In this document: positions 1 to 64,000 of the stretch, piece by piece | Layout: the number at the start of each line of letters is the position of its first letter | Position numbering within the stretch: position 1 is the first letter of the stretch | DNA from: Thermococcus sp. | GTDB taxonomy: Archaea > Methanobacteriota_B > Thermococci > Thermococcales > Thermococcaceae | Direction: 5' to 3' | DNA: 64,000 bases | Assembly: GCF_027023865.1 (NCBI RefSeq) | Contig: NZ_JALVUC010000003.1 | Coordinates: 1 to 64,000, forward strand | Made by a program: the position numbers and the translations under genes | The notes under the pieces: model-generated | What the model was told of the DNA's origin: nothing | What the model saw: the letters and a program-made list of their open reading frames with translations, nothing else | The model's database searches: none

Positions 1-891
1 GAGAAGCGCTTCCCCTATGGGAGGCCCTACATACTCGCCCACCCTGAGCTTCTAAAACTGCCCATAATCGGACCTGGTGGACCTGGGAAACTACCGAACT
101 TCGAGGCGCTCATCAAGGTCCATCCACAGGTCATCTTCATGGTTTTTGTGAGCAGAAGTGAGGCCAATGAGGTTCAGAGCAAAACTGGAATTCCAGTTGT
201 GGTCCTAAGCTACGGAACGCTGAGCAACTTCACAGACAGGGAGTTCTTCAACTCGCTTCTCCTAGCCGGGAGGATACTCGGAAAGGAGAAGAGAGCAGAG
301 AACGTCATTAGATTCATAGAGAATCAACAGAGCTACCTCGAGAATCTCACAAATGGTCTCGAAGGTCCGACAGTTTACGTCGGCGGGATCGGCTACAAGG
401 GCGCTCACGGGATTACAAGTACGTACACTGACTACGCGCCTTTTACGGTTCTTCACCTGAACAACATCGCCTCAAAGATAGGGAGTAAAAACGGCTGGGC
501 GCAGGTTGACAAAGAGTTCCTGCTGAGGGAGAACCCGGATTATCTCTTCATCGACGAGGGAGGCCTGAAGATAATCCTGAGTGACTACAATAACAATCCC
601 AGCTTCTACAACTCACTTAAAGCGGTCAAGAAAGGCCACGTTTACGGTGTCTTGCCTTACAACTTTTACAACACCAACATGGGGATAGCGATTGCCGATG
701 CATACTACATCGGAAAGGTGATTTACCCTGGGAGGTTCAGGAATATCAACCCCGTTAAGAAGGCGAATGAGATTCTCAAGTTCCTCGATGGAAAGCCTGT
801 CTACGGCCAGCTGGCCAATGAGTTCGGCGGTTTTGGGGAGGTAAACCTCACGAACGGAAACGTGACCTACGGACTGCCGACAAATCCGTGA
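1..891 (+). CDS. Iron/corrinoid-type ABC transporter substrate-binding protein, C-terminal part
   Basis: The reading frame is open from the first base of the window, so the start and signal peptide lie upstream; 296 residues are visible. The sequence is typical of the TroA/BtuF-like binding-protein fold, with an early segment of the type 'IIGPGGPGKLPNFEAL', a long central helix around residues 95-125, and a C-terminal part ending in 'IADAYYIGKVIYPGRF'. Family members bind iron-siderophore, haem or cobalamin outside the cell and deliver it to a FecCD permease. The stop codon overlaps the start of the permease, and an ATPase follows, so this is the first visible gene of a three-gene importer operon. 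The ligand cannot be read from sequence. It is related to the two binding-like proteins at 16351-18309 but belongs to a separate importer. Confidence 0.85.
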   Translation, partial: EKRFPYGRPYILAHPELLKLPIIGPGGPGKLPNFEALIKVHPQVIFMVFVSRSEANEVQSKTGIPVVVLSYGTLSNFTDREFFNSLLLAGRILGKEKRAENVIRFIENQQSYLENLTNGLEGPTVYVGGIGYKGAHGITSTYTDYAPFTVLHLNNIASKIGSKNGWAQVDKEFLLRENPDYLFIDEGGLKIILSDYNNNPSFYNSLKAVKKGHVYGVLPYNFYNTNMGIAIADAYYIGKVIYPGRFRNINPVKKANEILKFLDGKPVYGQLANEFGGFGEVNLTNGNVTYGLPTNP

Positions 892-1931
892 TGGCCATGG
901 ACTACAGGGTTTACACAAGACAGAGACTCCTCATAGGTTTTTCCCTTTTCCTGATCCTATTAGCCGTCTCTCTCCTCTCACTCTCACTTGGAGAGTACCA
1001 CGTGCCACTGAGGGCCATATTTGACGTTCTTTCAGGTGGCGGAAACCCTGATGACAGACTCGTCATCCTTGGCATAAGACTGCCCAGGATAATGGCGGGA
1101 ATTCTCGTCGGGGCATCCATGGGAGTGGCCGGAGCCGTTCTTCAGGGGTACCTGAGGAATCCGCTGGCGACGCCCTTCACGATGGGCGTTTCGCATGGGG
1201 CCATGTTCGGTGCTTCCCTAGCGATAATCCTTGGTGCGGGCTACTCGCTCAACTCCGGCCAGGTTTTTCTCAACAACCCCTACGCCGTGGTGCTATTCGC
1301 TTTCCTTGGGGCAATAAGCGCGACCCTCGTCATTCTCACTCTGGCGAGGCTGAGGGGTCTATCGCCGGAGGCCATAGTTTTAGCTGGAGTTGCCATGAGC
1401 TCCCTCTTCGTCGCGTTGACCACGCTCGTCCAGTACTTCGCCAATGAGCTTCAGCTCTCGGCGATGGTCTACTGGAGCTTTGGGAACCTCGCCAGGGCCA
1501 CATGGCGGGAAGATGGGGTTATGACGGTTGCCTTCACCCTCATCTTCGCCTACTTTCTCCTTAGAAGGTGGGATCTCAACGCCTCGACGCTCGGCGATGA
1601 CATTGCAAAGAGCGTCGGGGTGAACATAGAACGTGAGAGGCTCATCGGAACGTTACTCTCGGCGTTCATAACCTCCGTGACGGTTGCCTTCGTGGGGGTT
1701 ATAGGCTTCATAGGTCTGATAGCCCCTCATTCTATGAGGCTTACAGCCGGTGGGGACTACCGCTTTCTGATTCCCCTCTCAGCCCTGGCCGGGGCGTTGC
1801 TTCTGGTTTCCGCCGATTTGCTCGCTAGGATCATCCTGTCACCGATGAACCTGCCCGTTGGCGTTATAACCTCCTTCCTAGGCGCCCCAGCGTTCATCTA
1901 TCTTCTAGTAAAGATGGAGGGCAGGACATGA
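891..1931 (+). CDS. FecCD/BtuC-family ABC transporter permease
   Basis: A 346-residue, very hydrophobic protein with about ten membrane segments. FecCD-family landmarks are present: 'RLPRIMAGILVGASMGVAGAVLQG' near the N-terminus (shown in part: RLPRIMAGILVGASMG), 'NPLATPFTMGVSHGA', and the coupling region 'GFIGLIAPHSMR' that contacts the ATPase. It would form the channel of an iron, haem or corrinoid importer. The TGATG junction with the upstream binding-protein gene favours the ATG at 891; a GTG one codon earlier and another ATG two codons later are alternatives. Its last codons overlap the ATPase gene. Confidence 0.92.
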   Translation: MAMDYRVYTRQRLLIGFSLFLILLAVSLLSLSLGEYHVPLRAIFDVLSGGGNPDDRLVILGIRLPRIMAGILVGASMGVAGAVLQGYLRNPLATPFTMGVSHGAMFGASLAIILGAGYSLNSGQVFLNNPYAVVLFAFLGAISATLVILTLARLRGLSPEAIVLAGVAMSSLFVALTTLVQYFANELQLSAMVYWSFGNLARATWREDGVMTVAFTLIFAYFLLRRWDLNASTLGDDIAKSVGVNIERERLIGTLLSAFITSVTVAFVGVIGFIGLIAPHSMRLTAGGDYRFLIPLSALAGALLLVSADLLARIILSPMNLPVGVITSFLGAPAFIYLLVKMEGRT

Positions 1932-2665
1932 TAAAGGTTAGAGACCTTCACTTCTCCTACAACGGCATGGAGATTCTGCGCGGAATAGACTTCAAAGCCG
2001 GGACCGGTGAGTTCATTGCAATCCTTGGACCAAACGGGGCTGGAAAGAGCACCTTTGTGAAGTGCTTGGTGGGAATAGTAAGATGTAAAGGTGTTGAAAT
2101 ACTCGGCCGGCCGATGGGGGAGTACTCTCCAAGAGAACTGGCCAGAGCCGTTGCCTACGTTCCCCAGAGGGTGGGAAGGGGATTCATGACAGTATTCGAT
2201 ACGGTGCTCCTTGGCAGGAGACCCTACATGGGGCTAACTCCCAGCAGGGAGGATTTAAAGACCGTTGAGAACGCCCTTAGGAGGCTCGGCATTGAACACC
2301 TCGCCCTAAAAAGGACGAACGAGATAAGCGGTGGGGAGCTTCAGAAGGTTAGTATAGCTAGGGCACTGGCACAAGGGGCGAGAATCCTCGTCCTAGACGA
2401 GCCGACAAACAACCTCGACTTGAAAAGCCAGCTTGAGGTGGTGAAACTCGCAAAGGAATTCTCGGAAAATGGTTTATCCATAGTGGTCATGCACGACGTC
2501 AACCTGGCACTGCGCTTCGCAGGGAGGTTCATCTTCATGAAAGGCGGTAGAATAGTGGCAGATGGCGGGAGGGAGGTTCTGAAGCCGTCCCTCTTCCGGG
2601 AGGTTTACGGTGTCGATGTGACAATAGAAGAAGTGAGGGGAATTCCCCTTGTAGTGCCTCTTTAA
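1928..2665 (+). CDS. FecE/BtuD-type ABC transporter ATPase
   Basis: A 245-residue nucleotide-binding subunit. Walker A is 'GPNGAGKST' at about residues 36-44, the signature is 'ISGGELQKV', and Walker B is 'ILVLDEPTNNLDL', followed by the switch histidine in 'VVMHDVN'. The ATG overlaps the permease stop (ATGA), so binding protein, permease and ATPase form one translationally coupled importer. The gene runs tail to tail into the flavodiiron gene with a 4-base overlap, leaving no room for a long terminator. Substrate class is iron, haem or corrinoid by family; nothing in the sequence narrows it further. Confidence 0.92.
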   Translation: MIKVRDLHFSYNGMEILRGIDFKAGTGEFIAILGPNGAGKSTFVKCLVGIVRCKGVEILGRPMGEYSPRELARAVAYVPQRVGRGFMTVFDTVLLGRRPYMGLTPSREDLKTVENALRRLGIEHLALKRTNEISGGELQKVSIARALAQGARILVLDEPTNNLDLKSQLEVVKLAKEFSENGLSIVVMHDVNLALRFAGRFIFMKGGRIVADGGREVLKPSLFREVYGVDVTIEEVRGIPLVVPL

Positions 2666-3891
2666 GCTATCCACTTCACGAGCTTTCTGACGCCCTCGCG
2701 TAGCCTCTCCTCATCTTCTTTTGTGGGCATACCTTTGCTCTCGACGGTGTCAACGAGGTCAAACTTGCTCCTGCTTATAAGGCTTTCAATCTTCTTAGCG
2801 GCAACACCGCCCCATCCAAAGGCTCCAACGATTAAAACTGGCTTATCATAGTTCGCCTTGTCGAGTATCTCGTAGAGAGCATAGCGTACGCGCGGGTGTA
2901 TCTCTGCCTCGTAGGTCGATGCACCTATGATTACCGCCTCGCTGTCCGGAACCTCTCCAAGGATGTCACTCACCGCTGGGGCCTCTTTATCAGTGAAGCG
3001 GTAGGCCACCGGCTTCTTCCCGAGCTTTTTCAGCTCGTCGATAACTATCTCCATCCTCCTTTCGACGAAGCCGTACATTGAGTCATAGATTACCAGAACC
3101 TTGTCCTTAGTTGGAATGCCGGCACCGACTTGCTCGTAGTATTCAAATATTCTCTTCGGGTTTCTGCACCAGGCCAAACCGTGGCCAGGAAGTATCATCT
3201 TCGCCTCCTCTACTATTCCGAGGTCCTTGAGCTTGTTGATGTTCTGGACGATGTACTTGTGGTAGTGGCCGATGACGGTAACGATGTACTTTGTGACGTG
3301 GGGGAGGTATTCCCTTATGACTTCTTCGTCGCTGTCGTCTACCGTCTTCGGAATTCCATAGCCGCCGCCGGCGTCGCAGCTGAATATGAGCCTGTCCTCA
3401 ACGACGTAGGTTATCATCGTGTCGGGCCAGTGGAGCCAGGGGACGGTTATGAAGCGGAAGGTCTTTCCGCCTATCTCCATCTCCTCTCCATCTTTGATGA
3501 CTTTGAAGTTCTTCACGACCTCGTCACCATAGAATCCCTGGAGGAGGTTTCTCGCGAAGGTGGTTCCTATTATCTGCGCCCTATAACCGTTCTCCTTAAG
3601 GAGCTTCGGCAATGCTCCACTGTGGTCCGGTTCCGTGTGGTGGATTATTATGTGCGTTATCTCCTTTGGGTCCACGAGCTTCTTCAGGGCTTCCATAAAG
3701 ATATCCGCGTAGTCTTTCTTACTGACGTCAAAGAGCACCGTCGCTCCGTTCAGCTTCATGAGGTAGGCGTTGTATGTTATGCCCTCCGGGATGTCCCAGG
3801 ATGCCTCAAAGTACTTTATCTCATCATCATCAACCCTGATGATGTACAGCTCAGGATCAGTGCAGAGTTTCTCGACCCTAACGTCGACCAT
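2662..3891 (-). CDS. Flavodiiron protein (O2/NO reductase, FprA type)
   Basis: A 409-residue soluble protein with an N-terminal metallo-beta-lactamase-like diiron domain and a C-terminal flavodoxin domain. The diiron ligands can be followed: 'HTEPDH', the histidine in 'PWLHWPD', the aspartate in 'SCDAGGG' and the histidine in 'LPGHGLAW'. The flavodoxin phosphate loop is 'YDSMYGFVERR'. Known members accept electrons from rubredoxin and reduce O2 to water or NO to N2O; in anaerobes they protect against oxygen. I chose ATG 3891 because a GGTGAT site lies just upstream. A TATA-like promoter precedes it. With ferritin and cytochrome bd in the same window it fits an oxygen/iron theme. Confidence 0.93.
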   Translation of the reverse strand: MVDVRVEKLCTDPELYIIRVDDDEIKYFEASWDIPEGITYNAYLMKLNGATVLFDVSKKDYADIFMEALKKLVDPKEITHIIIHHTEPDHSGALPKLLKENGYRAQIIGTTFARNLLQGFYGDEVVKNFKVIKDGEEMEIGGKTFRFITVPWLHWPDTMITYVVEDRLIFSCDAGGGYGIPKTVDDSDEEVIREYLPHVTKYIVTVIGHYHKYIVQNINKLKDLGIVEEAKMILPGHGLAWCRNPKRIFEYYEQVGAGIPTKDKVLVIYDSMYGFVERRMEIVIDELKKLGKKPVAYRFTDKEAPAVSDILGEVPDSEAVIIGASTYEAEIHPRVRYALYEILDKANYDKPVLIVGAFGWGGVAAKKIESLISRSKFDLVDTVESKGMPTKEDEERLREGVRKLVKWIA

Positions 3892-3917
3892 TGGTATCAC
3901 CAAAAAAATTTCGACAG

Positions 3918-3938
3918 AATTATTAAAAAGGTTTTCAC
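3918..3938 (-). promoter_or_regulatory. Archaeal promoter of the flavodiiron gene
   Basis: On the minus strand a purine-rich stretch 'GAAAAC' is followed by the A/T box 'CTTTTTAATAATT', about 30 bases before the chosen start. This matches the usual Thermococcales BRE/TATA layout with a short leader. Confidence 0.55.
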
Positions 3939-3939
3939 A

Positions 3940-4486
3940 TTAAATTGCTTTTGGCTTTAGGATTACGAGGTAGTAAGGCCTGTGCTCCCTTGAAAGGACA
4001 AGCTCATAACCCTGGGCAAGCTCTAAAAGTTCCTCCCGTGAAATACGCTCATTAAAAGGTGCCCCGTGCGTTTTTTCCTTTACCCACTCAATCACCAGAA
4101 CGTAGTCTGAAGTTTTCGCCCACTCAAGGTAAGCCCTCTTATCCTTGATCTCGTGGAGTGAAAGTGAGAATGCCACGAGGTTTGGTCTCTCGGGGAGTTT
4201 AGGTGGGTTCCCCCCTGAGAACTTCGACGTTTTTAACGCCCCTTTCCCTGAGATTTTTCTCGAGGATTTGTGCCATCTGTGGGTTGGCCTCCACGGCGTA
4301 GACCTTCCCAAAACCCCATGACAGTGGGATTGTCAGGTAGCCAGTCCCGGCCCCCACATCGACGGCAATCCTTCTCTCAATCTGTAGGGACAGAAGATAA
4401 CGGAGTATCCTCTTGGGTGGAGGGGCTTTTCTCCGGGATGGATTATCGAGATAGCTCGCGTAGGCGGGGTCAAAGGGCATTCCCAT
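3940..4486 (-). pseudogene. Class I SAM-dependent methyltransferase, broken by a frameshift
   Basis: The first part (4486 to about 4210) encodes a Rossmann methyltransferase with motif I 'AVDVGAGTGYLTIPL', motif II 'VYAVEANPQMAQILE' and then 'VKNVEVLRG'. That frame stops almost at once. The rest continues in another frame as 'PPKLPERPNLVAFSLSLHEI' and ends at 3940 with 'YYLVILKPKAI'. Removing one G from the six-G run at about 4211-4216 (minus strand) joins the halves into one protein of about 180 residues. The extra base is therefore either a homopolymer sequencing error or a recent lesion. The start overlaps the upstream membrane-protein stop (TGATG). The methyl acceptor is unknown. Confidence 0.75.
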
Positions 4487-5235
4487 CACGTCAGGTAGAG
4501 CACAGCTAGTGTTATGATGTAGAGTAACATCACGCTCTTAAACACGCTCCAGCCGAGCTTCTTTATCTCGTCCATTTTGGCAGCGTAGGTGTTATCCCGA
4601 AGGTTTAGGGTGAGCCTGATCGTGGGTTCAATGAGTGCCAGAACTAGGTAGGGGTTGTAAAGCACCACGAGGAAAGCCGGAAGCCAAGCTATTAAAGGGT
4701 ACTTCCGCGGGAACTTTCTGAAGGCGAGCTTCGTTTCGACGTACGCCGCTCCGATAGCCTCGTAGTACGCTAAGAGAAGCCAGAAGATAAAGACGTCCTC
4801 GCCGAAAGGTCTCCCCGCAACGGCCGGGGCGAAGAGGACCGGCACAGCCGGAAGCAGGTTGCCGAGTGCATAAGTTACCGGGTCCTTCCAGCCCCTAGCT
4901 CTGGAGAAGGTGAAGTGAAAAGCGAAGATGATACCAACTATGACGAAGGGAATCAGGAGAACATCCACCAATCCCTCCAGGCTCCTCCACCAGTAGAGAG
5001 CCGGTAGAATGTAGGCCAGACCATTAAGGCCAAGGGCCGTTGTCATCCCCTTTATCCGCCATGAGCGGTAAGAATCAAAGGCGTAGTCGAAGGTGAAAAA
5101 CGTCACCACCGCAACGAGAAGACCTACGAACCAGCCCCCCCAGCTGGCATGGGAGAGAATTAAACCACCTATCATTGATAGGATTATCGTTCCTCCGGCT
5201 CCAGGTTCCTTTGGTGCCCTGAAAACCCCCTCCAT
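4486..5235 (-). CDS. Multi-spanning membrane protein, possibly YwiC-like
   Basis: A 249-residue protein with about eight hydrophobic segments. The N-terminal 'APKEPGAGGTIILSMIGGLIL' region (shown in part: PKEPGAGGTIIL) loosely resembles the start of YwiC-like proteins ('P.EHGAW'), though the usual His and Trp are not kept. The fold may be related to UbiA prenyltransferases, but no Asp-rich NDxxD motif is visible, so I do not call it a prenyltransferase. ATG 5235 follows a GGTGGT site. It is co-transcribed with the methyltransferase downstream. Function unknown. Confidence 0.6.
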   Translation of the reverse strand: MEGVFRAPKEPGAGGTIILSMIGGLILSHASWGGWFVGLLVAVVTFFTFDYAFDSYRSWRIKGMTTALGLNGLAYILPALYWWRSLEGLVDVLLIPFVIVGIIFAFHFTFSRARGWKDPVTYALGNLLPAVPVLFAPAVAGRPFGEDVFIFWLLLAYYEAIGAAYVETKLAFRKFPRKYPLIAWLPAFLVVLYNPYLVLALIEPTIRLTLNLRDNTYAAKMDEIKKLGWSVFKSVMLLYIITLAVLYLT

Positions 5236-5596
5236 TCCTACCACCGTTTACCCTATGTCTCCACGTTTAAATCCTTTTCTGGACGAATCTGACCAGGGGT
5301 AAGGTTATACGTTCATTCGGGTATTTTTTGCGGGGAGTAGTGTGGGGGCACCCTACCTTCGATCCGAGCATCCATCGAGACGGGTGGATCTAGATAGGTG
5401 TGGAGAAGGAGATAGAGCCCGTCAGAAAAGCGCTACGGATGTTCAATGCGCTGAAGGTGCTTGAAGCACGTGAGTTTTCATGAACCAAGGGGGCTGTTGG
5501 GGTGATTCCCGAGTATGGAAAAGCTTTATAATTTTCCATATCCGTGTGAGCAGGGATTGGAAGGAGCTCATACCGTACTAATGCCTTACGGGGGAG
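5236..5596. other. 360-base gap with possible gene remnants
   Basis: No complete gene is visible. On the plus strand short protein-like pieces appear in succession, separated by stops and a frame change: 'EKEIEPVRKALRMFNALKV' at about 5403-5460, then 'KGAVGVIPEYGKAL' ending near 5530. They may be the tail of a decayed gene, but I cannot assign a family. The right edge holds the promoter of the next gene. Confidence 0.3.
5517..5533 (+). promoter_or_regulatory. Promoter of the ArsB/SLC13-like permease gene
   Basis: 'GGAAAAGCTTTATAATT' is a near-ideal Thermococcales BRE plus TATA box. Transcription would start about 25 bases downstream, giving a leader of roughly 40-50 bases before the GGAGGTGAGG ribosome site at 5593. 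Confidence 0.7.
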
Positions 5597-6692
5597 GTGA
5601 GGAGACACGGCTTATAGGCTCAAGGAATTTGCGAAGAGGGAGTGGTTCTTCTTTTCCCTGCTCTCGCTCTACGTAGTCTTGGTTTTGTTGGATCATTCGC
5701 TTCCTTCAATAACGCCCGGTTTAATCGACTGGAAGAGCCTGTCGCTGATAACGTCACTCATAATAGCCTCAAAGGCCCTCGAGCTGTCCGGCGTTTTCGT
5801 GCGGCTTTCCTCAAGGCTCATTGCCCTCTCTGGCGGCTCCGAGAGAAAGCTGATGCTGGTTCTCCTTCCGATCATAGCCCTCACCTCCACGCTCATAATG
5901 AACGACACCACTATGCTCGTTTTTATCCCCTTGGTGACCCTCACTTCGGAGCTTTCCGGGGCTGACAAAGCTAAAACCGTTACACTCTCCGCGACGGCGG
6001 CCAACGTTGGCTCGGCTTTAACACCGATAGGCAACCCTCAGAACGTCATAATCTGGCAGAACTACGACCTTTCCTTTGGGACCTTCACAGGCCGTATGCT
6101 CCCATTTGTTCTCTTGTGGCTTGCCCTTCTGCTTGTCTTCGCACTTTCCGTGGGGGGCAGGAAGCTGGAGCTCCATGACTTTCCGGCCGTTCACCTAAAG
6201 AGAGTCTCCCTTGTCTCTGCAGCTCTCCTCATAGTTGCGGACGTAACCCTCGCCGAGACCGGAAAAGCTCTCTGGACGTTTCCCCTAACATTGCTTGTGG
6301 TCTTCCTGTTCTCGCGGGAGACTTTGCTCGCCTTCGACTGGGTTCTTGTCCTCACCTTCGCCCTCATATTCGTCGACTTTGGTGAGATTTCATCGATAAT
6401 AGCCTCCCTCGGGCTGTCCTTCCCCAATGAAGGAATTCACCTCTTCCTTGCATCCTCTCTACTGAGCCAGGTCATGAGCAACGTTCCGGCGACGGTTCTC
6501 CTCATCGGCGGAAGACCTAGGTGGCTCCCCCTTTCAGTGGGTGTTAATGTCGGTGGAACTGGCTTAGTAATCGGCTCGCTTGCGAACCTCATAGCGGTCA
6601 GAATATCAGGAATACGGCTTAGGGACTTCCACAAAATTTCAGTGCCGTACTTTTTGATTGCCCTTGTTCTCTCTGCCCTTTTCCTGGATTAA
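5597..6692 (+). CDS. ArsB/SLC13-superfamily (ion transporter) permease, start region probably frameshifted
   Basis: About 360 residues with roughly ten membrane segments. Family marks include 'NDTTMLVFIPL' and 'GSALTPIGNPQNVI', the paired Asn/Gly-Pro re-entrant motifs of ArsB, NhaD and citrate/sulfate permeases. The ion carried is unknown. The conserved-looking N-terminus 'TAYRLKEFAKREWFFF' is in frame from 5607, but that stretch has no ATG or GTG; the only in-frame start is a TTG at 5679 without a ribosome site. A strong GGAGGTGA site precedes GTG 5597, which lies in another frame and meets a stop after seven codons. Deleting one base near 5606 would give MRR-TAYRLKEF in one frame. This is either a sequencing error or a start-site lesion. 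Confidence 0.75.
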
Positions 6693-6708
6693 GAAAAGGA
6701 AAAGGGTT

Positions 6709-7320
6709 TCATGCAAAGGTAACGCTCCTATCCTTGAGGGAACGGTTGAGCAGGTCGGCATGCTCGAGGGTAACCTGATACTCGCTGATCTTCTCGAGCT
6801 TTATCTCCTTATCGTCAAGGTGTATCTTGTTGACGTAGACCTTGCCCTCGTCGAAGCCGACGGTGTAGACGAAGAGGTCCTTCTTGTTCAGGTACTCCTT
6901 GATCTTCTCGTCCTCAAGGGCCTTTGCTAGGCCTCCAGCCGCGAATATCCTGACGTGAACAACGAAGGCTCCTGGAACATCCTTTTCCGCAAATTGCTTA
7001 AGGGTCTCGATGAATACCTCCTTGGTCTCCTCGATGGGGGTTTCACCGCCGAACTGGAGGACTGTAACCTGAGGAGCGAAGGCCTTAATGCGCTCCGCCA
7101 TCTCCCCCTCCTTGCCCTTCTCAGCGAGGAAGTGGTAGATAACGCCTCCCTTGAGGGTTATGTAGGTTGCCTCTGTGGCTGTTGCAATACTGGAGCAGAT
7201 TATGTTCCTGCTGGCAACTACGGCCACCTTGTTGAGTCCAAGGTCTGCCAGGACCTTTCCAACGACCCTTCCGGTCAAGGCCCTGAGATAAATCTCCTCC
7301 TCAAAGGTTGTCTTTGTCAT
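6709..7320 (-). CDS. Uncharacterised soluble protein, iron-box-like dyad upstream
   Basis: A 203-residue protein without membrane segments or a signal peptide. I do not recognise a family. Visible features are 'VAVVASRNIICSSIATATEATYI' near the N-terminus (shown in part: SRNIICSSIATATEATY), alternating beta/alpha predicted structure, and a charged C-terminus. Its promoter (7382-7399) has a DtxR-type dyad about 15 bases upstream of the BRE, and the divergent neighbour is ferritin. That placement suggests iron- or oxygen-linked expression, but this is inference. It converges with the permease gene over a short gap. Confidence 0.7.
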   Translation of the reverse strand: MTKTTFEEEIYLRALTGRVVGKVLADLGLNKVAVVASRNIICSSIATATEATYITLKGGVIYHFLAEKGKEGEMAERIKAFAPQVTVLQFGGETPIEETKEVFIETLKQFAEKDVPGAFVVHVRIFAAGGLAKALEDEKIKEYLNKKDLFVYTVGFDEGKVYVNKIHLDDKEIKLEKISEYQVTLEHADLLNRSLKDRSVTFA

Positions 7321-7381
7321 TTCACATCCCTCCTCTACCCAACTCTGTGGGTTTGTTCTCGATATTGTCCAATGTGTTTTC

Positions 7382-7399
7382 TATATATAACCTTTTCGG
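7382..7399 (-). promoter_or_regulatory. Promoter of the uncharacterised gene at 6709-7320
   Basis: Minus-strand 'CGAAAAGGTTATATATAG' is a strong BRE/TATA pair about 60 bases before the start codon. Confidence 0.65.
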
Positions 7400-7413
7400 T
7401 TTTCCTAATGAAC

Positions 7414-7432
7414 TTTTGGTAGACTAACCTAA
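7414..7432. promoter_or_regulatory. DtxR/IdeR-box-like operator
   Basis: The 19-mer TTTTGGTAGACTAACCTAA has a perfect right half (CTAACCTAA) and a partial left half of the classical DtxR-family box TWAGGTTAG-S-CTAACCTWA. It lies between ferritin and the uncharacterised gene, upstream of the latter's BRE, so it could activate or be read from either side. Confidence 0.45.
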
Positions 7433-7576
7433 AACTTAGCTGATGGAATGACAAGAAGAATTAGGGATTAAGGTGGAATCTCGACAGTTCGATTACACAA
7501 AGGTATGTTTTAAAAGAAAACGTCAATGAAACTCCCTGAGAAATGAATCCTGGCAACTCCTTTGTGGGGTTTGACA

Positions 7577-7590
7577 GATAAACTTATAAG
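7577..7590 (+). promoter_or_regulatory. Ferritin promoter
   Basis: 'GATAAACTTATAAG' lies about 28 bases before the GTGATG start region. The rest of the gap from 7433 to 7576 shows no gene. Confidence 0.55.
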
Positions 7591-7617
7591 GTTCGAAAAC
7601 TAAATGGGTGGCAGGTG

Positions 7618-8145
7618 ATGTCAATGCTTAGTGAAAGAATGCTTAAGGCACTTAATGAACAGATTAACAAGGAGCTTTTCTCGGCCTACTTCTATATGGG
7701 GATCGCAGCCTACTTTAAGGAGAGGAGCTTCGACGGCTTTGCGAGCTGGATGGAGGCCCAGGCAGAGGAAGAACTCGGGCATACGATGAGGTTCTACGAC
7801 TACGTCTTCGACCGCGGTGGTAAGGTCGAGCTTGAGAGGATTGAGAAGCCAAAGCAGGAATTTGAAAGCCCTCTGAAGGCCTTTGAGGCCGTTTATCTCC
7901 ACGAGGTCGGCGTTACCCAGTCTATCTTCAAACTGGTCGACCTTGCTAGGGAGGAGAACGACCACGCGACCTACACCTTCCTCCAGTGGTTCGTCCAGGA
8001 ACAGGTCGAGGAGGAAGCAAGCACGAAGGCCATCGTTGACAAGCTCAAGATAATCGGCGACCACCCCCAGGGTTTATTCATGCTCGATAGAGAGCTTGGA
8101 GCGAGGGGTTCTCAGCTTAGGGCACTTATGAACCCCAAGGCCTGA
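7618..8145 (+). CDS. ftn: Ferritin
   Basis: A 175-residue four-helix ferritin. Ferroxidase-site residues are visible: the Glu in '[15 protein letters not shown]', the 'E..H' pair in '[19 protein letters not shown]', and the Glu/Gln residues in '[13 protein letters not shown]'. It oxidises Fe(II) and stores iron as a ferric mineral in a 24-subunit shell, using O2 or peroxide. The start is ATG 7618 or 7624 after a GGTGG site. It is transcribed alone from its own promoter, divergent from the gene at 6709-7320. The T-rich run just after the stop (near 8150) may end transcription. Confidence 0.95.
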
Positions 8146-8325
8146 TCTCCCCCTTTATTCTTTGAACTTTCTTTCATAGAAATCCTTCTTCCTAGCGGAA
8201 CCAGGCTTTGTCGGCGGTTGCATTTTTCTCCTGAAAGCCTCGCCGTTCACGGCGGAGAGGAGGTCATATCCCGACACCATCAGGACTTTACAGGGTTTCC
8301 TGGGCTGTTTTATAGATAGTAACAA

Positions 8326-8739
8326 ATGGGGTATTTGAGTTTCTTTTGTTTTGCCGTAATTTTTAAATACTTTTGCGTTGGATTTTGTGTTAGTGTTGCA
8401 GTCTTTGGAATGTGGGGTTTTAAGCTCGAATGGGGACTGTTTAACCTGAAGATGTGGGGAGTTTCCGTTCTCTCTGAAAGCCAACCGATGAAGACGGGAG
8501 GCTGGAAGGTTAGCTGTGACGAGGCTTACAAACTTTACACAAAACACGGCCAACCAGAACGGTCAATACCCATTCACTGCGAATGAAAGTTAAGATGATT
8601 AGTATCCCATAGTCAGACCATCTAGCTTTGAGTCCCGGCCAGAGCCCTTGGGAAGGACAGCTTCGAAGTCTTTGAGGAAGACAAACTCACGAACGGTGCT
8701 GTTGGAACAGTAGTTGCTAAACCTTCCGAAGAACCATAA
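8326..8739 (+). pseudogene. Possible decayed gene of unknown function
   Basis: A promoter-like 'CCGTAATTTTTAAATACTT' sits at about 8354-8372. Downstream, one frame encodes 'KLEWGLFNLKMWGVSVLSE' and 'GGWKVSCDEAYKLYTKHG', then stops at 8584. After three stops the same frame reopens at 8641 as 'KDSFEVFEEDKLTNGAVGTV' and closes at 8739, overlapping the ubiE tail. Two protein-like pieces in one frame with stops between them suggest an eroded gene. A minus-strand frame over 8155-8553 is also open, but its composition does not look like a protein. I do not recognise a family. Confidence 0.35.
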
Positions 8740-9400
8740 CGAAGGCTATCCTTGGAAAAAGCCACTTGGATGAAAGAACTGTAAAGCCCTTCTTCTTAAA
8801 CTCCAGTGAAAGCTCCTCCGGCGAAGGAAATGCCCTGATGGAGCGCCAGAGGTGGTCATATGCTTTTCTGTTGCCGGTCAGGAGACTGCCGACGAGGGGG
8901 ACGATGCTCTTCGTGTAGAACCACGCAAACCTCCCAGGAGGGCTATTATTCCGCGAGAACTCTAAAAGGAGGAGAACCCCATTCTCTTTAAGAACACGGT
9001 GCATCTCCCCCATGGCTCTCTCCCTGTCAGAGAAATTCCTTAAACCGAAGGCAACGCTAACCAAATCAATGCTTTCATCTGAAAAGGGAATTTCCTCCGC
9101 GGTTCCGACCTTAAGCTCCGCAAATGGTACCTTTTTCCTCGCTATTTCAAGCATTCTCTCGCTACAGTCCAGGCCGTGGAACTCTGCCGAAAGGCCCCGC
9201 TTTTCAAGTCGTTTTTTCATACATCTTATCATGTCCCCCGTCCCACAGGCTATGTCGAGGATTCGTATTCTCTCCTGCGTTATGTACCTAAGCGCTTCCT
9301 CACAGGCCTTCTTCCTCCAGTGTCTGTCTATCCCAAGGGTCGTCAGCCTGTTCACAAGGTCGTAGTGCTCTGCTATGCTGTTAAACAGTTCCCTTACCAA
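8717..9400 (-). CDS. ubiE: UbiE/MenG-type quinone C-methyltransferase
   Basis: A 227-residue class I methyltransferase with the full UbiE/MenG pattern: 'FNSIAEHYDLVNRLTTLGID' at the start, SAM motif 'ILDIACGTGDM', 'VAFGLRNFSDRERAMGEMHR', and 'LLLLEFSRN' late in the fold. The family methylates the ring of demethylmenaquinone or its ubiquinone equivalent. The start is TTG 9400, about seven bases after a GGAGG site. It is the last gene of the long minus-strand operon and overlaps the ABC ATPase gene upstream by 20 bases. With UbiA and UbiD in the same operon it implies real quinone synthesis, which is unexpected in this order. Confidence 0.9.
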   Translation of the reverse strand: MVRELFNSIAEHYDLVNRLTTLGIDRHWRKKACEEALRYITQERIRILDIACGTGDMIRCMKKRLEKRGLSAEFHGLDCSERMLEIARKKVPFAELKVGTAEEIPFSDESIDLVSVAFGLRNFSDRERAMGEMHRVLKENGVLLLLEFSRNNSPPGRFAWFYTKSIVPLVGSLLTGNRKAYDHLWRSIRAFPSPEELSLEFKKKGFTVLSSKWLFPRIAFVMVLRKV

Positions 9401-10022
9401 TCTCTTCCCTCCGCAGGACTTTCTTGACCTCCGCGGGCCTCCCCCGGAGAACGTAAACCCTGTCCACTACTCTGAACAGTTCCTCGAGCTGGTGGGAGAC
9501 TATGAGGACGGCTTTATTCGCTTTTGCGAATTCCCCAACGATGGACAGCAGAGTATCCTTTGACTCGGTGTCAAGCCCTGTGAAAGGTTCGTCGAGGACG
9601 AGGACGTCTACGTCCGGGAGCAAAGCCCTAACTATCGCGGCCTTTCTCCGCGTCCCACCACTCACCTCCTTGGGGTATCTCTCGAGGAATTTGTCTATAC
9701 CGAGTTTTCTGGCGAAGACAATCGGGTTGCACTCTCGCCCCATGAGCTTTAGTCCCAAGCAGAGGTTATCGCGGAGTTTCTTCCAGGGTAGGAGATAGTC
9801 CTCCTGATAGAGGACAGAAAGGCGACCTTTTATTGAGACCTCACCCAAATCCGGTCTCTCCGCCTCCGCCAAAATCTTCACGAGCGTGCTCTTCCCGGTT
9901 CCGTTGGGACCGACTATCCCGACAACTTCTCCTCTCTCAACTTTAAGGCTGATCCCCCCGAGTATCTTCTCGCCGTTGAAAGACTTCTCTAGGTTCTTCA
10001 CCAGTACCAGCGTCTCACCCAT
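9381..10022 (-). CDS. NitT/TauT-type ABC transporter ATPase
   Basis: A 213-residue ATPase with Walker A 'GPNGTGKST', signature 'VSGGTRRKA' (the second half departs from the common Q-R pair), and Walker B 'VLVLDEPFTGLD'. It groups by length and sequence with SsuB/TauB/ThiZ ATPases that serve small organic anions. It overlaps the permease gene by 25 bases and the ubiE gene by 20 bases. Its place between quinone genes suggests the substrate is a quinone precursor. Confidence 0.88.
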   Translation of the reverse strand: MGETLVLVKNLEKSFNGEKILGGISLKVERGEVVGIVGPNGTGKSTLVKILAEAERPDLGEVSIKGRLSVLYQEDYLLPWKKLRDNLCLGLKLMGRECNPIVFARKLGIDKFLERYPKEVSGGTRRKAAIVRALLPDVDVLVLDEPFTGLDTESKDTLLSIVGEFAKANKAVLIVSHQLEELFRVVDRVYVLRGRPAEVKKVLRREEIGKGTV

Positions 10023-10729
10023 TCTTCAAGCCTCCCCAAGATAAGTTGATCAACCGTCACCATGAGAATGACTAGGAGCAGCGCCCAGGCGAAGACGCCG
10101 TCCTTTAAACCCAGGTCGTAAGAGTAAACGAGCTGGTAGCCTATTCCTCCAGCGGAGCCGAATGCCTCAGCAACGACGCTTATCCTCAAGGCTATGCCTA
10201 TGGCTATTCTGCTCGCTGAAACCATCTCCGGGAGAGTTCCGGGGACTACGAAGTGTCTGTAAAGCTGGAGGTTGGTTGGTTTGAGGAGTATCACGAGCGG
10301 GCGGTACCTCTCAAGGAGGTTCTTGCTAGAGCTTATGCCCGCTGAAAGGAGGGCTGGAAAAGCCGCCATTGCCGTGACTAGGATAGGGGCTATGGAACTT
10401 GTCACCCCGAATATCATGATGAAGATTATCGTCCACACGAGAACCGAAACGCTCTGGATAAAGACGTTGAGGGAGTCTAAAAACGCTTTGAACTCTGTGG
10501 AATAGAGTGCAAGCAGTATCGCGCCGCCCGTTAAACCGAAAGCGACCAGAAAACCCAGGAGACTGTGGTAGAGCGTCAGGAGAAGCGACTTAATGACGAG
10601 GCCATAGCCCGCCTTTGAGTAGAACGCGAGGGTCTCACCTATCCCTGGGACCAGTGCTGGGTAGAGCTTTGCTAGGACAACCCAAGACGCCAGTGCAAAA
10701 ATGGAAAGATAGAGCCAACCGCGTTTCAT
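9998..10729 (-). CDS. NitT/TauT-type ABC transporter permease
   Basis: A 243-residue protein with about six membrane segments. The binding-protein-dependent transport motif is visible as 'FPALLSAGISSSKNLLERY' and 'HFVVPGTLPEMVSASRIAIG'. The SsuC/TauC/ThiX group imports sulfonates, nitrate, pyrimidine precursors or other small anions. It lies two bases from the binding-protein gene and overlaps the ATPase gene, so the three form one importer. Confidence 0.9.
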   Translation of the reverse strand: MKRGWLYLSIFALASWVVLAKLYPALVPGIGETLAFYSKAGYGLVIKSLLLTLYHSLLGFLVAFGLTGGAILLALYSTEFKAFLDSLNVFIQSVSVLVWTIIFIMIFGVTSSIAPILVTAMAAFPALLSAGISSSKNLLERYRPLVILLKPTNLQLYRHFVVPGTLPEMVSASRIAIGIALRISVVAEAFGSAGGIGYQLVYSYDLGLKDGVFAWALLLVILMVTVDQLILGRLEEWVRRWYW

Positions 10730-10731
10730 CT

Positions 10732-11697
10732 TCAGCCCCTGTAGAAGATGTTAAGGTTCTCCGGATTCTTTGTCAGGTAACCGCCGAGGTAGGCGAGATG
10801 CCACTCGCTCTTTATCCCAGTTATCATCTCGTCGGTCAGACCGGAATCAACCACTTCCGTCCTGTTGTAAAGGGTCTTAACCGTCTCCTCGTTGAGGTGG
10901 TAGAGATTCATGAGCACCTTCTCCGTCTCAGCGGGGTGATTCATCCAGTAGGCGGCACTCTCCTTCTGTGCCCTGATAAATGCATTCACTAGGTTCTTGT
11001 GTTCCCTGAGGAAGTCCCCCCTGACAACCCAGACGAGCATCACTGGTGGGCCCCTTACGATACCCCTCTCCTTGGCCTCGTCCCACAGCTCTGAATAAGT
11101 TGTTATCACCGTGTAGTTTCTGACTATAAGTCTACTAACCAAGGGTTCCCATATCACGACGGCATCAACGTCCTTAAGTGAGTCCTCTATTGAGCCGGGT
11201 GGGACATTGACGATGGTGTACTCACTGGGGCTGATGTTGTAGAGAACTTTCATATAAGCTTGGAAGAGCTTGAAAGTTCCGGAGGCCACCACAGCCCCTA
11301 TCTTCTTGCCCTTTAATTGCTCGGGCTTCATCTTCTCCCTGCCAATTATGGCCTGGTTCTGGAGCATATCAACGGCAATGATTTTTATATCCACACCGCT
11401 CTGGGCTAACTTTGCCGCCATCTCCGCAGGGATAACCGCGAAGTCTGTCTCCCCGTTTTTGAGGGCGGCTATTATGTCCGGGGTCTTGCCGAGACGGAGA
11501 ACCTTAACGTAGAAGCCGTTCTTCTCGTCAAGACCCTTTGCTTGCATTATGTCGAGTGTACTGATGCCGCCGAGTAGAGTCGCCGCTCTAACTGTCGGGA
11601 GCTTTTCCGTACCCGTGGATTTGCTTGAACCAGAGCCTATGCACCCCGACGTCAGGACAACCAAGCCTATTAGGAACAGTGCCAGAGCCTTTCTCAT
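10732..11697 (-). CDS. NitT/TauT-type substrate-binding lipoprotein, candidate aromatic-precursor binder
   Basis: A 321-residue secreted binding protein. The N-terminal signal ends in a lipobox 'LTSGCIG', followed by a Ser/Thr-rich linker. The mature domain has the NitT/TauT pattern: 'GGISTLDIMQAKGLDEKNG', 'ALKNGETDFAVIPAEMAAKL', 'LKGKKIGA', 'VIWEPLVSRL'. This fold is shared with MqnA and MqnD, the enzymes of the futalosine menaquinone pathway. The lipobox and the partner permease and ATPase show this one is a transporter part. It sits directly between ubiA and the permease gene. I infer it binds an aromatic acid such as a naphthoate or hydroxybenzoate; the ligand is unproven. Confidence 0.85.
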   Translation of the reverse strand: MRKALALFLIGLVVLTSGCIGSGSSKSTGTEKLPTVRAATLLGGISTLDIMQAKGLDEKNGFYVKVLRLGKTPDIIAALKNGETDFAVIPAEMAAKLAQSGVDIKIIAVDMLQNQAIIGREKMKPEQLKGKKIGAVVASGTFKLFQAYMKVLYNISPSEYTIVNVPPGSIEDSLKDVDAVVIWEPLVSRLIVRNYTVITTYSELWDEAKERGIVRGPPVMLVWVVRGDFLREHKNLVNAFIRAQKESAAYWMNHPAETEKVLMNLYHLNEETVKTLYNRTEVVDSGLTDEMITGIKSEWHLAYLGGYLTKNPENLNIFYRG

Positions 11698-12600
11698 TCA
11701 ACCACCTCCAAGCTTTATCAGGACATCGGCTATTGCAGAGAGCGTGAGGATTAAACCGATGGGTAGGTTGAGGTTAAAAGCCTTGGGAACGTTTTCGAGG
11801 CTTTTCCTTGACAGGTAGTTCTCGTAGATGATCAAGGCACTCGCAACGACCCAGCCAGCGGTGTAAACCCACCCGAGACCATAGAGTGGCCCTGCAATCC
11901 CGAAGAGGATTACCGCAAACAGGTGAAAGGCCAATGCTACGTTGCGGGCCTTCTTTATCCCAAAGCGCGCGGGAATGCTTCCCACTCCATTCTCCACGTC
12001 GAACTCGTAGTCCATGAGCGCGTAGATGGTGTCAAAACCTGCCACCCAGAAGAGTACCCCAAAGTAGAAGGCCCAGGGGATCCTGAGCAGGGCCTCAAGC
12101 AGTGAGGCGTTTCCAGCGACGGCTATCGTCCCGCCCGCTACGGCCATAGCCAGCGTTAGACCGAGGTGTAAATGCGGGAAGCTGTGCTTTCTCTTCCCTT
12201 GGGGATAGCTGAGCGCCAGAACCCAGGGAATCGGACTTAGCAAAGCCGTCCAGATGTTCAAGAGAACGGCCGAGATGAAGTAGATTACCGAGCCAACAAC
12301 GACCAGCCACCATGCATCGCTCACCTTTACCGCGCCCCTGATAAGGGGCCTGTTCCAAGTCCTCGGATTTAAGCTGTCTATGTCTATGTCCGCTATGTTG
12401 TTGTAGGCCAAGGCTGCTGTCCTAAGCCCGAGGAGGGCGAAGCTCATAAGTACTATCTCAGCCCAGGTCACGGGAAAACCACTGAGGAGGGCCCCAACGT
12501 AGGCGTAAGGCAGGCTGAAAAGGGTGTGTTCTATCCTGACGAGCCTCATGAGTGCGTGGAACCTGCTCGCCTTGCTGACCTCACCGGGGTCGAATGCCAT
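11698..12600 (-). CDS. ubiA: UbiA-family aromatic prenyltransferase, MqnP/UbiA-like
   Basis: A 300-residue integral membrane protein with about eight to nine segments. Both Asp-rich motifs are intact: 'NNIADIDIDS' (NDxxDxxxD type), followed by 'RTWNRPL', and 'DYEFDVENGVGSIPARFG'. The 'NG.xSIPARFG' extension is typical of 4-hydroxybenzoate or MqnP prenyltransferases rather than the archaeal lipid enzyme DGGGP synthase. It would attach a polyprenyl chain to an aromatic acid in the membrane. ATG 12600 follows a GGTGGTTGAG site and abuts the ubiD stop. The adjacent UbiD and UbiE match the order of the later menaquinone steps. Confidence 0.9.
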   Translation of the reverse strand: MAFDPGEVSKASRFHALMRLVRIEHTLFSLPYAYVGALLSGFPVTWAEIVLMSFALLGLRTAALAYNNIADIDIDSLNPRTWNRPLIRGAVKVSDAWWLVVVGSVIYFISAVLLNIWTALLSPIPWVLALSYPQGKRKHSFPHLHLGLTLAMAVAGGTIAVAGNASLLEALLRIPWAFYFGVLFWVAGFDTIYALMDYEFDVENGVGSIPARFGIKKARNVALAFHLFAVILFGIAGPLYGLGWVYTAGWVVASALIIYENYLSRKSLENVPKAFNLNLPIGLILTLSAIADVLIKLGGG

Positions 12601-12601
12601 C

Positions 12602-14047
12602 TCAACCACCGAGGTACTTCCTGAAAAGGGTTTCGAGCTTTTTCAGCACTTCAGGCTCCTCCCTCACCTCTTCCACAACCCTGCCGCCCATCTCCAGCGG
12701 GAGCTTTTTAGTGGCGTCTATCCCGAGCTTGCTCCCCAGCGGCGGGTTTGAAACTGCTGGATCCAAGGCATCGGTGTGGGCGTTCGGGATTATCAAAACG
12801 TCCCTCTCCGGATTGACGAAGGAAGCGACCGCCCACATCACCTGGTTTACGTCGTGGACGTTGATGTCGTCGCTCACAACGATTATCACCTTGGTCAGAG
12901 CGGCCTGCCCAGTGCCCCAAAGGGCATTTAAGACTTTCTTTCCCTGACCGGGATAGCGCTTCTTTATCGAGACTATTGCCACTCCTTGGAAGACACCGTA
13001 CTCCGGAAAGTTGACGTCAACGACCTCCGGCAGGACCATTCTCATAAGAGGGAGAAAAATCCTCTCGATGGCCTTCCCGATTACGGCGTCTTCCAAAGGC
13101 GGCTTCCCGACGACCGAGCCGTAGTAGAGGGGGTTATCACGGTAATACAAGCGTTCGGCGTGGAAAACAGGGTAAAGCTCGTTCCTCTCGCTTGGCTTGT
13201 CGTAGAATCCGAAGTGGTCTCCAAATGGTCCCTCCTCGGTCAGCTCGTTCACATCGACGTAGCCCTCTATGACGGCCTCAGCGTTGGCCGGGACGAGGAT
13301 GCCGTTCGGCAGGCGGTATAGTTCCAAACCTTTTCCCCTGATGAAGCCGGCAAAGAGGAGCTTGTCCATCGGATACGGAACCGGCGAAACGGCCGTCAAG
13401 AGCGTCCCTATGTCCGAGCCTATAGCTATCGCCACCGGCATTTTACCGTCGTTCTTCTCGAGGTAATCCCTCCAGGCCTGGCTCCCGCGCTTGTGAACCT
13501 GCCAGTGGATTACACCCCTCTCGCCATTGAGGAGCATGACGCGATAAACGCTCATCGAGTTTATTCCTTTGGGGTCTGAGAAGCAGACGAGGGGGTAGGT
13601 TAGATAGCGGGAGGCATCTCCCGGCCAGGTTTTGAAGGCAGGAACGGAGTTCAGTGGTTCGTCCTCGATAATGTTTTTTGTGAATTCGGCCTTTCTCACG
13701 ACCCTTGGGAGGTAGTTGCTCATCTTCCTCAACTTTCCGAGGGATGTGAGCTTGTCCGAGAGGCCGAGTGGAAGGTTCTCTAGGAGCTTGAGAGGCCTCT
13801 CGCCTATCTCTTCGAGTTTTTCAACGCCCAGCACATCTCTGAGCGTCTCAACACCCGTGAAGAGGTTTCCAACAGCTCTCCACTCTGGAAAGTCCCTAAC
13901 CCTTTCGAAGAGAACAGCTCCCCTTTTCCTGTACATGGCCTTCCTAAGAAAAGCTGGAATCTCGAGTTCTGGTGAGAGCTCTTCGTCAACCCTGATAAGC
14001 TCACCGCGCTTTTCAAGCCACTCAAGGTAGTCCCTCATGTCATCCAC
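12602..14047 (-). CDS. ubiD: UbiD-family decarboxylase, MqnL-like
   Basis: A 481-residue protein of the length expected for UbiD. Landmarks include 'EEGPFGDHFGFYDK', 'YYGSVVGKPPLEDA', 'LWGTGQAALTKVIIVVSDD', 'INVHDVNQVMWAV' and 'SKLGIDATKKLPLE'. The family uses prenylated FMN to remove the carboxyl group from a prenylated aromatic ring; MqnL does this in the futalosine pathway. The UbiX-type flavin prenyltransferase it needs is not in the window. GTG 14047 follows a GAGGTG site; ATG 14038 is an alternative. It follows the ATPase gene by three bases and is tightly coupled to ubiA. Confidence 0.92.
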   Translation of the reverse strand: MDDMRDYLEWLEKRGELIRVDEELSPELEIPAFLRKAMYRKRGAVLFERVRDFPEWRAVGNLFTGVETLRDVLGVEKLEEIGERPLKLLENLPLGLSDKLTSLGKLRKMSNYLPRVVRKAEFTKNIIEDEPLNSVPAFKTWPGDASRYLTYPLVCFSDPKGINSMSVYRVMLLNGERGVIHWQVHKRGSQAWRDYLEKNDGKMPVAIAIGSDIGTLLTAVSPVPYPMDKLLFAGFIRGKGLELYRLPNGILVPANAEAVIEGYVDVNELTEEGPFGDHFGFYDKPSERNELYPVFHAERLYYRDNPLYYGSVVGKPPLEDAVIGKAIERIFLPLMRMVLPEVVDVNFPEYGVFQGVAIVSIKKRYPGQGKKVLNALWGTGQAALTKVIIVVSDDINVHDVNQVMWAVASFVNPERDVLIIPNAHTDALDPAVSNPPLGSKLGIDATKKLPLEMGGRVVEEVREEPEVLKKLETLFRKYLGG

Positions 14048-14050
14048 GGT

Positions 14051-14821
14051 TTACACCTCAACCTTGGGCCTTAAAACGGTTTCACCGGCGCACTCTATAA
14101 GCTCCAGCTCTATACCGTAAACCCTGCTTAAAAGCTCCTCGTTGAAGACTTCATCAGGCTTTCCTTGGGCAATTATGTTCCCTCCTTTCATCAGAACCAG
14201 CTTATCAGCAAAGAGGTAAGCCAAGTTGGGGTCATGGATTACCAGTAGGACACCAACACCATCTTTTGAGAGTTTCTTAACCGTCTGAAGGACTAGAAGG
14301 GTGTTTTTAAGGTCGAGCTCGCTCGTCGGTTCGTCGAGGAGGAGGTATTTTGGTGAGGTCATCAGGGCTCTCGCCGTAAGCAGGAGCCTTATCTGCCCTC
14401 CACTGAGGGAGGTGTAGGGTTTATCCAAGTAGGGATCCATATCAAAGAGTTTCAGGAGTTTCATGGCTTTCTTTCTGTGTCCTTCATTTGGGGCTCCAAA
14501 TGGGCCCAGCTCTGGAGTGGAGCCTAGAAGGACAAAGTCCAGAACCCTGAACGGAAACGTGGGAGTGTGACCCTGGGGCACGAAGCCGAGAAGCTTAACC
14601 CTCTCTCCCGGTGAAAGTTGATGAACGTCCATTCCATCAACCTCAATCCTTCCCCTCTCAGGCTTTAAAAGGCCGTATGTAAGCTTGAGCAGGGTACTCT
14701 TTCCAGCTCCGTTAGGTCCGATGATGGCGACCAGTTCCTCTGGACTAACCCCAAGGTTGATGTTATCTATCCTAAAGTCCCCGTAGGAGTAGGATACCCC
14801 CTCAACCCATAAGCCCCTCAA
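14051..14821 (-). CDS. FecE/BtuD-type ABC ATPase of the putative porphyrin importer
   Basis: A 256-residue ATPase with Walker A 'GPNGAGKST', signature 'LSGGQIRLL', Walker B 'YLLLDEPTSELDL' and switch 'VIHDPNLAYLF'. It pairs with the FecCD permease at 15413-16354. The flavodoxin gene lies between the two and overlaps the ATPase start by 20 bases. The start is a TTG at 14821 after GGTGAGAGAGA. Substrate class by family is iron complex, haem or corrinoid; the neighbours suggest a porphyrin or haem. Confidence 0.9.
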   Translation of the reverse strand: MRGLWVEGVSYSYGDFRIDNINLGVSPEELVAIIGPNGAGKSTLLKLTYGLLKPERGRIEVDGMDVHQLSPGERVKLLGFVPQGHTPTFPFRVLDFVLLGSTPELGPFGAPNEGHRKKAMKLLKLFDMDPYLDKPYTSLSGGQIRLLLTARALMTSPKYLLLDEPTSELDLKNTLLVLQTVKKLSKDGVGVLLVIHDPNLAYLFADKLVLMKGGNIIAQGKPDEVFNEELLSRVYGIELELIECAGETVLRPKVEV

Positions 14822-15422
14822 TCTCTCTCACCTTCTCCATGAAGTCGAAGTCCCTAACCTTATCAAGCCCCCCCTTCCTGAAATGCTTTCCGAACCAGTC
14901 GTAGTAGAGGAGCGTTCTCCTGACGAATGCTTCAACGTCCTTCTCTTTGAAGAGGCTCTTTTTCTCCAGCTTTTCCCCAAGAACGGCGTAAAATCTAACC
15001 ATCTTTCTCCTGTCATCATAGCTGAGTTTTTCAGGGTCTATTTCGCCCCCTATGAGCGTTCCGTAGAAGGGAGGGATCTCAAAGGCATCTATGAGTGGTT
15101 GGGAATAGGCTATCCCACCGTGGAGTTTTCCCATAAAGACCGAGCCTGCTAAGTGCATGGCAACTAGGAAGAAGGCCTTGGGTACATCTTCAAGCTCCCC
15201 TTTGTGAGCTTCCACCCACTCCATTATGTCCCAGTGGGGACCATCACGGTAGACCGGAGCAGCCATGATGACGAGATCATAGTTGGCTGGAGATGGGTTC
15301 TCTTCAGTGCGCTTAACCTTAACATCACCTCCTCTTCCCTCAAAAAGCCTTTTGGTCAGCTCAACAGCTTTTTTCGTGGTTCCGTAGCGCGTTGTGTAGA
15401 CAATTAGGATCCTCAACTCCAT
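14802..15422 (-). CDS. HemG-like flavodoxin-domain protein, possible porphyrinogen oxidase
   Basis: A 206-residue protein opening with a flavodoxin phosphate-binding loop 'YTTRYGTTKKAVELTKR' and continuing with 'YDLVIMAAPVYRDGPH'. The closest kind I recognise is the Flavodoxin_5/HemG group, FMN proteins that oxidise protoporphyrinogen with quinone as acceptor. The HemG-specific long insert is not clearly recognisable, so a general flavodoxin-like reductase remains possible. ATG 15422 follows GGAGGTGG. It lies inside the porphyrin/iron importer cluster and shares an operon with quinone genes, which makes a quinone-linked porphyrinogen oxidase attractive but unproven. Confidence 0.65.
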   Translation of the reverse strand: MELRILIVYTTRYGTTKKAVELTKRLFEGRGGDVKVKRTEENPSPANYDLVIMAAPVYRDGPHWDIMEWVEAHKGELEDVPKAFFLVAMHLAGSVFMGKLHGGIAYSQPLIDAFEIPPFYGTLIGGEIDPEKLSYDDRRKMVRFYAVLGEKLEKKSLFKEKDVEAFVRRTLLYYDWFGKHFRKGGLDKVRDFDFMEKVREIEGLMG

Positions 15423-16354
15423 CCACCTCCGGTTTTCCTGAGCAAATACCCAAAGAAGGGAACGCCAACTAGCGTTGTTATAATTCCAACGGGAATATCA
15501 CCCGGTAAAAGCCGCACAACAACATCTGCCAGAACCATGACGGTGATTCCAATAGAGATCGTCGCCGGGATTAACTTGGAATGTTCCGGACCGACAAGCA
15601 TTCTGGCTATGTGGGGAACCATAAGCCCTACCCAGCCGATTATCCCGGTGAACGAAACAACGAGCGTCGTCATTAGAGCCGAGATGAAGACGAATATCCC
15701 CCTCCAGAGGTGCACGTTCAGACCCAGAAGCTCGGCCTCGTCGCCAAGACTCATCGCGTTGAGGTTCCAGCGAAGGAGGAAGAGAATGACGGCAAGGATC
15801 AGAACGCCTGGAAGGGAGTAGAGCACCATCTTCTCCGTTGCACCGGAGAGGCTTCCCATCAGCCATATCACCAGTGCAGATAGACTCTCACTCGGCAGGA
15901 GGAGCTCAAGGAGGGAGAGCAAAGCCGAGAAAAGAGCGGTGACAATTATGCCGGCTAAAATGAGAGAGACCGTTGAGACCCTTCCGTTTATCCTGGCCAT
16001 CCAGTAGGCTAAGAAAACCGCCAGAAGACCGAAGATGAGCGCCAACGGTGCAACTCCCGCGGAGGGCAGGAAGGCAACCGCTATGGCCGCTCCAAAGGCA
16101 ACTCCCGAGGAGACTCCGAGGATGTATGTGCCAACGAGAGGGTTCCGAAAGACCGCCTGAAGGGTCATTCCCCCTAGACTTAGTGCTATCCCGGCCGAGA
16201 TGCCCATGAGCGTCCTCGGCAGGCGTATGTCCTTTATTATGATGATGGCGCCCGGCGTCAGGTGGAGGGGATCCGTCGGATAACTGCCCACGAAGATTCC
16301 GAGGAGTATAGCGACCGTGGGGAGGGCTATAAGGGTAAGTTGCTTTCTCATCAT
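15413..16354 (-). CDS. FecCD/BtuC-family permease of the putative porphyrin importer
   Basis: A 313-residue protein with about nine to ten membrane segments and FecCD marks: 'DIRLPRTLMGISAGIALSLG', 'NPLVGTYILGVSSGVAFGAA', 'GLMVPHIARM' and 'DIPVGIITTLVGVPFFGYLL'. It overlaps the flavodoxin gene by 10 bases and the upstream binding-like gene by 4. It forms the channel of the importer assembled with the ATPase at 14051 and the lipoprotein at 17245. Confidence 0.92.
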   Translation of the reverse strand: MMRKQLTLIALPTVAILLGIFVGSYPTDPLHLTPGAIIIIKDIRLPRTLMGISAGIALSLGGMTLQAVFRNPLVGTYILGVSSGVAFGAAIAVAFLPSAGVAPLALIFGLLAVFLAYWMARINGRVSTVSLILAGIIVTALFSALLSLLELLLPSESLSALVIWLMGSLSGATEKMVLYSLPGVLILAVILFLLRWNLNAMSLGDEAELLGLNVHLWRGIFVFISALMTTLVVSFTGIIGWVGLMVPHIARMLVGPEHSKLIPATISIGITVMVLADVVVRLLPGDIPVGIITTLVGVPFFGYLLRKTGGGWS

Positions 16355-17223
16355 TCAACACCGCAGAGGTTGTAAAGTTCTTTCGCGGGCTTTTCCCAGT
16401 CGGGGAAGTCCTTTCTATGGACGAGCCTTCCAATCTGGTAAATTCCTGGAATCAAACGGGGACTCCAGCGCATAAAGCTTTCCCCGTCGAGGGCAGAGCC
16501 GACGATGTGAACGTTGCCCTCGTCAACAGCTTTAACCTTCCTCCACTCGGCTGAATCAAACATCTCATCCCTTATCCCTTCTAACTTCTCCCTGTTAGTT
16601 AGGATACTCGTTAGGAGGAAGAGGTGGTCAGCGTCGCTGAAGCGCCTGATGAAGTCCCTCTCTCTCAGAGGATAGACCTTTCTCTCGGTTTTAAGTCTCT
16701 TCCCGAGGCTTTCGGCGTGAGCTTTTTTGATTGCATCGCTTATAACGTTGGTTCCAGTAACGACGTTTATTCCCCTATAGAGCACCGCTACCTTGGGTCT
16801 ATCCTCTAGCGATTGATTTATCTCCCTTATCCTCTCAAGATGCTTCCTGTAGAACTCCTCAAGCCTTGAGAAGTCCCCTCCTGTTTTTTCTGCTATCAGC
16901 CTGCTACCATCAACGAGATCCTCAATTGTAATGAAGTCGAGCAAAAGGACCTCGGCGTTGATCCTCCCCGCGAAGGAATAAAGCTCATCGCTGGAGTGCA
17001 GGTTCTCGACCTTAAAATCGAGGATGAGCTTAGGTTTTGTCCCCTCGAGGACATCCCAGTAGGTCTTCTTGGTTCTCTTGAGGTACTTACCCACGACCGG
17101 CCTGCCCCACAGCTCTTGAAGGCAGAGGTCGAGTCTTATCTCCTCGTTGATTCCAACTACATCGTCTGCTTTTCCAACAAGTTTAACGATCTCGGCAAGG
17201 CTTGCCGGAAAGACGGCTATCAT
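16351..17223 (-). CDS. Binding-protein-like (TroA/BtuF fold) protein without signal peptide
   Basis: A 290-residue paralogue of the lipoprotein encoded just upstream. It begins directly with the mature-domain pattern 'MIAVFPASLAEIVKLVGKAD' and ends with 'WSPRLIPGIYQIGRLVHRKD', matching 'WSPRIVIGIWQIGKAIYPN' of its neighbour. There is no signal sequence or lipobox, and a GGGGTGAG ribosome site directly before ATG 17223 shows that the short N-terminus is real. The product should be cytoplasmic. It may have become an intracellular porphyrin/metal carrier or an enzyme, or it may be an inactive duplicate. Frame and length look intact, which argues for function. Confidence 0.8.
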   Translation of the reverse strand: MIAVFPASLAEIVKLVGKADDVVGINEEIRLDLCLQELWGRPVVGKYLKRTKKTYWDVLEGTKPKLILDFKVENLHSSDELYSFAGRINAEVLLLDFITIEDLVDGSRLIAEKTGGDFSRLEEFYRKHLERIREINQSLEDRPKVAVLYRGINVVTGTNVISDAIKKAHAESLGKRLKTERKVYPLRERDFIRRFSDADHLFLLTSILTNREKLEGIRDEMFDSAEWRKVKAVDEGNVHIVGSALDGESFMRWSPRLIPGIYQIGRLVHRKDFPDWEKPAKELYNLCGVE

Positions 17224-17244
17224 GCTCTCACCCCAAAAAAGAAA

Positions 17245-18309
17245 TCAGGAGAGGAAGGGATAAAACTCCCTTATGAATCCTTTGGCTTTGTCCTCCCAGT
17301 TTGGATAGTAGTTGGGGTAGATGGCCTTCCCAATCTGCCATATCCCAATGACAATCCTTGGACTCCAGCGGAGGTAACTGCCCTTCCCCATGTCGGCCCT
17401 GAGGATTATTATGTGGCCCTCTCTGACGGCCTTTATCTGGTTCCACGCTTGGTTGGAGAGCATCGTCTCTTTGAGCTCCTTAACTTGGTCGTAGGGGGTA
17501 ACAGCGCTCGTAATGAGAATTACTACATCTGCATCCTTATAATTGGTGATTATCTTCTCCTCGTCCATGGGTACCCTAACGGGAGTGTAGCCGTTGAAGG
17601 TCAGGTTGACCATGTAATCCGCCCCGACGAGCCTTACCGCCTGTGCCAGAACGTCGTTCCCGTTGACGAGGTAGTACTTGCCCATTATTGGCTGTATCAT
17701 AATAACCTTCTTCCTATCCTCGTTCGGTATCTTGGCGGCTATAGCCTTTACTTCGCTCACCTGCTCGTTGAAGTACTTGGCGAACTCATCCGCCTTTTTC
17801 TCCTTTCCAAAGAGTTTTCCAAGCAGTTCTACAGTTTTGGGGATTTCTTCAAGCTTGTCCTCCCTTAGCATTACCACTGGAATCCCGTAGCTCGCCGATT
17901 TGTTGAGGAGCTCGTCGACGTTGTAGAATTTCTTGAGGTAAAGGTCTATTATAAGGTCGGGCTTTAACGCTAAGACCTTCTCCCAGTTCGTAACTCTTAA
18001 CATATTCCCGACGACCGTCTTGTTCTTAAGGCTTGAACTTAGGAATGCATCAGGCTTGGCATCTGCTGTAATCCCAACAACTTGGTTGGTCGCGTTGAGT
18101 AGCTGGGCTACTTCAAGGGCCGATGCGGAGAGTATAATTGCCCTCTGGACCGGAACCTCCACCGTCACGGTTCTCCCAACTAAGTCCTTGACGGTTATTT
18201 CCTTTGGTGTCGAGGTCGCCTTCTTTGGGGTGCTTGAACTCCCAATGCATCCTGCTGCTGCAACTGAAAACAACAAAACCCCTATTACCAAAAGTGCCTT
18301 CCACTTCAT
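17245..18309 (-). CDS. Iron-complex/haem-type ABC substrate-binding lipoprotein
   Basis: A 354-residue binding protein. The signal peptide ends in lipobox 'AAAGCIGSSS', followed by a Thr/Lys/Pro linker. The mature part has the standard opening 'ITVKDLVGRTVTVEVPV', then 'ALEVAQLLNATNQVVGIT' and 'WEKVLALKPDLIIDL'. The fold is TroA/BtuF (periplasmic-binding type III). It would capture ligand at the outer membrane face and pass it to the permease at 15413. Gaps to the radical SAM gene (9 bases) and to its leaderless paralogue (21 bases) place it in the same operon. Confidence 0.92.
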   Translation of the reverse strand: MKWKALLVIGVLLFSVAAAGCIGSSSTPKKATSTPKEITVKDLVGRTVTVEVPVQRAIILSASALEVAQLLNATNQVVGITADAKPDAFLSSSLKNKTVVGNMLRVTNWEKVLALKPDLIIDLYLKKFYNVDELLNKSASYGIPVVMLREDKLEEIPKTVELLGKLFGKEKKADEFAKYFNEQVSEVKAIAAKIPNEDRKKVIMIQPIMGKYYLVNGNDVLAQAVRLVGADYMVNLTFNGYTPVRVPMDEEKIITNYKDADVVILITSAVTPYDQVKELKETMLSNQAWNQIKAVREGHIIILRADMGKGSYLRWSPRIVIGIWQIGKAIYPNYYPNWEDKAKGFIREFYPFLS

Positions 18310-18318
18310 ACTCCCACC

Positions 18319-19524
18319 TCACACCGGTTTTTGCTTTCCGAAAGTTCCAATTGGAAGGGTAAGAGCGAGTTCTTTGGCAAGTTGGAGGTATGAACCCGGC
18401 TCGTAGGGACAGGCGGGGTCTTCGGTAAGGGGGTCGATGTGGTATGCGTAGGCCCTTGCCCTGCTCCCGCCACAGATGTCCCTGAACTCACACATTCCGC
18501 ATCTCCCTTTGAACTCTGCAGAGCGGAGCTTCTTCATGAGTTCTGAATTCTGGTAAATCTCGACGAGACCTTTCTCCCTCACATTGCCCGCACTGTACGG
18601 AAGGAAACCGCTCGGGTAAACGTTACCATTGTATGAGATGAAGACTATTCCCTTCCCGTCGCGCGTTCCCATCGTCTGTGCCCTCGCTTCGTTGCCTTCC
18701 CCGAGCAACTCGACCAGCCTCTTCTTAAGCCTGAAGTAAAGCTCCCCTGGCTTTAGAGTTTCATCCGGGTTGATGCCCTTCTCCTCCAGGGCCTTCCTCA
18801 TTATCGCAACCCTTCTGAACATAGGCCCTTCAGTTGTCCTAACAAGAATGTGCTTTGATGCTTCATAGAGGAAGTGGGTTACGTCTTCCCATTCCTCCGG
18901 CTTGAGGTCGCTTTCGAAGTTACCCCTTCCGGTTGGGACGAGGTAGAAGACCTCCCATATTTCGACGCCCAGCTCTTTGAGAAGTTTAACCATCTCAGGA
19001 AGGCCCTCAACGGTCTCACGCATAACGACGGTGTTCACCTGAACGGCAACGTCCCTCTTGAGGAACTCCTTTATCGCCCAGACGGTTCTCTCCCACGTTC
19101 CTTTGATGCCCCTTATATCGTCGTGGACATCCGGGAAGGGACTGTCGAGACTTATGCTAACTGCTTTAACGCCGTGTTTTACGATCTTCTCTATTGTTTC
19201 TTCCGTGAGGAGCGGAGTGACGGCGGGAGCGAGGCCGACGCGGATGCCCCTCTCAACCGCGTGGTCAATTAGTTCGAAGATATCGTTTCTCATGAGCGGG
19301 TCTCCGCCGGTGAGGATGAGAATTGGATAGGGCCTTCCGAAGTCGGTTAGTGAGTCAATGAGTTTCTTCCCTTCCTCGGTTGTCAACTCGCCGGGAAGTG
19401 CTTGGAGAATCGCCTCGGCGCGGCAGTGCTTGCACTTGAGCTGACAGGCTTTCGTCGTCTCCCAGAATACGAGGACTGGCTTTTCATTATATGGCCAAGA
19501 ACTGTGAGATTTGCCTCGGTGCAT
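18319..19524 (-). CDS. Radical SAM/SPASM protein related to AhbD (TIGR04053-like)
   Basis: A 401-residue radical SAM enzyme. The SAM cluster motif is 'CQLKCKHC', after 'KPVLVFWETTKA'. 'GGDPLMR' follows, and the C-terminal SPASM-type region is 'CGMCEFRDICGGSRARAYA' with a last Cys in 'DPACPYEPGS'. AhbD, its relative, converts Fe-coproporphyrin III to haem b. AhbD has Cys where this protein has Ser in 'CGGSRARA', and the present sequence looks closest to the TIGR04053 group, whose reaction is less certain. It is the first gene of the 12-gene operon, with ATG 19524 after GGTGGTC. Near a ferrochelatase and a cytochrome bd it is a strong candidate for the last haem step. Confidence 0.85.
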   Translation of the reverse strand: MHRGKSHSSWPYNEKPVLVFWETTKACQLKCKHCRAEAILQALPGELTTEEGKKLIDSLTDFGRPYPILILTGGDPLMRNDIFELIDHAVERGIRVGLAPAVTPLLTEETIEKIVKHGVKAVSISLDSPFPDVHDDIRGIKGTWERTVWAIKEFLKRDVAVQVNTVVMRETVEGLPEMVKLLKELGVEIWEVFYLVPTGRGNFESDLKPEEWEDVTHFLYEASKHILVRTTEGPMFRRVAIMRKALEEKGINPDETLKPGELYFRLKKRLVELLGEGNEARAQTMGTRDGKGIVFISYNGNVYPSGFLPYSAGNVREKGLVEIYQNSELMKKLRSAEFKGRCGMCEFRDICGGSRARAYAYHIDPLTEDPACPYEPGSYLQLAKELALTLPIGTFGKQKPV

Positions 19525-19538
19525 TTCGACCACCGTCT

Positions 19539-19562
19539 CTTAGGTTATCATAATGAACTTAG
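19539..19562. promoter_or_regulatory. Operator-like dyad at the start of the haem/quinone operon
   Basis: A 24-base imperfect dyad, beginning CTTAGGTTAT and ending TGAACTTAG, covers the expected transcription start. By my count 16 of 24 positions agree with its own reverse complement. The left half TTAGGTTA matches the DtxR-family half-site in all eight positions. Confidence 0.4.
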
Positions 19563-19568
19563 AAACAT

Positions 19569-19584
19569 CGAATTATAAACCTTT
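19569..19584 (-). promoter_or_regulatory. Promoter of the 12-gene haem/quinone operon
   Basis: Minus-strand 'AAAGGTTTATAATTCG' is a strong BRE/TATA pair about 45 bases before ATG 19524. No other convincing promoter or gap is visible down to 8717, so the operon is about 10.8 kb. Confidence 0.7.
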
Positions 19585-19623
19585 CCCCTCAGAAGTTCGA
19601 AATTCAAATGTAAAAGAAAAGGG

Positions 19624-20619
19624 TTAATAATAGCCCTTCGCCTCGGTGACCTTCCCTCCGAACATCTTGTAGACGTAGAGGGTGTAAGCCATGATGATTA
19701 TTGCTAGGATTACTGAGACTCCAAGAACTGCCTGAAGCGTCAGCGGCGATGCAGCGAGGGCGTGGATGCTGAGCTTGAAGGTGGGGTCGATGGTAGAAAT
19801 GACCCAGTAAGGATACATGCTGTAGTAAACGAGGTAGACCACCAGCGGGAAGGCCAGCCAGCTGAGGTAGAACGCTCCCCTTTCGGACCCCTTCTTGATT
19901 AGGTAGGCATCCACGAAGGCCGCTATTAGGATTATCAACGTCAGTGTAAGCCCAAGCGGGGTCAGTGCTCTACTGAACCTCAGCGGTGCCCAGACCTTCA
20001 TGCCGATTACCGTGAGCAGAAGAAAGACCACCATGAGGACCCAGAAGTCAAAGGCAAGCTTTCTCATCCGCTCCTGGAGCCTGCCCGTTGTCTTGTAGAC
20101 CGCCCAGTTGGCCCCGTGCCACATCACAGCGAAGAGCACGAAGAGGCCCACTATGAGCGGGAACGGTCTGAAGAGCGTCAGGAGCGAGCCGTGGAAGCCG
20201 CTTGCATCTATGGGGATGCCTTGGATGAGGTTGCCAACTATGATGCCGAGGATCAGTGCTATGAGGGCACTGACTGTGGCGAAGAGGTAGTCCCAGGTTC
20301 TCTTGTATTTGTTCCTGAACTCAAAGCTGACCGCTCTGAAGATGAACATGAACGCCAGCAGCCAGACCGCGAGATAGAACGTGCTGAAGAGTGTCGCGTA
20401 GAGGGCGGGCCACATTGCGAACAGCCCGGCTCCCCACGTGATGAACCATACCTCGTTGCCGTCCCAGACAGGGGCCATGGTGTTCACTAAAACGTCCCTG
20501 TCCTTTTGGTCCCTAACGAAGGGGAGCAGGCTTCCAAGGCCGAGGTCAAAGCCGTCGAATGCCAGATACATTCCAAGGAGGAACGCTGAAAAGTAAAACC
20601 AGGCAGTCGCGTAGTCCAT
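19624..20619 (-). CDS. cydB: Cytochrome bd quinol oxidase subunit II
   Basis: A 331-residue membrane protein with about eight to nine segments. Typical CydB motifs are 'AFDGFDLGLG', 'APVWDGNEVWFITWG' and 'FRAVSFEFR'. Subunit II pairs with CydA and helps form the O2 and proton pathway. The start ATG 20619 overlaps the cydA stop (TGATG), so the two are translationally coupled. The gene ends about 40 bases from the promoter of the haem/quinone operon, which reads the same way. Confidence 0.95.
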   Translation of the reverse strand: MDYATAWFYFSAFLLGMYLAFDGFDLGLGSLLPFVRDQKDRDVLVNTMAPVWDGNEVWFITWGAGLFAMWPALYATLFSTFYLAVWLLAFMFIFRAVSFEFRNKYKRTWDYLFATVSALIALILGIIVGNLIQGIPIDASGFHGSLLTLFRPFPLIVGLFVLFAVMWHGANWAVYKTTGRLQERMRKLAFDFWVLMVVFLLLTVIGMKVWAPLRFSRALTPLGLTLTLIILIAAFVDAYLIKKGSERGAFYLSWLAFPLVVYLVYYSMYPYWVISTIDPTFKLSIHALAASPLTLQAVLGVSVILAIIIMAYTLYVYKMFGGKVTEAKGYY

Positions 20620-22148
20620 CACTGACCACCCCCTGCGGCGCTAACCGCTGGAGCGGGCGTTGACTTGGAGGTGGGATCGCCCTCAACAGGCTCAGGTCCC
20701 TCCCTGACGAGCTTCTTGACGAAGTGGAGCCAGATGTAGAACAGCAGCAGGTAGACCGTCACGAAGCCGATTAGGGTTATCAACACGCTGGTAGCTGAGA
20801 TGTTTGAAGAGACACCGTTTCTGACGGTTACCATGCCCCAGACCATCCAGGGCTGCCTTCCAACCTCGTGGGTGAACCAGCCCGCCTCACCGGCCAGCCA
20901 CGGGAGTGGGAGCGTAACTACGAGCACCTTGAGGAACCATCTGGCATCGTAGAGTTTGCCGAGGAGGAGTAGGAGAACTCCAAGGCCGCCTATTGCTATG
21001 AAGAGCGTTCCAAGGCCGACCATGACGCGGTAGGCATAGAACATGAAGGCAACGGGTACTGACTTCTCAAGGACCTGAACCATCTTCTGGTTGGCGTTCG
21101 GGTCGTTCGGGTTGATGCCGTAGGCCTTCATTATGCTGTCAACCACCTGCTTCTTGACTTTCTCGTTCGCGTAGTTCGGGTTGTTGAGCACTTCATGGTA
21201 CCAGACGTATTCAGCCGCGTCGTGCAGTCCGAGGACCTTTGCGTTCCAGTTACCAAAGGCGAGCCAGCTCAGCATCTTTGGAATCTCTATCGCGTACTTT
21301 ATCTGCTGGTTCTTTTCGTCGACGATGCCGAAGACCACCATGGGCGCACCGACGGTCGTGTGGTAGAGACCCTCGTCCGCAGCCAGCTTCGTCGGCTGGT
21401 ACTGGGCTATAACCCTGCCCTCCTCGTGACCGGTTGGATAAAGCTGGATAACGGAGCTTATCGCTAGGACGACTATACCTATCGCAACGGCGCTTTTTGC
21501 AACCTGAACGTGCTTCTTCTTGAGGAGATAGTAGGCACCAACGGCCGCAACGATGTACGCTCCAGTTATTATTGCGGAGTTAATGGTGTGGGTGTACTGG
21601 GAAACCAAGAGTGGGTTGAAAACGGCCTTCATGAAGTTGGTGAGTTCGGCCCTCGGTCCGAGGGGGGTGTTCTTGATGATGTAAGCGGTTGGGGTCTGCT
21701 GCCAGCTGTTGGCTATGAGAATCCAGAGACCTGAAAGCGCTGAACCTAAAGAGACGAAAAATGCCGCAATCCAGCTTATGACCCTTGGGAGCCTGTCCAT
21801 GCCGAAGAGCAGGACGCCAAGGAACGTTGATTCAAGGGCGAAGGCAAAGAGTCCCTCGAGCATCAGCGGCGGGCCGAAGATCGAGCCAACGAACATCGAG
21901 TAGTTCGCCCAGTTGGCACCGAACTCGAACTCCATGACGATTCCAGTTGGAACACCGAGGACGAAGAACACTCCTAGCCACTTGCTGAAGAACTTTGCGG
22001 CTTTGTACCACTGTTCTTCGTTGGTTATCACTGCCATGGTCCACAGCAGGAACACCATGAAGCCTATTCCTATGCTTGCGGGCACAAAAATCCAATGGTA
22101 ACCCGCGGTGAGTGCAAACTGAATCCTTGAAAGCGTTACCGGGTCCAT
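20619..22148 (-). CDS. cydA: Cytochrome bd quinol oxidase subunit I
   Basis: A 509-residue membrane protein. The key residues known from E. coli CydA can all be placed: His18 (haem b595 ligand), Glu98 and Glu106 in 'EGLFAFALESTF', His187 in 'QYTHTIN' and Met376 in 'YRVMVGLG' (haem b558 ligands). The quinol-loop residues Lys254 and Glu259 fall in 'QPTKLAADEG', and the 'GRQPW' signature is at 430-434. This is therefore a complete quinol-oxidising subunit, not a distant relative. The C-terminus carries a Pro/Ala/Ser-rich tail. ATG 22148 follows GGAGGTGA. With CydB it oxidises quinol at the membrane and reduces O2 to water. Confidence 0.96.
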   Translation of the reverse strand: MDPVTLSRIQFALTAGYHWIFVPASIGIGFMVFLLWTMAVITNEEQWYKAAKFFSKWLGVFFVLGVPTGIVMEFEFGANWANYSMFVGSIFGPPLMLEGLFAFALESTFLGVLLFGMDRLPRVISWIAAFFVSLGSALSGLWILIANSWQQTPTAYIIKNTPLGPRAELTNFMKAVFNPLLVSQYTHTINSAIITGAYIVAAVGAYYLLKKKHVQVAKSAVAIGIVVLAISSVIQLYPTGHEEGRVIAQYQPTKLAADEGLYHTTVGAPMVVFGIVDEKNQQIKYAIEIPKMLSWLAFGNWNAKVLGLHDAAEYVWYHEVLNNPNYANEKVKKQVVDSIMKAYGINPNDPNANQKMVQVLEKSVPVAFMFYAYRVMVGLGTLFIAIGGLGVLLLLLGKLYDARWFLKVLVVTLPLPWLAGEAGWFTHEVGRQPWMVWGMVTVRNGVSSNISATSVLITLIGFVTVYLLLFYIWLHFVKKLVREGPEPVEGDPTSKSTPAPAVSAAGGGQ

Positions 22149-22196
22149 TCTACGTCACCTCCAGGTTTGCCCCTCAAACTTTCAATACCTACATAC

Positions 22197-22215
22197 AAAC
22201 TTATAATGTTTTCGG
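22197..22215 (-). promoter_or_regulatory. cydAB promoter
   Basis: Minus-strand 'CCGAAAACATTATAAGTTT' is a BRE/TATA pair about 50 bases before the cydA start. It gives cydAB its own promoter, separate from the small gene upstream. Confidence 0.6.
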
Positions 22216-22264
22216 GTACCATAAATGGGTTCATCGACGAAAAACGAAAAATTTGGAAGAGGAA

Positions 22265-22468
22265 CTAGCTTCTGACCTTCGGCTTCGTGAAGAATCCTTC
22301 GCCGTGAACTTCCGCTTCGTAGAGGACGAAGCCCACGGTAAAGAGCATCCCTGCGATTATCCATACAACGCTGTGCGCCAGGAATGCTATCAACACGAAC
22401 AGCAGTGTCAGGGTTATAGCCGCGAGACCGTAGAGCACTTCCCTCCCGGTTTCAATTTCCACCGTCAT
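22265..22468 (-). CDS. Small two-helix membrane protein upstream of cydAB
   Basis: A 67-residue protein with two hydrophobic segments ('VLYGLAAITLTLLFVLIAFL' and 'WIIAGMLFTVGFVLY') and a charged C-terminus. ATG 22468 follows GGTGATG and a strong promoter lies at 22501-22518, so it looks real despite its size. It precedes cydA by 116 bases in the same direction. Cytochrome bd of bacteria uses small single-helix subunits (CydX/CydH); this protein does not resemble them closely, but it could be an accessory subunit or assembly factor. I do not recognise a family. Confidence 0.65.
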   Translation of the reverse strand: MTVEIETGREVLYGLAAITLTLLFVLIAFLAHSVVWIIAGMLFTVGFVLYEAEVHGEGFFTKPKVRS

Positions 22469-22500
22469 GGCGCATCACCGTCTGATTTTTTCGTCTTATG

Positions 22501-22518
22501 TTCTTATATAAATTTCGG
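22501..22518 (-). promoter_or_regulatory. Promoter of the small gene upstream of cydAB
   Basis: Minus-strand 'CCGAAATTTATATAAGAA' is a strong BRE/TATA pair about 35 bases before ATG 22468. Confidence 0.65.
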
Positions 22519-22521
22519 CCA

Positions 22522-22541
22522 TTAGGGGTTCCAAACCCTAA
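22522..22541. promoter_or_regulatory. Central dyad between the divergent respiratory promoters
   Basis: TTAGGGGTTCCAAACCCTAA is an inverted repeat (TTAGGG...CCCTAA) placed between the BRE elements of the two divergent promoters. Its ends resemble DtxR-type half-sites. A regulator bound here could act on both sides. Confidence 0.4.
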
Positions 22542-22550
22542 AGGTGCGAG

Positions 22551-22570
22551 AATCAAAAGGGTTAAATACC
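22551..22570 (+). promoter_or_regulatory. Promoter of the quinone-reductase/ferrochelatase operon
   Basis: 'AATCAAAAGGGTTAAATACC' is a BRE/TATA pair about 50 bases before ATG 22620. Six genes follow with gaps under 30 bases or overlaps. Confidence 0.65.
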
Positions 22571-22579
22571 CCAAACTTC

Positions 22580-22607
22580 CTAACTCAGTTAGACCATCCT
22601 AACTGAG
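22580..22607. promoter_or_regulatory. Operator array over the transcription start of the quinone-reductase operon
   Basis: A perfect 13-base palindrome CTAACTCAGTTAG (22580-22592) is followed by another half-site. CTCAGTTAG (22584-22592) and CTAACTGAG (22599-22607) are also exact 9-base arms around a 6-base spacer. The half-site AGTTAG/CTAACT is close to the motif at 27424-27442. Confidence 0.5.
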
Positions 22608-22619
22608 GGAGGTGCAGGC

Positions 22620-23768
22620 ATGACCAAAGTTCTGATACTCGGCGGAGGAACCGCTGGATTGGTGGCTGGAAGGTATCTAAAGGCCGAGGCCGAGCGGCTC
22701 GGTCTGGAAGTGGACGTTACTATGGTAACTGCAAGCGACAGACACTACATGCCCCCATTATTTATGGAGATCGCGCTTGGTTCTGCGGAGCCCCATGAAA
22801 CCTGGGCGCCGATAAAGAACGCCGAAAAGGTATACGGCTTCAAAGTTGACATCGGCAGGGCTACCGAGATAGATCTGTCAAACAGACAGGTGAAGACTGA
22901 AAACGGCAAGGTCTACGACTACGACTACCTCTTCCTTGGCCTCGGCGTGGAGTACGTTTGGGACAAGTATAAAGGCATGAGCGAGTACGGCTACCATAAC
23001 TACACCCTTGAGGGGGCGCTTGAGCTTCACAAAGCCCTTTCGGAATTCAAGGGCGGGAAGGTAGTCATCTACACTCCAGAGGTACCACACCGCTGCGGAA
23101 TCTACCCCTACGAGATGAGCCTTAACCTCAGGATGTACTTCGAGCACCGCGGAATTGAGGGTGTTGAGATAACCGTCATCCATCCAGACAAGAGGCCCGG
23201 AATTGGCCTCGGGCCAAACCTGGTGAGGTTCTTCGAGAGGGAGATGGAGAAGGCCAACGTGAAGTTCATATCCAACGAGGGGCATGTTGAGATAACTTCC
23301 AATAAGGTAGTAACAAAGAACGCCGAGGTTGACTACGACCTCCTCATCAAAGTTCCGCCGATAGCGATTCCAGACATCCTGGCGTTCATGGCTGACGATA
23401 AAGACCCGCGCTGGGCGAAAGTGAAGGGACCCGACTTCCGCTATCCGGGATACGACGAGGTTTACATCGTCAGCGAGGCGAGCATGCCGCCTCTCGGGCT
23501 TCTAACTGCGGGAGTTCCGCTCCACAACGCTTCGATTGTAGCGGCCACCAGCATACTCCACTGGATACACGGTGGCTATCCGGTGGCTGAATACGCCCCG
23601 ACGATGTGTCTTGGCCACGGCTACAACACGGGCTTCTCCGGAAACTGCGAGTTTGAATGGAAGGGCGATAAGTATAAGCACGAGTGCTATCTACTCTTCA
23701 AGAGCCCACTCGTGAGGCTGATGAAGGACTCCTTCTATAGGGGATGGCTTGACAGCTTGAGGGTGTGA
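22620..23768 (+). CDS. Sulfide:quinone oxidoreductase-like FAD flavoprotein
   Basis: A 382-residue two-dinucleotide-fold flavoprotein. The FAD loop is 'ILGGGTAGLVAGRYL'. 'YDYLFLGLGVEYVWDKY' marks the second nucleotide region, and 'PLGLLTAGVPLHNASIVAAT' lies near the C-terminal quinone side. A Cys in 'VPHRCGIYPYE' fits the position of a catalytic SQR cysteine, and more Cys residues occur in 'PTMCLGHGY' and 'SGNCEFEW', but the full SQR triad cannot be fixed by eye. It may oxidise sulfide, NAD(P)H or another donor and reduce quinone. ATG 22620 follows GGAGGTGC. The DUF1641 partner follows, as seen with SQR-type genes in other archaea. Confidence 0.8.
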   Translation: MTKVLILGGGTAGLVAGRYLKAEAERLGLEVDVTMVTASDRHYMPPLFMEIALGSAEPHETWAPIKNAEKVYGFKVDIGRATEIDLSNRQVKTENGKVYDYDYLFLGLGVEYVWDKYKGMSEYGYHNYTLEGALELHKALSEFKGGKVVIYTPEVPHRCGIYPYEMSLNLRMYFEHRGIEGVEITVIHPDKRPGIGLGPNLVRFFEREMEKANVKFISNEGHVEITSNKVVTKNAEVDYDLLIKVPPIAIPDILAFMADDKDPRWAKVKGPDFRYPGYDEVYIVSEASMPPLGLLTAGVPLHNASIVAATSILHWIHGGYPVAEYAPTMCLGHGYNTGFSGNCEFEWKGDKYKHECYLLFKSPLVRLMKDSFYRGWLDSLRV

Positions 23769-23778
23769 GGTGGTGAAG

Positions 23779-24201
23779 ATGAGCGAGCTTACTCTTACCC
23801 CGGAGGAGGTTATTGCCATTAAAGAGATGGCCGAGGTTGCTTTGGCTCTCAAGAAGGGCGGTACACTGGGCATGCTCAAGTCCATGGCCGAGAACGGTGA
23901 CAAGCTCCTTGAGACAATAGCCGAGGAGAAGGCAGTCCTCAGGCTTGCGGGCATTGGAAACGCCGCACTTGAACCGGTCAGAGAGATAGAGACCGAGGAG
24001 GTAGAGAAGATACAGGTAAATACAGAGGAACTCGTGGAAGCGTTCCTCAAGGCTTTAGCCAAGACCGATCCAAAGGATGCTCCAAGGGTCGGCGTGACCT
24101 CGGCTCTGGGTTACCTCCGCGACGAGGACGTTCAGAAGGGACTTGGCCTCCTCTTAATCCTCGCCAAGAACCTTGGAGCGGCTTTAAACGGTACGCTCTG
24201 A
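23779..24201 (+). CDS. DUF1641-family protein
   Basis: A 140-residue helical, acidic protein. The C-terminal 'LGYLRDEDVQKGLGLLLILAKNLG' stretch (part: DEDVQKGLGLLLILAKNLG) is typical of DUF1641 proteins, which are often encoded next to SQR-like or formate-dehydrogenase flavoproteins. Its role is unknown; membrane attachment or a subunit function for the flavoprotein is plausible. ATG 23779 follows GAGGTGGTGA, ten bases after the flavoprotein stop. Confidence 0.75.
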   Translation: MSELTLTPEEVIAIKEMAEVALALKKGGTLGMLKSMAENGDKLLETIAEEKAVLRLAGIGNAALEPVREIETEEVEKIQVNTEELVEAFLKALAKTDPKDAPRVGVTSALGYLRDEDVQKGLGLLLILAKNLGAALNGTL

Positions 24202-24229
24202 CCCTTCCTTTCCTTTCGGAGGTGGTAGC

Positions 24230-25123
24230 TTGAGGGTTCTCTTCACCTACATGGGCGCTCCCACCGAACCGGATGAAATCGAGGACTTCATATTCCGCTT
24301 TCTCTATGACATAAAGCACCACATAGGTTTGGACGTTCCCGGCGCTAGGGCGATAATCAAGGGGATAGCGAAGGCGAGGGCGAGGCAGGTTAGGGAGCAC
24401 TACGCGTTCATGGGCGGGAAAAGTCCTCTCGTCGAGTATATGGAGGAGATAGCAAAGGCTGTGAGTGAAAAGACCGGCCACGAGATAAGACTCGGCATGT
24501 GCTACTCAAAACCCCTTTTGGAAGAACTTAATTGGGACTTCGACTTAATATTCCCGCTCTACCAAGTCTACTCAAGCTCAACCACGGAGCGCTGTCTGGT
24601 CAGGATAAGGGAGCTTTTTGGCGAGAAGCCCTACGTTAAGGAATGGTGGGACAATGAGAAGTTCGTCCGCTGGGTTCAGGGGAATATTAAGACCGGGCTG
24701 AAGGAGAGCGGTTTTGAAGAGCCTTACGTTATCCTCAGCGTCCATAGTTTGCCGAAGAGGGTAATCGAGGAAGGCGACCCCTACGAGAAGAGCCACAGGA
24801 GACTCGCCGAAAGGGTCATGAAAGCCTTTGACCTTCCATGGGAAATCGCATTCCAGAGCAAGTTTGGAAAAGGTGAGTGGCTTGGACCGGAAGTCCCTGA
24901 TGTATTGGAGAAGCTCAAATTGGAGGAAGTTAATGAGGTTTTGATTTACCCGCTCAGCTTCCTCGTTGAGAACGTTGAGACGCTCTACGAGCTTGATGTG
25001 GAATATAAAGAGGTCGCGGATAGGCTCGGCCTGAGATACTACCGGGTCGGGCTAAACCACCGCGACCCGCTCCTGAGTGAGGCAATAGTGGAGGTGATTG
25101 AGAATGCCGGTAACGAAAACTGA
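24230..25123 (+). CDS. hemH: Ferrochelatase
   Basis: A 297-residue ferrochelatase. The catalytic His172 is in 'ILSVHSLPKRVIEEGDPY' and the conserved acidic residue, Glu250, is in 'LVENVETLYELD'. 'YQVYSSSTTERCLVRI' matches the substrate-cleft region. No membrane helix is seen. The enzyme inserts Fe(II) into protoporphyrin or coproporphyrin. The start is TTG 24230 after GGAGGTGGT, the only start that keeps the family N-terminus. None of the early haem genes are in the window, so the porphyrin is probably imported or made by genes elsewhere. Placement behind a quinone reductase ties it to the cytochrome bd nearby. Confidence 0.92.
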   Translation: MRVLFTYMGAPTEPDEIEDFIFRFLYDIKHHIGLDVPGARAIIKGIAKARARQVREHYAFMGGKSPLVEYMEEIAKAVSEKTGHEIRLGMCYSKPLLEELNWDFDLIFPLYQVYSSSTTERCLVRIRELFGEKPYVKEWWDNEKFVRWVQGNIKTGLKESGFEEPYVILSVHSLPKRVIEEGDPYEKSHRRLAERVMKAFDLPWEIAFQSKFGKGEWLGPEVPDVLEKLKLEEVNEVLIYPLSFLVENVETLYELDVEYKEVADRLGLRYYRVGLNHRDPLLSEAIVEVIENAGNEN

Positions 25124-25472
25124 GGGTGTGGAGGTAACGGAGATGGGCAACTTTACGGATGCTTTCATAGCGTACATAATGGGCTTCGTCGGCGGGATTC
25201 CAATACTCCTCATGAAGGACTCGAGCGAGTTCATGAGAAAGCACGCCGCCTATTCGAGCGTCATGGGCTTCTTCGCCTGGCTCGCCTTTATGGGGGCCTG
25301 GCATATGAACCCTGGTTACCCCCACTTTGGACCAGCTATGTACGTTGTCTATACCTGGCTGGTATATGCGGCCTTCGGCATCTGGAAAGCAGTTAGGGGT
25401 GAGACCTACAGAATCCCCGTCATAGATGGCATGGCAGAAAAGCTCATTAAGGCCATTGAACCAGCAGTGTGA
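25104..25472 (+). CDS. Small membrane protein, DUF4870-like
   Basis: A 122-residue protein with three hydrophobic segments. The pattern 'FVGGIPILLMKDSSEFMRKH' followed by 'AAYSSVMGFFAWLAF' resembles DUF4870/Tic20-like small membrane proteins, whose function is unknown. ATG 25104 follows GGAGGTGA and lies inside the end of hemH. A role in haem or oxidase assembly is possible from its place in the operon only. Confidence 0.6.
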   Translation: MPVTKTEGVEVTEMGNFTDAFIAYIMGFVGGIPILLMKDSSEFMRKHAAYSSVMGFFAWLAFMGAWHMNPGYPHFGPAMYVVYTWLVYAAFGIWKAVRGETYRIPVIDGMAEKLIKAIEPAV

Positions 25473-25481
25473 GGGAAAGCC

Positions 25482-26447
25482 ATGAGGAAAGTTGCGGTCC
25501 TTTCACTGCTTTTACTTACCCTTCTTTTGGTTCCACACGTCCAGGCGGGGAACCCAGATGTTTTCATGGGGAAGTTCATAGATGCATTTAACACTGGCAA
25601 CTACTCGCTGATAGAACCTTATATGAGTGGGGAACTCAAAAGCCAGTTCACAGAGGGCTACTTTCACCAGATAGGGGAATTCACCCTCAGCAACTATGGG
25701 AAGCTTAGGGGCTATGAGCTTATCTCTAACTCGACTGAGGGTGAGTTGAGGAAGTTCGAGTATAGAGTTTACGGCGATAGAGGCTCCTTTCCGGTTCTTT
25801 TAGCCTATAAGAACGGTAAACTCGTCGGGATTGCCCTCGGCATCAGGGCAAAACCCAATCCCGTCGGGATGTTATTAATGATGCTCGGCTCGCTTATACC
25901 CTTGGGGGTGTTTTACTATTGGAGGAGAAGGCTTGAAACGGCGGAGTTTGTCATGGGCGTTGGAATAGCGCTCGGTCTCTCAGTAATCCTGCCGTTTTAC
26001 TCCATTGTGACTATTGGAATGAGTAGGGCCGTGGGGGTTCTAACGACCGCCTTCTTAACGGCCCTTACCGTTGAAGGCTCGAAATACTACTTCTCCCATA
26101 ACAGGGATGGCCTCTCGCTCGGTCTTGGTTTTGGCGTCGGTAAGTACGTCTTCCTGGCTATAGGCACGTTCGTTGCCGCCAACTTCATAATGAAGCTCCC
26201 GGTTTCCTTTGCCGGAGGGGAGCTCTACACCTTCCTGAGTGCGCTGGTCTTCACGGCTTTTCACGGGGTAAGTGCGATGCTCTACTCTGGGGGGAAGCCC
26301 TCCTACTTCTTCCTGTTCACGAGCTTCGAATTCTCGGCGCTGGCCCTTTTATCCCTTGGAATGCCCGCGCTGGGTATAGGACTCATCGTGCTGGCCTTTG
26401 TTGTGGGATTCGCTCTCACCGGAGGGAGAGAACATGGAGTCGCTTGA
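25482..26447 (+). CDS. Membrane protein with signal peptide and extracytoplasmic domain
   Basis: A 321-residue protein. A signal peptide (residues 1-22, ending 'VPHVQAG') is followed by a domain of about 90 residues ('KFIDAFNTGNYSLIEPYMSG') resembling DUF3887-type domains, then about seven membrane segments. The membrane half has scattered Glu/His residues that could be a YhfC/PrsW-type protease core, but no clear motif pair is visible. It begins ten bases after the upstream gene and overlaps the polyprenyl synthase start by 14 bases. Function unknown. Confidence 0.6.
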   Translation: MRKVAVLSLLLLTLLLVPHVQAGNPDVFMGKFIDAFNTGNYSLIEPYMSGELKSQFTEGYFHQIGEFTLSNYGKLRGYELISNSTEGELRKFEYRVYGDRGSFPVLLAYKNGKLVGIALGIRAKPNPVGMLLMMLGSLIPLGVFYYWRRRLETAEFVMGVGIALGLSVILPFYSIVTIGMSRAVGVLTTAFLTALTVEGSKYYFSHNRDGLSLGLGFGVGKYVFLAIGTFVAANFIMKLPVSFAGGELYTFLSALVFTAFHGVSAMLYSGGKPSYFFLFTSFEFSALALLSLGMPALGIGLIVLAFVVGFALTGGREHGVA

Positions 26448-27354
26448 CGAGAAGCTCATTGAGGCCCTAGAGGGAAGCGTTGAACTCGCCAAGAAGATAG
26501 GGGAGTACATGATACGGAGCGGTGGGAAGAGGATAAGGCCTCGTATAGTTTTGGCTGTTTCAAAGGGCCTTGACCTTAGAGGGGATGATGCCCTGGATCT
26601 TGCTTCCGCCATTGAACTCATCCACACGGCAAGCCTAGTTCACGACGACGTCATCGACCTGGCGGAGAAGAGGAGGAACAGCCCGACCGTGCCGATGCAG
26701 TGGGGGCCTGAACTTGCCGTTCTCAGCGGTGACTTCCTCTTCGTGAGGGCATTGAGGATGATCGCCTTCAAGAGGGCTGGTATGGTGGACTACGTTGCCA
26801 AGGCCGTCGAGGATATGGTGAAGGCCGAAATCCTTCAGGAGGCAGTGAGGGGAAGCGTCCACCTTGACATCGGCACCTACTACAGGGTCATCGACGGAAA
26901 GACTGGGAAGCTCTTCGGAGCTTCTTTCGCGCTTCCGGCTTACTACCTTAAGAAACCTTTCTGGGAGGAGCTGGATAAGGCAGGGATGCTGGTTGGAAGG
27001 GCCTTTCAGATTGTTGACGACGTCCTTGACTACTTCCCTGGGACCGGAAAGGACCGCTTCAAGGACCTCCTTAACGGTAAGACGACCCTGCCCCTCATAC
27101 TCTACACAGAGCACTATGGTTCATCCCTCGTTGAGAGAACCCTACTCGAACCGAAGGAGGATAACCTTCTGAACCTGTTCAGGAGAATGAACTCTGCTGG
27201 TGTTTTCAGGGAGGCTATGGACATCGCAAGGGGTTTTCTAAACGAGGCTTATGGGTCAATCAAATCCCTTCCCTTCGATTCTTCGGGGGTTATCTCGCTC
27301 GTCGATGAGTACTTTAAGGGGGTCTTCGTAAAGTTTGAAAAAGTTGGTGGTTAA
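26434..27354 (+). CDS. Long-chain-type polyprenyl diphosphate synthase
   Basis: A 306-residue trans-prenyltransferase. 'GGKRIRP' binds pyrophosphate. The first Asp-rich motif is DDVID in 'TASLVHDDVIDLAEKRR' and the second is DDVLD. The fifth and fourth residues before the first motif are Ala and Ser, small residues as in long-chain (octaprenyl and longer) enzymes rather than aromatic as in farnesyl synthase. Thermococcales need a geranylgeranyl synthase for lipids, but the location in a respiratory operon suggests this one supplies the quinone tail. ATG 26434 follows GGAGGGAGAG. Confidence 0.85.
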   Translation: MESLDEKLIEALEGSVELAKKIGEYMIRSGGKRIRPRIVLAVSKGLDLRGDDALDLASAIELIHTASLVHDDVIDLAEKRRNSPTVPMQWGPELAVLSGDFLFVRALRMIAFKRAGMVDYVAKAVEDMVKAEILQEAVRGSVHLDIGTYYRVIDGKTGKLFGASFALPAYYLKKPFWEELDKAGMLVGRAFQIVDDVLDYFPGTGKDRFKDLLNGKTTLPLILYTEHYGSSLVERTLLEPKEDNLLNLFRRMNSAGVFREAMDIARGFLNEAYGSIKSLPFDSSGVISLVDEYFKGVFVKFEKVGG

Positions 27355-27407
27355 CCTATCAGGTTTCACGGATTTGTACCTTCATTAAAATGAATTTTGG
27401 AAATCGC

Positions 27408-27442
27408 CGAAAAACTTTAAAGGGATAGTTAGACTAACCTAA
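27408..27442 (+). promoter_or_regulatory. Mrp-operon promoter with DtxR-box-like operator
   Basis: BRE/TATA 'CGAAAAACTTTAAAG' (27409-27423) is followed at once by GATAGTTAGACTAACCTAA (27424-27442). That 19-mer has a perfect core palindrome GTTAG-A-CTAAC and a full right half of the DtxR-family consensus. The position just after the TATA box is typical of archaeal repressors that block polymerase. Confidence 0.55.
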
Positions 27443-27468
27443 TGGGTTTAGGGTCAGGAGGATTGGGG

Positions 27469-28938
27469 ATGATAGGACTTCTCGCGACTCTCACCTTCAT
27501 CGTCCCACTGCTCGGGGGACTGCTCCTCTTCAAACTCGACGAGAGGAAAGCTGATGCTGTTATGCTCTGTTCTTTCCTCCTGGCCATGCTCCTCCAATTC
27601 GGCGTTTTAATCGAGTACCTCCTCCACTACAACCATGAGATGCTCCACTTTGCCTACATGACTACGGAGAGGCTTGGAGAGGTCTATGGTATAATAATCG
27701 ACCCCATGAGCGTTCTGATTGGAACGGTTGTGGCTTTGGCCGGCTTTATCTTCATGTTCTACGGCGTGGAATACATGAGCGAGAGGAACGTCGGTCATCC
27801 CGTTGGAAAGGGCCGCGGGCTGTTTTACGCCTGGATGACGCTCTTTGAGGGTGCGACTCTTGGTTTCGTTTACTCATCCACCTTCCTGGGGCTCGTTATA
27901 TTCTTCGAGCTCATGGGCTTGGCGTGCTGGGGGGTGGTCAGCTACTACGGAACCAATGCGGGGGTGAGGGCAGGCTTCAAGGCCTTTATAATCCCCAATG
28001 TTGGGGCTATGATAGGCTTTTACACCGCAATTTACATTGGAATAACCCAGCTCCACGACCTGAGCCTCTTCTCGCTCTCACACGTTTCCGATTCGGTGAA
28101 GCCCTGGCTCTTCATAGCTCTCCTCATTGCTGGTTACACGAAAAGCGCCCAGTTCCCAACGTACTCTTGGATTCCCGATGCCATGGAAGCCCCGACTCCG
28201 GCGAGTGCCTTCCTCCACGGTGCGGCAATGGTCGAGATGGGCGTCTACCTCGTCGCCAGAGTCCTCCAGTTCATAGGGCCCCTACCGATATGGGTCTTCT
28301 ACTTCATGGCGGTGATGGTGTCGCTCACCCTGCTGATCCCCATGATCAACTACCCGGTTCAGAAGGATGCCAAGAGGCTTTTGGCTTATTCCACCGTTGC
28401 CGAGGCTGGAATAATGTTTGTCGGCCTAACTTTCGCCTCCCTTGGCCTTGAAGTGGGCCTAAAAGCGGCCATGTTCCAGCTCACGGCCCATGCGTTCATC
28501 AAGGGGTTGGCCTTTCTCACCGCGGGAAGCTTCACCTACTCGCTTGGAACCCTTGACATGAGGCGGATAAGTGGCCTGAAAGATGTTCTCCCGGTAAACG
28601 CCCTCTCCTGGAGCGTTGCACTGCTCGGCTTGGCGGGCCTTCCCCCGATGGCCATAGCCTTTAGCAAGGCGGAGCTTCTAACGACCCTTAGTGCGATTAA
28701 GGTAACACCTCTCGCGTGGCTTCCGGTGCTCATGGTTCTGGCGGACTCGGCCGTCTTCCTCTGGGTCGGCGTCAAGTGGATAACCAGAAACGTCTTCGGA
28801 AAGAGGAGCGTGGCAAAGGCAAGCAGCCACCCGATAATAACTGCCTCGCTGATAATGCTCCTCATCCTCGTCTTTGCCGTTCCCTACTTGGCGTATCCTC
28901 TCGTCCACGGGATAGGCTTCTTCGGGGGTGGGCACTGA
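27469..28938 (+). CDS. NuoL/M/N-like ion-translocating membrane subunit (extra Mrp/complex I subunit 1)
   Basis: A 489-residue protein with about 14 membrane segments. Antiporter-family marks are the Glu in 'VIFFELMGLACWGVV', the Lys in 'LIAGYTKSAQFPTYSWIPDA' followed by 'MEAPTPASAFLHGAAMVEMG', and 'KDAKRLLAYSTVAEAG'. The family includes MrpA/D, MbhH and complex I NuoL/M/N. ATG 27469 follows GGAGG; an earlier in-frame ATG at 27442 has none and overlaps the operator. It is the first gene of a nine-gene operon. No hydrogenase or quinone-reductase catalytic gene is attached. Confidence 0.88.
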   Translation: MIGLLATLTFIVPLLGGLLLFKLDERKADAVMLCSFLLAMLLQFGVLIEYLLHYNHEMLHFAYMTTERLGEVYGIIIDPMSVLIGTVVALAGFIFMFYGVEYMSERNVGHPVGKGRGLFYAWMTLFEGATLGFVYSSTFLGLVIFFELMGLACWGVVSYYGTNAGVRAGFKAFIIPNVGAMIGFYTAIYIGITQLHDLSLFSLSHVSDSVKPWLFIALLIAGYTKSAQFPTYSWIPDAMEAPTPASAFLHGAAMVEMGVYLVARVLQFIGPLPIWVFYFMAVMVSLTLLIPMINYPVQKDAKRLLAYSTVAEAGIMFVGLTFASLGLEVGLKAAMFQLTAHAFIKGLAFLTAGSFTYSLGTLDMRRISGLKDVLPVNALSWSVALLGLAGLPPMAIAFSKAELLTTLSAIKVTPLAWLPVLMVLADSAVFLWVGVKWITRNVFGKRSVAKASSHPIITASLIMLLILVFAVPYLAYPLVHGIGFFGGGH

Positions 28939-30827
28939 TGGGACCCCTCATAGTGTTGGAGCTTTCACTTGCTCTCCTCTTCATCGGCGCCATCGTTGCC
29001 CTTTTTAGGGGTGGAAGACTGGTTTATACGTTTACCCTGGCCTCTTCAGTCCTCACGTTCTTGGTTTCAGTTGCGGGGATAAGCGGCTTCAGGGGTGGGA
29101 TGTTGCCCTTCCTGCCCACTGAGGTTGACGTCGACCCCCTCTCGGCGCTCTTTCTGATGGTTCTCGCGTTCCTCACCTTCGCCCTCTCGCTCTACCTCCT
29201 TGGCTACAGGCCTAGGGGCGACGAGCGCTACCTTGGTCTGTCCGTTAACATGTTACTGCTCTCTGCTCTGCTCTTCCTCGCGACGAATAACCTTGAGAGA
29301 CTCACTCTTGCCTACGAACTCTTCGCCATCTTTACGTTTGTCCTCATCCTCACCTCCGAGACGAAAGGCTCCAGAAAGGCCGCCTGGAGGTATCTAGTCA
29401 TTACTCAGCTCTTCGGTATAATCCCCCTCCTGCTTGCCACTTCCCTAGCGTACTCCGCCATTGGAAGCCTCCATGAGTTGACATTTGAGGGTCTACATGA
29501 AAACCTCTCGAACCTCCCGGTCGGCCTCTGGTTGATGTATGCACTTTACCTCTCCGCCTTCCTCGTTAGGGCGGGGGTCTTTCCCTTCCATACGTGGGTT
29601 GCGAGGGCCTACCGCTCCGTTCCGAGTCCGTTCATACCTATCTTCATCATCGGGGAGGAGCTTGGCTTTTACGGCCTGCTGAGGCTGACGGAGTTCGTCC
29701 TTCCCCCATCAAGAACCCTCGGCTACACCATAACCGCCCTTGGTGCCACCTCGGCCTTCGCCACGCTCTACTCCTTCAGGGAGATAAGGCTCAAGAGGAA
29801 GTTTGCCCACCACAGCATAATGGACGTTGGAATCGCGTTCTTTGCCCTCGGTGCCTCGATGGTCCTCAACGGCATGGCAGGAACAGTAGTCCTAATTGGA
29901 GCGCTCCTTCACGTTCTGTATCAGGCCCTCTACAAGAGCGCGGTCTTCTTTGGACTTGGAGCTATAGAGCACTACGGGGAGGAACCGAACATCTGCTCCA
30001 TAAGAAAGCTCCTCAGGGGGCACGTGGTTTCGCTTCTGATCTCTCTTTCCGTATTTTCCATGGCAGGCGTTCCCCCATTAGCGGCCTTCGTCTCCAAGTG
30101 GCTGGTGTTTGAGGGCATTGCTATGTCCAAAGATGTTCTCCTCTGGCTTATGATGCTGACGGTTGCCTTCCTCGGCCTCTTCCCGATGGCCTCGATACTC
30201 CAGATAAGGCGCCTCAACAGGGAGCTCTGCAAGAGGGAAGTTGAGAGGGAGGAGATACCGCTTATGATAAGGTCCGTAACTGGCATCGTTGCGGTAGCTG
30301 GTTTCACCATTGCGGTCTTTCCGCTCCTCCTCCACCCCTGGCTAGCATCAGCCATAGGGGAGGTGCGTGGCTCGATTCCGGGGGGTCCCGCCGGAGTTTT
30401 CTTCGCCTCCCCATCTTTCCTGCTTGCGGTTATCCTACTCGTGGCCGCCCCGATAGCCGGCTGGAAGGTGGGAAAGGTCCCAACGGAGAGGGTGAGCGAG
30501 CTTCTTCTCATATTCTACAACGTGGGTGACATACTGGGGGAGGCCTTCGGCTTCTTCCTCTGTGAGTTCAAAAAGGCCTACATCCTCTACGTCCTCCCGA
30601 TGATAAAGGTCGTTCCGAAGCATGAGATACCCGACATCAAGGATGTGGATGACGCGTTTGACTATCCGGTGAGGCACCTTGACGAGGCCATGTTCATGCC
30701 CCTGATAAGGGGCGTTGAGAGGCTCGCCAAGTGGGGTAAGAAAAGAAACCCCGACATGAACGTGCTCATAGGAGGTTTTGCGGTGGTAATGGCGATACTC
30801 ATAGTCCTACTGGGGGTGTTTGCATGA
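28938..30827 (+). CDS. NuoL/HyfB-like ion-translocating membrane subunit (extra subunit 2)
   Basis: A 629-residue protein with about 15 membrane segments and a hydrophilic stretch before a final helix. Marks are 'LAYELFAIFTFVL' (conserved Glu), 'RAGVFPFHTWVARAYRSVPS' and 'RKFAHHSIMDVGIAFF'. The C-terminal extension 'LGEAFGFFLCEFKKAYI' recalls HyfB/MbxH-type subunits. ATG 28938 overlaps the previous stop (TGATG). It would add a second ion-translocating unit beyond MnhD at 33467. Confidence 0.85.
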   Translation: MGPLIVLELSLALLFIGAIVALFRGGRLVYTFTLASSVLTFLVSVAGISGFRGGMLPFLPTEVDVDPLSALFLMVLAFLTFALSLYLLGYRPRGDERYLGLSVNMLLLSALLFLATNNLERLTLAYELFAIFTFVLILTSETKGSRKAAWRYLVITQLFGIIPLLLATSLAYSAIGSLHELTFEGLHENLSNLPVGLWLMYALYLSAFLVRAGVFPFHTWVARAYRSVPSPFIPIFIIGEELGFYGLLRLTEFVLPPSRTLGYTITALGATSAFATLYSFREIRLKRKFAHHSIMDVGIAFFALGASMVLNGMAGTVVLIGALLHVLYQALYKSAVFFGLGAIEHYGEEPNICSIRKLLRGHVVSLLISLSVFSMAGVPPLAAFVSKWLVFEGIAMSKDVLLWLMMLTVAFLGLFPMASILQIRRLNRELCKREVEREEIPLMIRSVTGIVAVAGFTIAVFPLLLHPWLASAIGEVRGSIPGGPAGVFFASPSFLLAVILLVAAPIAGWKVGKVPTERVSELLLIFYNVGDILGEAFGFFLCEFKKAYILYVLPMIKVVPKHEIPDIKDVDDAFDYPVRHLDEAMFMPLIRGVERLAKWGKKRNPDMNVLIGGFAVVMAILIVLLGVFA

Positions 30828-31108
30828 ACTTCGAGGGTGCTTTCCTCAACGTCCTCTACTTTTCAGCAGTCATCTATGCTTTGGCCTTTATCCTTTATGG
30901 AATAAGGGCCATAAAGGGGCCAACAACGGCCGACATAATCTTAGTTGTGGACTGTCTTTCCTTCGATATGGCAGCCTTTATGGTCGTCCTCGGTATTTAC
31001 TTTAAGTCGATAATGCTCGCGAGCGGCGCCATAATCCTAGCGCTCTGGGCCTTCATGCTTGATCTGTACTACACTAAATACGTTCTTTACGGGGAGGTAG
31101 AGGTATGA
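30824..31108 (+). CDS. mnhF: Mrp antiporter subunit F
   Basis: A 94-residue protein with three membrane helices and the MrpF core 'IKGPTTADIILVVDCLSFDM'. ATGA overlaps on both sides couple it to its neighbours. It is homologous to MbhB of the membrane hydrogenase antiporter module. Confidence 0.88.
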   Translation: MNFEGAFLNVLYFSAVIYALAFILYGIRAIKGPTTADIILVVDCLSFDMAAFMVVLGIYFKSIMLASGAIILALWAFMLDLYYTKYVLYGEVEV

Positions 31109-31560
31109 TAGAGGAAATCATCTTCATCATCGGCTCAATCGCTATCCTACTGGGGGCGATATATGACCTAATCGCAGCGATAGGCATGCTCCGCTTTACC
31201 GACTTCTATATGCGGAGCCACGCCGCAACGGTGGGGACAATAGGAGGCGCCGCTCTGCCCGTCTTCGGTGCAGGCTTAGTTGCCCTTGTTTACCATCCCC
31301 TTGGCTCTCAGAGGTTCTTTATGGCGGGCATAGCCTTTACCGTCGGCGTTCTCATCCTTCTCATAGCCCCGACAGGCTCCCACTCACTCGTCTCAGCGGT
31401 CTATTTCGGAAGGGTCGGAAAGAAGCCCAAACTCGTGGTTGATCAGCTTGAGGAGGATTTGCCAAAGAGGAGCGATGTTGCAGAGCTCGTTCGCGAGCAT
31501 GAGGAGGTTCCCGGCGAGGAGGAAGAGCCAAAGTTCTCCTTCAGGAGGGTCGGGGAATGA
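31105..31560 (+). CDS. mnhG: Mrp antiporter subunit G
   Basis: A 151-residue protein with three membrane helices. The MrpG signature is 'IGMLRFTDFYMRSHAATVG'. A charged, Glu-rich C-terminal extension of about 45 residues follows. It is equivalent to MbhC. Confidence 0.9.
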   Translation: MIEEIIFIIGSIAILLGAIYDLIAAIGMLRFTDFYMRSHAATVGTIGGAALPVFGAGLVALVYHPLGSQRFFMAGIAFTVGVLILLIAPTGSHSLVSAVYFGRVGKKPKLVVDQLEEDLPKRSDVAELVREHEEVPGEEEEPKFSFRRVGE

Positions 31561-31814
31561 TAGAGCTTCACCTCCTCATTCTCGTTATAGTGGTCTCGTT
31601 CGGCTTCGTATTCAGTTATCTTGCCATGAAGGAGCACGACCTGCTCAAGGCCCTCGCTCTAAGCTCCGTCCAGTCAACCTTCTTCGCCCTTGGCTTCTAC
31701 ATTTTGGCCGCCCCTGATATAGTCCTCGCATACCTCGCGATAGCCGTTGGAGCCTACACTGCCCTCGTCATCCTCGCTATAAGCAAAACCGAGCGCTACG
31801 AGGTGGGAGAATGA
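31557..31814 (+). CDS. MbhD-like subunit (DUF4040, MrpA C-terminal type)
   Basis: An 85-residue protein with three membrane helices and the MbhD/DUF4040 pattern 'DLLKALALSSVQSTFFALGF' and 'APDIVLAYLAIAVG'. In many bacteria this is part of MrpA; here, as in Thermococcales Mbh modules, it is a separate gene. Confidence 0.85.
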   Translation: MIELHLLILVIVVSFGFVFSYLAMKEHDLLKALALSSVQSTFFALGFYILAAPDIVLAYLAIAVGAYTALVILAISKTERYEVGE

Positions 31815-32578
31815 AGAGGGATGTAATCGTGGCGGTTTCCTTCCTTCTCGCCTTCCTCTTCATAGCCTATGCCGTGACGATTAAAAACGTCCTCGGCCTC
31901 GGTGGGGAGGAGCTCAGGCCGCTCGGTGAGTTCTACTTGGGTCACGCCTTCGCCCACGAGGGTCTTACCTCCCACAGCCCGGAGGTTGTAACCGCCATCG
32001 TCTGGAACTACCGTGGTTTTGATACGCTCTTCGAGACCTTTGTGTTCTTCCTTGCGATAATGGGAGCTTTGAGCGTCCTCCGCCTCGATAAAGAGCAGCT
32101 CAGGCAGGCGAGGGAGCTTGAGGGGGGCATGCCGCACAGACAGATGGACCTCATAGTGAAGGCCACGACGAAGTTCGTAGTGGTTATGATAATTGCTATT
32201 TCCGCCTCGATAGCCCTTCACGGGCACTTAACCCCGGGTGGCGGCTTTCAGGGCGGTTCAGCGATGGCTGTGGCAGCGCTACTCCTCTTCGCGGCCTTTA
32301 GCAAGTTTACGTTGGAAAGAAAGGGACTCACACTCAGACACACAATATCGGCCTACGCTGCCGGCTTGGCCCTGATTTTGGCCACAGTTTTGGCTCCGGC
32401 CTTCATCTACGGCGGTAGACTCCTCGAGATAAACCTTCTGCCGGGTGAAACGGGCCTCTTCAACCTCGATGTTGGTGAGTACACCGCGGTGACCTTTGGC
32501 TTCCTCACGGTGTTCCTCGTCCTAGGGATCCCAGAGTGGGTCTTCAAAAACGTTCTCAGGAGGGAGCTGAATGATTAG
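31811..32578 (+). CDS. mnhB: Mrp antiporter subunit B (MbhE-MbhF-like fusion)
   Basis: A 255-residue protein. The N-terminal 100 residues match MbhE, and the rest is MnhB/MbhF with 'HGHLTPGGGFQGGSAMAVAA' and four helices. The fusion or wide N-terminus explains the length. Start and stop overlap neighbours. Confidence 0.85.
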   Translation: MKRDVIVAVSFLLAFLFIAYAVTIKNVLGLGGEELRPLGEFYLGHAFAHEGLTSHSPEVVTAIVWNYRGFDTLFETFVFFLAIMGALSVLRLDKEQLRQARELEGGMPHRQMDLIVKATTKFVVVMIIAISASIALHGHLTPGGGFQGGSAMAVAALLLFAAFSKFTLERKGLTLRHTISAYAAGLALILATVLAPAFIYGGRLLEINLLPGETGLFNLDVGEYTAVTFGFLTVFLVLGIPEWVFKNVLRRELND

Positions 32579-32957
32579 CCTCCTGCTGGCATACATTACC
32601 ATCACCCTCTTCGCGATGATGCTCCTCGGAATCTATGGTGTTGCCACGCGCTCCAACCTGATAAAGAAAATCATCATGCTCAACGTCATGGGTGACGCCA
32701 TAAACATGCTCTTCATTTTGATAGGGTACAGAATGGTCTTTCCCGTCTTTCCTCCTGTTTATGAGAGTCACATAACCTTCAAGGAATTCCTGAACAGGGC
32801 CGTTGACCCCGTTCCGCAGGCGCTGGTTTTGACGGCGGTCGTCATAGGCATGGCTATGAACATACTTCTCACGACCTACGCCATCCAGTTCTACCGCCTC
32901 CACGGAACCGTCGATGCGAGGGACATCGCCGAGATAACGAGGGGTGAGGAAGAATGA
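32571..32957 (+). CDS. mnhC: Mrp antiporter subunit C
   Basis: A 128-residue NuoK/MnhC-type protein with three helices. Marks are 'LIKKIIMLNVMGDAINMLFI' and 'VDPVPQALVLTAVVIGMAM'. It is equivalent to MbhG. Confidence 0.9.
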   Translation: MISLLLAYITITLFAMMLLGIYGVATRSNLIKKIIMLNVMGDAINMLFILIGYRMVFPVFPPVYESHITFKEFLNRAVDPVPQALVLTAVVIGMAMNILLTTYAIQFYRLHGTVDARDIAEITRGEEE

Positions 32958-33457
32958 ATCCGCTCGGGAGATTCTCTCCCGCGACCTTCGTCGTTGTGCT
33001 CGCGGTTTACCTGTTTTACACTGGCGCTATCAGCGAGTATAACCTGATAACCGGTTCGGTGGTGGGTTTTATAGTCTCATTCCTCGTTGGTCACTGGCTG
33101 GTGGAGAACGAGTCCAAGTTCTTCTCGCCGAGGAGGTTGTTCTACGCGGTAACCTACGGCCTCCGCTACTTCCTTATAGAGGAGACAAAGACCCACATTG
33201 ATATGGCCAAGCGCATCTTCACGCTTAAGGCCAATCCAGGCATAGTTAGAATCCCACTCGATGTTGAGAGTGACTATGGGAAGGTTCTGGTGGCCAATTC
33301 GATAACCAACACCCCCGGAACGATAGTGGTCGATATAAGCGACGACGGAAAGTGGCTCTACGTCCACTGGATCGACGTTTCCACGCTTGACGAGAAGGAA
33401 GTGAAGGAGAACATCGTCGCATACTTCGAGGACTACGCGGGGAGAATATTTGACTGA
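32954..33457 (+). CDS. mnhE: Mrp antiporter subunit E
   Basis: A 167-residue protein with two to three N-terminal helices and a soluble C-terminal domain. 'SITNTPGTIVVDISDDGKWL' and 'YVHWIDV' are the MnhE signature. It is equivalent to MbhA. Confidence 0.9.
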   Translation: MNPLGRFSPATFVVVLAVYLFYTGAISEYNLITGSVVGFIVSFLVGHWLVENESKFFSPRRLFYAVTYGLRYFLIEETKTHIDMAKRIFTLKANPGIVRIPLDVESDYGKVLVANSITNTPGTIVVDISDDGKWLYVHWIDVSTLDEKEVKENIVAYFEDYAGRIFD

Positions 33458-33466
33458 GGTGATAGA

Positions 33467-35047
33467 ATGGAGGTCGGAATCGTCCCAATCATACCACTCG
33501 GCTTCGCCTTCTTTCTGCCGTTTCTCGCGATAATAACCGGGAAGAACCGGAGGATCATCGTTGGCTACGCTTTAACGGCCCTCACCACGGCCTTCCTCGT
33601 CTCTCTCTTGCTCTTTGAGAGGGTCTACTCCTCGGGCACGCCCCTAGTTTACGCCTTTGGCAACTGGATTGCACCGATAGGCATCGTCTTCGAGGTCGAC
33701 AGGCTCTCAGCAACGCTCGTCTTGGTGGCCTCCTTTGGCTTCCTGCTCGCTGGAATCTACTCGGCCAGGTACCTCTCGGAGTGGAGCGGTCTGGAGTCCT
33801 TCTACACCTTCCTCCTCGGTTTGGAGGCAGGTAACCTCGGCGTCTTTATGACTGGGGATGCCTTTAACGTCTTTGTCATGTTCGAGGTCATAGGCGCGAG
33901 CGCCTACGCCATAGTCGGATTCTACCGGACGAAGAGCGAAGCCGTAGAGGGAGCTTTCAAGTACGGCATCAGCGGGGCAGTAGCGACCAGCCTCTACTTC
34001 TTGGCTCTGGGATTCATCTACGCCTCCCTCGGAACCCTTAACATGGCGGACTTAAGCGCCATGTTCCATGGGATAGGCTTTCCGGTAACGACGAGGCTCT
34101 TTGGAAATCCAACACTCGCCCTTGCAATCTTCTTCGCCTTGACGGTTTCGATGGTTATAGTCAAGAGCGCCATCTTCCCAGGTCACTACTGGCTCCCTTC
34201 GGCTTACTCCGGTGCACCAATCCCTGTTGGAGCAGTCCTGAGCGGCTTCATTGAAGCGGCTGGAATCTACGTTTTAGCGAGATACCTTTACACTCTCTTC
34301 CACGGCCTTCCTTTTGGTTGGGCACTCTCGCTTGTCTTCTTCACCCTTGGGGCAGCTACGGCTTTCCTCGGCTCACTCATGATGCTAGTTCAGAAGGACA
34401 TGAAGCGGCTCATCGCTTATTCCACGATACTCCATATGGGCTACCTCTTCATGACCCTCGGCGTTGGAACCCAGCTCGCCCTTACGGCAATAGACTTCCA
34501 CCTCGTCAACCACGCCATAGCGAAGGCCCTCCTCTTCTTCACGGCCGGGGCCTTCATCTACCGCGCCGGAACGAGCAGAATCGAGGAGCTTACTGGAATC
34601 GGACAGGCCATGCCCGTCAATACCTTCCTCTTCGGCATAGCTGTCCTCAGCCTCGTCGGTGTCCCTCCCCTTAACGTTTTCTTCGGGAAGATGCTCATTT
34701 TCGACGCACTCATGCAGGTGAGTCCCTGGCTGGCCTCGGTGGTGGTGATAACGAGCGCAATAGCGGCCTGGGCCTACTTCAAGGTCTTTGTTTACCTCTG
34801 GCGCGGGAAGCCGAGTGGAGGGCACGGACACGGGCATGATGAAAAAGAAAAACGTTGGAACATAAAAGAAGTCTGGACCTTCAACGCCGTAAACGTGGTT
34901 CTCGCAGCCATGGTGGTCCTGCTAGGTATTTTCGCACCGATGTTGGTGGATAAAATCTTTCATCCCGCGGCGGCCCAGGCGATGGACTATACCAGCTACA
35001 TCGAGGCTGTGAAAAGGCTCGCTGAGGAGGTGTTCTCTCCACACTGA
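33467..35047 (+). CDS. mnhD: Mrp antiporter subunit D (ion-translocating)
   Basis: A 526-residue antiporter subunit with about 14 helices. 'VFVMFEVIGASAYAIVGFY' carries the conserved Glu, 'VKSAIFPGHYWLPSAYSGAP' the conserved Lys, and 'KDMKRLIAYSTILHMGYLF' the second Lys. A short His-rich loop occurs in 'GHGHGHDEKEK'. It is equivalent to MbhH. It ends the Mrp operon and is preceded by GAGGTGATAGA. Confidence 0.92.
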   Translation: MEVGIVPIIPLGFAFFLPFLAIITGKNRRIIVGYALTALTTAFLVSLLLFERVYSSGTPLVYAFGNWIAPIGIVFEVDRLSATLVLVASFGFLLAGIYSARYLSEWSGLESFYTFLLGLEAGNLGVFMTGDAFNVFVMFEVIGASAYAIVGFYRTKSEAVEGAFKYGISGAVATSLYFLALGFIYASLGTLNMADLSAMFHGIGFPVTTRLFGNPTLALAIFFALTVSMVIVKSAIFPGHYWLPSAYSGAPIPVGAVLSGFIEAAGIYVLARYLYTLFHGLPFGWALSLVFFTLGAATAFLGSLMMLVQKDMKRLIAYSTILHMGYLFMTLGVGTQLALTAIDFHLVNHAIAKALLFFTAGAFIYRAGTSRIEELTGIGQAMPVNTFLFGIAVLSLVGVPPLNVFFGKMLIFDALMQVSPWLASVVVITSAIAAWAYFKVFVYLWRGKPSGGHGHGHDEKEKRWNIKEVWTFNAVNVVLAAMVVLLGIFAPMLVDKIFHPAAAQAMDYTSYIEAVKRLAEEVFSPH

Positions 35048-35087
35048 TTCTTTTACCCAAACCTGTGCAATACTGACAACTATCTGG

Positions 35088-35103
35088 GCAAAGCTTTTAA
35101 GTT
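35088..35103 (+). promoter_or_regulatory. Promoter of the Mrp/NBP35 ATPase gene
   Basis: 'GGCAAAGCTTTTAAGT' lies about 35 bases before ATG 35138, with GGAGGTG between them. Confidence 0.6.
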
Positions 35104-35137
35104 TCCCCATGTGATGATTGAGTGGAGGTGTTGAAAG

Positions 35138-36037
35138 ATGACTATCAAAGCTCCCACTCTCAACATAGGTGGTCTGAGCGCTGACCCTCTTGAGCAGAGG
35201 ATAAAGGAAAAGCAGGAAAAATGGAAGTACAAGGTGGCGGTCCTAAGTGGAAAGGGTGGCGTTGGAAAGAGCACCGTGGCTGTAAACCTCGCGGCAGCCC
35301 TAGCAAAGAAGGGCTACTTTGTGGGTGTTCTCGACGCTGACATACATGGTCCAAACGTCGCCAAGATGCTCGGCGTTGAGAGGGCTGACGTCCTCGCTGA
35401 GAAGAGGGAAGACGGCGGTTTTGAGATGCTCCCACCGGTGAACGACTTCCTCGGTCAGGTTACACCAATAAAAGTTATGAGTATGGGCTTCTTGGTTCCA
35501 GAGGACCAGCCAATAATATGGCGTGGTGCACTTGTCACGAAGGCCATCAAGCAGCTCCTCGGCGACGTCAAGTGGGGTGAGCTGGACTTCATGATAATTG
35601 ACTTCCCGCCCGGGACGGGTGACGAGATACTGACGGTTACCCAGACCCTCAATCTTGATGCGGCGGTGATAGTGACCACGCCTCAAGAGGTTGCCCTCCT
35701 CGACACGGGAAAGGCCGTCAACATGATGAAAAAGATGGAGGTTCCCTATGTCGCGGTAGTGGAGAACATGAGCTACCTCATCTGCCCCCACTGCGGTAAC
35801 GAGATTGACATATTTGGCAAAGGCGGCGGAAAGAGGCTCGCCGAGAAGGAGGGCGTGGACTTCCTCGGCGAAATCCCCATAGACCTCAAGGCGAGGGAGG
35901 CAAGCGACGCCGGCATTCCGATAGTCCTCTACGAGGATACCGTTGCCGCGAAGTCCTTCATGAGCATAGTGGATAACCTCGTGAAGAAGCTCGAGGAAAT
36001 GAATGGAGAAAAAACAGGGGACTCCGGAGAGGAGTGA
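35138..36037 (+). CDS. Mrp/NBP35/ApbC-family P-loop ATPase, iron-sulfur carrier
   Basis: A 299-residue protein with the deviant Walker A 'LSGKGGVGKSTVAVNLAAAL', 'DADIHGPNVAKMLG' and 'MIIDFPPGTGDEIL'. A CxxC pair in 'YLICPHCGNEIDIFGKGGG' binds the bridging Fe-S cluster. It loads Fe-S clusters onto client proteins. The family name Mrp here has nothing to do with the antiporter. Transcribed alone from its own promoter. Confidence 0.93.
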   Translation: MTIKAPTLNIGGLSADPLEQRIKEKQEKWKYKVAVLSGKGGVGKSTVAVNLAAALAKKGYFVGVLDADIHGPNVAKMLGVERADVLAEKREDGGFEMLPPVNDFLGQVTPIKVMSMGFLVPEDQPIIWRGALVTKAIKQLLGDVKWGELDFMIIDFPPGTGDEILTVTQTLNLDAAVIVTTPQEVALLDTGKAVNMMKKMEVPYVAVVENMSYLICPHCGNEIDIFGKGGGKRLAEKEGVDFLGEIPIDLKAREASDAGIPIVLYEDTVAAKSFMSIVDNLVKKLEEMNGEKTGDSGEE

Positions 36038-36085
36038 CCCCATTAACTTTTTAACCACCTCTGGGTATTCGAGCCGAGGGAGAAC

Positions 36086-37453
36086 ATGAGAAAGGCGGCC
36101 GTTCCCCTGTTGTTCCTGATTCTTCTGCTGGTGCCCCAGGTCTCCGCGGCCCGGCTCTCTTACCACCCAGATAAGGTTGCCTTTGAGTCGTTCCTCAACT
36201 CAAGTTCCCCCTTCACGGTCGTCGCTGGAAACGACATCTGGGCGCGTGCATGGGCCTACTACGTGGATCAGAGGCTCTTGACGGTTAAACCCCGTGGGAA
36301 CGGCACGCTCGTCCTCGTTGGTAACGTTTACGACAACCCTCTTATGCGAAAGCTCTGGAACCGAACCGGTCTCCCCGAGAACGCCTCGCTTCTTCCGTCG
36401 ATAGTCGTTCTCAACGGCACTGTTCTCATAACCGGGACCGAGGATAACATATACCTCACGGAAAGGGCCTTCCAGAACCTCTGGAACCCCTCGCGGAACT
36501 CAGTTTTGGTGTTCCTCGGAACTGTCCTCTTCTTAGTTATAGTCTTCCTTGCAGCCCTTCGTGGGGATAAAACGCACGCCGGAAGTTTCTACGCAATAGT
36601 TGTTTCCCTGTACGTGCTGTGGACGTTGACCTCATGGAAGGTGGCTTTCACGGATTCCTTCCTTAGAACGTTTCTCAATGCCCTTGAGTTCTCCGTGGGT
36701 GGTGTGGCCTCTTCACCGCTGAGCGCCATTATGGGGTTTGCTTTCCGCTTCATTTCCCCTGTTGAAGAGAACGTTCTTTTCATCCACTGGCTCCTCATAC
36801 TTTTAATCCTCTCCTTCTCGTTCTACCTCACACCAAAGAGGGCGCGTGACTTGGGATTCATAGTTGTGGGCTTCCTCCTGATGGCTCCGATGTTCAGGCT
36901 CGGTCTGGATTCTGTTGGGGGGGACACCCTTGGTCTTGCCTCGCTTGTGATGACCCTCGCGATAATAAGCAACGTCACCTTCTCCCCAGAGTGGTGGAAG
37001 GCACTCCTCCAGACCCTTGTCCTCTCGGCCTTTACGTTGCTGGTCATTGCGATAAACCCATACCTCTCCCTTATTCCCGTAATCTTCGTTCTCGCGTTTC
37101 CAAAGAGACGTCTAAGAAACTATGCATACCTTGCTATAACCGCACTTGGAACGGTTGTTATGTACAAAACACTTGGCCTTGGAATCAGCATTCCGAGAAG
37201 TGTTTATCCCTGCGCCCTAAGGTGTGAGGGGAAGTTCCTTTTTGACGGAGGCCTCATGGTCCTCACCGCGGTTTACGCGTGGGCGAAGGGTGGGGGGAGG
37301 ATAAGGATGAAAGGTCAGACCGCCTTCTTCCTGCTGATGACCCTCGTCTACGTACCCTTAACCCTGTTGGTTCCTTCACTTTTTCCCTACGACTTCATGT
37401 TTCTGGCGGCGCTGACGGTCAGGCTCCTCCACCGGATCATTCCTGGAACTTGA
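36086..37453 (+). CDS. Membrane protein of unknown function
   Basis: A 455-residue protein. A signal peptide ending 'LVPQVSAARLS' leads into an extracytoplasmic domain of about 120 residues with several Asn-X-Ser/Thr sites. About ten membrane segments follow from residue 140. The outer-domain pattern 'TLVLVGNVYDNPLMRKLWN' resembles domains that recur in Thermococcales surface proteins. No family recognised. Its end overlaps the convergent DUF2110 gene by 17 bases. Confidence 0.7.
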   Translation: MRKAAVPLLFLILLLVPQVSAARLSYHPDKVAFESFLNSSSPFTVVAGNDIWARAWAYYVDQRLLTVKPRGNGTLVLVGNVYDNPLMRKLWNRTGLPENASLLPSIVVLNGTVLITGTEDNIYLTERAFQNLWNPSRNSVLVFLGTVLFLVIVFLAALRGDKTHAGSFYAIVVSLYVLWTLTSWKVAFTDSFLRTFLNALEFSVGGVASSPLSAIMGFAFRFISPVEENVLFIHWLLILLILSFSFYLTPKRARDLGFIVVGFLLMAPMFRLGLDSVGGDTLGLASLVMTLAIISNVTFSPEWWKALLQTLVLSAFTLLVIAINPYLSLIPVIFVLAFPKRRLRNYAYLAITALGTVVMYKTLGLGISIPRSVYPCALRCEGKFLFDGGLMVLTAVYAWAKGGGRIRMKGQTAFFLLMTLVYVPLTLLVPSLFPYDFMFLAALTVRLLHRIIPGT

Positions 37454-38171
37454 TGGCTCCGATTGTGGTTCCCTTGATGTGAGGCCCTATTTCCTTGATT
37501 ATACCCGGTGCCTGGGTCCCCTTCTTGAGGACGAGGAGGGTCTCCATGAGTCCAAGCTCCTCTATGCGCTTCACGTCTCTGCCGTGGCTCGTCTGGATGA
37601 GAGCCTTCTCAATGTTCTCGCTGACGGTTCCGGCTATGAAGAGCCTGTCATGGCCGTCACTAAGCCAGCCTTTAATGCGCTTCAGCTGGGCGTCGCTGAA
37701 GGCCAGCTCAACCTCCCTCGCGCCGAACTCGACCTTAGTAACGGTAACCTCAACAGGCAGGTTATCGACCCAGCCGGATTTGATTATCATCTCGCGAACG
37801 GGCATTTCCCCGAACGTCTCCTTCAGGTAGTATAGCGGCAGGAGGGCGTCCTTCGGCCTCGGGCGGAAGATTCCGATGTCAACGTAGGCACCATAACCGA
37901 CTTTCCCGAGGTCTATAAAGCGACCGCGGTAAGTTTTTCCATCTCCAACGGCTTTGAGGCTGTATGGAACCTCCCCAAACTCCTCCCTAATTAGGTTTGC
38001 ACTTATTTCCTCGTCCTCGCCTTTGAGGAGGACCTTTACCCAGTTCTTCTTTACCGCGGAGAGCTTCCACTCAACCTCAAGCTCCCCCAGAAGTGCCTTT
38101 AACTTCCTGTCGAGCTTGAGAAAACCGCTCCTGTCCCCGTAAACTTTCTCCAGAATAACCACTTCTTCCAT
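37437..38171 (-). CDS. DUF2110-family protein
   Basis: A 244-residue protein that I recognise as DUF2110, a conserved archaeal family often next to tfe. Patterns include 'RGRFIDLGKVGYGAYVDIGI' and 'FIAGTVSENIEKALIQTSHG', suggesting an S1/OB-like RNA-binding middle part. ATG 38171 follows GGAGGGTGAGG. It lies 38 bases downstream of tfe, probably in the same transcript. A role linked to transcription or translation is likely but unknown. Confidence 0.8.
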   Translation of the reverse strand: MEEVVILEKVYGDRSGFLKLDRKLKALLGELEVEWKLSAVKKNWVKVLLKGEDEEISANLIREEFGEVPYSLKAVGDGKTYRGRFIDLGKVGYGAYVDIGIFRPRPKDALLPLYYLKETFGEMPVREMIIKSGWVDNLPVEVTVTKVEFGAREVELAFSDAQLKRIKGWLSDGHDRLFIAGTVSENIEKALIQTSHGRDVKRIEELGLMETLLVLKKGTQAPGIIKEIGPHIKGTTIGAIKFQE

Positions 38172-38209
38172 CCTCACCCTCCCCGAAGTTCATCAATCCA
38201 TTCAACCGC

Positions 38210-38782
38210 TCAGTTAGCCGCTTTTCCCTTTGATTTTGACTTCCTGGATGATTTCCTTGGCTTTGGCTTCAACCCAAGCTCTATTTCCAGCTTCTCTATG
38301 CGCGTCTTAAGTTCCTCAACGACGGCAGTGTTGTCGTACTGCATGAGCATCCCGCCGCATATCGGGCACTGGAACTCGTACTCCATTGCCTCATCGAAGG
38401 TCAACTTTGGATGTCCCTCGGTTCCGCACCAGTAGTATATCTCGCTCGTTTCCTCCTCGAGCATCTCCTTGAGCTTTTTAAGCTCGGCCATTTTCTTGGC
38501 CCTGATTATCTCGGGCAACCGCTTGATCTCAAGGTGCCAGTAGTAGTAGTACCAGCCGGTTTCTTTGTCCCTTATCCTCTTGAACTCGGCAAGTCCCTGG
38601 TCGTAGAGCATGTATAGAACCTTCCGAACGGTGTTGACGCGGATTTCCGTTATCTCAGCAAGTTCCTCGTCGGTGACTTCTTTCTTCTTTTCCAGAGCTT
38701 TGATTACCTCAACGGCCTCCTCACCGCCCATGTCCATTGCTAGTTCAAGGAGTTCCTTGTCCTTCCGTCTTGTCACCGCCAT
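38210..38782 (-). CDS. tfe: Transcription factor E (TFIIE-alpha homologue)
   Basis: A 190-residue factor with an N-terminal winged helix ('[20 protein letters not shown]', 'LYDQGLAEF'), a linking coiled coil and a C-terminal zinc ribbon. The ribbon's second pair is 'CPICGG'; the first half is 'WCGTEGHPK', with His where many homologues have Cys. A Lys/Ser-rich tail follows. TFE helps open promoters with TBP, TFB and RNA polymerase. The gene's own promoter is 'AAAAACCTATATATACTCC' on the minus strand near 38840-38860. Confidence 0.95.
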
Positions 38783-38902
38783 TACCTCCGAGAATTTGGA
38801 ATCTAACCACTGCGGGACTATCCAAGAGTTAAATATGTGTTCTGGAGTATATATAGGTTTTTGTCATTTTTCCAACCCCAATAGACAGAAAAGAACATCA
38901 AG

Positions 38903-39190
38903 TTAGTTGGTGAAGTACTCGTTGAGGAGTTCCTTCGCGGAGGGTTTGTAGAGTTCTAAAACCTCTATCTTGTCAATAACGTTTCCCTCGCGGAGTTTGA
39001 GCTTGACCTTTCCCCCGTAGACCTGAAGGTCGTCCAGCATACCGTATATGGCATCCTCCGCCTCGAGTGGGGTTTTGAACTTCATAATGTACTCCTCGCC
39101 CTCGGAGAGGATGAGCTTGACCCAGTACTCATTCTTCCTCTTGAAAGGGCGAGTAATCTTCGGCTTGAAGTTCTCTATTATGACTTCCAA
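38903..39190 (-). CDS. Conserved small protein of unknown function
   Basis: A protein of about 95 residues rich in beta-forming segments: 'EVIIENFKPKITRPFKRKN', 'EEYIMKFKTPLEAEDAIYGM'. The most likely start is TTG 39190, six bases after GGAGGTGA; a GTG at 39199 overlaps that site. Minus-strand 'GGAAACCTTAAAAATTTG' near 39244-39262 is its promoter. No family recognised. Confidence 0.65.
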   Translation of the reverse strand: MEVIIENFKPKITRPFKRKNEYWVKLILSEGEEYIMKFKTPLEAEDAIYGMLDDLQVYGGKVKLKLREGNVIDKIEVLELYKPSAKELLNEYFTN

Positions 39191-39289
39191 GAGCGTCACC
39201 TCCGGTCTAATGAGTTTTGGCCCATCTAAGACTTTTAGGATTCAAATTTTTAAGGTTTCCTGATGTCTCCCTTTTATTAACTTCTGTAT

Positions 39290-40195
39290 TTAAACATTGT
39301 GAGCTTTGACATCTTTGAACGGGAGCTTCATTCTCAGCTCCTCTGCTTTTCTCATAACCTCATCGATTGGAACCACCGCGCTCCTCGCTCCGACTTTCTG
39401 GATCGTCAGGTAAGCGAGAAGCATGCCGAGCCTTGCTGAGTCCGCGAGAGACCATCCGTTTAGGATTCCATAAATAATACCAGCATCGAAGGAATCTCCA
39501 GCACCGGTTGAGTCCACCACTTCGGCGCTCAGGCCGCGTATTTCCTCAACGTTTCCATCTCTGTCCCTTATTAGCGCCCCACCCCCGTTGAGTGTTATGA
39601 TGAGGTTTTTGGCGTTTGAGAGCGACGGGTCGAGGGAACCGAACTTCCGCTTATACTCATCCTCGTTCATTGTGAGGTAGTCCACTATACCCTCTATCTC
39701 CCTTGAGAGTGGAGCCTCGCCGATGTCCAGTGAGGTGCTTATCCCGCTATCACTCGCGAACCTCACGACGGCCTCTATCGTCTTCTCTGGGTTGGAGGAG
39801 AGGTGAACGTGCCTGGCCCTGGAGAGGTAATCGAAGTTCACCTCCTTGAACAGGTTCGCCCCGGGATACTTCACGATCCTCTTGTCATCGCCGTGCACCA
39901 TCGCTATGGCGATCCCGGAGGGGGTATCGACCCGCTTTATTCCTGAGATATCAACACCTATCCTTCTGAAGAAGGCTAAGTGGGCATTCCCTATCTCATC
40001 CTTTCCAACTGTTCCGAGGTAGCCGGTCTTCAGGCCAAAGTGAGCCAACCAGGTTATCGTGTTTGCAGCAGCCCCACCGAGACCGAAAACTGCCTCCTTT
40101 GCGTTCACCTTCTCATGGAACTCCGGAAACCTGTCAAGGAGTATGATGATGTCGTAGTTGAGGTTCCCTACCCCTATGACGTCCAGCCTCTCCAT
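39290..40195 (-). CDS. PfkB-family carbohydrate/nucleoside kinase
   Basis: A 301-residue ribokinase-fold enzyme. The N-terminal glycine motif '[17 protein letters not shown]' and the C-terminal catalytic motif '[18 protein letters not shown]' (base Asp in GAGDSFDAG) are complete. It phosphorylates a sugar or nucleoside; the substrate is not clear. ATG 40195 follows GGGTGGTCTGT, although the frame stays open 27 codons upstream into the promoter region. Divergent from the ACT-like regulator gene. Confidence 0.88.
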
Positions 40196-40247
40196 ACAGA
40201 CCACCCTTCCGTTGGCTGTGACGTTGTGCTTAATAACCTTCCGTGGG

Positions 40248-40263
40248 GAAAGATTTAAATATC
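40248..40263 (+). promoter_or_regulatory. Promoter of the ACT-like regulator gene
   Basis: 'GGGAAAGATTTAAATA' lies about 35 bases before the ATG at 40300/40303. A minus-strand box 'GGAAGGTTATTAAGC' (about 40227-40241) would drive the divergent kinase gene. Confidence 0.5.
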
Positions 40264-40299
40264 CATTTCTACTCATTTATGGGTAAGAGGTGAACAGAG

Positions 40300-40896
40300 A
40301 TGATGCTCGTACTCGAGGCTTATTTCAAGAACTACCCAGCGAGGAGGAAGGTGGCCGAGTTCCTCTTTGAGAACGGCCTGAGCGTTAAGAAGGGTAAAAT
40401 CTACCTGAGGGACGTTGAAGTCCCTATAAGCGAGCTTGCCAGGATAATCGGCGTCAACAGAAAGATAGTCTACCATACCATCGACTACATTGAGAAGACC
40501 TACCCACTTAAGCTCATCTTCGAGAAGCTCAACCCCCTGCCGAGCCTAATCGATGTAGCACCGCTGATGGGCTGGGAGGTTTTAGAGATAGAGCTCGACA
40601 AGGACAAATACCTAAAGGGCTTTTCTGACGTTCTGAAGCTGCTACACGAAAACGACGTTAGTGTTATGGAGATATTCAGTAGAAACCTCCGCGAGGAACC
40701 CACGAAGCTCTACATTGTCATCGACGGAACGCTTCCCGTTGGCGTCTTCGTCCGCGTCAAGGACATGGAGGGTTTTAGAAAACTCATTCTCCACACACCG
40801 GAGAAGGACAAGGAAAAGCTAGTCTGCAACTACTGCGAGGTTAAGTACTGCCCCAAGAGGGCACTCATCGAGAGAATGACTAACCCGTCACCCTGA
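40300..40896 (+). CDS. HTH regulator with ACT-like domain
   Basis: A 198-residue protein of the archaeal 'regulator of amino acid metabolism with ACT domain' type. An HTH lies at about residues 45-70 ('[20 protein letters not shown]'), followed by an ACT-like alpha/beta domain. A Cys cluster '[14 protein letters not shown]' near the end could bind metal. A GAGGTGA site precedes the start (ATG 40300 or 40303). Its tail overlaps the convergent acylphosphatase gene. Confidence 0.78.
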
Positions 40897-41155
40897 AGCC
40901 CTCGAGGCCCTCCGGTTCCTCCCATCTTACCTCTACCTTTGTTACCCTAGCCATTGGGGGTCCTTGGTGCGCCCAGCCGATTAAAGCCTCAACCCTCTCC
41001 TCTTCGCCTTCCACTACGGCTTCAACAGTCCCATCGGGCAGGTTCCTAACCCACCCACTAATGCCCAGTTTTCTAGCCTCCCTCTGCATGCTCCAGCGGA
41101 AGCCGACCCCCTGAACACGGCCGTGTATCCTAAGGTGCGCCCTCACCCTTTCCAT
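40880..41155 (-). CDS. acyP: Acylphosphatase
   Basis: A 91-residue enzyme with the signature '[19 protein letters not shown]' (catalytic Arg and phosphate-binding loop) and '[20 protein letters not shown]' (catalytic Asn). It hydrolyses acyl phosphates such as carbamoyl or acetyl phosphate. Confidence 0.95.
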
Positions 41156-41224
41156 GACTCATCCCTCAGGTAATTTCCCGCAACCGATTTAAGCTTATCC
41201 GTCGATACTCAAACGGGTGAGGGC

Positions 41225-41539
41225 ATGGAGGCAATATTCGTCTATACCACTTTTCCGGACTGGGGGAGCGCCAGAAAGACAGTGAGGGAACTCCTTGAGC
41301 GGAAGCTTGCGGTCTGCGCTAACCTGCGCGAGCACGAAGCGATATACTGGGGGGAAGATAGGGTAAGAGAGGAGAAAGAGGTTGGAGTTCTCCTCAAAAC
41401 AGAGGTGGGTAAGTGGAAGGAACTCAAAGAGGCCATAAGGGACCTCCACCCCTACGAGGTACCCGTTATCGCGAGAATCGACCTTGACAAGCTCAACCGC
41501 GAGTACTCCGAGTGGATGGGGCAGGTGCTCTTTGAATGA
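41225..41539 (+). CDS. cutA: CutA-like divalent-ion tolerance protein
   Basis: A 104-residue trimeric PII-like protein. The family core '[19 protein letters not shown]' and '[17 protein letters not shown]' are clear. Linked to copper and other metal tolerance in bacteria; its archaeal role is less certain. It overlaps the next gene by an ATGA. Confidence 0.93.
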
Positions 41540-42123
41540 TACGAAAGGTCAAACCTCAGATTCGCGTCGTCGGCTTCGACGACGGCACCTTCTCCTTTTC
41601 CTCCAAACTCAACCGGGATAAGACCATCCTTATCGGCGTCGTTATGAAGGGTTCGCAGGAGGTTGTGGGGGCCCTCTCGCGCTGGATAACCGTCGACGGA
41701 ACCGATGCGACCGACGCCATGATAGACGCCGTTACCTCCTCCCGCTTTGAGGATTTGAGGGTCATCCTCCTCAAGGGGATAACCTACGGGGGCTTCAACG
41801 TAATCGACCTGGAGCGCTTGAACAGTGAGACAGGTCTTCCAGTCATTGTCATCGTTAGGAAAAAGCCCGACATAGAGGCCATGGAGAACGCCCTGAGAAA
41901 GCACTTCCCAGATGCTGACCGGAGGATTGCACTCCTCCAAAAGGCTCCATCCCTCGTGGAACTCCTCCCAGAGAAGCTCTACCTCCAGGCGGTTGGCGTC
42001 GACGAGGGAACAGCTAGGGAGATAATCCGCGTAACCACGAGAACAGGCCTAACACCGGAACCGCTCAGACTGGCCCACATGATAGCAAGTGCGGTGATGA
42101 CCGGCGAGAGCACGAGGGAGTAG
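41536..42123 (+). CDS. DUF99 (UPF0215) family protein
   Basis: A 195-residue protein with the DUF99 pattern '[12 protein letters not shown]', '[18 protein letters not shown]' and '[20 protein letters not shown]' (part shown). An endonuclease V-like fold has been suggested for the family, but the function is not established. Coupled to cutA by overlap. Confidence 0.85.
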
Positions 42124-42153
42124 GTTTATAAGCACGCAGGAAAAGAAGGAGAC

Positions 42154-42216
42154 GACCGATGATGGCAACAGGGTAGCTACCGAATCCTGATGTGGAAGCC
42201 GTTCCAGTCTGAGGTC
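42154..42216 (+). ncRNA. C/D-box guide sRNA
   Basis: In the gap between DUF99 and the stress-protein gene, GACC (42154) and GGTC (42213) form a terminal stem. Just inside lie a C box 'ATGATGG' (42159), a C' box 'TGATGTG' (42188) and a D box 'CTGA' (42209). The D' box appears as the variant 'CCGA' (about 42180). The spacers 'CAACAGGGTAGCTA' and 'GAAGCCGTTCCAGT' are the guide candidates for 2'-O-methylation of rRNA or tRNA. 'GGTTTATAAGCA' at 42123 is a plausible promoter. Confidence 0.75.
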
Positions 42217-43062
42217 TCATTCACACGGTACCAGTAGAACCGGGAGCCTTGAGTCCCTTATCACCCTCTCTGCGGTCGAACCGAGAAGCAGGTCCTTTAT
42301 GAAGCTCCTGCCCTTCTTTCCAAGCACTATCAGGGTTGAGTTCTTTGCGAGAGAGGTGCCTATTATTGCTTGGCTGGCAGTTCCCACCATCACCTCGATT
42401 TCGAACATCTCTCCTAAGCCCTTCGTCGACTTCTCCAGGTTCTTCTTGGCCACTGCCATGTTGTGTTCGAGTTCGTCAACCCCACCGTAGTCAACGGAGT
42501 GGATCAGGATTCCGCCCTTTACACGCTCTCTGAACTTCCTGACCGTCTGAACCAGCTTAACTGAGCACCTAGAGAAGTCCAGCGCCACGAGCGGCCTTTC
42601 GAACATCCGTTCGCAGTCACCGGAGAACTCGAACTTCCCGTCCCTCTCGGTATACTTGATAAGGAGAACTGGCTTCTTCGCGGCCCTCACGAGGTTAGAT
42701 GCAGTGCTTCCCACGAACATGCGCCGCCAGATGTTCTCCCCGACGCTCGGGATGACTATAAGCTCTGCCCCCGCTTCCTCAGCAGCTTTAGCTATCTCTA
42801 TCGAGGGAATTCCTATCCTCACGTCCGCCTTTATCCGGGTTTTTCCGCCGCATTCCTCCTCCACTTCTCTTGCGAGTCTCTCAAGCTTCTTCCTGTAAAC
42901 GCTCTCAAGCTCAAAGGCCTCAAACTCGGCCATGGTTATGTCGACGACGTTGAGGAGGTGAAGCTCCTTGATCTCGAGCTTTGCGAGCCTCGGTATGCAC
43001 TCGCGGAGGGCATGGAGGGAGACCTCCGAGAAATCCGTAGGGTATAAAACTCTGTTGAACAT
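42217..43062 (-). CDS. Tandem universal stress protein
   Basis: A 281-residue protein of two UspA domains. Domain 1 starts 'VLYPTDFSEVSLHALRE'. The ATP-binding type motifs are 'GSTASNLVRAAKKPVLLI' in domain 1 and 'GKKGRSFIKDLLLGSTAERV' with 'PVLLVP' in domain 2. ATG 43062 follows GGTGAAAGA. Probably an ATP-binding stress or signalling protein. Confidence 0.9.
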   Translation of the reverse strand: MFNRVLYPTDFSEVSLHALRECIPRLAKLEIKELHLLNVVDITMAEFEAFELESVYRKKLERLAREVEEECGGKTRIKADVRIGIPSIEIAKAAEEAGAELIVIPSVGENIWRRMFVGSTASNLVRAAKKPVLLIKYTERDGKFEFSGDCERMFERPLVALDFSRCSVKLVQTVRKFRERVKGGILIHSVDYGGVDELEHNMAVAKKNLEKSTKGLGEMFEIEVMVGTASQAIIGTSLAKNSTLIVLGKKGRSFIKDLLLGSTAERVIRDSRLPVLLVPCE

Positions 43063-43140
43063 GTCTTTCACCAGGGGGTTTTATTGGACAAACTATATAT
43101 GGGTTTTTGGTGGATGGTACCCAGTTGGAGGATGTCGTCT

Positions 43141-43839
43141 ATGGGGAAGGGGAAGGTTGTTTTAAAGGCCGTTGAGCTTTACAAGAGCTACAGTATGGGG
43201 AAGGGAGTGATGGTTCCAGCTCTGAGGGGGGCGAGCCTTGAAGTCCATGAGGGAGAGTTCCTCAGCATAATGGGTCCGAGCGGGAGTGGAAAAACCACCC
43301 TGTTGAACATGCTCGGTCTCCTCGACGTTCCTGACTCGGGGGAACTTTACATAGATGGAGCATCTGTGATAGGCCTAGACGACGACGAGCTTTCAGAGAT
43401 GCGGCTGAGGAAGATAGGATTCATCTTCCAGCAGTACAACCTCATACCCACACTAACGTCCCTTGAGAACGTTGAGGTTCCGATGATACTGGCGCGGGTT
43501 CCAAGGCGGGTCAGGTTGAAGAGGGCCATGGAGCTTCTTCGTATGGTGGGCATCCCCCACATGGTTGATCATAAACCTCCGGAGATGAGCGGCGGCCAGC
43601 AGCAGCGCGTTGCAATAGCGAGGGCGCTGGCCAATGAACCCAGCATAATACTCGCCGACGAGCCAACTGGAAACCTAGACACAAAGGCCTCTGAGGATAT
43701 AGTGAAACTAATGAGGAGACTTAATAAGGAGCGGGGCACAACCTTCGTTATCGTAACCCACGATGTGGACGTTGCGAGGAAAACCGATAGGGTTTTGAGG
43801 ATACGCGATGGAAAACTCTACGAGGTGAAGGAGATTTGA
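43141..43839 (+). CDS. MacB/LolD-type ABC exporter ATPase
   Basis: A 232-residue ATPase with Walker A 'GPSGSGKTT', 'FIFQQYNLIPTLTSLENVEV', signature 'MSGGQQQRV' and Walker B 'IILADEPTGNLD'. These are typical of MacB/LolD/FtsE exporters and mechanotransmission pumps. ATG 43141 follows GGAGGA; the earlier ATG at 43132 overlaps that site. A TATA-like 'GACAAACTATATATGGG' lies near 43087. First gene of a three-gene set. Confidence 0.9.
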   Translation: MGKGKVVLKAVELYKSYSMGKGVMVPALRGASLEVHEGEFLSIMGPSGSGKTTLLNMLGLLDVPDSGELYIDGASVIGLDDDELSEMRLRKIGFIFQQYNLIPTLTSLENVEVPMILARVPRRVRLKRAMELLRMVGIPHMVDHKPPEMSGGQQQRVAIARALANEPSIILADEPTGNLDTKASEDIVKLMRRLNKERGTTFVIVTHDVDVARKTDRVLRIRDGKLYEVKEI

Positions 43840-45677
43840 AGAAAAAGATTTTAGCTCTCCTCTTATTCATGGTTCTCCTCCTTCCCCCCGTTCTGGGGAA
43901 CACCGGGGAGCCGTCTTATATGGTGACTTTTCAAGGTTATCTTGGCTTGGGGGAATCCGTGATAGTCGGGAATTACACTCTTACCGTTTTAAACTTCCTC
44001 TACAACGCCCAGACGTGGCCGCCCGTTGTTCTCTTCAAGCTGAGGGACAACAGGAACTTTACATCGGTTACCTTCTCGCTCTCCGAGGGGCAGTCCTACT
44101 CCTACGGTGACGTAAAGATCAACTTAAACTACGTTTCATCGGGTGCGATGTTTAAGAATCCGCGTGCCTTTGTGTCGATATACTCCAAGCCGACTACTGT
44201 ATTCTACGGCATGACCCATGTCAACAGCACATTCACCTATGGGCCCCTTCAGCTCTCGGTTTTGGGATTCAAAAATGGAACTGTTTTCATGCGCTACTAC
44301 AGGGATGACTTCATCGACTACGCCTATTTTGGCGTTGGTGGGCACTACTGGCACGGCGTTTACATGATGGTATACAACGTTACCAATTCGAGTGCCAAGA
44401 TGAAGATACTCGTCCCCAAGTACCTGCGCTACTCACTCGTTCAGGGAACGGTTGTCGTGATGGATAACGTGAGCTTCTCGAACGTCGAGGTGGGGGCTCC
44501 GTTTCAGCTGAACGTGACGGTTTCCAACATAGGGGACACGAGCGCCCGCTACGTCAAGGTTTACCTCTATTCCAAACCCAGTGTCCAAGAGGAGGGGGGC
44601 GGGAAGAGCCTGCTTCCAACGGTTTCACTACCCTCCGTAAGTCAGGAGCTGCCGTTTGCATCCTATATGGAGGGACCCGTTAGGTACATCGGACCCCTTC
44701 AGCCGGGCGGAGTCAGGACTCTACACTTCAGGCTCATAACCTCCAAGGCCCTGAAACCCGACGTGTACCCCCTTTACATAGAAGTCGAATACAGCGATGA
44801 GAACGGTGTCGTGAAGACGGAGGAGTTCCAGATTGGAATCCCTGTTAACAACGCCCAGAGTCCAAAGGTGACGATAGTTAGCTTCAAAACCGAGCCAGAC
44901 CCGGTTCCACCCGGCTCTAACTTCACGGTCGTTCTCAAAGTGGCTGACACCGGAAACGCCCCGGCAATGCACGTTAGGGTCCAGTTGATGGGCACCAAAC
45001 CCACCGAGGAGAAACAGACCTATCAGCTCTTCCCCACGGGGGGAGGAAGTAACCAGGAGGCCAACATCTATCCGGTAGGACGGCAGAGCGGCCTCTACTT
45101 CGACGAGATAAAGGTAAACCAGACCTATACAGGAAAGCTCACCTTCGCGGTCAAGGATGTTTCAAGCAATGTTTATCCCCTCTATGCGGTGATAACCTAC
45201 GAAGACGAGAACGGGGTAACCTACAAGGAGCAGGCAACCTTTGGCGTCAGCGTCGCCGGAAAACCACGGTTAAAGGTCTACCTTGGGAACGTCTGGGTCA
45301 GCAATGGAGAGTACAGTTTTGAGATTGACGTGGCCAACGACGGTAGGGCTGCCGCAGATGGTGTTACAGTCGAGGTGAGCTCCAAGGAGCTGAGCCTCTT
45401 CCCTCTGGGTGAGAAGTACGTCGGGAGCGTTGAACCCCTGGATTACGACAGCGCCAACTTCATGATACTCAATGATACACTGAAGGCCGGAACCTACCCC
45501 GTGGACGTCCGGGTATCGTATCTGGCCGACAATGGAAGCTTCGTTAGTTTCACAAAGACGATAACCGTCCAGATACCGCTGGGGATACATACTGACAGGA
45601 GACGGGAGTACTACTACGTTGGCGCGGCCGCTTTGATAATTGCCATTATACTGCTCTGGAGGGCGAGGCGTGGATAG
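43836..45677 (+). CDS. Secreted, membrane-anchored protein with CARDB-like repeats
   Basis: A 613-residue protein starting at TTG 43836 inside the ATPase stop region. The signal peptide ends 'LLPPVLGNTG'. Two or three Ig-like/CARDB-type repeats carry the pattern 'VSNIGDTSARYVKVYL', 'VADTGNAPAMHVRVQL' and 'VANDGRAAADGVTVEV'. It ends in one membrane helix and 'LWRARRG'. It resembles the extracellular partner encoded with archaeal MacB-like exporters. It lies between the ATPase and permease genes, so it may bind the exported substrate or link the pump to the S-layer. Confidence 0.75.
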   Translation: MKKKILALLLFMVLLLPPVLGNTGEPSYMVTFQGYLGLGESVIVGNYTLTVLNFLYNAQTWPPVVLFKLRDNRNFTSVTFSLSEGQSYSYGDVKINLNYVSSGAMFKNPRAFVSIYSKPTTVFYGMTHVNSTFTYGPLQLSVLGFKNGTVFMRYYRDDFIDYAYFGVGGHYWHGVYMMVYNVTNSSAKMKILVPKYLRYSLVQGTVVVMDNVSFSNVEVGAPFQLNVTVSNIGDTSARYVKVYLYSKPSVQEEGGGKSLLPTVSLPSVSQELPFASYMEGPVRYIGPLQPGGVRTLHFRLITSKALKPDVYPLYIEVEYSDENGVVKTEEFQIGIPVNNAQSPKVTIVSFKTEPDPVPPGSNFTVVLKVADTGNAPAMHVRVQLMGTKPTEEKQTYQLFPTGGGSNQEANIYPVGRQSGLYFDEIKVNQTYTGKLTFAVKDVSSNVYPLYAVITYEDENGVTYKEQATFGVSVAGKPRLKVYLGNVWVSNGEYSFEIDVANDGRAAADGVTVEVSSKELSLFPLGEKYVGSVEPLDYDSANFMILNDTLKAGTYPVDVRVSYLADNGSFVSFTKTITVQIPLGIHTDRRREYYYVGAAALIIAIILLWRARRG

Positions 45678-46893
45678 AGAGGTTCTGAAGATAGCATTCA
45701 GGAATCTTCACAGGAGAAAGACCAGAACACTCTTCACCATGCTTGGGATAATAATAGCCATAGCCTCAATAACCGCGCTGGTGGCCATAGCCGAGGGATT
45801 CCAGATCTCCATAGCCCAGACTCTTCAGAGCACGAGCAACGTCGTGATAGTCCTGCCCGGCATGGGGGCATCGATCTGGACAATAGGCACGAGCACCCTG
45901 AACCAGGACGTCGTGCAGAAGATAGCGCACATAAACCACGTTGAGGCCATAAACCCCATCCTCCTCAAGTTCACGGCCATGGAATATCAGGGATGGCAGA
46001 TGCCCGTGACGGTCATGGGCATAATCCCACGGGACGCGCAGAAGTTTTACGCCTTCACCGGCCCGCCCATGCAGAGGGGACAGTTCATGCCTCAAGGCTC
46101 GCGCTTTAAGGCGGTTCTTGGCTACTCCATCGCCAACGGCAGGGTAAAAAAGGCCGGTGGCGGTTACCTCAACTGGGAGATCCTCCCGGGTCAGACGATA
46201 AAGGTATACAACGGCAACGGCAATCCATGGGAGTTCAAGGTTTCTGGGAGCTTTCGTGAGAGCGGTCAGAGCTTCATCGGCGGCTTCATAGACACGAGCG
46301 TCTTTGTCCCCCTGGGAACGCTCCAGAGGATGTACAACGAGCCGGGGAAGATAAGCTTCATCGAGATATGGGTGGATGACGTTAACTTCGTCGACTACGT
46401 CAAGGAAAGGGTCTCAAAGCTCCTGCCGAGTGCCACAGTCATAACGGAGCGCCAGGGCATCAAAACGGTGTTCCAGATAGAGGAGATGCTTAACAACCTG
46501 CTCATCGGCATAGGCAGCATAGCCCTTCTCGTTGGAGCTCTGGGGGTCATCAACACGCTACTCACCTCCGTCATGGAGCGCACGAGGGAGATAGGAACCT
46601 ACCGCGCCCTTGGGGCCAAGAAGAGGTTCATCCTCGAGATGATACTCCTCGAGGGTTTGATGCTTACGGTTATAGGAGGAATCATCGGCTTCGTCTCCGG
46701 GGTCTTCCTCGCGGATGCGGTCGTGGACATTTTGAGACAGAAAACATCGGGCCTCCCAAACCCGGTGGTGGATCTCAGGGTGGTGGCAATTGCTTTCGGG
46801 GTTACACTGCTTATAGGAATCCTTGCAAGCGTTTACCCCGCCAGAAAGGCGGCGGAGCTGAGGCCGGCGGAGGCCATAAGACACGTGGAGTGA
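45670..46893 (+). CDS. MacB/FtsX-type ABC exporter permease
   Basis: A 407-residue permease. An N-terminal helix ('RKTRTLFTMLGIIIAIASIT') is followed by a large extracytoplasmic MacB_PCD-type domain and three C-terminal FtsX helices with 'MERTREIGTYRALGAKKRFI' and 'YPARKAAELRPAEAIRH'. GTG 45670 overlaps the previous gene's stop. Together with the ATPase it forms a dimeric exporter or mechanotransmitter. Confidence 0.9.
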   Translation: MDREVLKIAFRNLHRRKTRTLFTMLGIIIAIASITALVAIAEGFQISIAQTLQSTSNVVIVLPGMGASIWTIGTSTLNQDVVQKIAHINHVEAINPILLKFTAMEYQGWQMPVTVMGIIPRDAQKFYAFTGPPMQRGQFMPQGSRFKAVLGYSIANGRVKKAGGGYLNWEILPGQTIKVYNGNGNPWEFKVSGSFRESGQSFIGGFIDTSVFVPLGTLQRMYNEPGKISFIEIWVDDVNFVDYVKERVSKLLPSATVITERQGIKTVFQIEEMLNNLLIGIGSIALLVGALGVINTLLTSVMERTREIGTYRALGAKKRFILEMILLEGLMLTVIGGIIGFVSGVFLADAVVDILRQKTSGLPNPVVDLRVVAIAFGVTLLIGILASVYPARKAAELRPAEAIRHVE

Positions 46894-46936
46894 AAAGGGT
46901 TATAACGGCCAGACCCAAGATTGAACGGTGGTAGCC

Positions 46937-48133
46937 ATGGTCAAGAGGGTTCACATCTTCGACTGGCATAAGGAGCACGCTAAGAAGGTTGAGGAGTTCG
47001 CGGGCTGGGAGATGCCCATCTGGTACTCGGGCATAAAGGAGGAGCACCTAGCCGTGAGGAACGGCATTGGAATCTTCGACGTTTCGCACATGGGAGAGTT
47101 CATCTTCCGCGGTAAGGATGCCTTAGAGTTCCTCCAGTACGTTACCACAAACGACATAAGCAAACCCCCTGCGATAAGTGGAACATACACACTCGTTCTC
47201 AACGAGCGCGGCGCTGTAAAGGATGAAACTCTGATCTTCAACATGGGTAACGACACCTACATGATGGTCTGTGACAGCGATGCCTTTGAGAAGCTTGAGG
47301 CATGGTTTAACGCGATAAAGCGCGGAATCGAGAAGTTTGGCAACCTCGACCTCGAGATGGAGAACAAGACCTACGACATGGTCATGTTTTCCATCCAGGG
47401 GCCGAAGGCCAGGGACCTTGCCAAGGAGCTCTTCGGCATAGATATCAACGACCTCTGGTGGTTCCAGGCCAAGGAGGTTGAACTCGACGGGATAAAGATG
47501 CTCCTCTCCAGGAGTGGCTACACCGGCGAGAACGGCTGGGAGGTCTACTTTGAGGACTCCAACCCTTACCACCCGGACGAGAGCAAGCGCGGGAAGCCGG
47601 AGAAGGCCCTCCACGTCTGGGAGACGATCCTCGAGGCCGGTGAGAAGTACGGCATAAAGCCCGCCGGGCTTGGAGCGAGGGATACGCTCCGCCTTGAGGC
47701 CGGCTACACCCTCTACGGAAACGAGACCAAAGAATTCCAGCTCCTCAGCACCGATATCGACGAAGTTACGCCACTCCAGGCCAACCTTGACTTTGCCATC
47801 TTCTGGGACAAGGAGTTCGTAGGGAAGGACGCCCTCCTCAAGCAGAGGGAGCGCGGCCTGCCGAGTAAGATGATTCACTTCAAGATGGTCGACAAGGGAA
47901 TCCCGAGGGAGGGCTACAAGGTCTACGCTGACGGCGAGCTCATAGGCGAGGTCACCAGCGGAACACTCTCGCCGCTCCTCGGCATAGGAATCGGCATAGC
48001 CTTCGTGAAGCCGGAGTACGCCAAGCCCGGCGTCAAGCTGGAGATAGAGATAAGGGGCAAGCCCAAGAAGGCCCTTACCGTTACCCCACCGTTCTATAAC
48101 CCCAAGAAGTACGGAGCATTCAGGGAGGAGTAA
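46937..48133 (+). CDS. gcvT: Aminomethyltransferase (glycine cleavage T protein)
   Basis: A 398-residue GcvT. Family marks are '[20 protein letters not shown]', '[11 protein letters not shown]', '[18 protein letters not shown]' and '[18 protein letters not shown]' with the folate/aminomethyl site Asp. It transfers a methylene group from the H-protein-bound aminomethyl group to tetrahydropterin. ATG 46937 follows GGTGGTAGCC. Transcribed alone ('AAGGGTTATAAC' near 46896 is its promoter); the other glycine-cleavage genes are not nearby. Confidence 0.95.
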
Positions 48134-48213
48134 TTCCTCCCGTTTTGCCCTCTCCCTATTTTTAGTCTCTTCCCAATCACCCCAAAGGCTTATAGGTAAT
48201 GGGGGCGTTACTT

Positions 48214-48645
48214 ATGCTGTTCGACCCGAGACCGAAGAAGAGGATTGATGAGCTTTTTGACAGGAGAGAGGAATTCAAAGCACTGTCATCAACTAACGAA
48301 CTCTAACACTCCTTCTTGGAATCGGGTGGGTTAATAAAAGCTCCCCTCCTCAGGGCCACGCTCAATGAAATTGAGAACGGAGTGTATATGGATGCCAGGA
48401 AGATGTACTTCGATTCTGGAGGCTGGATAACCGCGGATTCCTTAAGGAGAGAGCTTGAGAGGGCACCCAATTCCCTTCGAGGAGATTTTAAGCACATACC
48501 CCCCGAGGGAATGAAAAGCGTCAGGGGCGTGAAGATCAGCGGACTTGAGCTTCGGTTTGAGAAGCCGGTCCAAATCTCCGATGCCCTTAGGGCCCTAAAT
48601 GACCTCGGTGCGGTTATCGGGAGGGTCCTAAGAGAGCGCGGATAA
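48214..48645 (+). pseudogene. Remnant of an archaeal ATPase gene plus an unassigned reading frame
   Basis: After a TATA-like 'GGCTTATAGGTAAT' (48187), ATG 48214 opens the typical start of Thermococcales archaeal ATPases, 'MLFDPRPKKRIDELFDRREE', but it stops after 30 codons at 48304. The same frame then stays open to 48645 with 'LIKAPLLRATLNEIENGVYM' and 'VKISGLELRFEKPVQISDAL'. This second part has no good start and no P-loop. Either a large internal deletion left both ends, or the second part is an unrelated small gene. I do not recognise its family. Confidence 0.5.
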
Positions 48646-48676
48646 GATTTTTATTTATCCAGTTCTATCTCCGATC

Positions 48677-49507
48677 ATGTCCAAAAAGCACGCCGTTCTT
48701 GCTGTGCTCCTCTGGTCAACGGTTGCTTCCGCCTTCAAGCTCTCGCTCCGCTACATGACGCCGTTGCAACTTCTCTTCTACGCCTCCCTGACCTCACTCA
48801 TTGTATTCGGGATTATCTACTTCCGCGAGTTCTCGCCGAGGAAAGAAAACCTCCGCTCGGCTTACCTTGGCCTTCTAGTGGTTCTCTACTACACCGTCCT
48901 CTTCTCGGCCTACGGCCGCTTGCCAGCCCAGGAAGCACAGGCGCTCAACTACACCTGGCCCCTTATGCTCGTCCTTCTCTCAATCCCCCTGCTCGGGAAG
49001 AGACCTGGGAGGGGGGCAGTTTTTGGGCTGTTAATCGGCTTCCTCGGGGCATTGGTGGTGGCTACAAGGGGGAACCTAACCAGTTTGAACCTCTCCAATC
49101 CCGTCGGTGTTGCCCTTGGCATCGGGAGCGCGGTTATATGGGCCGCTTACTGGTTACTGAACCTGAGAGATAAGCGACCCCTCATTGAGAAGATGTTCTG
49201 GAACTTCCTCTTTGGGTTCGCTTATGTTTCAGTAATTCTCACGCTCTTAGGTGGGCTTGTTGTTCCACCCCTAGTGGGCGCCATCGGAGCAATCTACGTC
49301 GGCCTCTTCGAGATGGGTATTACCTACATCTTCTGGTATAAGGCTGTTGAGGGTGATATAGGTTTCGCCTCGAATTTAGCCTATCTAGTACCATTCCTGA
49401 GCCTTCTATTCATCTTCACCGTAGTTGGGGAGAGCATAGCGCCCGCGACCGTCGGGGGGCTTGTGTTGATAGTTATAGGTATAGTGATTGGGAAGGCTGG
49501 AAACTGA
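48677..49507 (+). CDS. EamA/DMT-family transporter
   Basis: A 276-residue protein with ten membrane helices in two EamA repeats; the second half contains 'YVGLFEMGITYIFWYKAVEG' and 'IAPATVGGLVLIVIGI'. It exports or imports small metabolites, with unknown specificity. TATA-like 'AAGATTTTTATTTATCC' (about 48645) gives a very short leader. Confidence 0.9.
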   Translation: MSKKHAVLAVLLWSTVASAFKLSLRYMTPLQLLFYASLTSLIVFGIIYFREFSPRKENLRSAYLGLLVVLYYTVLFSAYGRLPAQEAQALNYTWPLMLVLLSIPLLGKRPGRGAVFGLLIGFLGALVVATRGNLTSLNLSNPVGVALGIGSAVIWAAYWLLNLRDKRPLIEKMFWNFLFGFAYVSVILTLLGGLVVPPLVGAIGAIYVGLFEMGITYIFWYKAVEGDIGFASNLAYLVPFLSLLFIFTVVGESIAPATVGGLVLIVIGIVIGKAGN

Positions 49508-49514
49508 CCTCCTC

Positions 49515-49780
49515 CTCGTCGTGAATGGCGAGGGTTCTGACAAATTAACCCTCCGCCATTGACGGGAAGGTTTACGGGCACTCATTCACCTACTCCCGTT
49601 GCCAGTTTCGGCTCAGCCCGAAGGCACGGTCTCATGCCCATTACCCCTACCGCAGAGCGGATTGGGATTATCGTTCCAAAGACCACTCGTGAGTTTCAAA
49701 CTGCCATAACGGGCAGTCTTTCGAAGACGCTTAACAGCGTCAAACCACTCCAAGGAGGGAGTGGTAACTGAAACCCCCCA
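49515..49780 (-). mobile_element. Right-end remnant of an IS605-type element with omega-RNA-like structured RNA
   Basis: There is no intact gene, but hairpins follow one after another. In plus coordinates: AATGGCG-AGGGTT paired with AACCCTCCGCCATT (about 49522-49562, one bulge); TTCGG-CTCAGC-CCGAA (near 49606-49622); ACTGCC-ATAAC-GGGCAGT (near 49703-49720); GACGC-TTAACA-GCGTC (near 49728-49743); and CCACTC-CAAGGAGG-GAGTGG (about 49745-49764). The minus-strand frame 'PSLEWFDAVKRLRKTARYGS' could be a tnpB tail. The layout, ending in a bulged hairpin, fits the right end of IS200/IS605 elements, where the 3' part of tnpB overlaps the guide RNA. No TnpA or TnpB body is present. Assignment by pattern, not by search. 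Confidence 0.5.
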
Positions 49781-49961
49781 CCTCATCGGGTTGTTTTTAA
49801 GTGGCCTCTTCGAGGCCTTAATAAAATACAAACAATTTAAAGGGTTTCCATCACTTATGGTTGTTTGATAGTTTATTGCACCCCCCACCCTAAAGGGCGA
49901 GGCTTTCAGAAGAAAAAGGTAAAGCTTTTAAACCTAATCCGCTTATTTACCGCGGCTGAGA
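49781..49961. other. Spacer between the structured remnant and tRNA-Gly
   Basis: It contains a short perfect hairpin GGCCTC-TTC-GAGGCC (about 49803-49817), an A/T-rich stretch and 'CCCCCCACCCTAAAGGGCG' (near 49883), which may also belong to the insertion-element remnant. 'GTAAAGCTTTTAAACC' (49919-49934) is the tRNA promoter. No gene is visible. Confidence 0.5.
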
Positions 49962-50039
49962 GCGGTGGTAGTCTAGCCTGGTCTAGGACACCGGCCTTCC
50001 AAGCCGGTAACCCGGGTTCGAATCCCGGCCACCGCACCA
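49962..50039 (+). tRNA. tRNA-Gly(UCC)
   Basis: The acceptor stem GCGGTGG (49962-49968) pairs with CCACCGC (50029-50035). The anticodon arm is CCGGC-CTTCCAA-GCCGG, giving anticodon TCC. The T arm is CCGGG-TTCGAAT-CCCGG. Discriminator A is followed by an encoded CCA (50037-50039). There is no intron. A hairpin AAAAGCGCCGCTTTT follows at about 50056. Confidence 0.96.
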
Positions 50040-50164
50040 TTACAACCCTTTCTTCAAAAGCGCCGCTTTTGCTTTGTTCAAGCGTTTTTCGCATGGTGCA
50101 ATCTGTTTCAAGAGGCACGTGGTGATGGAAAAAGGTACAGAAGGGCAAAGAAGAAATAGAAAGC

Positions 50165-50590
50165 TCACTTCAGCTTTTCAAGGATTATCGCGGGGCAGAC
50201 CTTGGTGACGCCATCTATCCTACCGATCTTGTTGGAGATTATGTCTGAGAGATCTTCCCCGTCCTTGGCCCAAACCTCGGCCATTATCATGTGATCGCCA
50301 CTCGTCAGGTACACCTTCCTCACGAACTCGAATTCCTTGAGCTTGCTCGCGACGTCAAATATCCTCTCAGGCAGGGTGTCAACCCCTGTCAGGCTGACGA
50401 GGTTGTAACCGAGCCTGGAGGGATCAACGACGGCGGTGTACTGCTTTATAACTCCTGCCTCTTCTAGGGCCTTCACGCGCTTCCTCACGGCCGTCTCACT
50501 TATGCCAAGGACCTTTGCTATCTCCGTGAACGGAGTGCGCGCGTCCTTGGTGAGCATGTCGATTATGATGCTGTCCCTTTCGTCAAGCAT
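50165..50590 (-). CDS. Lrp/AsnC-family transcription regulator
   Basis: A 141-residue regulator with an N-terminal HTH ('[20 protein letters not shown]') and a C-terminal RAM/AsnC ligand domain ('[20 protein letters not shown]'). ATG 50590 follows GAGGTGAGGAAA. Targets and effector amino acid unknown. Confidence 0.93.
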
Positions 50591-50662
50591 TTTCCTCACC
50601 TCTACTTCATCACATATATGTCGATTGGGTATATTAAGTTTTTGAACCTATCTGTTCCGAGA

Positions 50663-51916
50663 TTAAACCTTGAGTGTCAGTTTGGCAACCGTCTCAACGT
50701 GTGGAGTGTGGGGGAACATGTCGATCCCGACAGCACTGTCTAGGGAATACTTCTCTGAGAGGTATTGGAGGTTCCCGGCTAAAGTCCGGGGGTTGCATGA
50801 TACGTAGACAATGCTTTCAGGTTTGTCTTTTAAAATTTTCCTTATAAGTTTAGGGTGCAGACCCGAACGGGGCGGATCAAGCACTACCGTATCGTAAGTG
50901 GAGAGGTTCCCAACGTCCCTGTCCATCCCAACGCGGAAGACGGCATCAACGCCGTTCAACTCAACGTTCCTTTTTGCCATTTCAACCGCAAAGGGATTTA
51001 CTTCGACTCCTTCGGTTTTCAAGCCGCGCTTCGCGAGGTAGACCCCGAAGGTACCGACACCGGAGTACAAATCGAGAACCTTCTCTCCATCAATGCGCTT
51101 TGAGACCTCCTCAAGGAGCATAATCGCAGCGTAGCTGTTAGTCTGGAAGAAGCTGTTTGGGTGGACTAGGTAGACGACGTCGTTGAGCTTTTCTTTTATG
51201 AACTCCGACTTCCAAGATTTCTCTATCTCACCGTAGGAGACATCGCTCTTCGTTCTGTTGACGCTCCAGTATATTGAGTCCGCGTAATCGAAGTAGGCTG
51301 GAAAATCCTCGGGCAGAGTCCCTTTGGAGGTAACGAGGTTGACCATAAGCTCCCCCGTGAACTTGCCCTCGCGCACAACAATATATCTTAAAAATCCCTC
51401 GTTCTTTTTTATCTCGTAGAGGCTCGGCCTGTGGTCTTCTATAAACTCTCTGAGGGATTTGAGAACCTTTTTGCTGATCCCCCCGAAAATGGGGCACTCG
51501 TCGATGTCAACCGCATCCCACCACATTCCCCGTCTCCTGAAGCCTGTCCCCTTTGCTGAAATGACGACATCAATCCTGTTCCTATGGCCGTAAATAACTG
51601 GAGATGGTCTGACTTTAACAGCTATCCCCAGAATATTTGAAAGTTTGGTCTCTTTGAATGCAATCTGACTCCCGTAGGGAATGTGCTGGAGGGCACAGCC
51701 GCCGCAGGTCCCGAAGTGTGGGCAACGAGGCTCTGTTCTCTCAGGTGATGGCTTGACAACCTCAAAATCAATCGCGATGAGCTTCCTCTTCTTTCTGCGC
51801 CATTTTATGACTTCAACAACGTCTCCTGGTGCTGTGAACGGGACGTAAACCTCTCTCCCCCCTGTCCTAAGAATTCCCATGCCGTCCCAGTCGAGTTCCT
51901 CGATGACTCCCTTCAT
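50663..51916 (-). CDS. RlmD/TrmA-type RNA (uracil-5-)-methyltransferase
   Basis: A 417-residue enzyme. An N-terminal TRAM-type domain is followed by an Fe-S cluster motif 'CPHFGTCGGCALQH', then 'VHPNSFFQTN', SAM motif 'VLDLYSGVGTFGVYLA', 'DPPRSGLHPKLI' and catalytic 'YVSCNPRTLAGNL'. Thermococcales have two such enzymes, one for tRNA U54 and one for 23S rRNA; I cannot say which this is. ATG 51916 starts 'MKGVIEELDWDG'; the upstream open stretch overlaps the promoter 'CAGGTTTATAAACG'. Confidence 0.92.
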   Translation of the reverse strand: MKGVIEELDWDGMGILRTGGREVYVPFTAPGDVVEVIKWRRKKRKLIAIDFEVVKPSPERTEPRCPHFGTCGGCALQHIPYGSQIAFKETKLSNILGIAVKVRPSPVIYGHRNRIDVVISAKGTGFRRRGMWWDAVDIDECPIFGGISKKVLKSLREFIEDHRPSLYEIKKNEGFLRYIVVREGKFTGELMVNLVTSKGTLPEDFPAYFDYADSIYWSVNRTKSDVSYGEIEKSWKSEFIKEKLNDVVYLVHPNSFFQTNSYAAIMLLEEVSKRIDGEKVLDLYSGVGTFGVYLAKRGLKTEGVEVNPFAVEMAKRNVELNGVDAVFRVGMDRDVGNLSTYDTVVLDPPRSGLHPKLIRKILKDKPESIVYVSCNPRTLAGNLQYLSEKYSLDSAVGIDMFPHTPHVETVAKLTLKV

Positions 51917-52024
51917 GCTCGTCCGTGCGCTGGGGCGTTTATAAACCTGCCCTTGGGCGGGTGTCAAAAATGTCCTCGGAAGGTTTATTTAGTTTGAAGA
52001 CGTATAAATAAGCGGTGCCGCGGG

Positions 52025-52240
52025 ATGTTTGGAAGACGTAAAGATATAGTTTATAAAACCCTCGCGACCAAGAAGAGGGCGGTTGCTCTCCAGAGCTTGA
52101 GCGCTGAGCTTGAAACGCCAGCACCGGCGGTGTTTAAGACCGTTAAAGAACTCGAATCTGATGGCCTGGTCGAGGTCTTCTATGGTCATAAGAAGGCCGC
52201 CATAATGGTTCGCGCAAAGACCATTGGGGACTACCTCTAA
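52025..52240 (+). CDS. Small winged-helix protein
   Basis: A 71-residue protein that is almost only a wHTH: 'AVALQSLSAELETPAPAVFK' and 'ELESDGLVEVFYGHKKAAIM'. 'GACGTATAAATAAGCGG' (52000-52016) is its promoter, so the transcript is nearly leaderless. It precedes the ParA/MinD-like gene by 61 bases and may regulate it or other genes. Confidence 0.75.
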   Translation: MFGRRKDIVYKTLATKKRAVALQSLSAELETPAPAVFKTVKELESDGLVEVFYGHKKAAIMVRAKTIGDYL

Positions 52241-52301
52241 GGCGCGTTTCTGTCCCGCTCTAATCACTTTTAACAAATGTTTTCAACAGGGAGGCGATGC
52301 T

Positions 52302-53135
52302 GTGATAGCTGTGGTTATTACTGGAAGGGGCGGTGCAGGGAAGACGACCATGGCCGCCAACCTAGCGACTTACTTCTCGGGTAATGGTTATCGGGCCCTG
52401 ACCGTTGACGGTGACCTTTACCTTCCAAAGCTTGCCTTTCACTTTGGGATATATAATCCCCGCTATAACGTCCACACCCTTCTGAAGAATCCTCCTATGG
52501 GAACAATGGATGCCGTTTACCACGATCCAGGGACTGGGGTGGACATTCTGCCGGGCAGTTCAAGCATCTACGACGTTATCGATATAGACCAGAAGAGGTT
52601 GAGGAATATCGTGCGGGAGGTTCAGACACGCTACAACCTGACGATAATAGATTCCCCCGTTGGTATTCCGTTCGACACAGTCTCAACGTTTCACCTGGCC
52701 CAGTATCAGCTTATAGTCGTGGAGATAGAGAGAGGGCCGATACATTCCGTCCATAGGATGATAGAGAACGAAGTGGTGAAGCTCAAGGCCATCGGCGACT
52801 CTTACGACCTCCACGTGGGCGTCATAATAAACAAGGTTCATGAGGCAGCAGAGAGCATTGACGACATAGTGGACTTCCTTGAGTACAGTATAGAGGTTCC
52901 TGTAATCGGTGTAATACCCTTTGACCCCCGCGTTCCAGAAGCCACCAACTACGGAACCCCCGTTCTGCACTATGCTCCGTTCGCGAGGGCATCGCGCGCC
53001 CTTTCCAAGTCAGGCGGCCTGCTTGACAGGTGGATGTTTGGGGGAAAGAATAGGGAGAGCCTGTGGGAGAGGCTGAAGGGGGCGATTAATTCACTCGTTC
53101 ATCGTGGTGGAACTCCGTCTCTCAAGAAGTTCTGA
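52302..53135 (+). CDS. MinD/ParA-like P-loop ATPase
   Basis: A 277-residue protein with deviant Walker A '[20 protein letters not shown]', '[15 protein letters not shown]' and '[20 protein letters not shown]'. GTG 52302 follows GGAGGCGATGCT. It lacks a MinD-type amphipathic C-terminal helix that I can recognise; the tail '[14 protein letters not shown]' is basic. The role may be in positioning or motility-related organisation. The tail overlaps pyrE by 45 bases on the opposite strand. Confidence 0.85.
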
Positions 53136-53651
53136 GACTTGGATGAGGGGTATAAAGTGATACCTCGCACTTATCCGGCTCCCTGCTCCTTCCTCGCGGT
53201 CAACAACAACGCTTATCGCCGTTATCTCTGCCCCAAGCTTTTCGAGAACCTCCGCGGCCCTTAGCACGCTTCCGCCGGTCGTGGTCACGTCTTCAACCAG
53301 GAGGATTCTCTCCCCGGGCTTCACCTCTCCCTCAATCTGACTCCCTGTCCCGTGCCCCTTTGGCTTTTTTCTGACTATGACAAGAGGTTTTCCGGTTTCG
53401 AGTGCTAGAGCAGTCGCTATCGGAACCGCGCCGAGTTCAGGACCGGCCACTCTATCAAATTCCACTCCGGCTTTATTGGCCTCTTCCGCTATAAGCTTCG
53501 CCATCAGTCTGAGTGCCCTCGGATTTGTGCTCAGCCTCTTGACGTTTATGTAGTAATCGCTCTCCTTTCCGGAGGTCAGAACGAAGCGCCCGAAGAGTAT
53601 CGCCTCCTCGTCAAAAAACATCTTTACCAGCCTTTTCTTTGCATCCTCCAT
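53091..53651 (-). CDS. pyrE: Orotate phosphoribosyltransferase
   Basis: A 186-residue enzyme with the PRPP loop '[20 protein letters not shown]', the '[15 protein letters not shown]' catalytic loop and '[16 protein letters not shown]'. It makes OMP in pyrimidine synthesis. ATG 53651 is the chosen start; six codons upstream are also open. The 45-base tail-to-tail overlap with the ParA-like gene is unusually long. Confidence 0.95.
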
Positions 53652-53740
53652 GGCAACACCCAGTTTCATTAAGGCGTGGATTTAAAAACCTGCTGGGGCA
53701 AGGCTTAAAAATACCACATAAAAGAGTTATCGGTGGTGCA

Positions 53741-54490
53741 ATGTTAGAGGTAATGGGTCTGGCCGCCTACGTTATAGTAGTTATAGCCGTTGGAATTAAA
53801 CTGTACGTTAAGACAGATGGGTGGATGACCAAGATAGACAGGGTGACCCCCTTCGTTAAAACTTCCACGGTAGTTAAGTACGGTTTCTTGGCGTTCATTC
53901 TCGCGCTCTTCCTCGAAGGAGTCCTCCTCTTTGTATTCCGCTCTGAGTCAACGACGGTCATGATGATAGCCCTCGTGATGGGCGTTGGCTTCATTGAGGA
54001 AGGGGCTAAGCTACTCTCCTACTTCTCCTCCAAGGGCAGTGATATGTATCGCTGGCACCTGACGGTAAAGGTCGCCCTGGCCTTCGCTGTAGTCGAGGCG
54101 ATCCTCTACGGGCTGGCCCTTTTTTTCAGCGGCAACATCTTGGGTGCCCTCCTGAGGATCATAGTGGTGATGTTCCACGTGGCATTCACCACAATAGCCC
54201 TCGGTGATGTCATGAGGGGTGATCCGTTGCTTGGCTACCTGAAAGCCTCGGTGCTCCACAGCCTCTACGATGCCCCCGTTCTGCTGGCCATTGTTGGAGC
54301 ACCCGTGCTAATCGTTGTCCTCATTTCGACCGTTGCCCTGATTTACACGTATTCGAGTGTTGACGACGCCTTTGGAAGGGCCTACAGCAGGGCACAGCAC
54401 GAGCTGGAGAAAAGGAAGAGGGAAGCCCAGGAGTTCTGGAGGGAGAAGGGGGTTGGGACAGCTGGTTCGGATCTCACCTCCTTGCCTTGA
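53741..54490 (+). CDS. PrsW-like intramembrane protease candidate
   Basis: A 249-residue protein with about seven helices. The PrsW/CPBP-type elements are in order: '[15 protein letters not shown]' (EExxK), '[12 protein letters not shown]' (His in membrane) and '[11 protein letters not shown]' (HxxxD). These are the presumed zinc-binding residues. A charged coiled tail of about 45 residues is cytoplasmic. ATG 53741 follows GGTGGTGCA. Substrate unknown. Confidence 0.75.
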
Positions 54491-56162
54491 ACCTCTCTTG
54501 GAGTTCGTAGAGCTGAGCAACGCGCTCTATCGTGTCGGCCTCCTCTGGGCTTTTATCCTCTCTTAATGCCACGTAGCGTGGGAAGCGCAGTGCAAAGCCG
54601 CCCTTATACTTGGGACTCCTCTGTATCTCCTGGTATGTTACCTCTATGACCACCTTTGGTTCTATCTCGATGTATTTGCCCTCCTCTCTGATTATGAGCG
54701 GCTTCAGCCTCTTTGTGAACTCGGCCAGATCCTCATCCGTGAAACCGCTCCCGACCTTTCCAACCGGGATGAACTCTCCGCTGTGTGGGTCGAACGCCGC
54801 GACTAGGAACGAGCCGAGGAAGTGTGCCCGTCTTCCCTCGCCCCACTCTGCCCCGATTATGACGAGGTCGAGGTCCTCCATCGTCGGCTTGACCTTGAGC
54901 CACTTCTTACCGCGGTTGCCCGGCTCGTACACCGAATCGAGGCGTTTTGCCATGACGCCCTCGTGCCCCAGCTCCAGTGCCTTTTCGTAGAACTTCTGGG
55001 CCTCCTCGGCGTTGTCAGTCACCAGCTGAACGGCGAGTTTTACCCTCTCGCCCTCCTTAACCGTCTCTTCGAGCTTTTTCCTCCTTTCTGAAAATGGCAG
55101 GTTGATGAGTGCCTCGTCGTCGACATACATTATGTCAAAGAGGTTCAGCTCCAGCGGGATTTTTTCTATCATCTCTTTTATGTTGTACTTTCTCCTGAAC
55201 CTTCTCAGGACGTACTGGAAGGGCCTCGGCCTTCCTCCCTCACCAACTGCAACGAGTTCGCCCTCCACAATGGTTTTCTCAGCTTTTAGACTTCCCTTTA
55301 TCGCCTCAACAACGTCCGGGATGGACTTGGTAACGTTCTCCAGCCTGCGGGAGTATATCGCAATCTCCCCGCCGTTCCTGTGAACCTGTACACGGGCACC
55401 GTCGTACTTTATCTCAAAGGCGGCTTTTCCACCCATCTCGGTCAAGGCTTCCTTCACGCTGGCCGCGTTCTGAGCCAGCATCGGTCTTATGGGCTTCCCA
55501 GTCTGGACTCTAACGGCAGAGAGGCCCTTATCACCCTCGAGCCTTGCCACCTCCGCGACGTATCCAAAATCACTTGTGAGCATGTAGACCCTCTCAACCA
55601 GCTCGGCCCTTACTTTGAATGCTTCCGCTATGGCATCGCGGAGGATGCCCTCAGCAACGCCTGTTCTCATAGTCCCGAGGACGGTTCTGGCTATATACTT
55701 CCCCTCCTCCGGCCGGGCGTCCATGAATATGTTTGCTAGGTGCTTCATCTTTCTGTCCTGGCTTTTCTCGCCGCTTGCTTCCGCCACTTTTACAAACGCA
55801 TCATAAACCCTCTTTATGGTGAGCGGCTGGCTGAAAAAGCTCCTCTGCTTCCTCCTCTTCAAAGCCAGCGCGATGCTCTCGCCGAGGTCGCCGGTGTCTT
55901 TGACGGAGTTTTCTATCTCGTTTTCGGAAATCCCGGTGGCCATTGAGACGGCCTTAATGAGGAGTTTTTCCCCAACTCCAAGCTCTCTCTCATCCCAGTC
56001 TGGGAAAACCTTTCCGAGGATGAGGTAGGGAATTATTTCGAGAAGCTCATCGGGAGTCTTCTTCAGAAAATCGGCAACGAACCTAGTCTTCAGTGTCTTC
56101 AGCGTGGTTTTTTCAAGCCTTCTGTATAAATCGGCAAGCTCCGCGTACTTCATGTCACCCAT
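54474..56162 (-). CDS. lig: ATP-dependent DNA ligase
   Basis: A 562-residue archaeal ligase with an N-terminal DNA-binding domain and the adenylation domain with catalytic Lys in '[14 protein letters not shown]'. '[10 protein letters not shown]', '[20 protein letters not shown]' and the OB domain with '[18 protein letters not shown]' follow. It seals nicks in replication and repair. ATG 56162 follows GGTGGTGAGA. The C-terminus overlaps the PrsW-like gene by 17 bases. Confidence 0.97.
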
Positions 56163-56201
56163 TCTCACCACCGGGGAGAATACGGCGAGGGGGATAAAAG
56201 G

Positions 56202-57104
56202 TTAGCCCACCCACCTTCCAACCTTAGGCCTTTCATCGTAGATTTCGGTCACGTCGTAGGGCAGGTTGAGGTCAGCGAGCAGGTTTTTGGCATTTTTAAG
56301 CTCTCTCTCTTTAACCAGTGCGAAGAGGCCCCTGCCGAGCATTATCATCGAGGAGGGGTTCGAGAGGACTCTGTCCAGCTCCCGGGCCAACTCTAGGAGT
56401 TCATCGTTGAGAAGGCCAGTCTTTTCGGCGAATTCCCTGGCGAGGGCCATCATTAGCCTGGGCCTCGGTTCCCTGAGGAGCTTCTCAAGGGCTATCCTTC
56501 CCTCGGTCTCAATAGCTTTGACAATATCGCCATCTAGCACCTCTCTGGTAGAAAGCCTCCCGAGGGGGACAACGAGAACCCTGTAGTCCTCGAAGAAAAG
56601 GTTGTCAACGACGCCTATTCCCGGCCCACCGGCCTTAACTCGAACCTCTATCCCACCGGCAAGCTGTGCAATGACGTCTCCAAGGCCGCCCCTGTTGATT
56701 ACTTCATGTTTGTGGGCTGTCTGTGCTGCCTTCAGCCACGTCCCGCCGAAGGCGTAGCCCAGCGATAGGGCCGTTCCGAGTGCTCCTCCTGCGCTGTTGC
56801 CGAAGCCGTAGCCGTTGGGGAAGTCAAAGTACTGCCAGATTTCGACCTCGCCCGTGAAGTCCTTCGGGATGAGTTCGTCAGCAACGGAGTAGGTTATGGT
56901 CGCGTTCTCCCTCTTCACAGGCTCGCCGTTGAAGGCAACATGCACGTGTCTCTCAAGCGTTCCAGTCTCGATGCTCGTGAGGACAGTGGTTCCCTTCGAG
57001 AGGTTCACGCCGGTTCCAAGGGAGCCTGCCCTGAGTGGGTCGTCGCTAAAGTGTGGAACGAAGAACGCGGTAATGTGAGCGGGAATGAACGCCCTGACGA
57101 GCAT
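56202..57104 (-). CDS. Pantoate kinase
   Basis: A 300-residue GHMP-kinase-fold protein specific to archaeal CoA synthesis. Marks are 'AFIPAHITAFFVPHFSDDPL' at the start, the ATP loop 'GYGFGNSAGGALGTALSLG', and 'VKAGGPGIGVVDNLFF'. It phosphorylates pantoate before phosphopantothenate synthetase acts. 'ACCTTAAAAGGTTTTAAAAGC' near 57138-57158 (minus; part of it) is the promoter. Confidence 0.93.
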   Translation of the reverse strand: MLVRAFIPAHITAFFVPHFSDDPLRAGSLGTGVNLSKGTTVLTSIETGTLERHVHVAFNGEPVKRENATITYSVADELIPKDFTGEVEIWQYFDFPNGYGFGNSAGGALGTALSLGYAFGGTWLKAAQTAHKHEVINRGGLGDVIAQLAGGIEVRVKAGGPGIGVVDNLFFEDYRVLVVPLGRLSTREVLDGDIVKAIETEGRIALEKLLREPRPRLMMALAREFAEKTGLLNDELLELARELDRVLSNPSSMIMLGRGLFALVKERELKNAKNLLADLNLPYDVTEIYDERPKVGRWVG

Positions 57105-57209
57105 ATCCTCACCTCCAAATGGAGTGAAGTGGGGAGCTTTTAAAACCTTTTAAGGTTTCCAGAAAGCGTGGAAATAGGAAATGGGAAGAGAGACTCACAA
57201 GAGAAAGAC

Positions 57210-58806
57210 TCACTCTTCCACCATGTATATAGGCACTTTGCCGTGAGGGATGCCGTGCTTGTTTCCGTACCACTCACTCAGCGCGTACCAGGCAGCTATT
57301 AGGAGCACAAAACCCGTTGGCAGAAGGATGACCCAGCTGTGGATGCCAACTCCGAAGAGCAGGTAGAGGATTATTCCGACGCTCGATGCCGTCACCGCGT
57401 AAGGGCACCTGAGTGTCAACGTGATCAATGTGGTCTGAACCGCTGAACATCGAACTCATAATCGTTGTGTCACTTATCGGAGAACAGTGGTCACCGAAGA
57501 TTCCTCCAGCGAAGACCGCACCGATGCTCGCGAAGACCTCCGGTCCGACATATCCTGTAACTCCGTAGGCAAGGGGTATGGCTATGGGCAGCATTATGCT
57601 AAAGGTTCCCCAGCTGGTTCCAGTTGTGAACGAAATGAACATTGCAATGAGGAACACTATCAGCGGCACCCAACTACCGCTCACTCCGGCTCCCTTAGCG
57701 AGGTTAACTATGTAGGGCGCGGTTCCGACTGCATCGGTGGCGCTCTTAATGCTCCAGGCCAGGAGCAGGATGGTGTTGGCTATGACCATCTGCTTCATGC
57801 CGCGGACTATAGCGTCCTCGGCCTCCTCAATGGTCATCTTCTTCATCGCCAGAACGAGTGTAAAGGCAACGACCACCATGGCGAAGCTTCCCCAGAGTAG
57901 AGCTAGGGCCGAGTCGGAGTTTCCGAGAACCTCCATCATGCCTCCCTTTGCATAGGCCTCGCTTCCGCCGCCCGTGTACCACATGCCGTAGAGGGTGACG
58001 AATATAAGCGTTAATATCGGCCATATGAAGATATGGACGCTTCCCTCCTCCTTGGGCATTCCGAGATCGACCTCCGTCGTCATGAGTGGCTTGGCATCGT
58101 CTCGGAGAACCTTGCCGGTTGTCCTCGTGCGGTACTCGGCATGGAGCATCTGGCCGTAGTGCCTGTGAAAGTATGCAACGAGGAAGACCAGTATTATTGC
58201 CAGAATCGAGTAAAACCTGTAGGGAACACTGTGCATCCATGCAACGTAGGCACCGTAATCAACATTGAGTCCCTTGAATGCATCTCCGATGAGACCAACC
58301 TCGTAGCCTATCCAGGTCGAGACTACCGCCAGTCCTGCGACAGGAGCCGCTGTGGAGTCATCGATGTAAGCGAGCATCTCGCGGGAAACCCTTGTCCTGT
58401 CGGTTATTGGCCTCATGGTGTTTCCTACTATAATGGTGTTGGTGTAGTCGTCGAAGAAGATGAGCACGCCGAGCAGCCAGCCCATAACTGCCGCGCCCCT
58501 GCTCGTGCGGACTTTCTCGGCGAGTGCTCTCCCGATGGCGAAGGCTCCCCCTGACTTGTAGATGAGACCAACACCGGCCCCGATCAGGAAGTCAAAGAGG
58601 AGTATCTTGACGTTCCAGTCGTCGATGGCATTCTTAACTATCCACCCGATGGTCTGCGTCGTTCCAGTCACAGGGTTCCATCCTGCTACCATTACTCCAC
58701 CAATCCAGACCCCGGAGAAAAGGGCCAGTATAACCCTCTTCGTCCAAATCGCTAGGATAATTGCCACCAATGGCGGCAACAGAGACAACACACCAAAGTC
58801 AGACAC
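57210..58806 (-). pseudogene. nhaC: NhaC-family Na+/H+ antiporter, frameshifted near the C-terminus
   Basis: About 470 residues in the first frame are a normal NhaC: 'FFDDYTNTIIVGNTMRPITD', 'ISFTTGTSWGTFSIMLPIAI' and 'FGDHCSPISDTTIMSSMFSG', then 'DHIDHVDTQV'. After that the frame turns into Arg/Pro-rich nonsense ending at 57274. The proper C-terminal helix continues in another frame as 'CPYAVTASSVGIILYLLFGV' and ends at 57210. Deleting one G at about 57406-57412 joins them (DTQ-CPYAV), giving about 532 residues. This could be a sequencing error or a recent inactivation. GTG 58806 follows GGAGGTGAAA, with the promoter at 58849. Confidence 0.85.
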
Positions 58807-58848
58807 ACTTTCACCTCCAAGGGGGTTTCATCCCAATACCAATCGGCT

Positions 58849-58866
58849 GGATATAAGTTTTTCTGG
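58849..58866 (-). promoter_or_regulatory. nhaC promoter
   Basis: Minus-strand 'CCAGAAAAACTTATATCC' is a BRE/TATA pair about 45 bases before GTG 58806. Confidence 0.6.
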
Positions 58867-59112
58867 AATACTTTTGGCATTTTGTCAGTTCTTCGAAAAT
58901 ATTGCCGCTCTGCTCCGTATTTTGCTGACCCTAATTTTACTCTGTAGTGTATAGTTATATCCTACTATATTAATAGATACTCTTAAGTATATTACTGCTC
59001 ACTCCGGCCATAAAAACCTCTCTCAGAAAAACTTCAGGCAGATCCGATTTGGCTTAAAAGCGCTGGGGGCTTTTCTCTCATGCGGGAGGGTAATTGAAAT
59101 ATGAAGGAAAAT
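58867..59112. other. A/T-rich intergenic stretch
   Basis: Positions 58940-59000 are markedly A/T-rich (several TATATT-like runs). A plus-strand promoter-like 'GATTTGGCTTAAAAGCGC' occurs near 59047, but no credible plus-strand gene follows. I see no tRNA, C/D-box or repeat pattern here. Confidence 0.4.
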
Positions 59113-59706
59113 TCATGGAAGAGAACCGATGAGCTCTCTAAGCTTCATGAAGTCCTTCCTGAGCTCCTTCTTTATCTGTGGACGGTAGAGGGCTGCCGCC
59201 GGGTGGTAGCTCGGCATTATAACTATCTTTCCGAAGAGAGTGTGCGCCTCGAAGGTCTTTCCGTGTACCTTGCTTATCGGCTCAGGTTCAAAGCCGAACT
59301 TCTTGAGGATGTAACCCATCGAGTGCCTTCCGAGGGGGACTATAACCTTTGGGCGGATTATGTCTATCTGTATGTCAAGGTAGGGTGAGCAGGCTTTTAT
59401 CTCCTCCTCCGTGGGGTCGCGGTTCTCAGGTGGCCTGCACTTGACGATGTTGGTTATGTAAACGTCCCCCCTGTTCAATCCAACCTCGGAGAGGAGTTCG
59501 TCGAGCACCTTTCCTGCCCTGCCGACAAAGGGAAGACTTTTCTGGTCTTCCCAGTATCCAGGCGCCTCACCAACGAACATGACCTTCGCATTGTAGCTCC
59601 CGGCCCCAGGAACGGCGTTCGTCCTGAGCTGACCAAGCGGGCACTTTTGGCAGGTTCTGATTTTTTCCTCGAGTTTTCGCATAAGCTCTTCCTTTCCCAT
59701 TTCCAT
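59113..59706 (-). CDS. Family 4 uracil-DNA glycosylase
   Basis: A 197-residue Fe-S glycosylase. Two cluster Cys are in 'CQKCPLGQLRTNAVPG' and the others in 'KCRPPENRDPTEEEIKACSP'. Motif A is 'VGEAPGYWEDQKSLPFVGRA' and the later 'MPSYHPAAALY' holds the active-site His. It removes uracil from hyperthermophile DNA. ATG 59706 overlaps the upstream stop (TGATG). Confidence 0.94.
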   Translation of the reverse strand: MEMGKEELMRKLEEKIRTCQKCPLGQLRTNAVPGAGSYNAKVMFVGEAPGYWEDQKSLPFVGRAGKVLDELLSEVGLNRGDVYITNIVKCRPPENRDPTEEEIKACSPYLDIQIDIIRPKVIVPLGRHSMGYILKKFGFEPEPISKVHGKTFEAHTLFGKIVIMPSYHPAAALYRPQIKKELRKDFMKLRELIGSLP

Positions 59707-60059
59707 CACGCGAGGGTTTTCTGGTTGAGGTATGCCCCGAGGAACTCTACCCAAGCCGTGTAGTAGCCCTTCTCGTAATCATCGCGGAACTCATGTTCGA
59801 GAATCGTCTTCTGAAAGTGTTCACGCAGTTTCCCTGCTTTTTCTCGGTTTCCCCCGTTTATTAACTGGACTATGAGTGCGTCTGGGTCATTGTCTTTTAT
59901 AGCGCTGATGAAACCGTTGACTGCCCTTGAGTAACCTTTACCCCACTCGTCGTTCCCAGCCATGGTTTGGAGCTTCTCGGCGTGAGCCTTCGCCCTGCTG
60001 AAGTCCCTCTTGAGGAGGGCACGCAGGAACATCTCCATCCTCATCTCTCTGGCGGGCAT
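59706..60059 (-). CDS. Conserved helical protein of unknown function
   Basis: A 117-residue, all-helical charged protein ('DFSRAKAHAEKLQTMAGND', 'YEKGYYTAWVEFLGAYLNQK'). It is coupled to the uracil-DNA glycosylase gene by TGATG. No family recognised; a repair-related role is possible from coupling alone. Confidence 0.7.
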   Translation of the reverse strand: MPAREMRMEMFLRALLKRDFSRAKAHAEKLQTMAGNDEWGKGYSRAVNGFISAIKDNDPDALIVQLINGGNREKAGKLREHFQKTILEHEFRDDYEKGYYTAWVEFLGAYLNQKTLA

Positions 60060-60068
60060 CTAATCACC

Positions 60069-60098
60069 GAGATTAGAATCTCACGGGTACTTTTAAAC
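60069..60098 (-). promoter_or_regulatory. Promoter with overlapping palindrome for the glycosylase operon
   Basis: Minus-strand TATA-like 'GTGTTTAAAAGTACC' (60084-60098) is followed by a perfect 14-base palindrome GAGATTAGAATCTC (60069-60082) at the expected start of transcription, ten bases before ATG 60059. Confidence 0.5.
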
Positions 60099-60159
60099 AC
60101 TAACCTTTGGGATTCCCCAATTTTGTCCCATACCTATGAATCAAAACCTTCATATTTAC

Positions 60160-60177
60160 GCAAAAGCTTTTATACCC
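60160..60177 (+). promoter_or_regulatory. Promoter of the tetraether synthase gene
   Basis: 'GCAAAAGCTTTTATACCC' is a BRE/TATA pair about 52 bases before ATG 60229. Confidence 0.65.
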
Positions 60178-60228
60178 TACGATTGGATACTCCCCTAGGA
60201 AAGCCTGAATTAAACCGGGGTGAACCCC

Positions 60229-62007
60229 ATGGCTGAGAGTGTTGGTGAAATTCCGAGTGGCGAAAAGGAGTTTAAGGCCTCAACCAGGAGGATTAGGGAT
60301 ATAGTTGAGTTTCCTGAGATAAGCGAAGATGAGTTTTACGCTGAACTCAAAAAGGCGAGCAGGGCCTACGGGGGCTCTCTTCCCCACAGGACCTACTCCC
60401 TCTGTCCCGAGACGAGGCGCGTTGTTCCGGCCCTTGTTTGGGAGAAGGATGGGAAGGTCTGGATAACCAAGAAGTGCCCCGAGGGCATGATAACCGACCT
60501 CTACTACGAGGATGTGGATGTGTACTACTGTTTCTCCAAGTGGCGCTGGGAAGAGAAGGAGCTCTACAGTGCCAACGTCGAGAACAGCGGCGTTAACTGC
60601 CCCCTCGACTGTGGAATGTGCTCGAGGCACCGCTCTCACACTAATCTGCTCAACATTGTCCTCACCAACCGTTGCAACCTGAGCTGCTGGTATTGCTTCT
60701 TCTACGCCAAGGAGGGTCAGCCCATCTACGAGCCAACCCTTGAGCAGATAAGGCAGATGCTCCGCAACGCCAAGAAGCAGTACCCTATAGGAGCCAACGC
60801 GGTTCAGCTCACCGGCGGCGAACCGACGCTTAGGGAGGACCTCATTGAGATCATTAGGATGGCCCATGAGGAGGGCTATGATCACGTCCAGCTCAATACC
60901 GACGGTATAAAGCTCGCCTTTGATCCCGATCTTGTGGAGAGGATACGCGAGGCCGGAACCAACACCCTTTACATGAGTTACGACGGGATGACGCCTCAGA
61001 CCAATTGGAAGAACCACTGGGAAGTCCCGCTCATCTTTGAGAACGTGAGGAAGGCGGGGGGACCGGGTATAGTGCTCGTACCAACGACTATAAGGAACGT
61101 TAACGACCATGAGCTGGGCGCGATAATCAACTTCAGCCTCAATCACCTAGACATCGTTCGCGGTGTGAACTTCCAGCCGATTTCTCAAGTTGGTAGGGTT
61201 CCGAAGAGGGAGCGCCAGAGGTTCAGGATAACCATAGCAGGGGCCATAAAGCGTATTGAGGAGCAGACCAACAGTGTCATAATCAAAGAGGACTGGTACC
61301 CCATTCCAATAGCGGGTCATATAGCACGCTTTTTCCAGGCCTTCACTGGAAGCAAATACTACATGACAAGTCACTTTGCCTGTGGGGCCGCTACGTACGT
61401 ATTCCTCGACCGCGAGCACAAGCGTGTTGTCCCCATAAACCGGTTCCTCGACGTCGAGGGGTTTGTTGGATACCTTGAGGAAAAGGCTGAGGAGATAGAG
61501 CAGTGGAAGACCATAGGCAAGCTCAAGAAGCTCAAGCTCGGTGCTGAGATATTCATGAAGTTCCGCTCGTTCTACGACGACAAGTACGCCCCGAAGGGCC
61601 TCAAGGTACTCGACCTCATAAAGAACGCCTTCATGCACGGCAACTACGACGCCCTCGGCAAGTTCCACGAGAATGCTCTCTTCCTCGGAATGATGCACTT
61701 CATGGACGAGTACAACTACGACGTTGAGAGAGTAGAGCGCTGCGTCATCCACTACGCGATGCCGGACGGAAGGGTCGTCCCGTTCTGTACCTTCAATGTG
61801 ATTCCAGAACTTTACAGAGACAAGGTGCAGGCCCAGTACAGCTACACGTGGGAGGAATGGAAGGCCCTCCATCCAGACTGGGACTACAAGAAGGACAAGT
61901 ACTTCAGGACGAAAGAGTTCACCGAGAAGATGAGGAACAGCGAGGTTTATAGGAAGACCTACATCGACATAGAGGACTACTTTGGAACGATAAAGACGAA
62001 GGCCTGA
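60229..62007 (+). CDS. tes: Radical SAM tetraether lipid synthase
   Basis: A 592-residue radical SAM protein of the MJ0619 type shown to join archaeol chains into macrocyclic and tetraether lipids. An N-terminal Cys-rich zone 'CPLDCGMCSRH' precedes the SAM cluster 'CNLSCWYCFFYAKEG' and 'QLTGGEPTLREDL'. A further Cys in 'SHFACGAATYVF' and 'VVPFCTFNVI' near the C-terminus may hold extra clusters. It acts on membrane lipids to make caldarchaeol (GDGT). ATG 60229 follows GGGGTGAAC. Coupled to a small downstream gene. Confidence 0.92.
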   Translation: MAESVGEIPSGEKEFKASTRRIRDIVEFPEISEDEFYAELKKASRAYGGSLPHRTYSLCPETRRVVPALVWEKDGKVWITKKCPEGMITDLYYEDVDVYYCFSKWRWEEKELYSANVENSGVNCPLDCGMCSRHRSHTNLLNIVLTNRCNLSCWYCFFYAKEGQPIYEPTLEQIRQMLRNAKKQYPIGANAVQLTGGEPTLREDLIEIIRMAHEEGYDHVQLNTDGIKLAFDPDLVERIREAGTNTLYMSYDGMTPQTNWKNHWEVPLIFENVRKAGGPGIVLVPTTIRNVNDHELGAIINFSLNHLDIVRGVNFQPISQVGRVPKRERQRFRITIAGAIKRIEEQTNSVIIKEDWYPIPIAGHIARFFQAFTGSKYYMTSHFACGAATYVFLDREHKRVVPINRFLDVEGFVGYLEEKAEEIEQWKTIGKLKKLKLGAEIFMKFRSFYDDKYAPKGLKVLDLIKNAFMHGNYDALGKFHENALFLGMMHFMDEYNYDVERVERCVIHYAMPDGRVVPFCTFNVIPELYRDKVQAQYSYTWEEWKALHPDWDYKKDKYFRTKEFTEKMRNSEVYRKTYIDIEDYFGTIKTKA

Positions 62008-62017
62008 GGTGGTGAAG

Positions 62018-62326
62018 ATGAGCGTCAAGCCCGATAAAGAACTCGTGAGGCTCGACCTCAAGTTCGGGAACATAGACTGGGAGAGGGCCACGATAAAGCA
62101 GTACGAACTTGAGAAAGAGCTCGCTATCTGGAGGATATTCCTCAACGGCTACACCAAGAAGGGCTTCGTTGTCTTTGACGAGGGGCTTATAACTAAGGAG
62201 AAAATCCTCGAAGCCTTAGCTGAACTTCAGCCGGAGATAACGGCCATAAAGCGCCTTACCGTTGGAGAACTCGTCGAGAGCAGCATGAGCTGGAACAACA
62301 TACTAAAGGGTGCAAGGGCAGGCTAA
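62018..62326 (+). CDS. Conserved small protein downstream of tes
   Basis: A 102-residue soluble protein: 'LKFGNIDWERATIKQYELEK', 'AALAEL'-like helices, 'LTVGELVESSMSWNNILKGA'. ATG 62018 follows GAGGTGGTGA, 10 bases after tes, so it is translated from the same message. Function unknown; a small partner of Tes is possible. Its end overlaps the convergent DUF2139 gene by 4 bases. Confidence 0.7.
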   Translation: MSVKPDKELVRLDLKFGNIDWERATIKQYELEKELAIWRIFLNGYTKKGFVVFDEGLITKEKILEALAELQPEITAIKRLTVGELVESSMSWNNILKGARAG

Positions 62327-63771
62327 ACAAGCTCCACCCTCACTTTTCCTCTGTTCTCAGGTTTTTCAAGCTCGAAGCTCACTACCCCACCGAAAGAGCT
62401 GAGGTCGAGGACGTTTTTGCCGGCCCTTAGTCTGAAGGTCTCGCTGTTGGCCTCCCCGGCGGGAAGCGAGAGGTCGTACTCATGAACCGTCAGTCCGTTG
62501 TTTTTACTGAGGTAGAAGACCGCCCTCGACTCGCGGTAGCCGTCGAGCGGAAAGCCACCGAAGGTTCTCGTTCCTGGGAGGGCGAGCGGGATGGAGAAGC
62601 CCACCGCCGGCGGTTCCTCCTGAATGATCTTTTCGTCGAGGATGATGATATCCCTGTTGCTTGTATCAAAGGGCGTCGCCTCGGTCGCGCCGGTGTTTGG
62701 AGCGCTGTTCGTCGCTATCAGGAGTTTTCCGTCCATCTTCTCAATACTCGTCACCCTTGCGCCGAGGGTTCCCACTATTTTGACCATGGGTGGAGTGATG
62801 TAAACGAGGACACTTGGGCCGATTACCGTGTTTGTGCCTGCCCATCCAATTCCGGGGGCATCTGACTCTGGTCTGTAGACGGCGTCATGGTGCGCGTTGT
62901 ACGCCGTCAGAATGCCCCCGCCGACATTGAGCGCGTTCACCCTGAAGGGCGCGTAGAACGTGTGAAAGTCGAAGAGCCTGTAGAAGTGAAAGTCCTCCCC
63001 CATGTAGGGGTTTCCGGTGATTACGCCGCCGCGGACGAAGGCGAAGACCCTGTTGTAGGCGGAGGCCATCGCCCCTAAATCTGGCTTCAGGTAGGGTCTT
63101 CCGTCGACGCTCCCGCCGGGTTTAAACTTCTCCCACCGTCCGCTTATGAGGTCCAGCGCTCTAAACTCCCTCAGCCCCTCGGTGAAATTGTTTCCGATTC
63201 CAAAGAACGCCGTATCGTGTACCAAGGTCCCCTTTGGAGTTGGCTCGTGAATCAACGCTTCTGCCTTTCCAGTTCCCCTGTCAAGGGAGTAGACGCCAAG
63301 GTTTGCGTGGCCGTCCTCCCTTGCGAGCAGGAGCCTGTCGCCGTAGGGGTCGTAGATAATATCGCTCACCTCGCCGGCCCAGCCGGTCTCGTGGTGGATT
63401 GAGTCCTTCCAGAGGAGCTTTACGGAGCCTTCCTCCGTGTCGTAGACGTGCACGTGGGAGTACTTGTTGTTAAAAAGAATTCTCCGGTCTTCCCTGTAAA
63501 CCGCCGGGGCGTGAACCCAGCCGCCGAAGTAGATGAACTCGTCGACGGCAGAGACTGCGTTGTAGGTGTCGCCGCCGCTCGTTGGAGCCTCCCCGAGAAG
63601 CGTGAAGTCGTAGGTCTTCTCTTCACCGGATTTTACGTCGATAAAGTGTGCATCGGCCTCGAAAGCGACCGTGAAGTAGAGTGTCCCGTTGTGGTATCTA
63701 AGCCCGAATATTCCTCCGCTGCCCCACTCTGGGCTGTAGCGTGGGGGAAATCTATAATCCTTGAGGAGCAT
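62323..63771 (-). CDS. DUF2139-family protein (beta-propeller-like)
   Basis: A 482-residue protein that I recognise as DUF2139, an archaeal family. Repeating blades of the type 'HVHVYDTEEGSVKLLWKDS', 'RLLLAREDGHANLGVYSLD' and 'GKLLIATNSAPNTGATEATP' suggest a beta-propeller. No signal peptide. ATG 63771 follows GGTGGTATC. Function unknown. Confidence 0.75.
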   Translation of the reverse strand: MLLKDYRFPPRYSPEWGSGGIFGLRYHNGTLYFTVAFEADAHFIDVKSGEEKTYDFTLLGEAPTSGGDTYNAVSAVDEFIYFGGWVHAPAVYREDRRILFNNKYSHVHVYDTEEGSVKLLWKDSIHHETGWAGEVSDIIYDPYGDRLLLAREDGHANLGVYSLDRGTGKAEALIHEPTPKGTLVHDTAFFGIGNNFTEGLREFRALDLISGRWEKFKPGGSVDGRPYLKPDLGAMASAYNRVFAFVRGGVITGNPYMGEDFHFYRLFDFHTFYAPFRVNALNVGGGILTAYNAHHDAVYRPESDAPGIGWAGTNTVIGPSVLVYITPPMVKIVGTLGARVTSIEKMDGKLLIATNSAPNTGATEATPFDTSNRDIIILDEKIIQEEPPAVGFSIPLALPGTRTFGGFPLDGYRESRAVFYLSKNNGLTVHEYDLSLPAGEANSETFRLRAGKNVLDLSSFGGVVSFELEKPENRGKVRVELV

Positions 63772-63846
63772 GATACCACCATCAGTCCTATGCTTTCTTA
63801 TCTTATTGCCCTTTCGGGGTTCCACAGGACAAAAAACATCCATTAG

Positions 63847-64000
63847 CTATTCGCTCTTACTTTTCCTCCGCCGTCTGTCCCCCTCAAAGTCCTCGAGCAG
63901 ACACTCGCTCGTCCTGAGCCTGTCTCTGGAGTCGAGGAAGAGCGTGAAGTCCCTTTTGGCAAGCCTGTCCTCCACAGGGGCATGCTCGACGAGAAAGGCT
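63847..64000 (-). CDS. C-terminal end of an unidentified protein
   Basis: An open minus-strand frame enters from beyond the window and ends at 63847. Its last 50 residues include 'RLAKRDFTLFLDSRDRLRTS' and a basic tail 'GDRRRRKSKSE'. Too short to assign. Confidence 0.6.
   Translation of the reverse strand, partial: AFLVEHAPVEDRLAKRDFTLFLDSRDRLRTSECLLEDFEGDRRRRKSKSE

Follow-up and report, generated by a model that had tools for sequence, protein, structure and literature searches.

We propose that a gene cassette of about 19 kb around cydAB in Thermococcus supplies a genuine cytochrome bd with what it needs from half-made cofactors, which would be borrowed from neighbouring organisms in order to remove oxygen. 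The resulting salvage-dependent O2-scavenging chain would run from sulfide via an SQR-like enzyme, menaquinone and cytochrome bd to O2, and we hold this reading at a probability of roughly 55%. The cassette lies in the window, by which we mean the whole stretch of 64,000 nucleotides analysed here, and belongs to a Thermococcus genome of 1.92 Mb whose best named relatives are Thermococcus MAGs with 85–95% identity.

The sequence-only reading had placed CydA and CydB at 19624–22148, and both could be confirmed there in two reading frames of the minus strand (Table 1). The frames share a 4 nt overlap and are matched by their profiles over nearly the full length, with PF01654 covering CydA from end to end (profile 1–418 of 418, 7.6e-146) and PF02322 covering residues 6–321 of CydB (profile region 3–302 of 302, 1e-77), for which TIGR00203 is also over its cut-off. 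A match by chance is excluded. All CydA residues named in that reading, H18, H187 and M376 as haem ligands, the pair E98/E106, K254 and E259 of the quinol loop and the GRQPW motif (430–434), are present and correctly numbered, and R374 and E428 are present as well. The set of haem ligands and proton-path acids (H18, H187, M376, E98, E106 and E428) is complete, and so are the quinol-site residues K254, E259 and GRxPW. The alignment with E. coli CydA (6rko, E = 2.5e-89) gives as their equivalents the known H19, E99, E107, H186, K252, E257, R391, M393 and E445. GRQPW is not an invariant motif, as many Thermococcus CydA have GRMPW instead. The haem ligands and K254/E259 are kept among full-length relatives in Thermococcus as well as in the related bacterial proteins, which agrees with the earlier statement that a degenerate relative is ruled out. 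By sequence, CydAB is thus supported as an intact cytochrome bd of the quinol type, neither degenerate nor a non-quinol relative, and within our best explanation it is predicted to be a genuine quinol:O2 oxidoreductase in a Thermococcus that lives by fermentation and counts as a strict anaerobe. The CydA residues do not discriminate between haem d and haem b as the third haem, and no CydDC was recognised among the cassette genes scanned.

Table 1: Genes of the cyd cassette and its divergent run, with positions in the window.
Feature	Position	Strand	Remarks
UbiE/MenG methyltransferase	8717..9400	-	TIGR01934 over cut-off
NMT1/SsuA/TauA-type ABC importer	9381..11697	-	ATPase 9381-10022, permease 9998-10729, lipoprotein binding protein 10732-11697
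UbiA-family prenyltransferase, MqnP-like	11698..12609	-	NF009609 over cut-off; MqnP models about 1e-59, below cut-off
UbiD-family decarboxylase, MqnL-like	12602..14047	-	TIGR03701 1.6e-121, 406 bits, cut-off 496
ABC ATPase, haem/B12/Fe-siderophore type	14051..14821	-	
HemG-like flavodoxin	14802..15422	-	PF12724 3.7e-13
FecCD/BtuC-type permease	15413..16354	-	
Second Peripla_BP_2-like protein, very divergent	16351..17223	-	E = 4.7e-4; signal peptide not evident
Haem/siderophore-type substrate-binding lipoprotein, IsdE-like	17245..18309	-	PF01497; lipobox Cys21
Radical SAM/SPASM protein, TIGR04053 family	18319..19533	-	TIGR04053 524 bits, cut-off 395
CydB, cytochrome bd subunit II	19624..20622	-	332 aa
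CydA, quinol-type cytochrome bd subunit I	20619..22148	-	509 aa
Conserved 67-aa membrane protein	22265..22468	-	first in cyd operon, directly upstream of cydA
SQR-like flavoprotein (sulfide:quinone oxidoreductase superfamily)	22620..23768	+	Cys159, Cys330
DUF1641 protein	23770..24201	+	
Ferrochelatase HemH	24230..25123	+	TIGR00109 over cut-off
Two membrane proteins kept in cassette	25098..26447	+	25098-25472 DUF4870-like; 25482-26447
Long-chain polyprenyl diphosphate synthase	26398..27354	+	also retained in cassette-less G008

Fifteen consecutive minus-strand genes, which overlap or are spaced by no more than ~120 bp, run from 22468 to 8717 in the order 67-aa ORF, cydA, cydB, radical SAM, a haem/siderophore-type ABC importer enclosing the HemG-like flavodoxin, UbiD, UbiA, an NMT1-type ABC importer and UbiE, so that two ABC importers share a gene run with cydAB, one next to the haem and one next to the quinone genes. 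The divergent run starts at 22620 with the SQR-like gene, followed by DUF1641, HemH, the two membrane proteins and the polyprenyl diphosphate synthase, which likely makes the quinone tail, and then by Mrp/NuoL-type antiporter genes. Of the two membrane proteins between HemH and the prenyl synthase one is DUF4870-like, and a weak DUF3887 match was also seen. TATA-like elements in both directions are found in the stretch that separates the 67-aa ORF from the SQR-like gene (22480–22600), where also the short palindrome CTAACTCAGTTAG is located, and such elements (TTATATA/TTAAATA types) recur in the aligned loci. A ferritin gene (7615–8145) adjoins the cassette and adjoins the site in the cassette-less genomes G008 and G013 too.

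Several of the neighbours are assigned at the family level. The named relatives closest to the radical SAM protein are AhbD (haem b synthase), NirJ and AhbC, with the AhbD model reaching 304 bits, which is under the AhbD cut-off, and our literature search on TIGR04053 found no paper. A second AhbD-like radical SAM protein (G000:C8:105343-106377 and orthologues, ~240 bits to TIGR04053, ~560-aa frame) occurs in many Thermococcus genomes with or without cyd. IsdE is the best NCBIfam match of the first binding lipoprotein, yet below cut-off, and the sole NCBIfam match of the HemG-like flavodoxin is a weak one to menaquinone-dependent protoporphyrinogen IX dehydrogenase (7.4e-7, below cut-off). The SQR-like flavoprotein matches Pyr_redox_2 and has its two cysteines in SQR-like contexts, its match being one at superfamily level only (best SQR-III match 116 bits versus a cut-off of 525 bits).

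Genome-wide questions were answered by targeted family searches. HemB and MqnA/MqnD were found in 0 of 61 Thermococcus genomes, and for MenD nothing over cut-off was obtained among the 61 (two weak matches), with positive controls found in named genomes. Since HemB, MqnA/D and a true MenD are absent from these genomes, what the cassette encodes of haem and quinone synthesis is limited to the final steps, and both cofactors must come via salvage or another route. The sequence-only reading did not take up this gap, which alters the biological picture. UbiA, UbiD and UbiE correspond exactly to the steps of the futalosine pathway from 1,4-dihydroxy-6-naphthoate to menaquinone. The cassette proteins of these families score well against the MqnP, MqnL and MenG models but stay below the MqnP and MqnL equivalog cut-offs, and without MqnA/MqnD only the late steps of that pathway are represented. 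The cofactor of UbiD requires UbiX, which is found throughout the genus. The missing early steps together with a late-step cassette suggest salvage, as far as gene content can tell.

In the chain that we propose, the FecCD/IsdE-like importer would bring in a porphyrin(ogen) or haem, as its position and the chemistry indicate, and the HemG-like flavodoxin, HemH and the AhbD-like radical SAM enzyme may finish an imported porphyrin to protohaem. By the same reasoning the NMT1-type importer would take up an aromatic acid, most economically 1,4-dihydroxy-6-naphthoate, to be prenylated by UbiA, decarboxylated by UbiD and methylated by UbiE to a menaquinone. The substrates are guesses, because the HemG-like, MqnP, MqnL, IsdE and SQR assignments all lie below equivalog cut-offs. 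Sulfide is a waste product when Thermococcus reduces sulfur, and the SQR-like enzyme could then transfer electrons from it to the quinone and cytochrome bd from the quinone to O2, which would give 2 H2S + O2 -> 2 S(0) + 2 H2O in net and remove oxygen at the membrane, possibly with some proton-motive force and the return of sulfur as acceptor as by-effects. H2S inhibits bo3 but not cytochrome bd of E. coli (PMC8657789), and such a tolerance suits a sulfide producer.

Of the 61 Thermococcus genomes 18 have PF01654, and several of these 18 consist of a single contig; among 115 genomes of the phylum it occurs in no genus other than Thermococcus, and cydA is therefore real and restricted to this genus within the sampled phylum. 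Contamination or misassembly is excluded by its presence in the single-contig genomes G007, G010 and G021 (also in G018 with two contigs) and by the conserved gene order. HemH occurs in 18 of 18 cyd-positive genomes versus one of 43 cyd-negative ones (G054), the SQR-like flavoprotein in the same 18 plus G054, and UbiA in 17 of 18 versus 0 of 43, the missing one being due to a contig end. G054 itself is 88% complete and has contig breaks in the cassette. For HemH, the SQR-like protein and UbiA against cydA, Fisher's test gives p about 1e-14 each, although these are not tests on independent samples as the genomes are related. UbiD and UbiE are co-inherited with cydAB as well. TIGR04053 over cut-off is confined to cyd-positive genomes and not found in G007, and its state in G053 and G055 is accounted for by fragments at contig edges.

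The gene order of the cassette is the same in the relatives fetched, and only in G007 are the genes from radical SAM through the haem ABC importer missing. This genome has kept cydAB, HemH and the quinone genes and has no haem importer, HemG-like protein or radical SAM enzyme between cydB and ubiD, and this part is thus not obligatory. G007 is probably T. gammatolerans, as its gene order is exactly the one reported for that species. In G016 (L053, 16600–17510) an intact ubiE is followed by the C-terminal half of the NMT1-type ABC ATPase, and this half is fused to what remains of the polyprenyl diphosphate synthase, its C-terminal part, a junction that reads as a clear deletion scar of the cassette. 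As the cassette is located at the same site in the relatives examined, it has, by these sequences, clearly been lost at least once. In G008 the ferritin and prenyl synthase genes are about 700 bp apart with other sequence between them and the cassette absent, and its NuoL-like protein is 90% identical to that of the window.

To take up the earlier proposal that a tree might reveal the donor of CydA, we analysed a tree of 27 CydA sequences, with reference families of non-quinol CydA-like proteins not among them. All Thermococcus CydA form one clade (support 100/100) inside a 93/91 group with CydA from Heliobacterium, Anaerolineae, Syntrophomonas and a deltaproteobacterial MAG, and E. coli-type, cyanobacterial and haloarchaeal CydA are located outside this group. 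A place among non-quinol CydA-like proteins, named earlier as refuting, was not obtained within the sequences sampled, and the protein groups with bacterial CydA bearing K254/E259. No donor can be named, because the Thermococcus stem is long (1.16 changes per site); the nearest sampled relatives, the short-loop CydA of anaerobic bacteria, show ~41–45% identity. An origin from haloarchaea is not supported, as their CydA falls outside the group. From the cassette genes only cydB was seen near the short-loop bacterial cydA within the fetched flanks.

In all Thermococcus CydA the Q-loop is enlarged in its C-terminal half by an insertion of ~47 aa (roughly residues 313–362) that is absent in the nearest bacteria. 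As the tree puts Thermococcus CydA with these short-loop proteins, the insertion looks independently gained and is best read as a Thermococcus-specific extension. Cytochrome bd-I from E. coli (6rko) shares all haem-ligand and quinol-site residues and also has a long C-terminal Q-loop, but its CydA is 36% identical to that of Thermococcus and the two loops differ in length (70 versus 88 residues over the compared stretch) and in sequence. Homology between both loops was considered and has the tree against it, though the alignment is suggestive in places.

The first gene of the cyd operon, situated between cydA and the SQR-like gene, encodes a small protein without a Pfam family over cut-off. 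Its 67 codons, always in the orientation of cyd, are exactly conserved in length in 16 of 16 loci with no indels, and pN (0.04–0.38) versus pS (0.37–0.79) together with the constant length rule out a chance ORF. A hydrophobic stretch spans about residues 10–50, and the predicted single-sequence fold is one long helix (mean pLDDT 86.9) that does not fix one versus two membrane passes and shows no partner. CydX, CydH and CydS are known as small oxidase subunits, and by analogy to them the 67-aa protein is probably a candidate small structural subunit of the oxidase.

The same data might be explained by a quinol-driven CydAB in cells that synthesise haem and quinone de novo with early enzymes that escape recognition, the two ABC transporters then serving for something unrelated, for instance iron siderophores, cobalamin or sulfonates. 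The transporter families are indeed broad, with B12, ferric siderophore and taurine systems among the best matches, and tetrapyrrole and quinone pathways do show non-orthologous variants. However, we know of no haem pathway that bypasses HemB, which is missing from all 61 genomes despite positive controls, the marker enzymes of both known menaquinone entry routes are absent as well, and the importers lie inside the gene runs and are co-inherited in most loci, which makes this explanation rather unlikely in our eyes.

The oxidase could also be mainly a stress enzyme that, following exposure or irradiation, removes O2, peroxide or nitric oxide. Another enzyme would then reduce the quinone, and the SQR-like protein might oxidise NAD(P)H or reduce sulfur, to name two options. 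Such a detoxification role, possibly induced after irradiation, has been proposed in the T. gammatolerans genome paper (PMC2718504), and an SQR match of 116 bits against a cut-off of 525 leaves room for another activity. We nevertheless doubt it, as the SQR-like gene has a divergent promoter region in common with the cyd operon, is restricted to cassette-bearing genomes and encodes the two cysteines in SQR-like contexts. That the cassette is a mere relic, an old acquisition in decay that a third of the species keep without real use, would fit its patchy occurrence (18 of 61), the one clear scar in G016 and the empty site in the close relative G008, but the cassettes that do occur have intact genes, the catalytic residues of CydA are all retained across species at 81–95% identity and pN of the 67-aa ORF is well below pS, and we consider it very improbable.

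The salvage-fed oxygen-scavenging chain can also be stated in a fuller form, to which we would give somewhat less than an even chance. In this form, 18 of 61 Thermococcus species have a cassette, which has been lost at least once and would turn imported porphyrin and naphthoate into haem and menaquinone. Its sole purpose would be to run a sulfide-fuelled bd oxidase that has the 67-aa protein as a new subunit and a Q-loop extended in its own way, in a genus that otherwise makes neither cofactor. The usual description of Thermococcales is that of strict anaerobes lacking cytochromes and quinones. Should the proposal be true, some of them hold a conditional respiratory chain dependent on precursors leaked by neighbours, which would change the view of their oxygen tolerance, of vent ecology and of their presumed 'no cytochrome' status. 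The system would then also be a compact one, with haem salvage, quinone salvage and oxygen scavenging each open to single-gene deletion.

The presence of CydAB next to quinone genes in Thermococcus is already published, and the protein is an ordinary family member. The T. gammatolerans genome paper describes an obligate anaerobe with cydAB (tg1232-1233), called the first in Thermococcales, near UbiE, UbiA and UbiD, and reads them as a probably laterally acquired cytochrome bd quinol oxidase (PMC2718504). In strain EJ3, tg1226-tg1233 comprise the same CydAB and UbiE-UbiA-UbiD genes in the same order as in the window, but the matching genome G007 has no haem-importer/radical SAM block. In the main text of the genome paper heme and ferrochelatase have 0 occurrences and quinone import is not mentioned, and neither the 67-aa protein nor the missing early pathways appear to be discussed (PMC2718504). 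A 2025 study found bd in Thermococci as one clade (PMC7618691), and a 2010 survey of archaeal haem genes, which states that archaea do not usually possess hemH, tabulates none for T. gammatolerans (PMC3004389). The haem side of the cassette thus appears to have been overlooked in the literature that we searched.

The proposed chain has a likeness in bacteria. In Streptococcus agalactiae, which possesses a cydAB-ndh-menA operon, respiration depends on haem and quinone from outside (PMC6030563), and lactic acid bacteria have partial quinone pathways (PMC8303990). As in these fermenters, CydAB is accompanied by only late quinone genes and the cofactors would come from outside, which in our case is read from the genes. 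In contrast to S. agalactiae, where the cyd neighbour is NDH-2, Thermococcus has an SQR-like gene in the neighbourhood and is an archaeal hyperthermophile with porphyrin- and quinone-finishing genes and adjoining importers combined in one cassette. It is this setting that is new: a cassette whose cofactors would depend on salvage, in an archaeal genus that otherwise lacks haem and quinone, together with a small protein not described before and a loop specific to the lineage.
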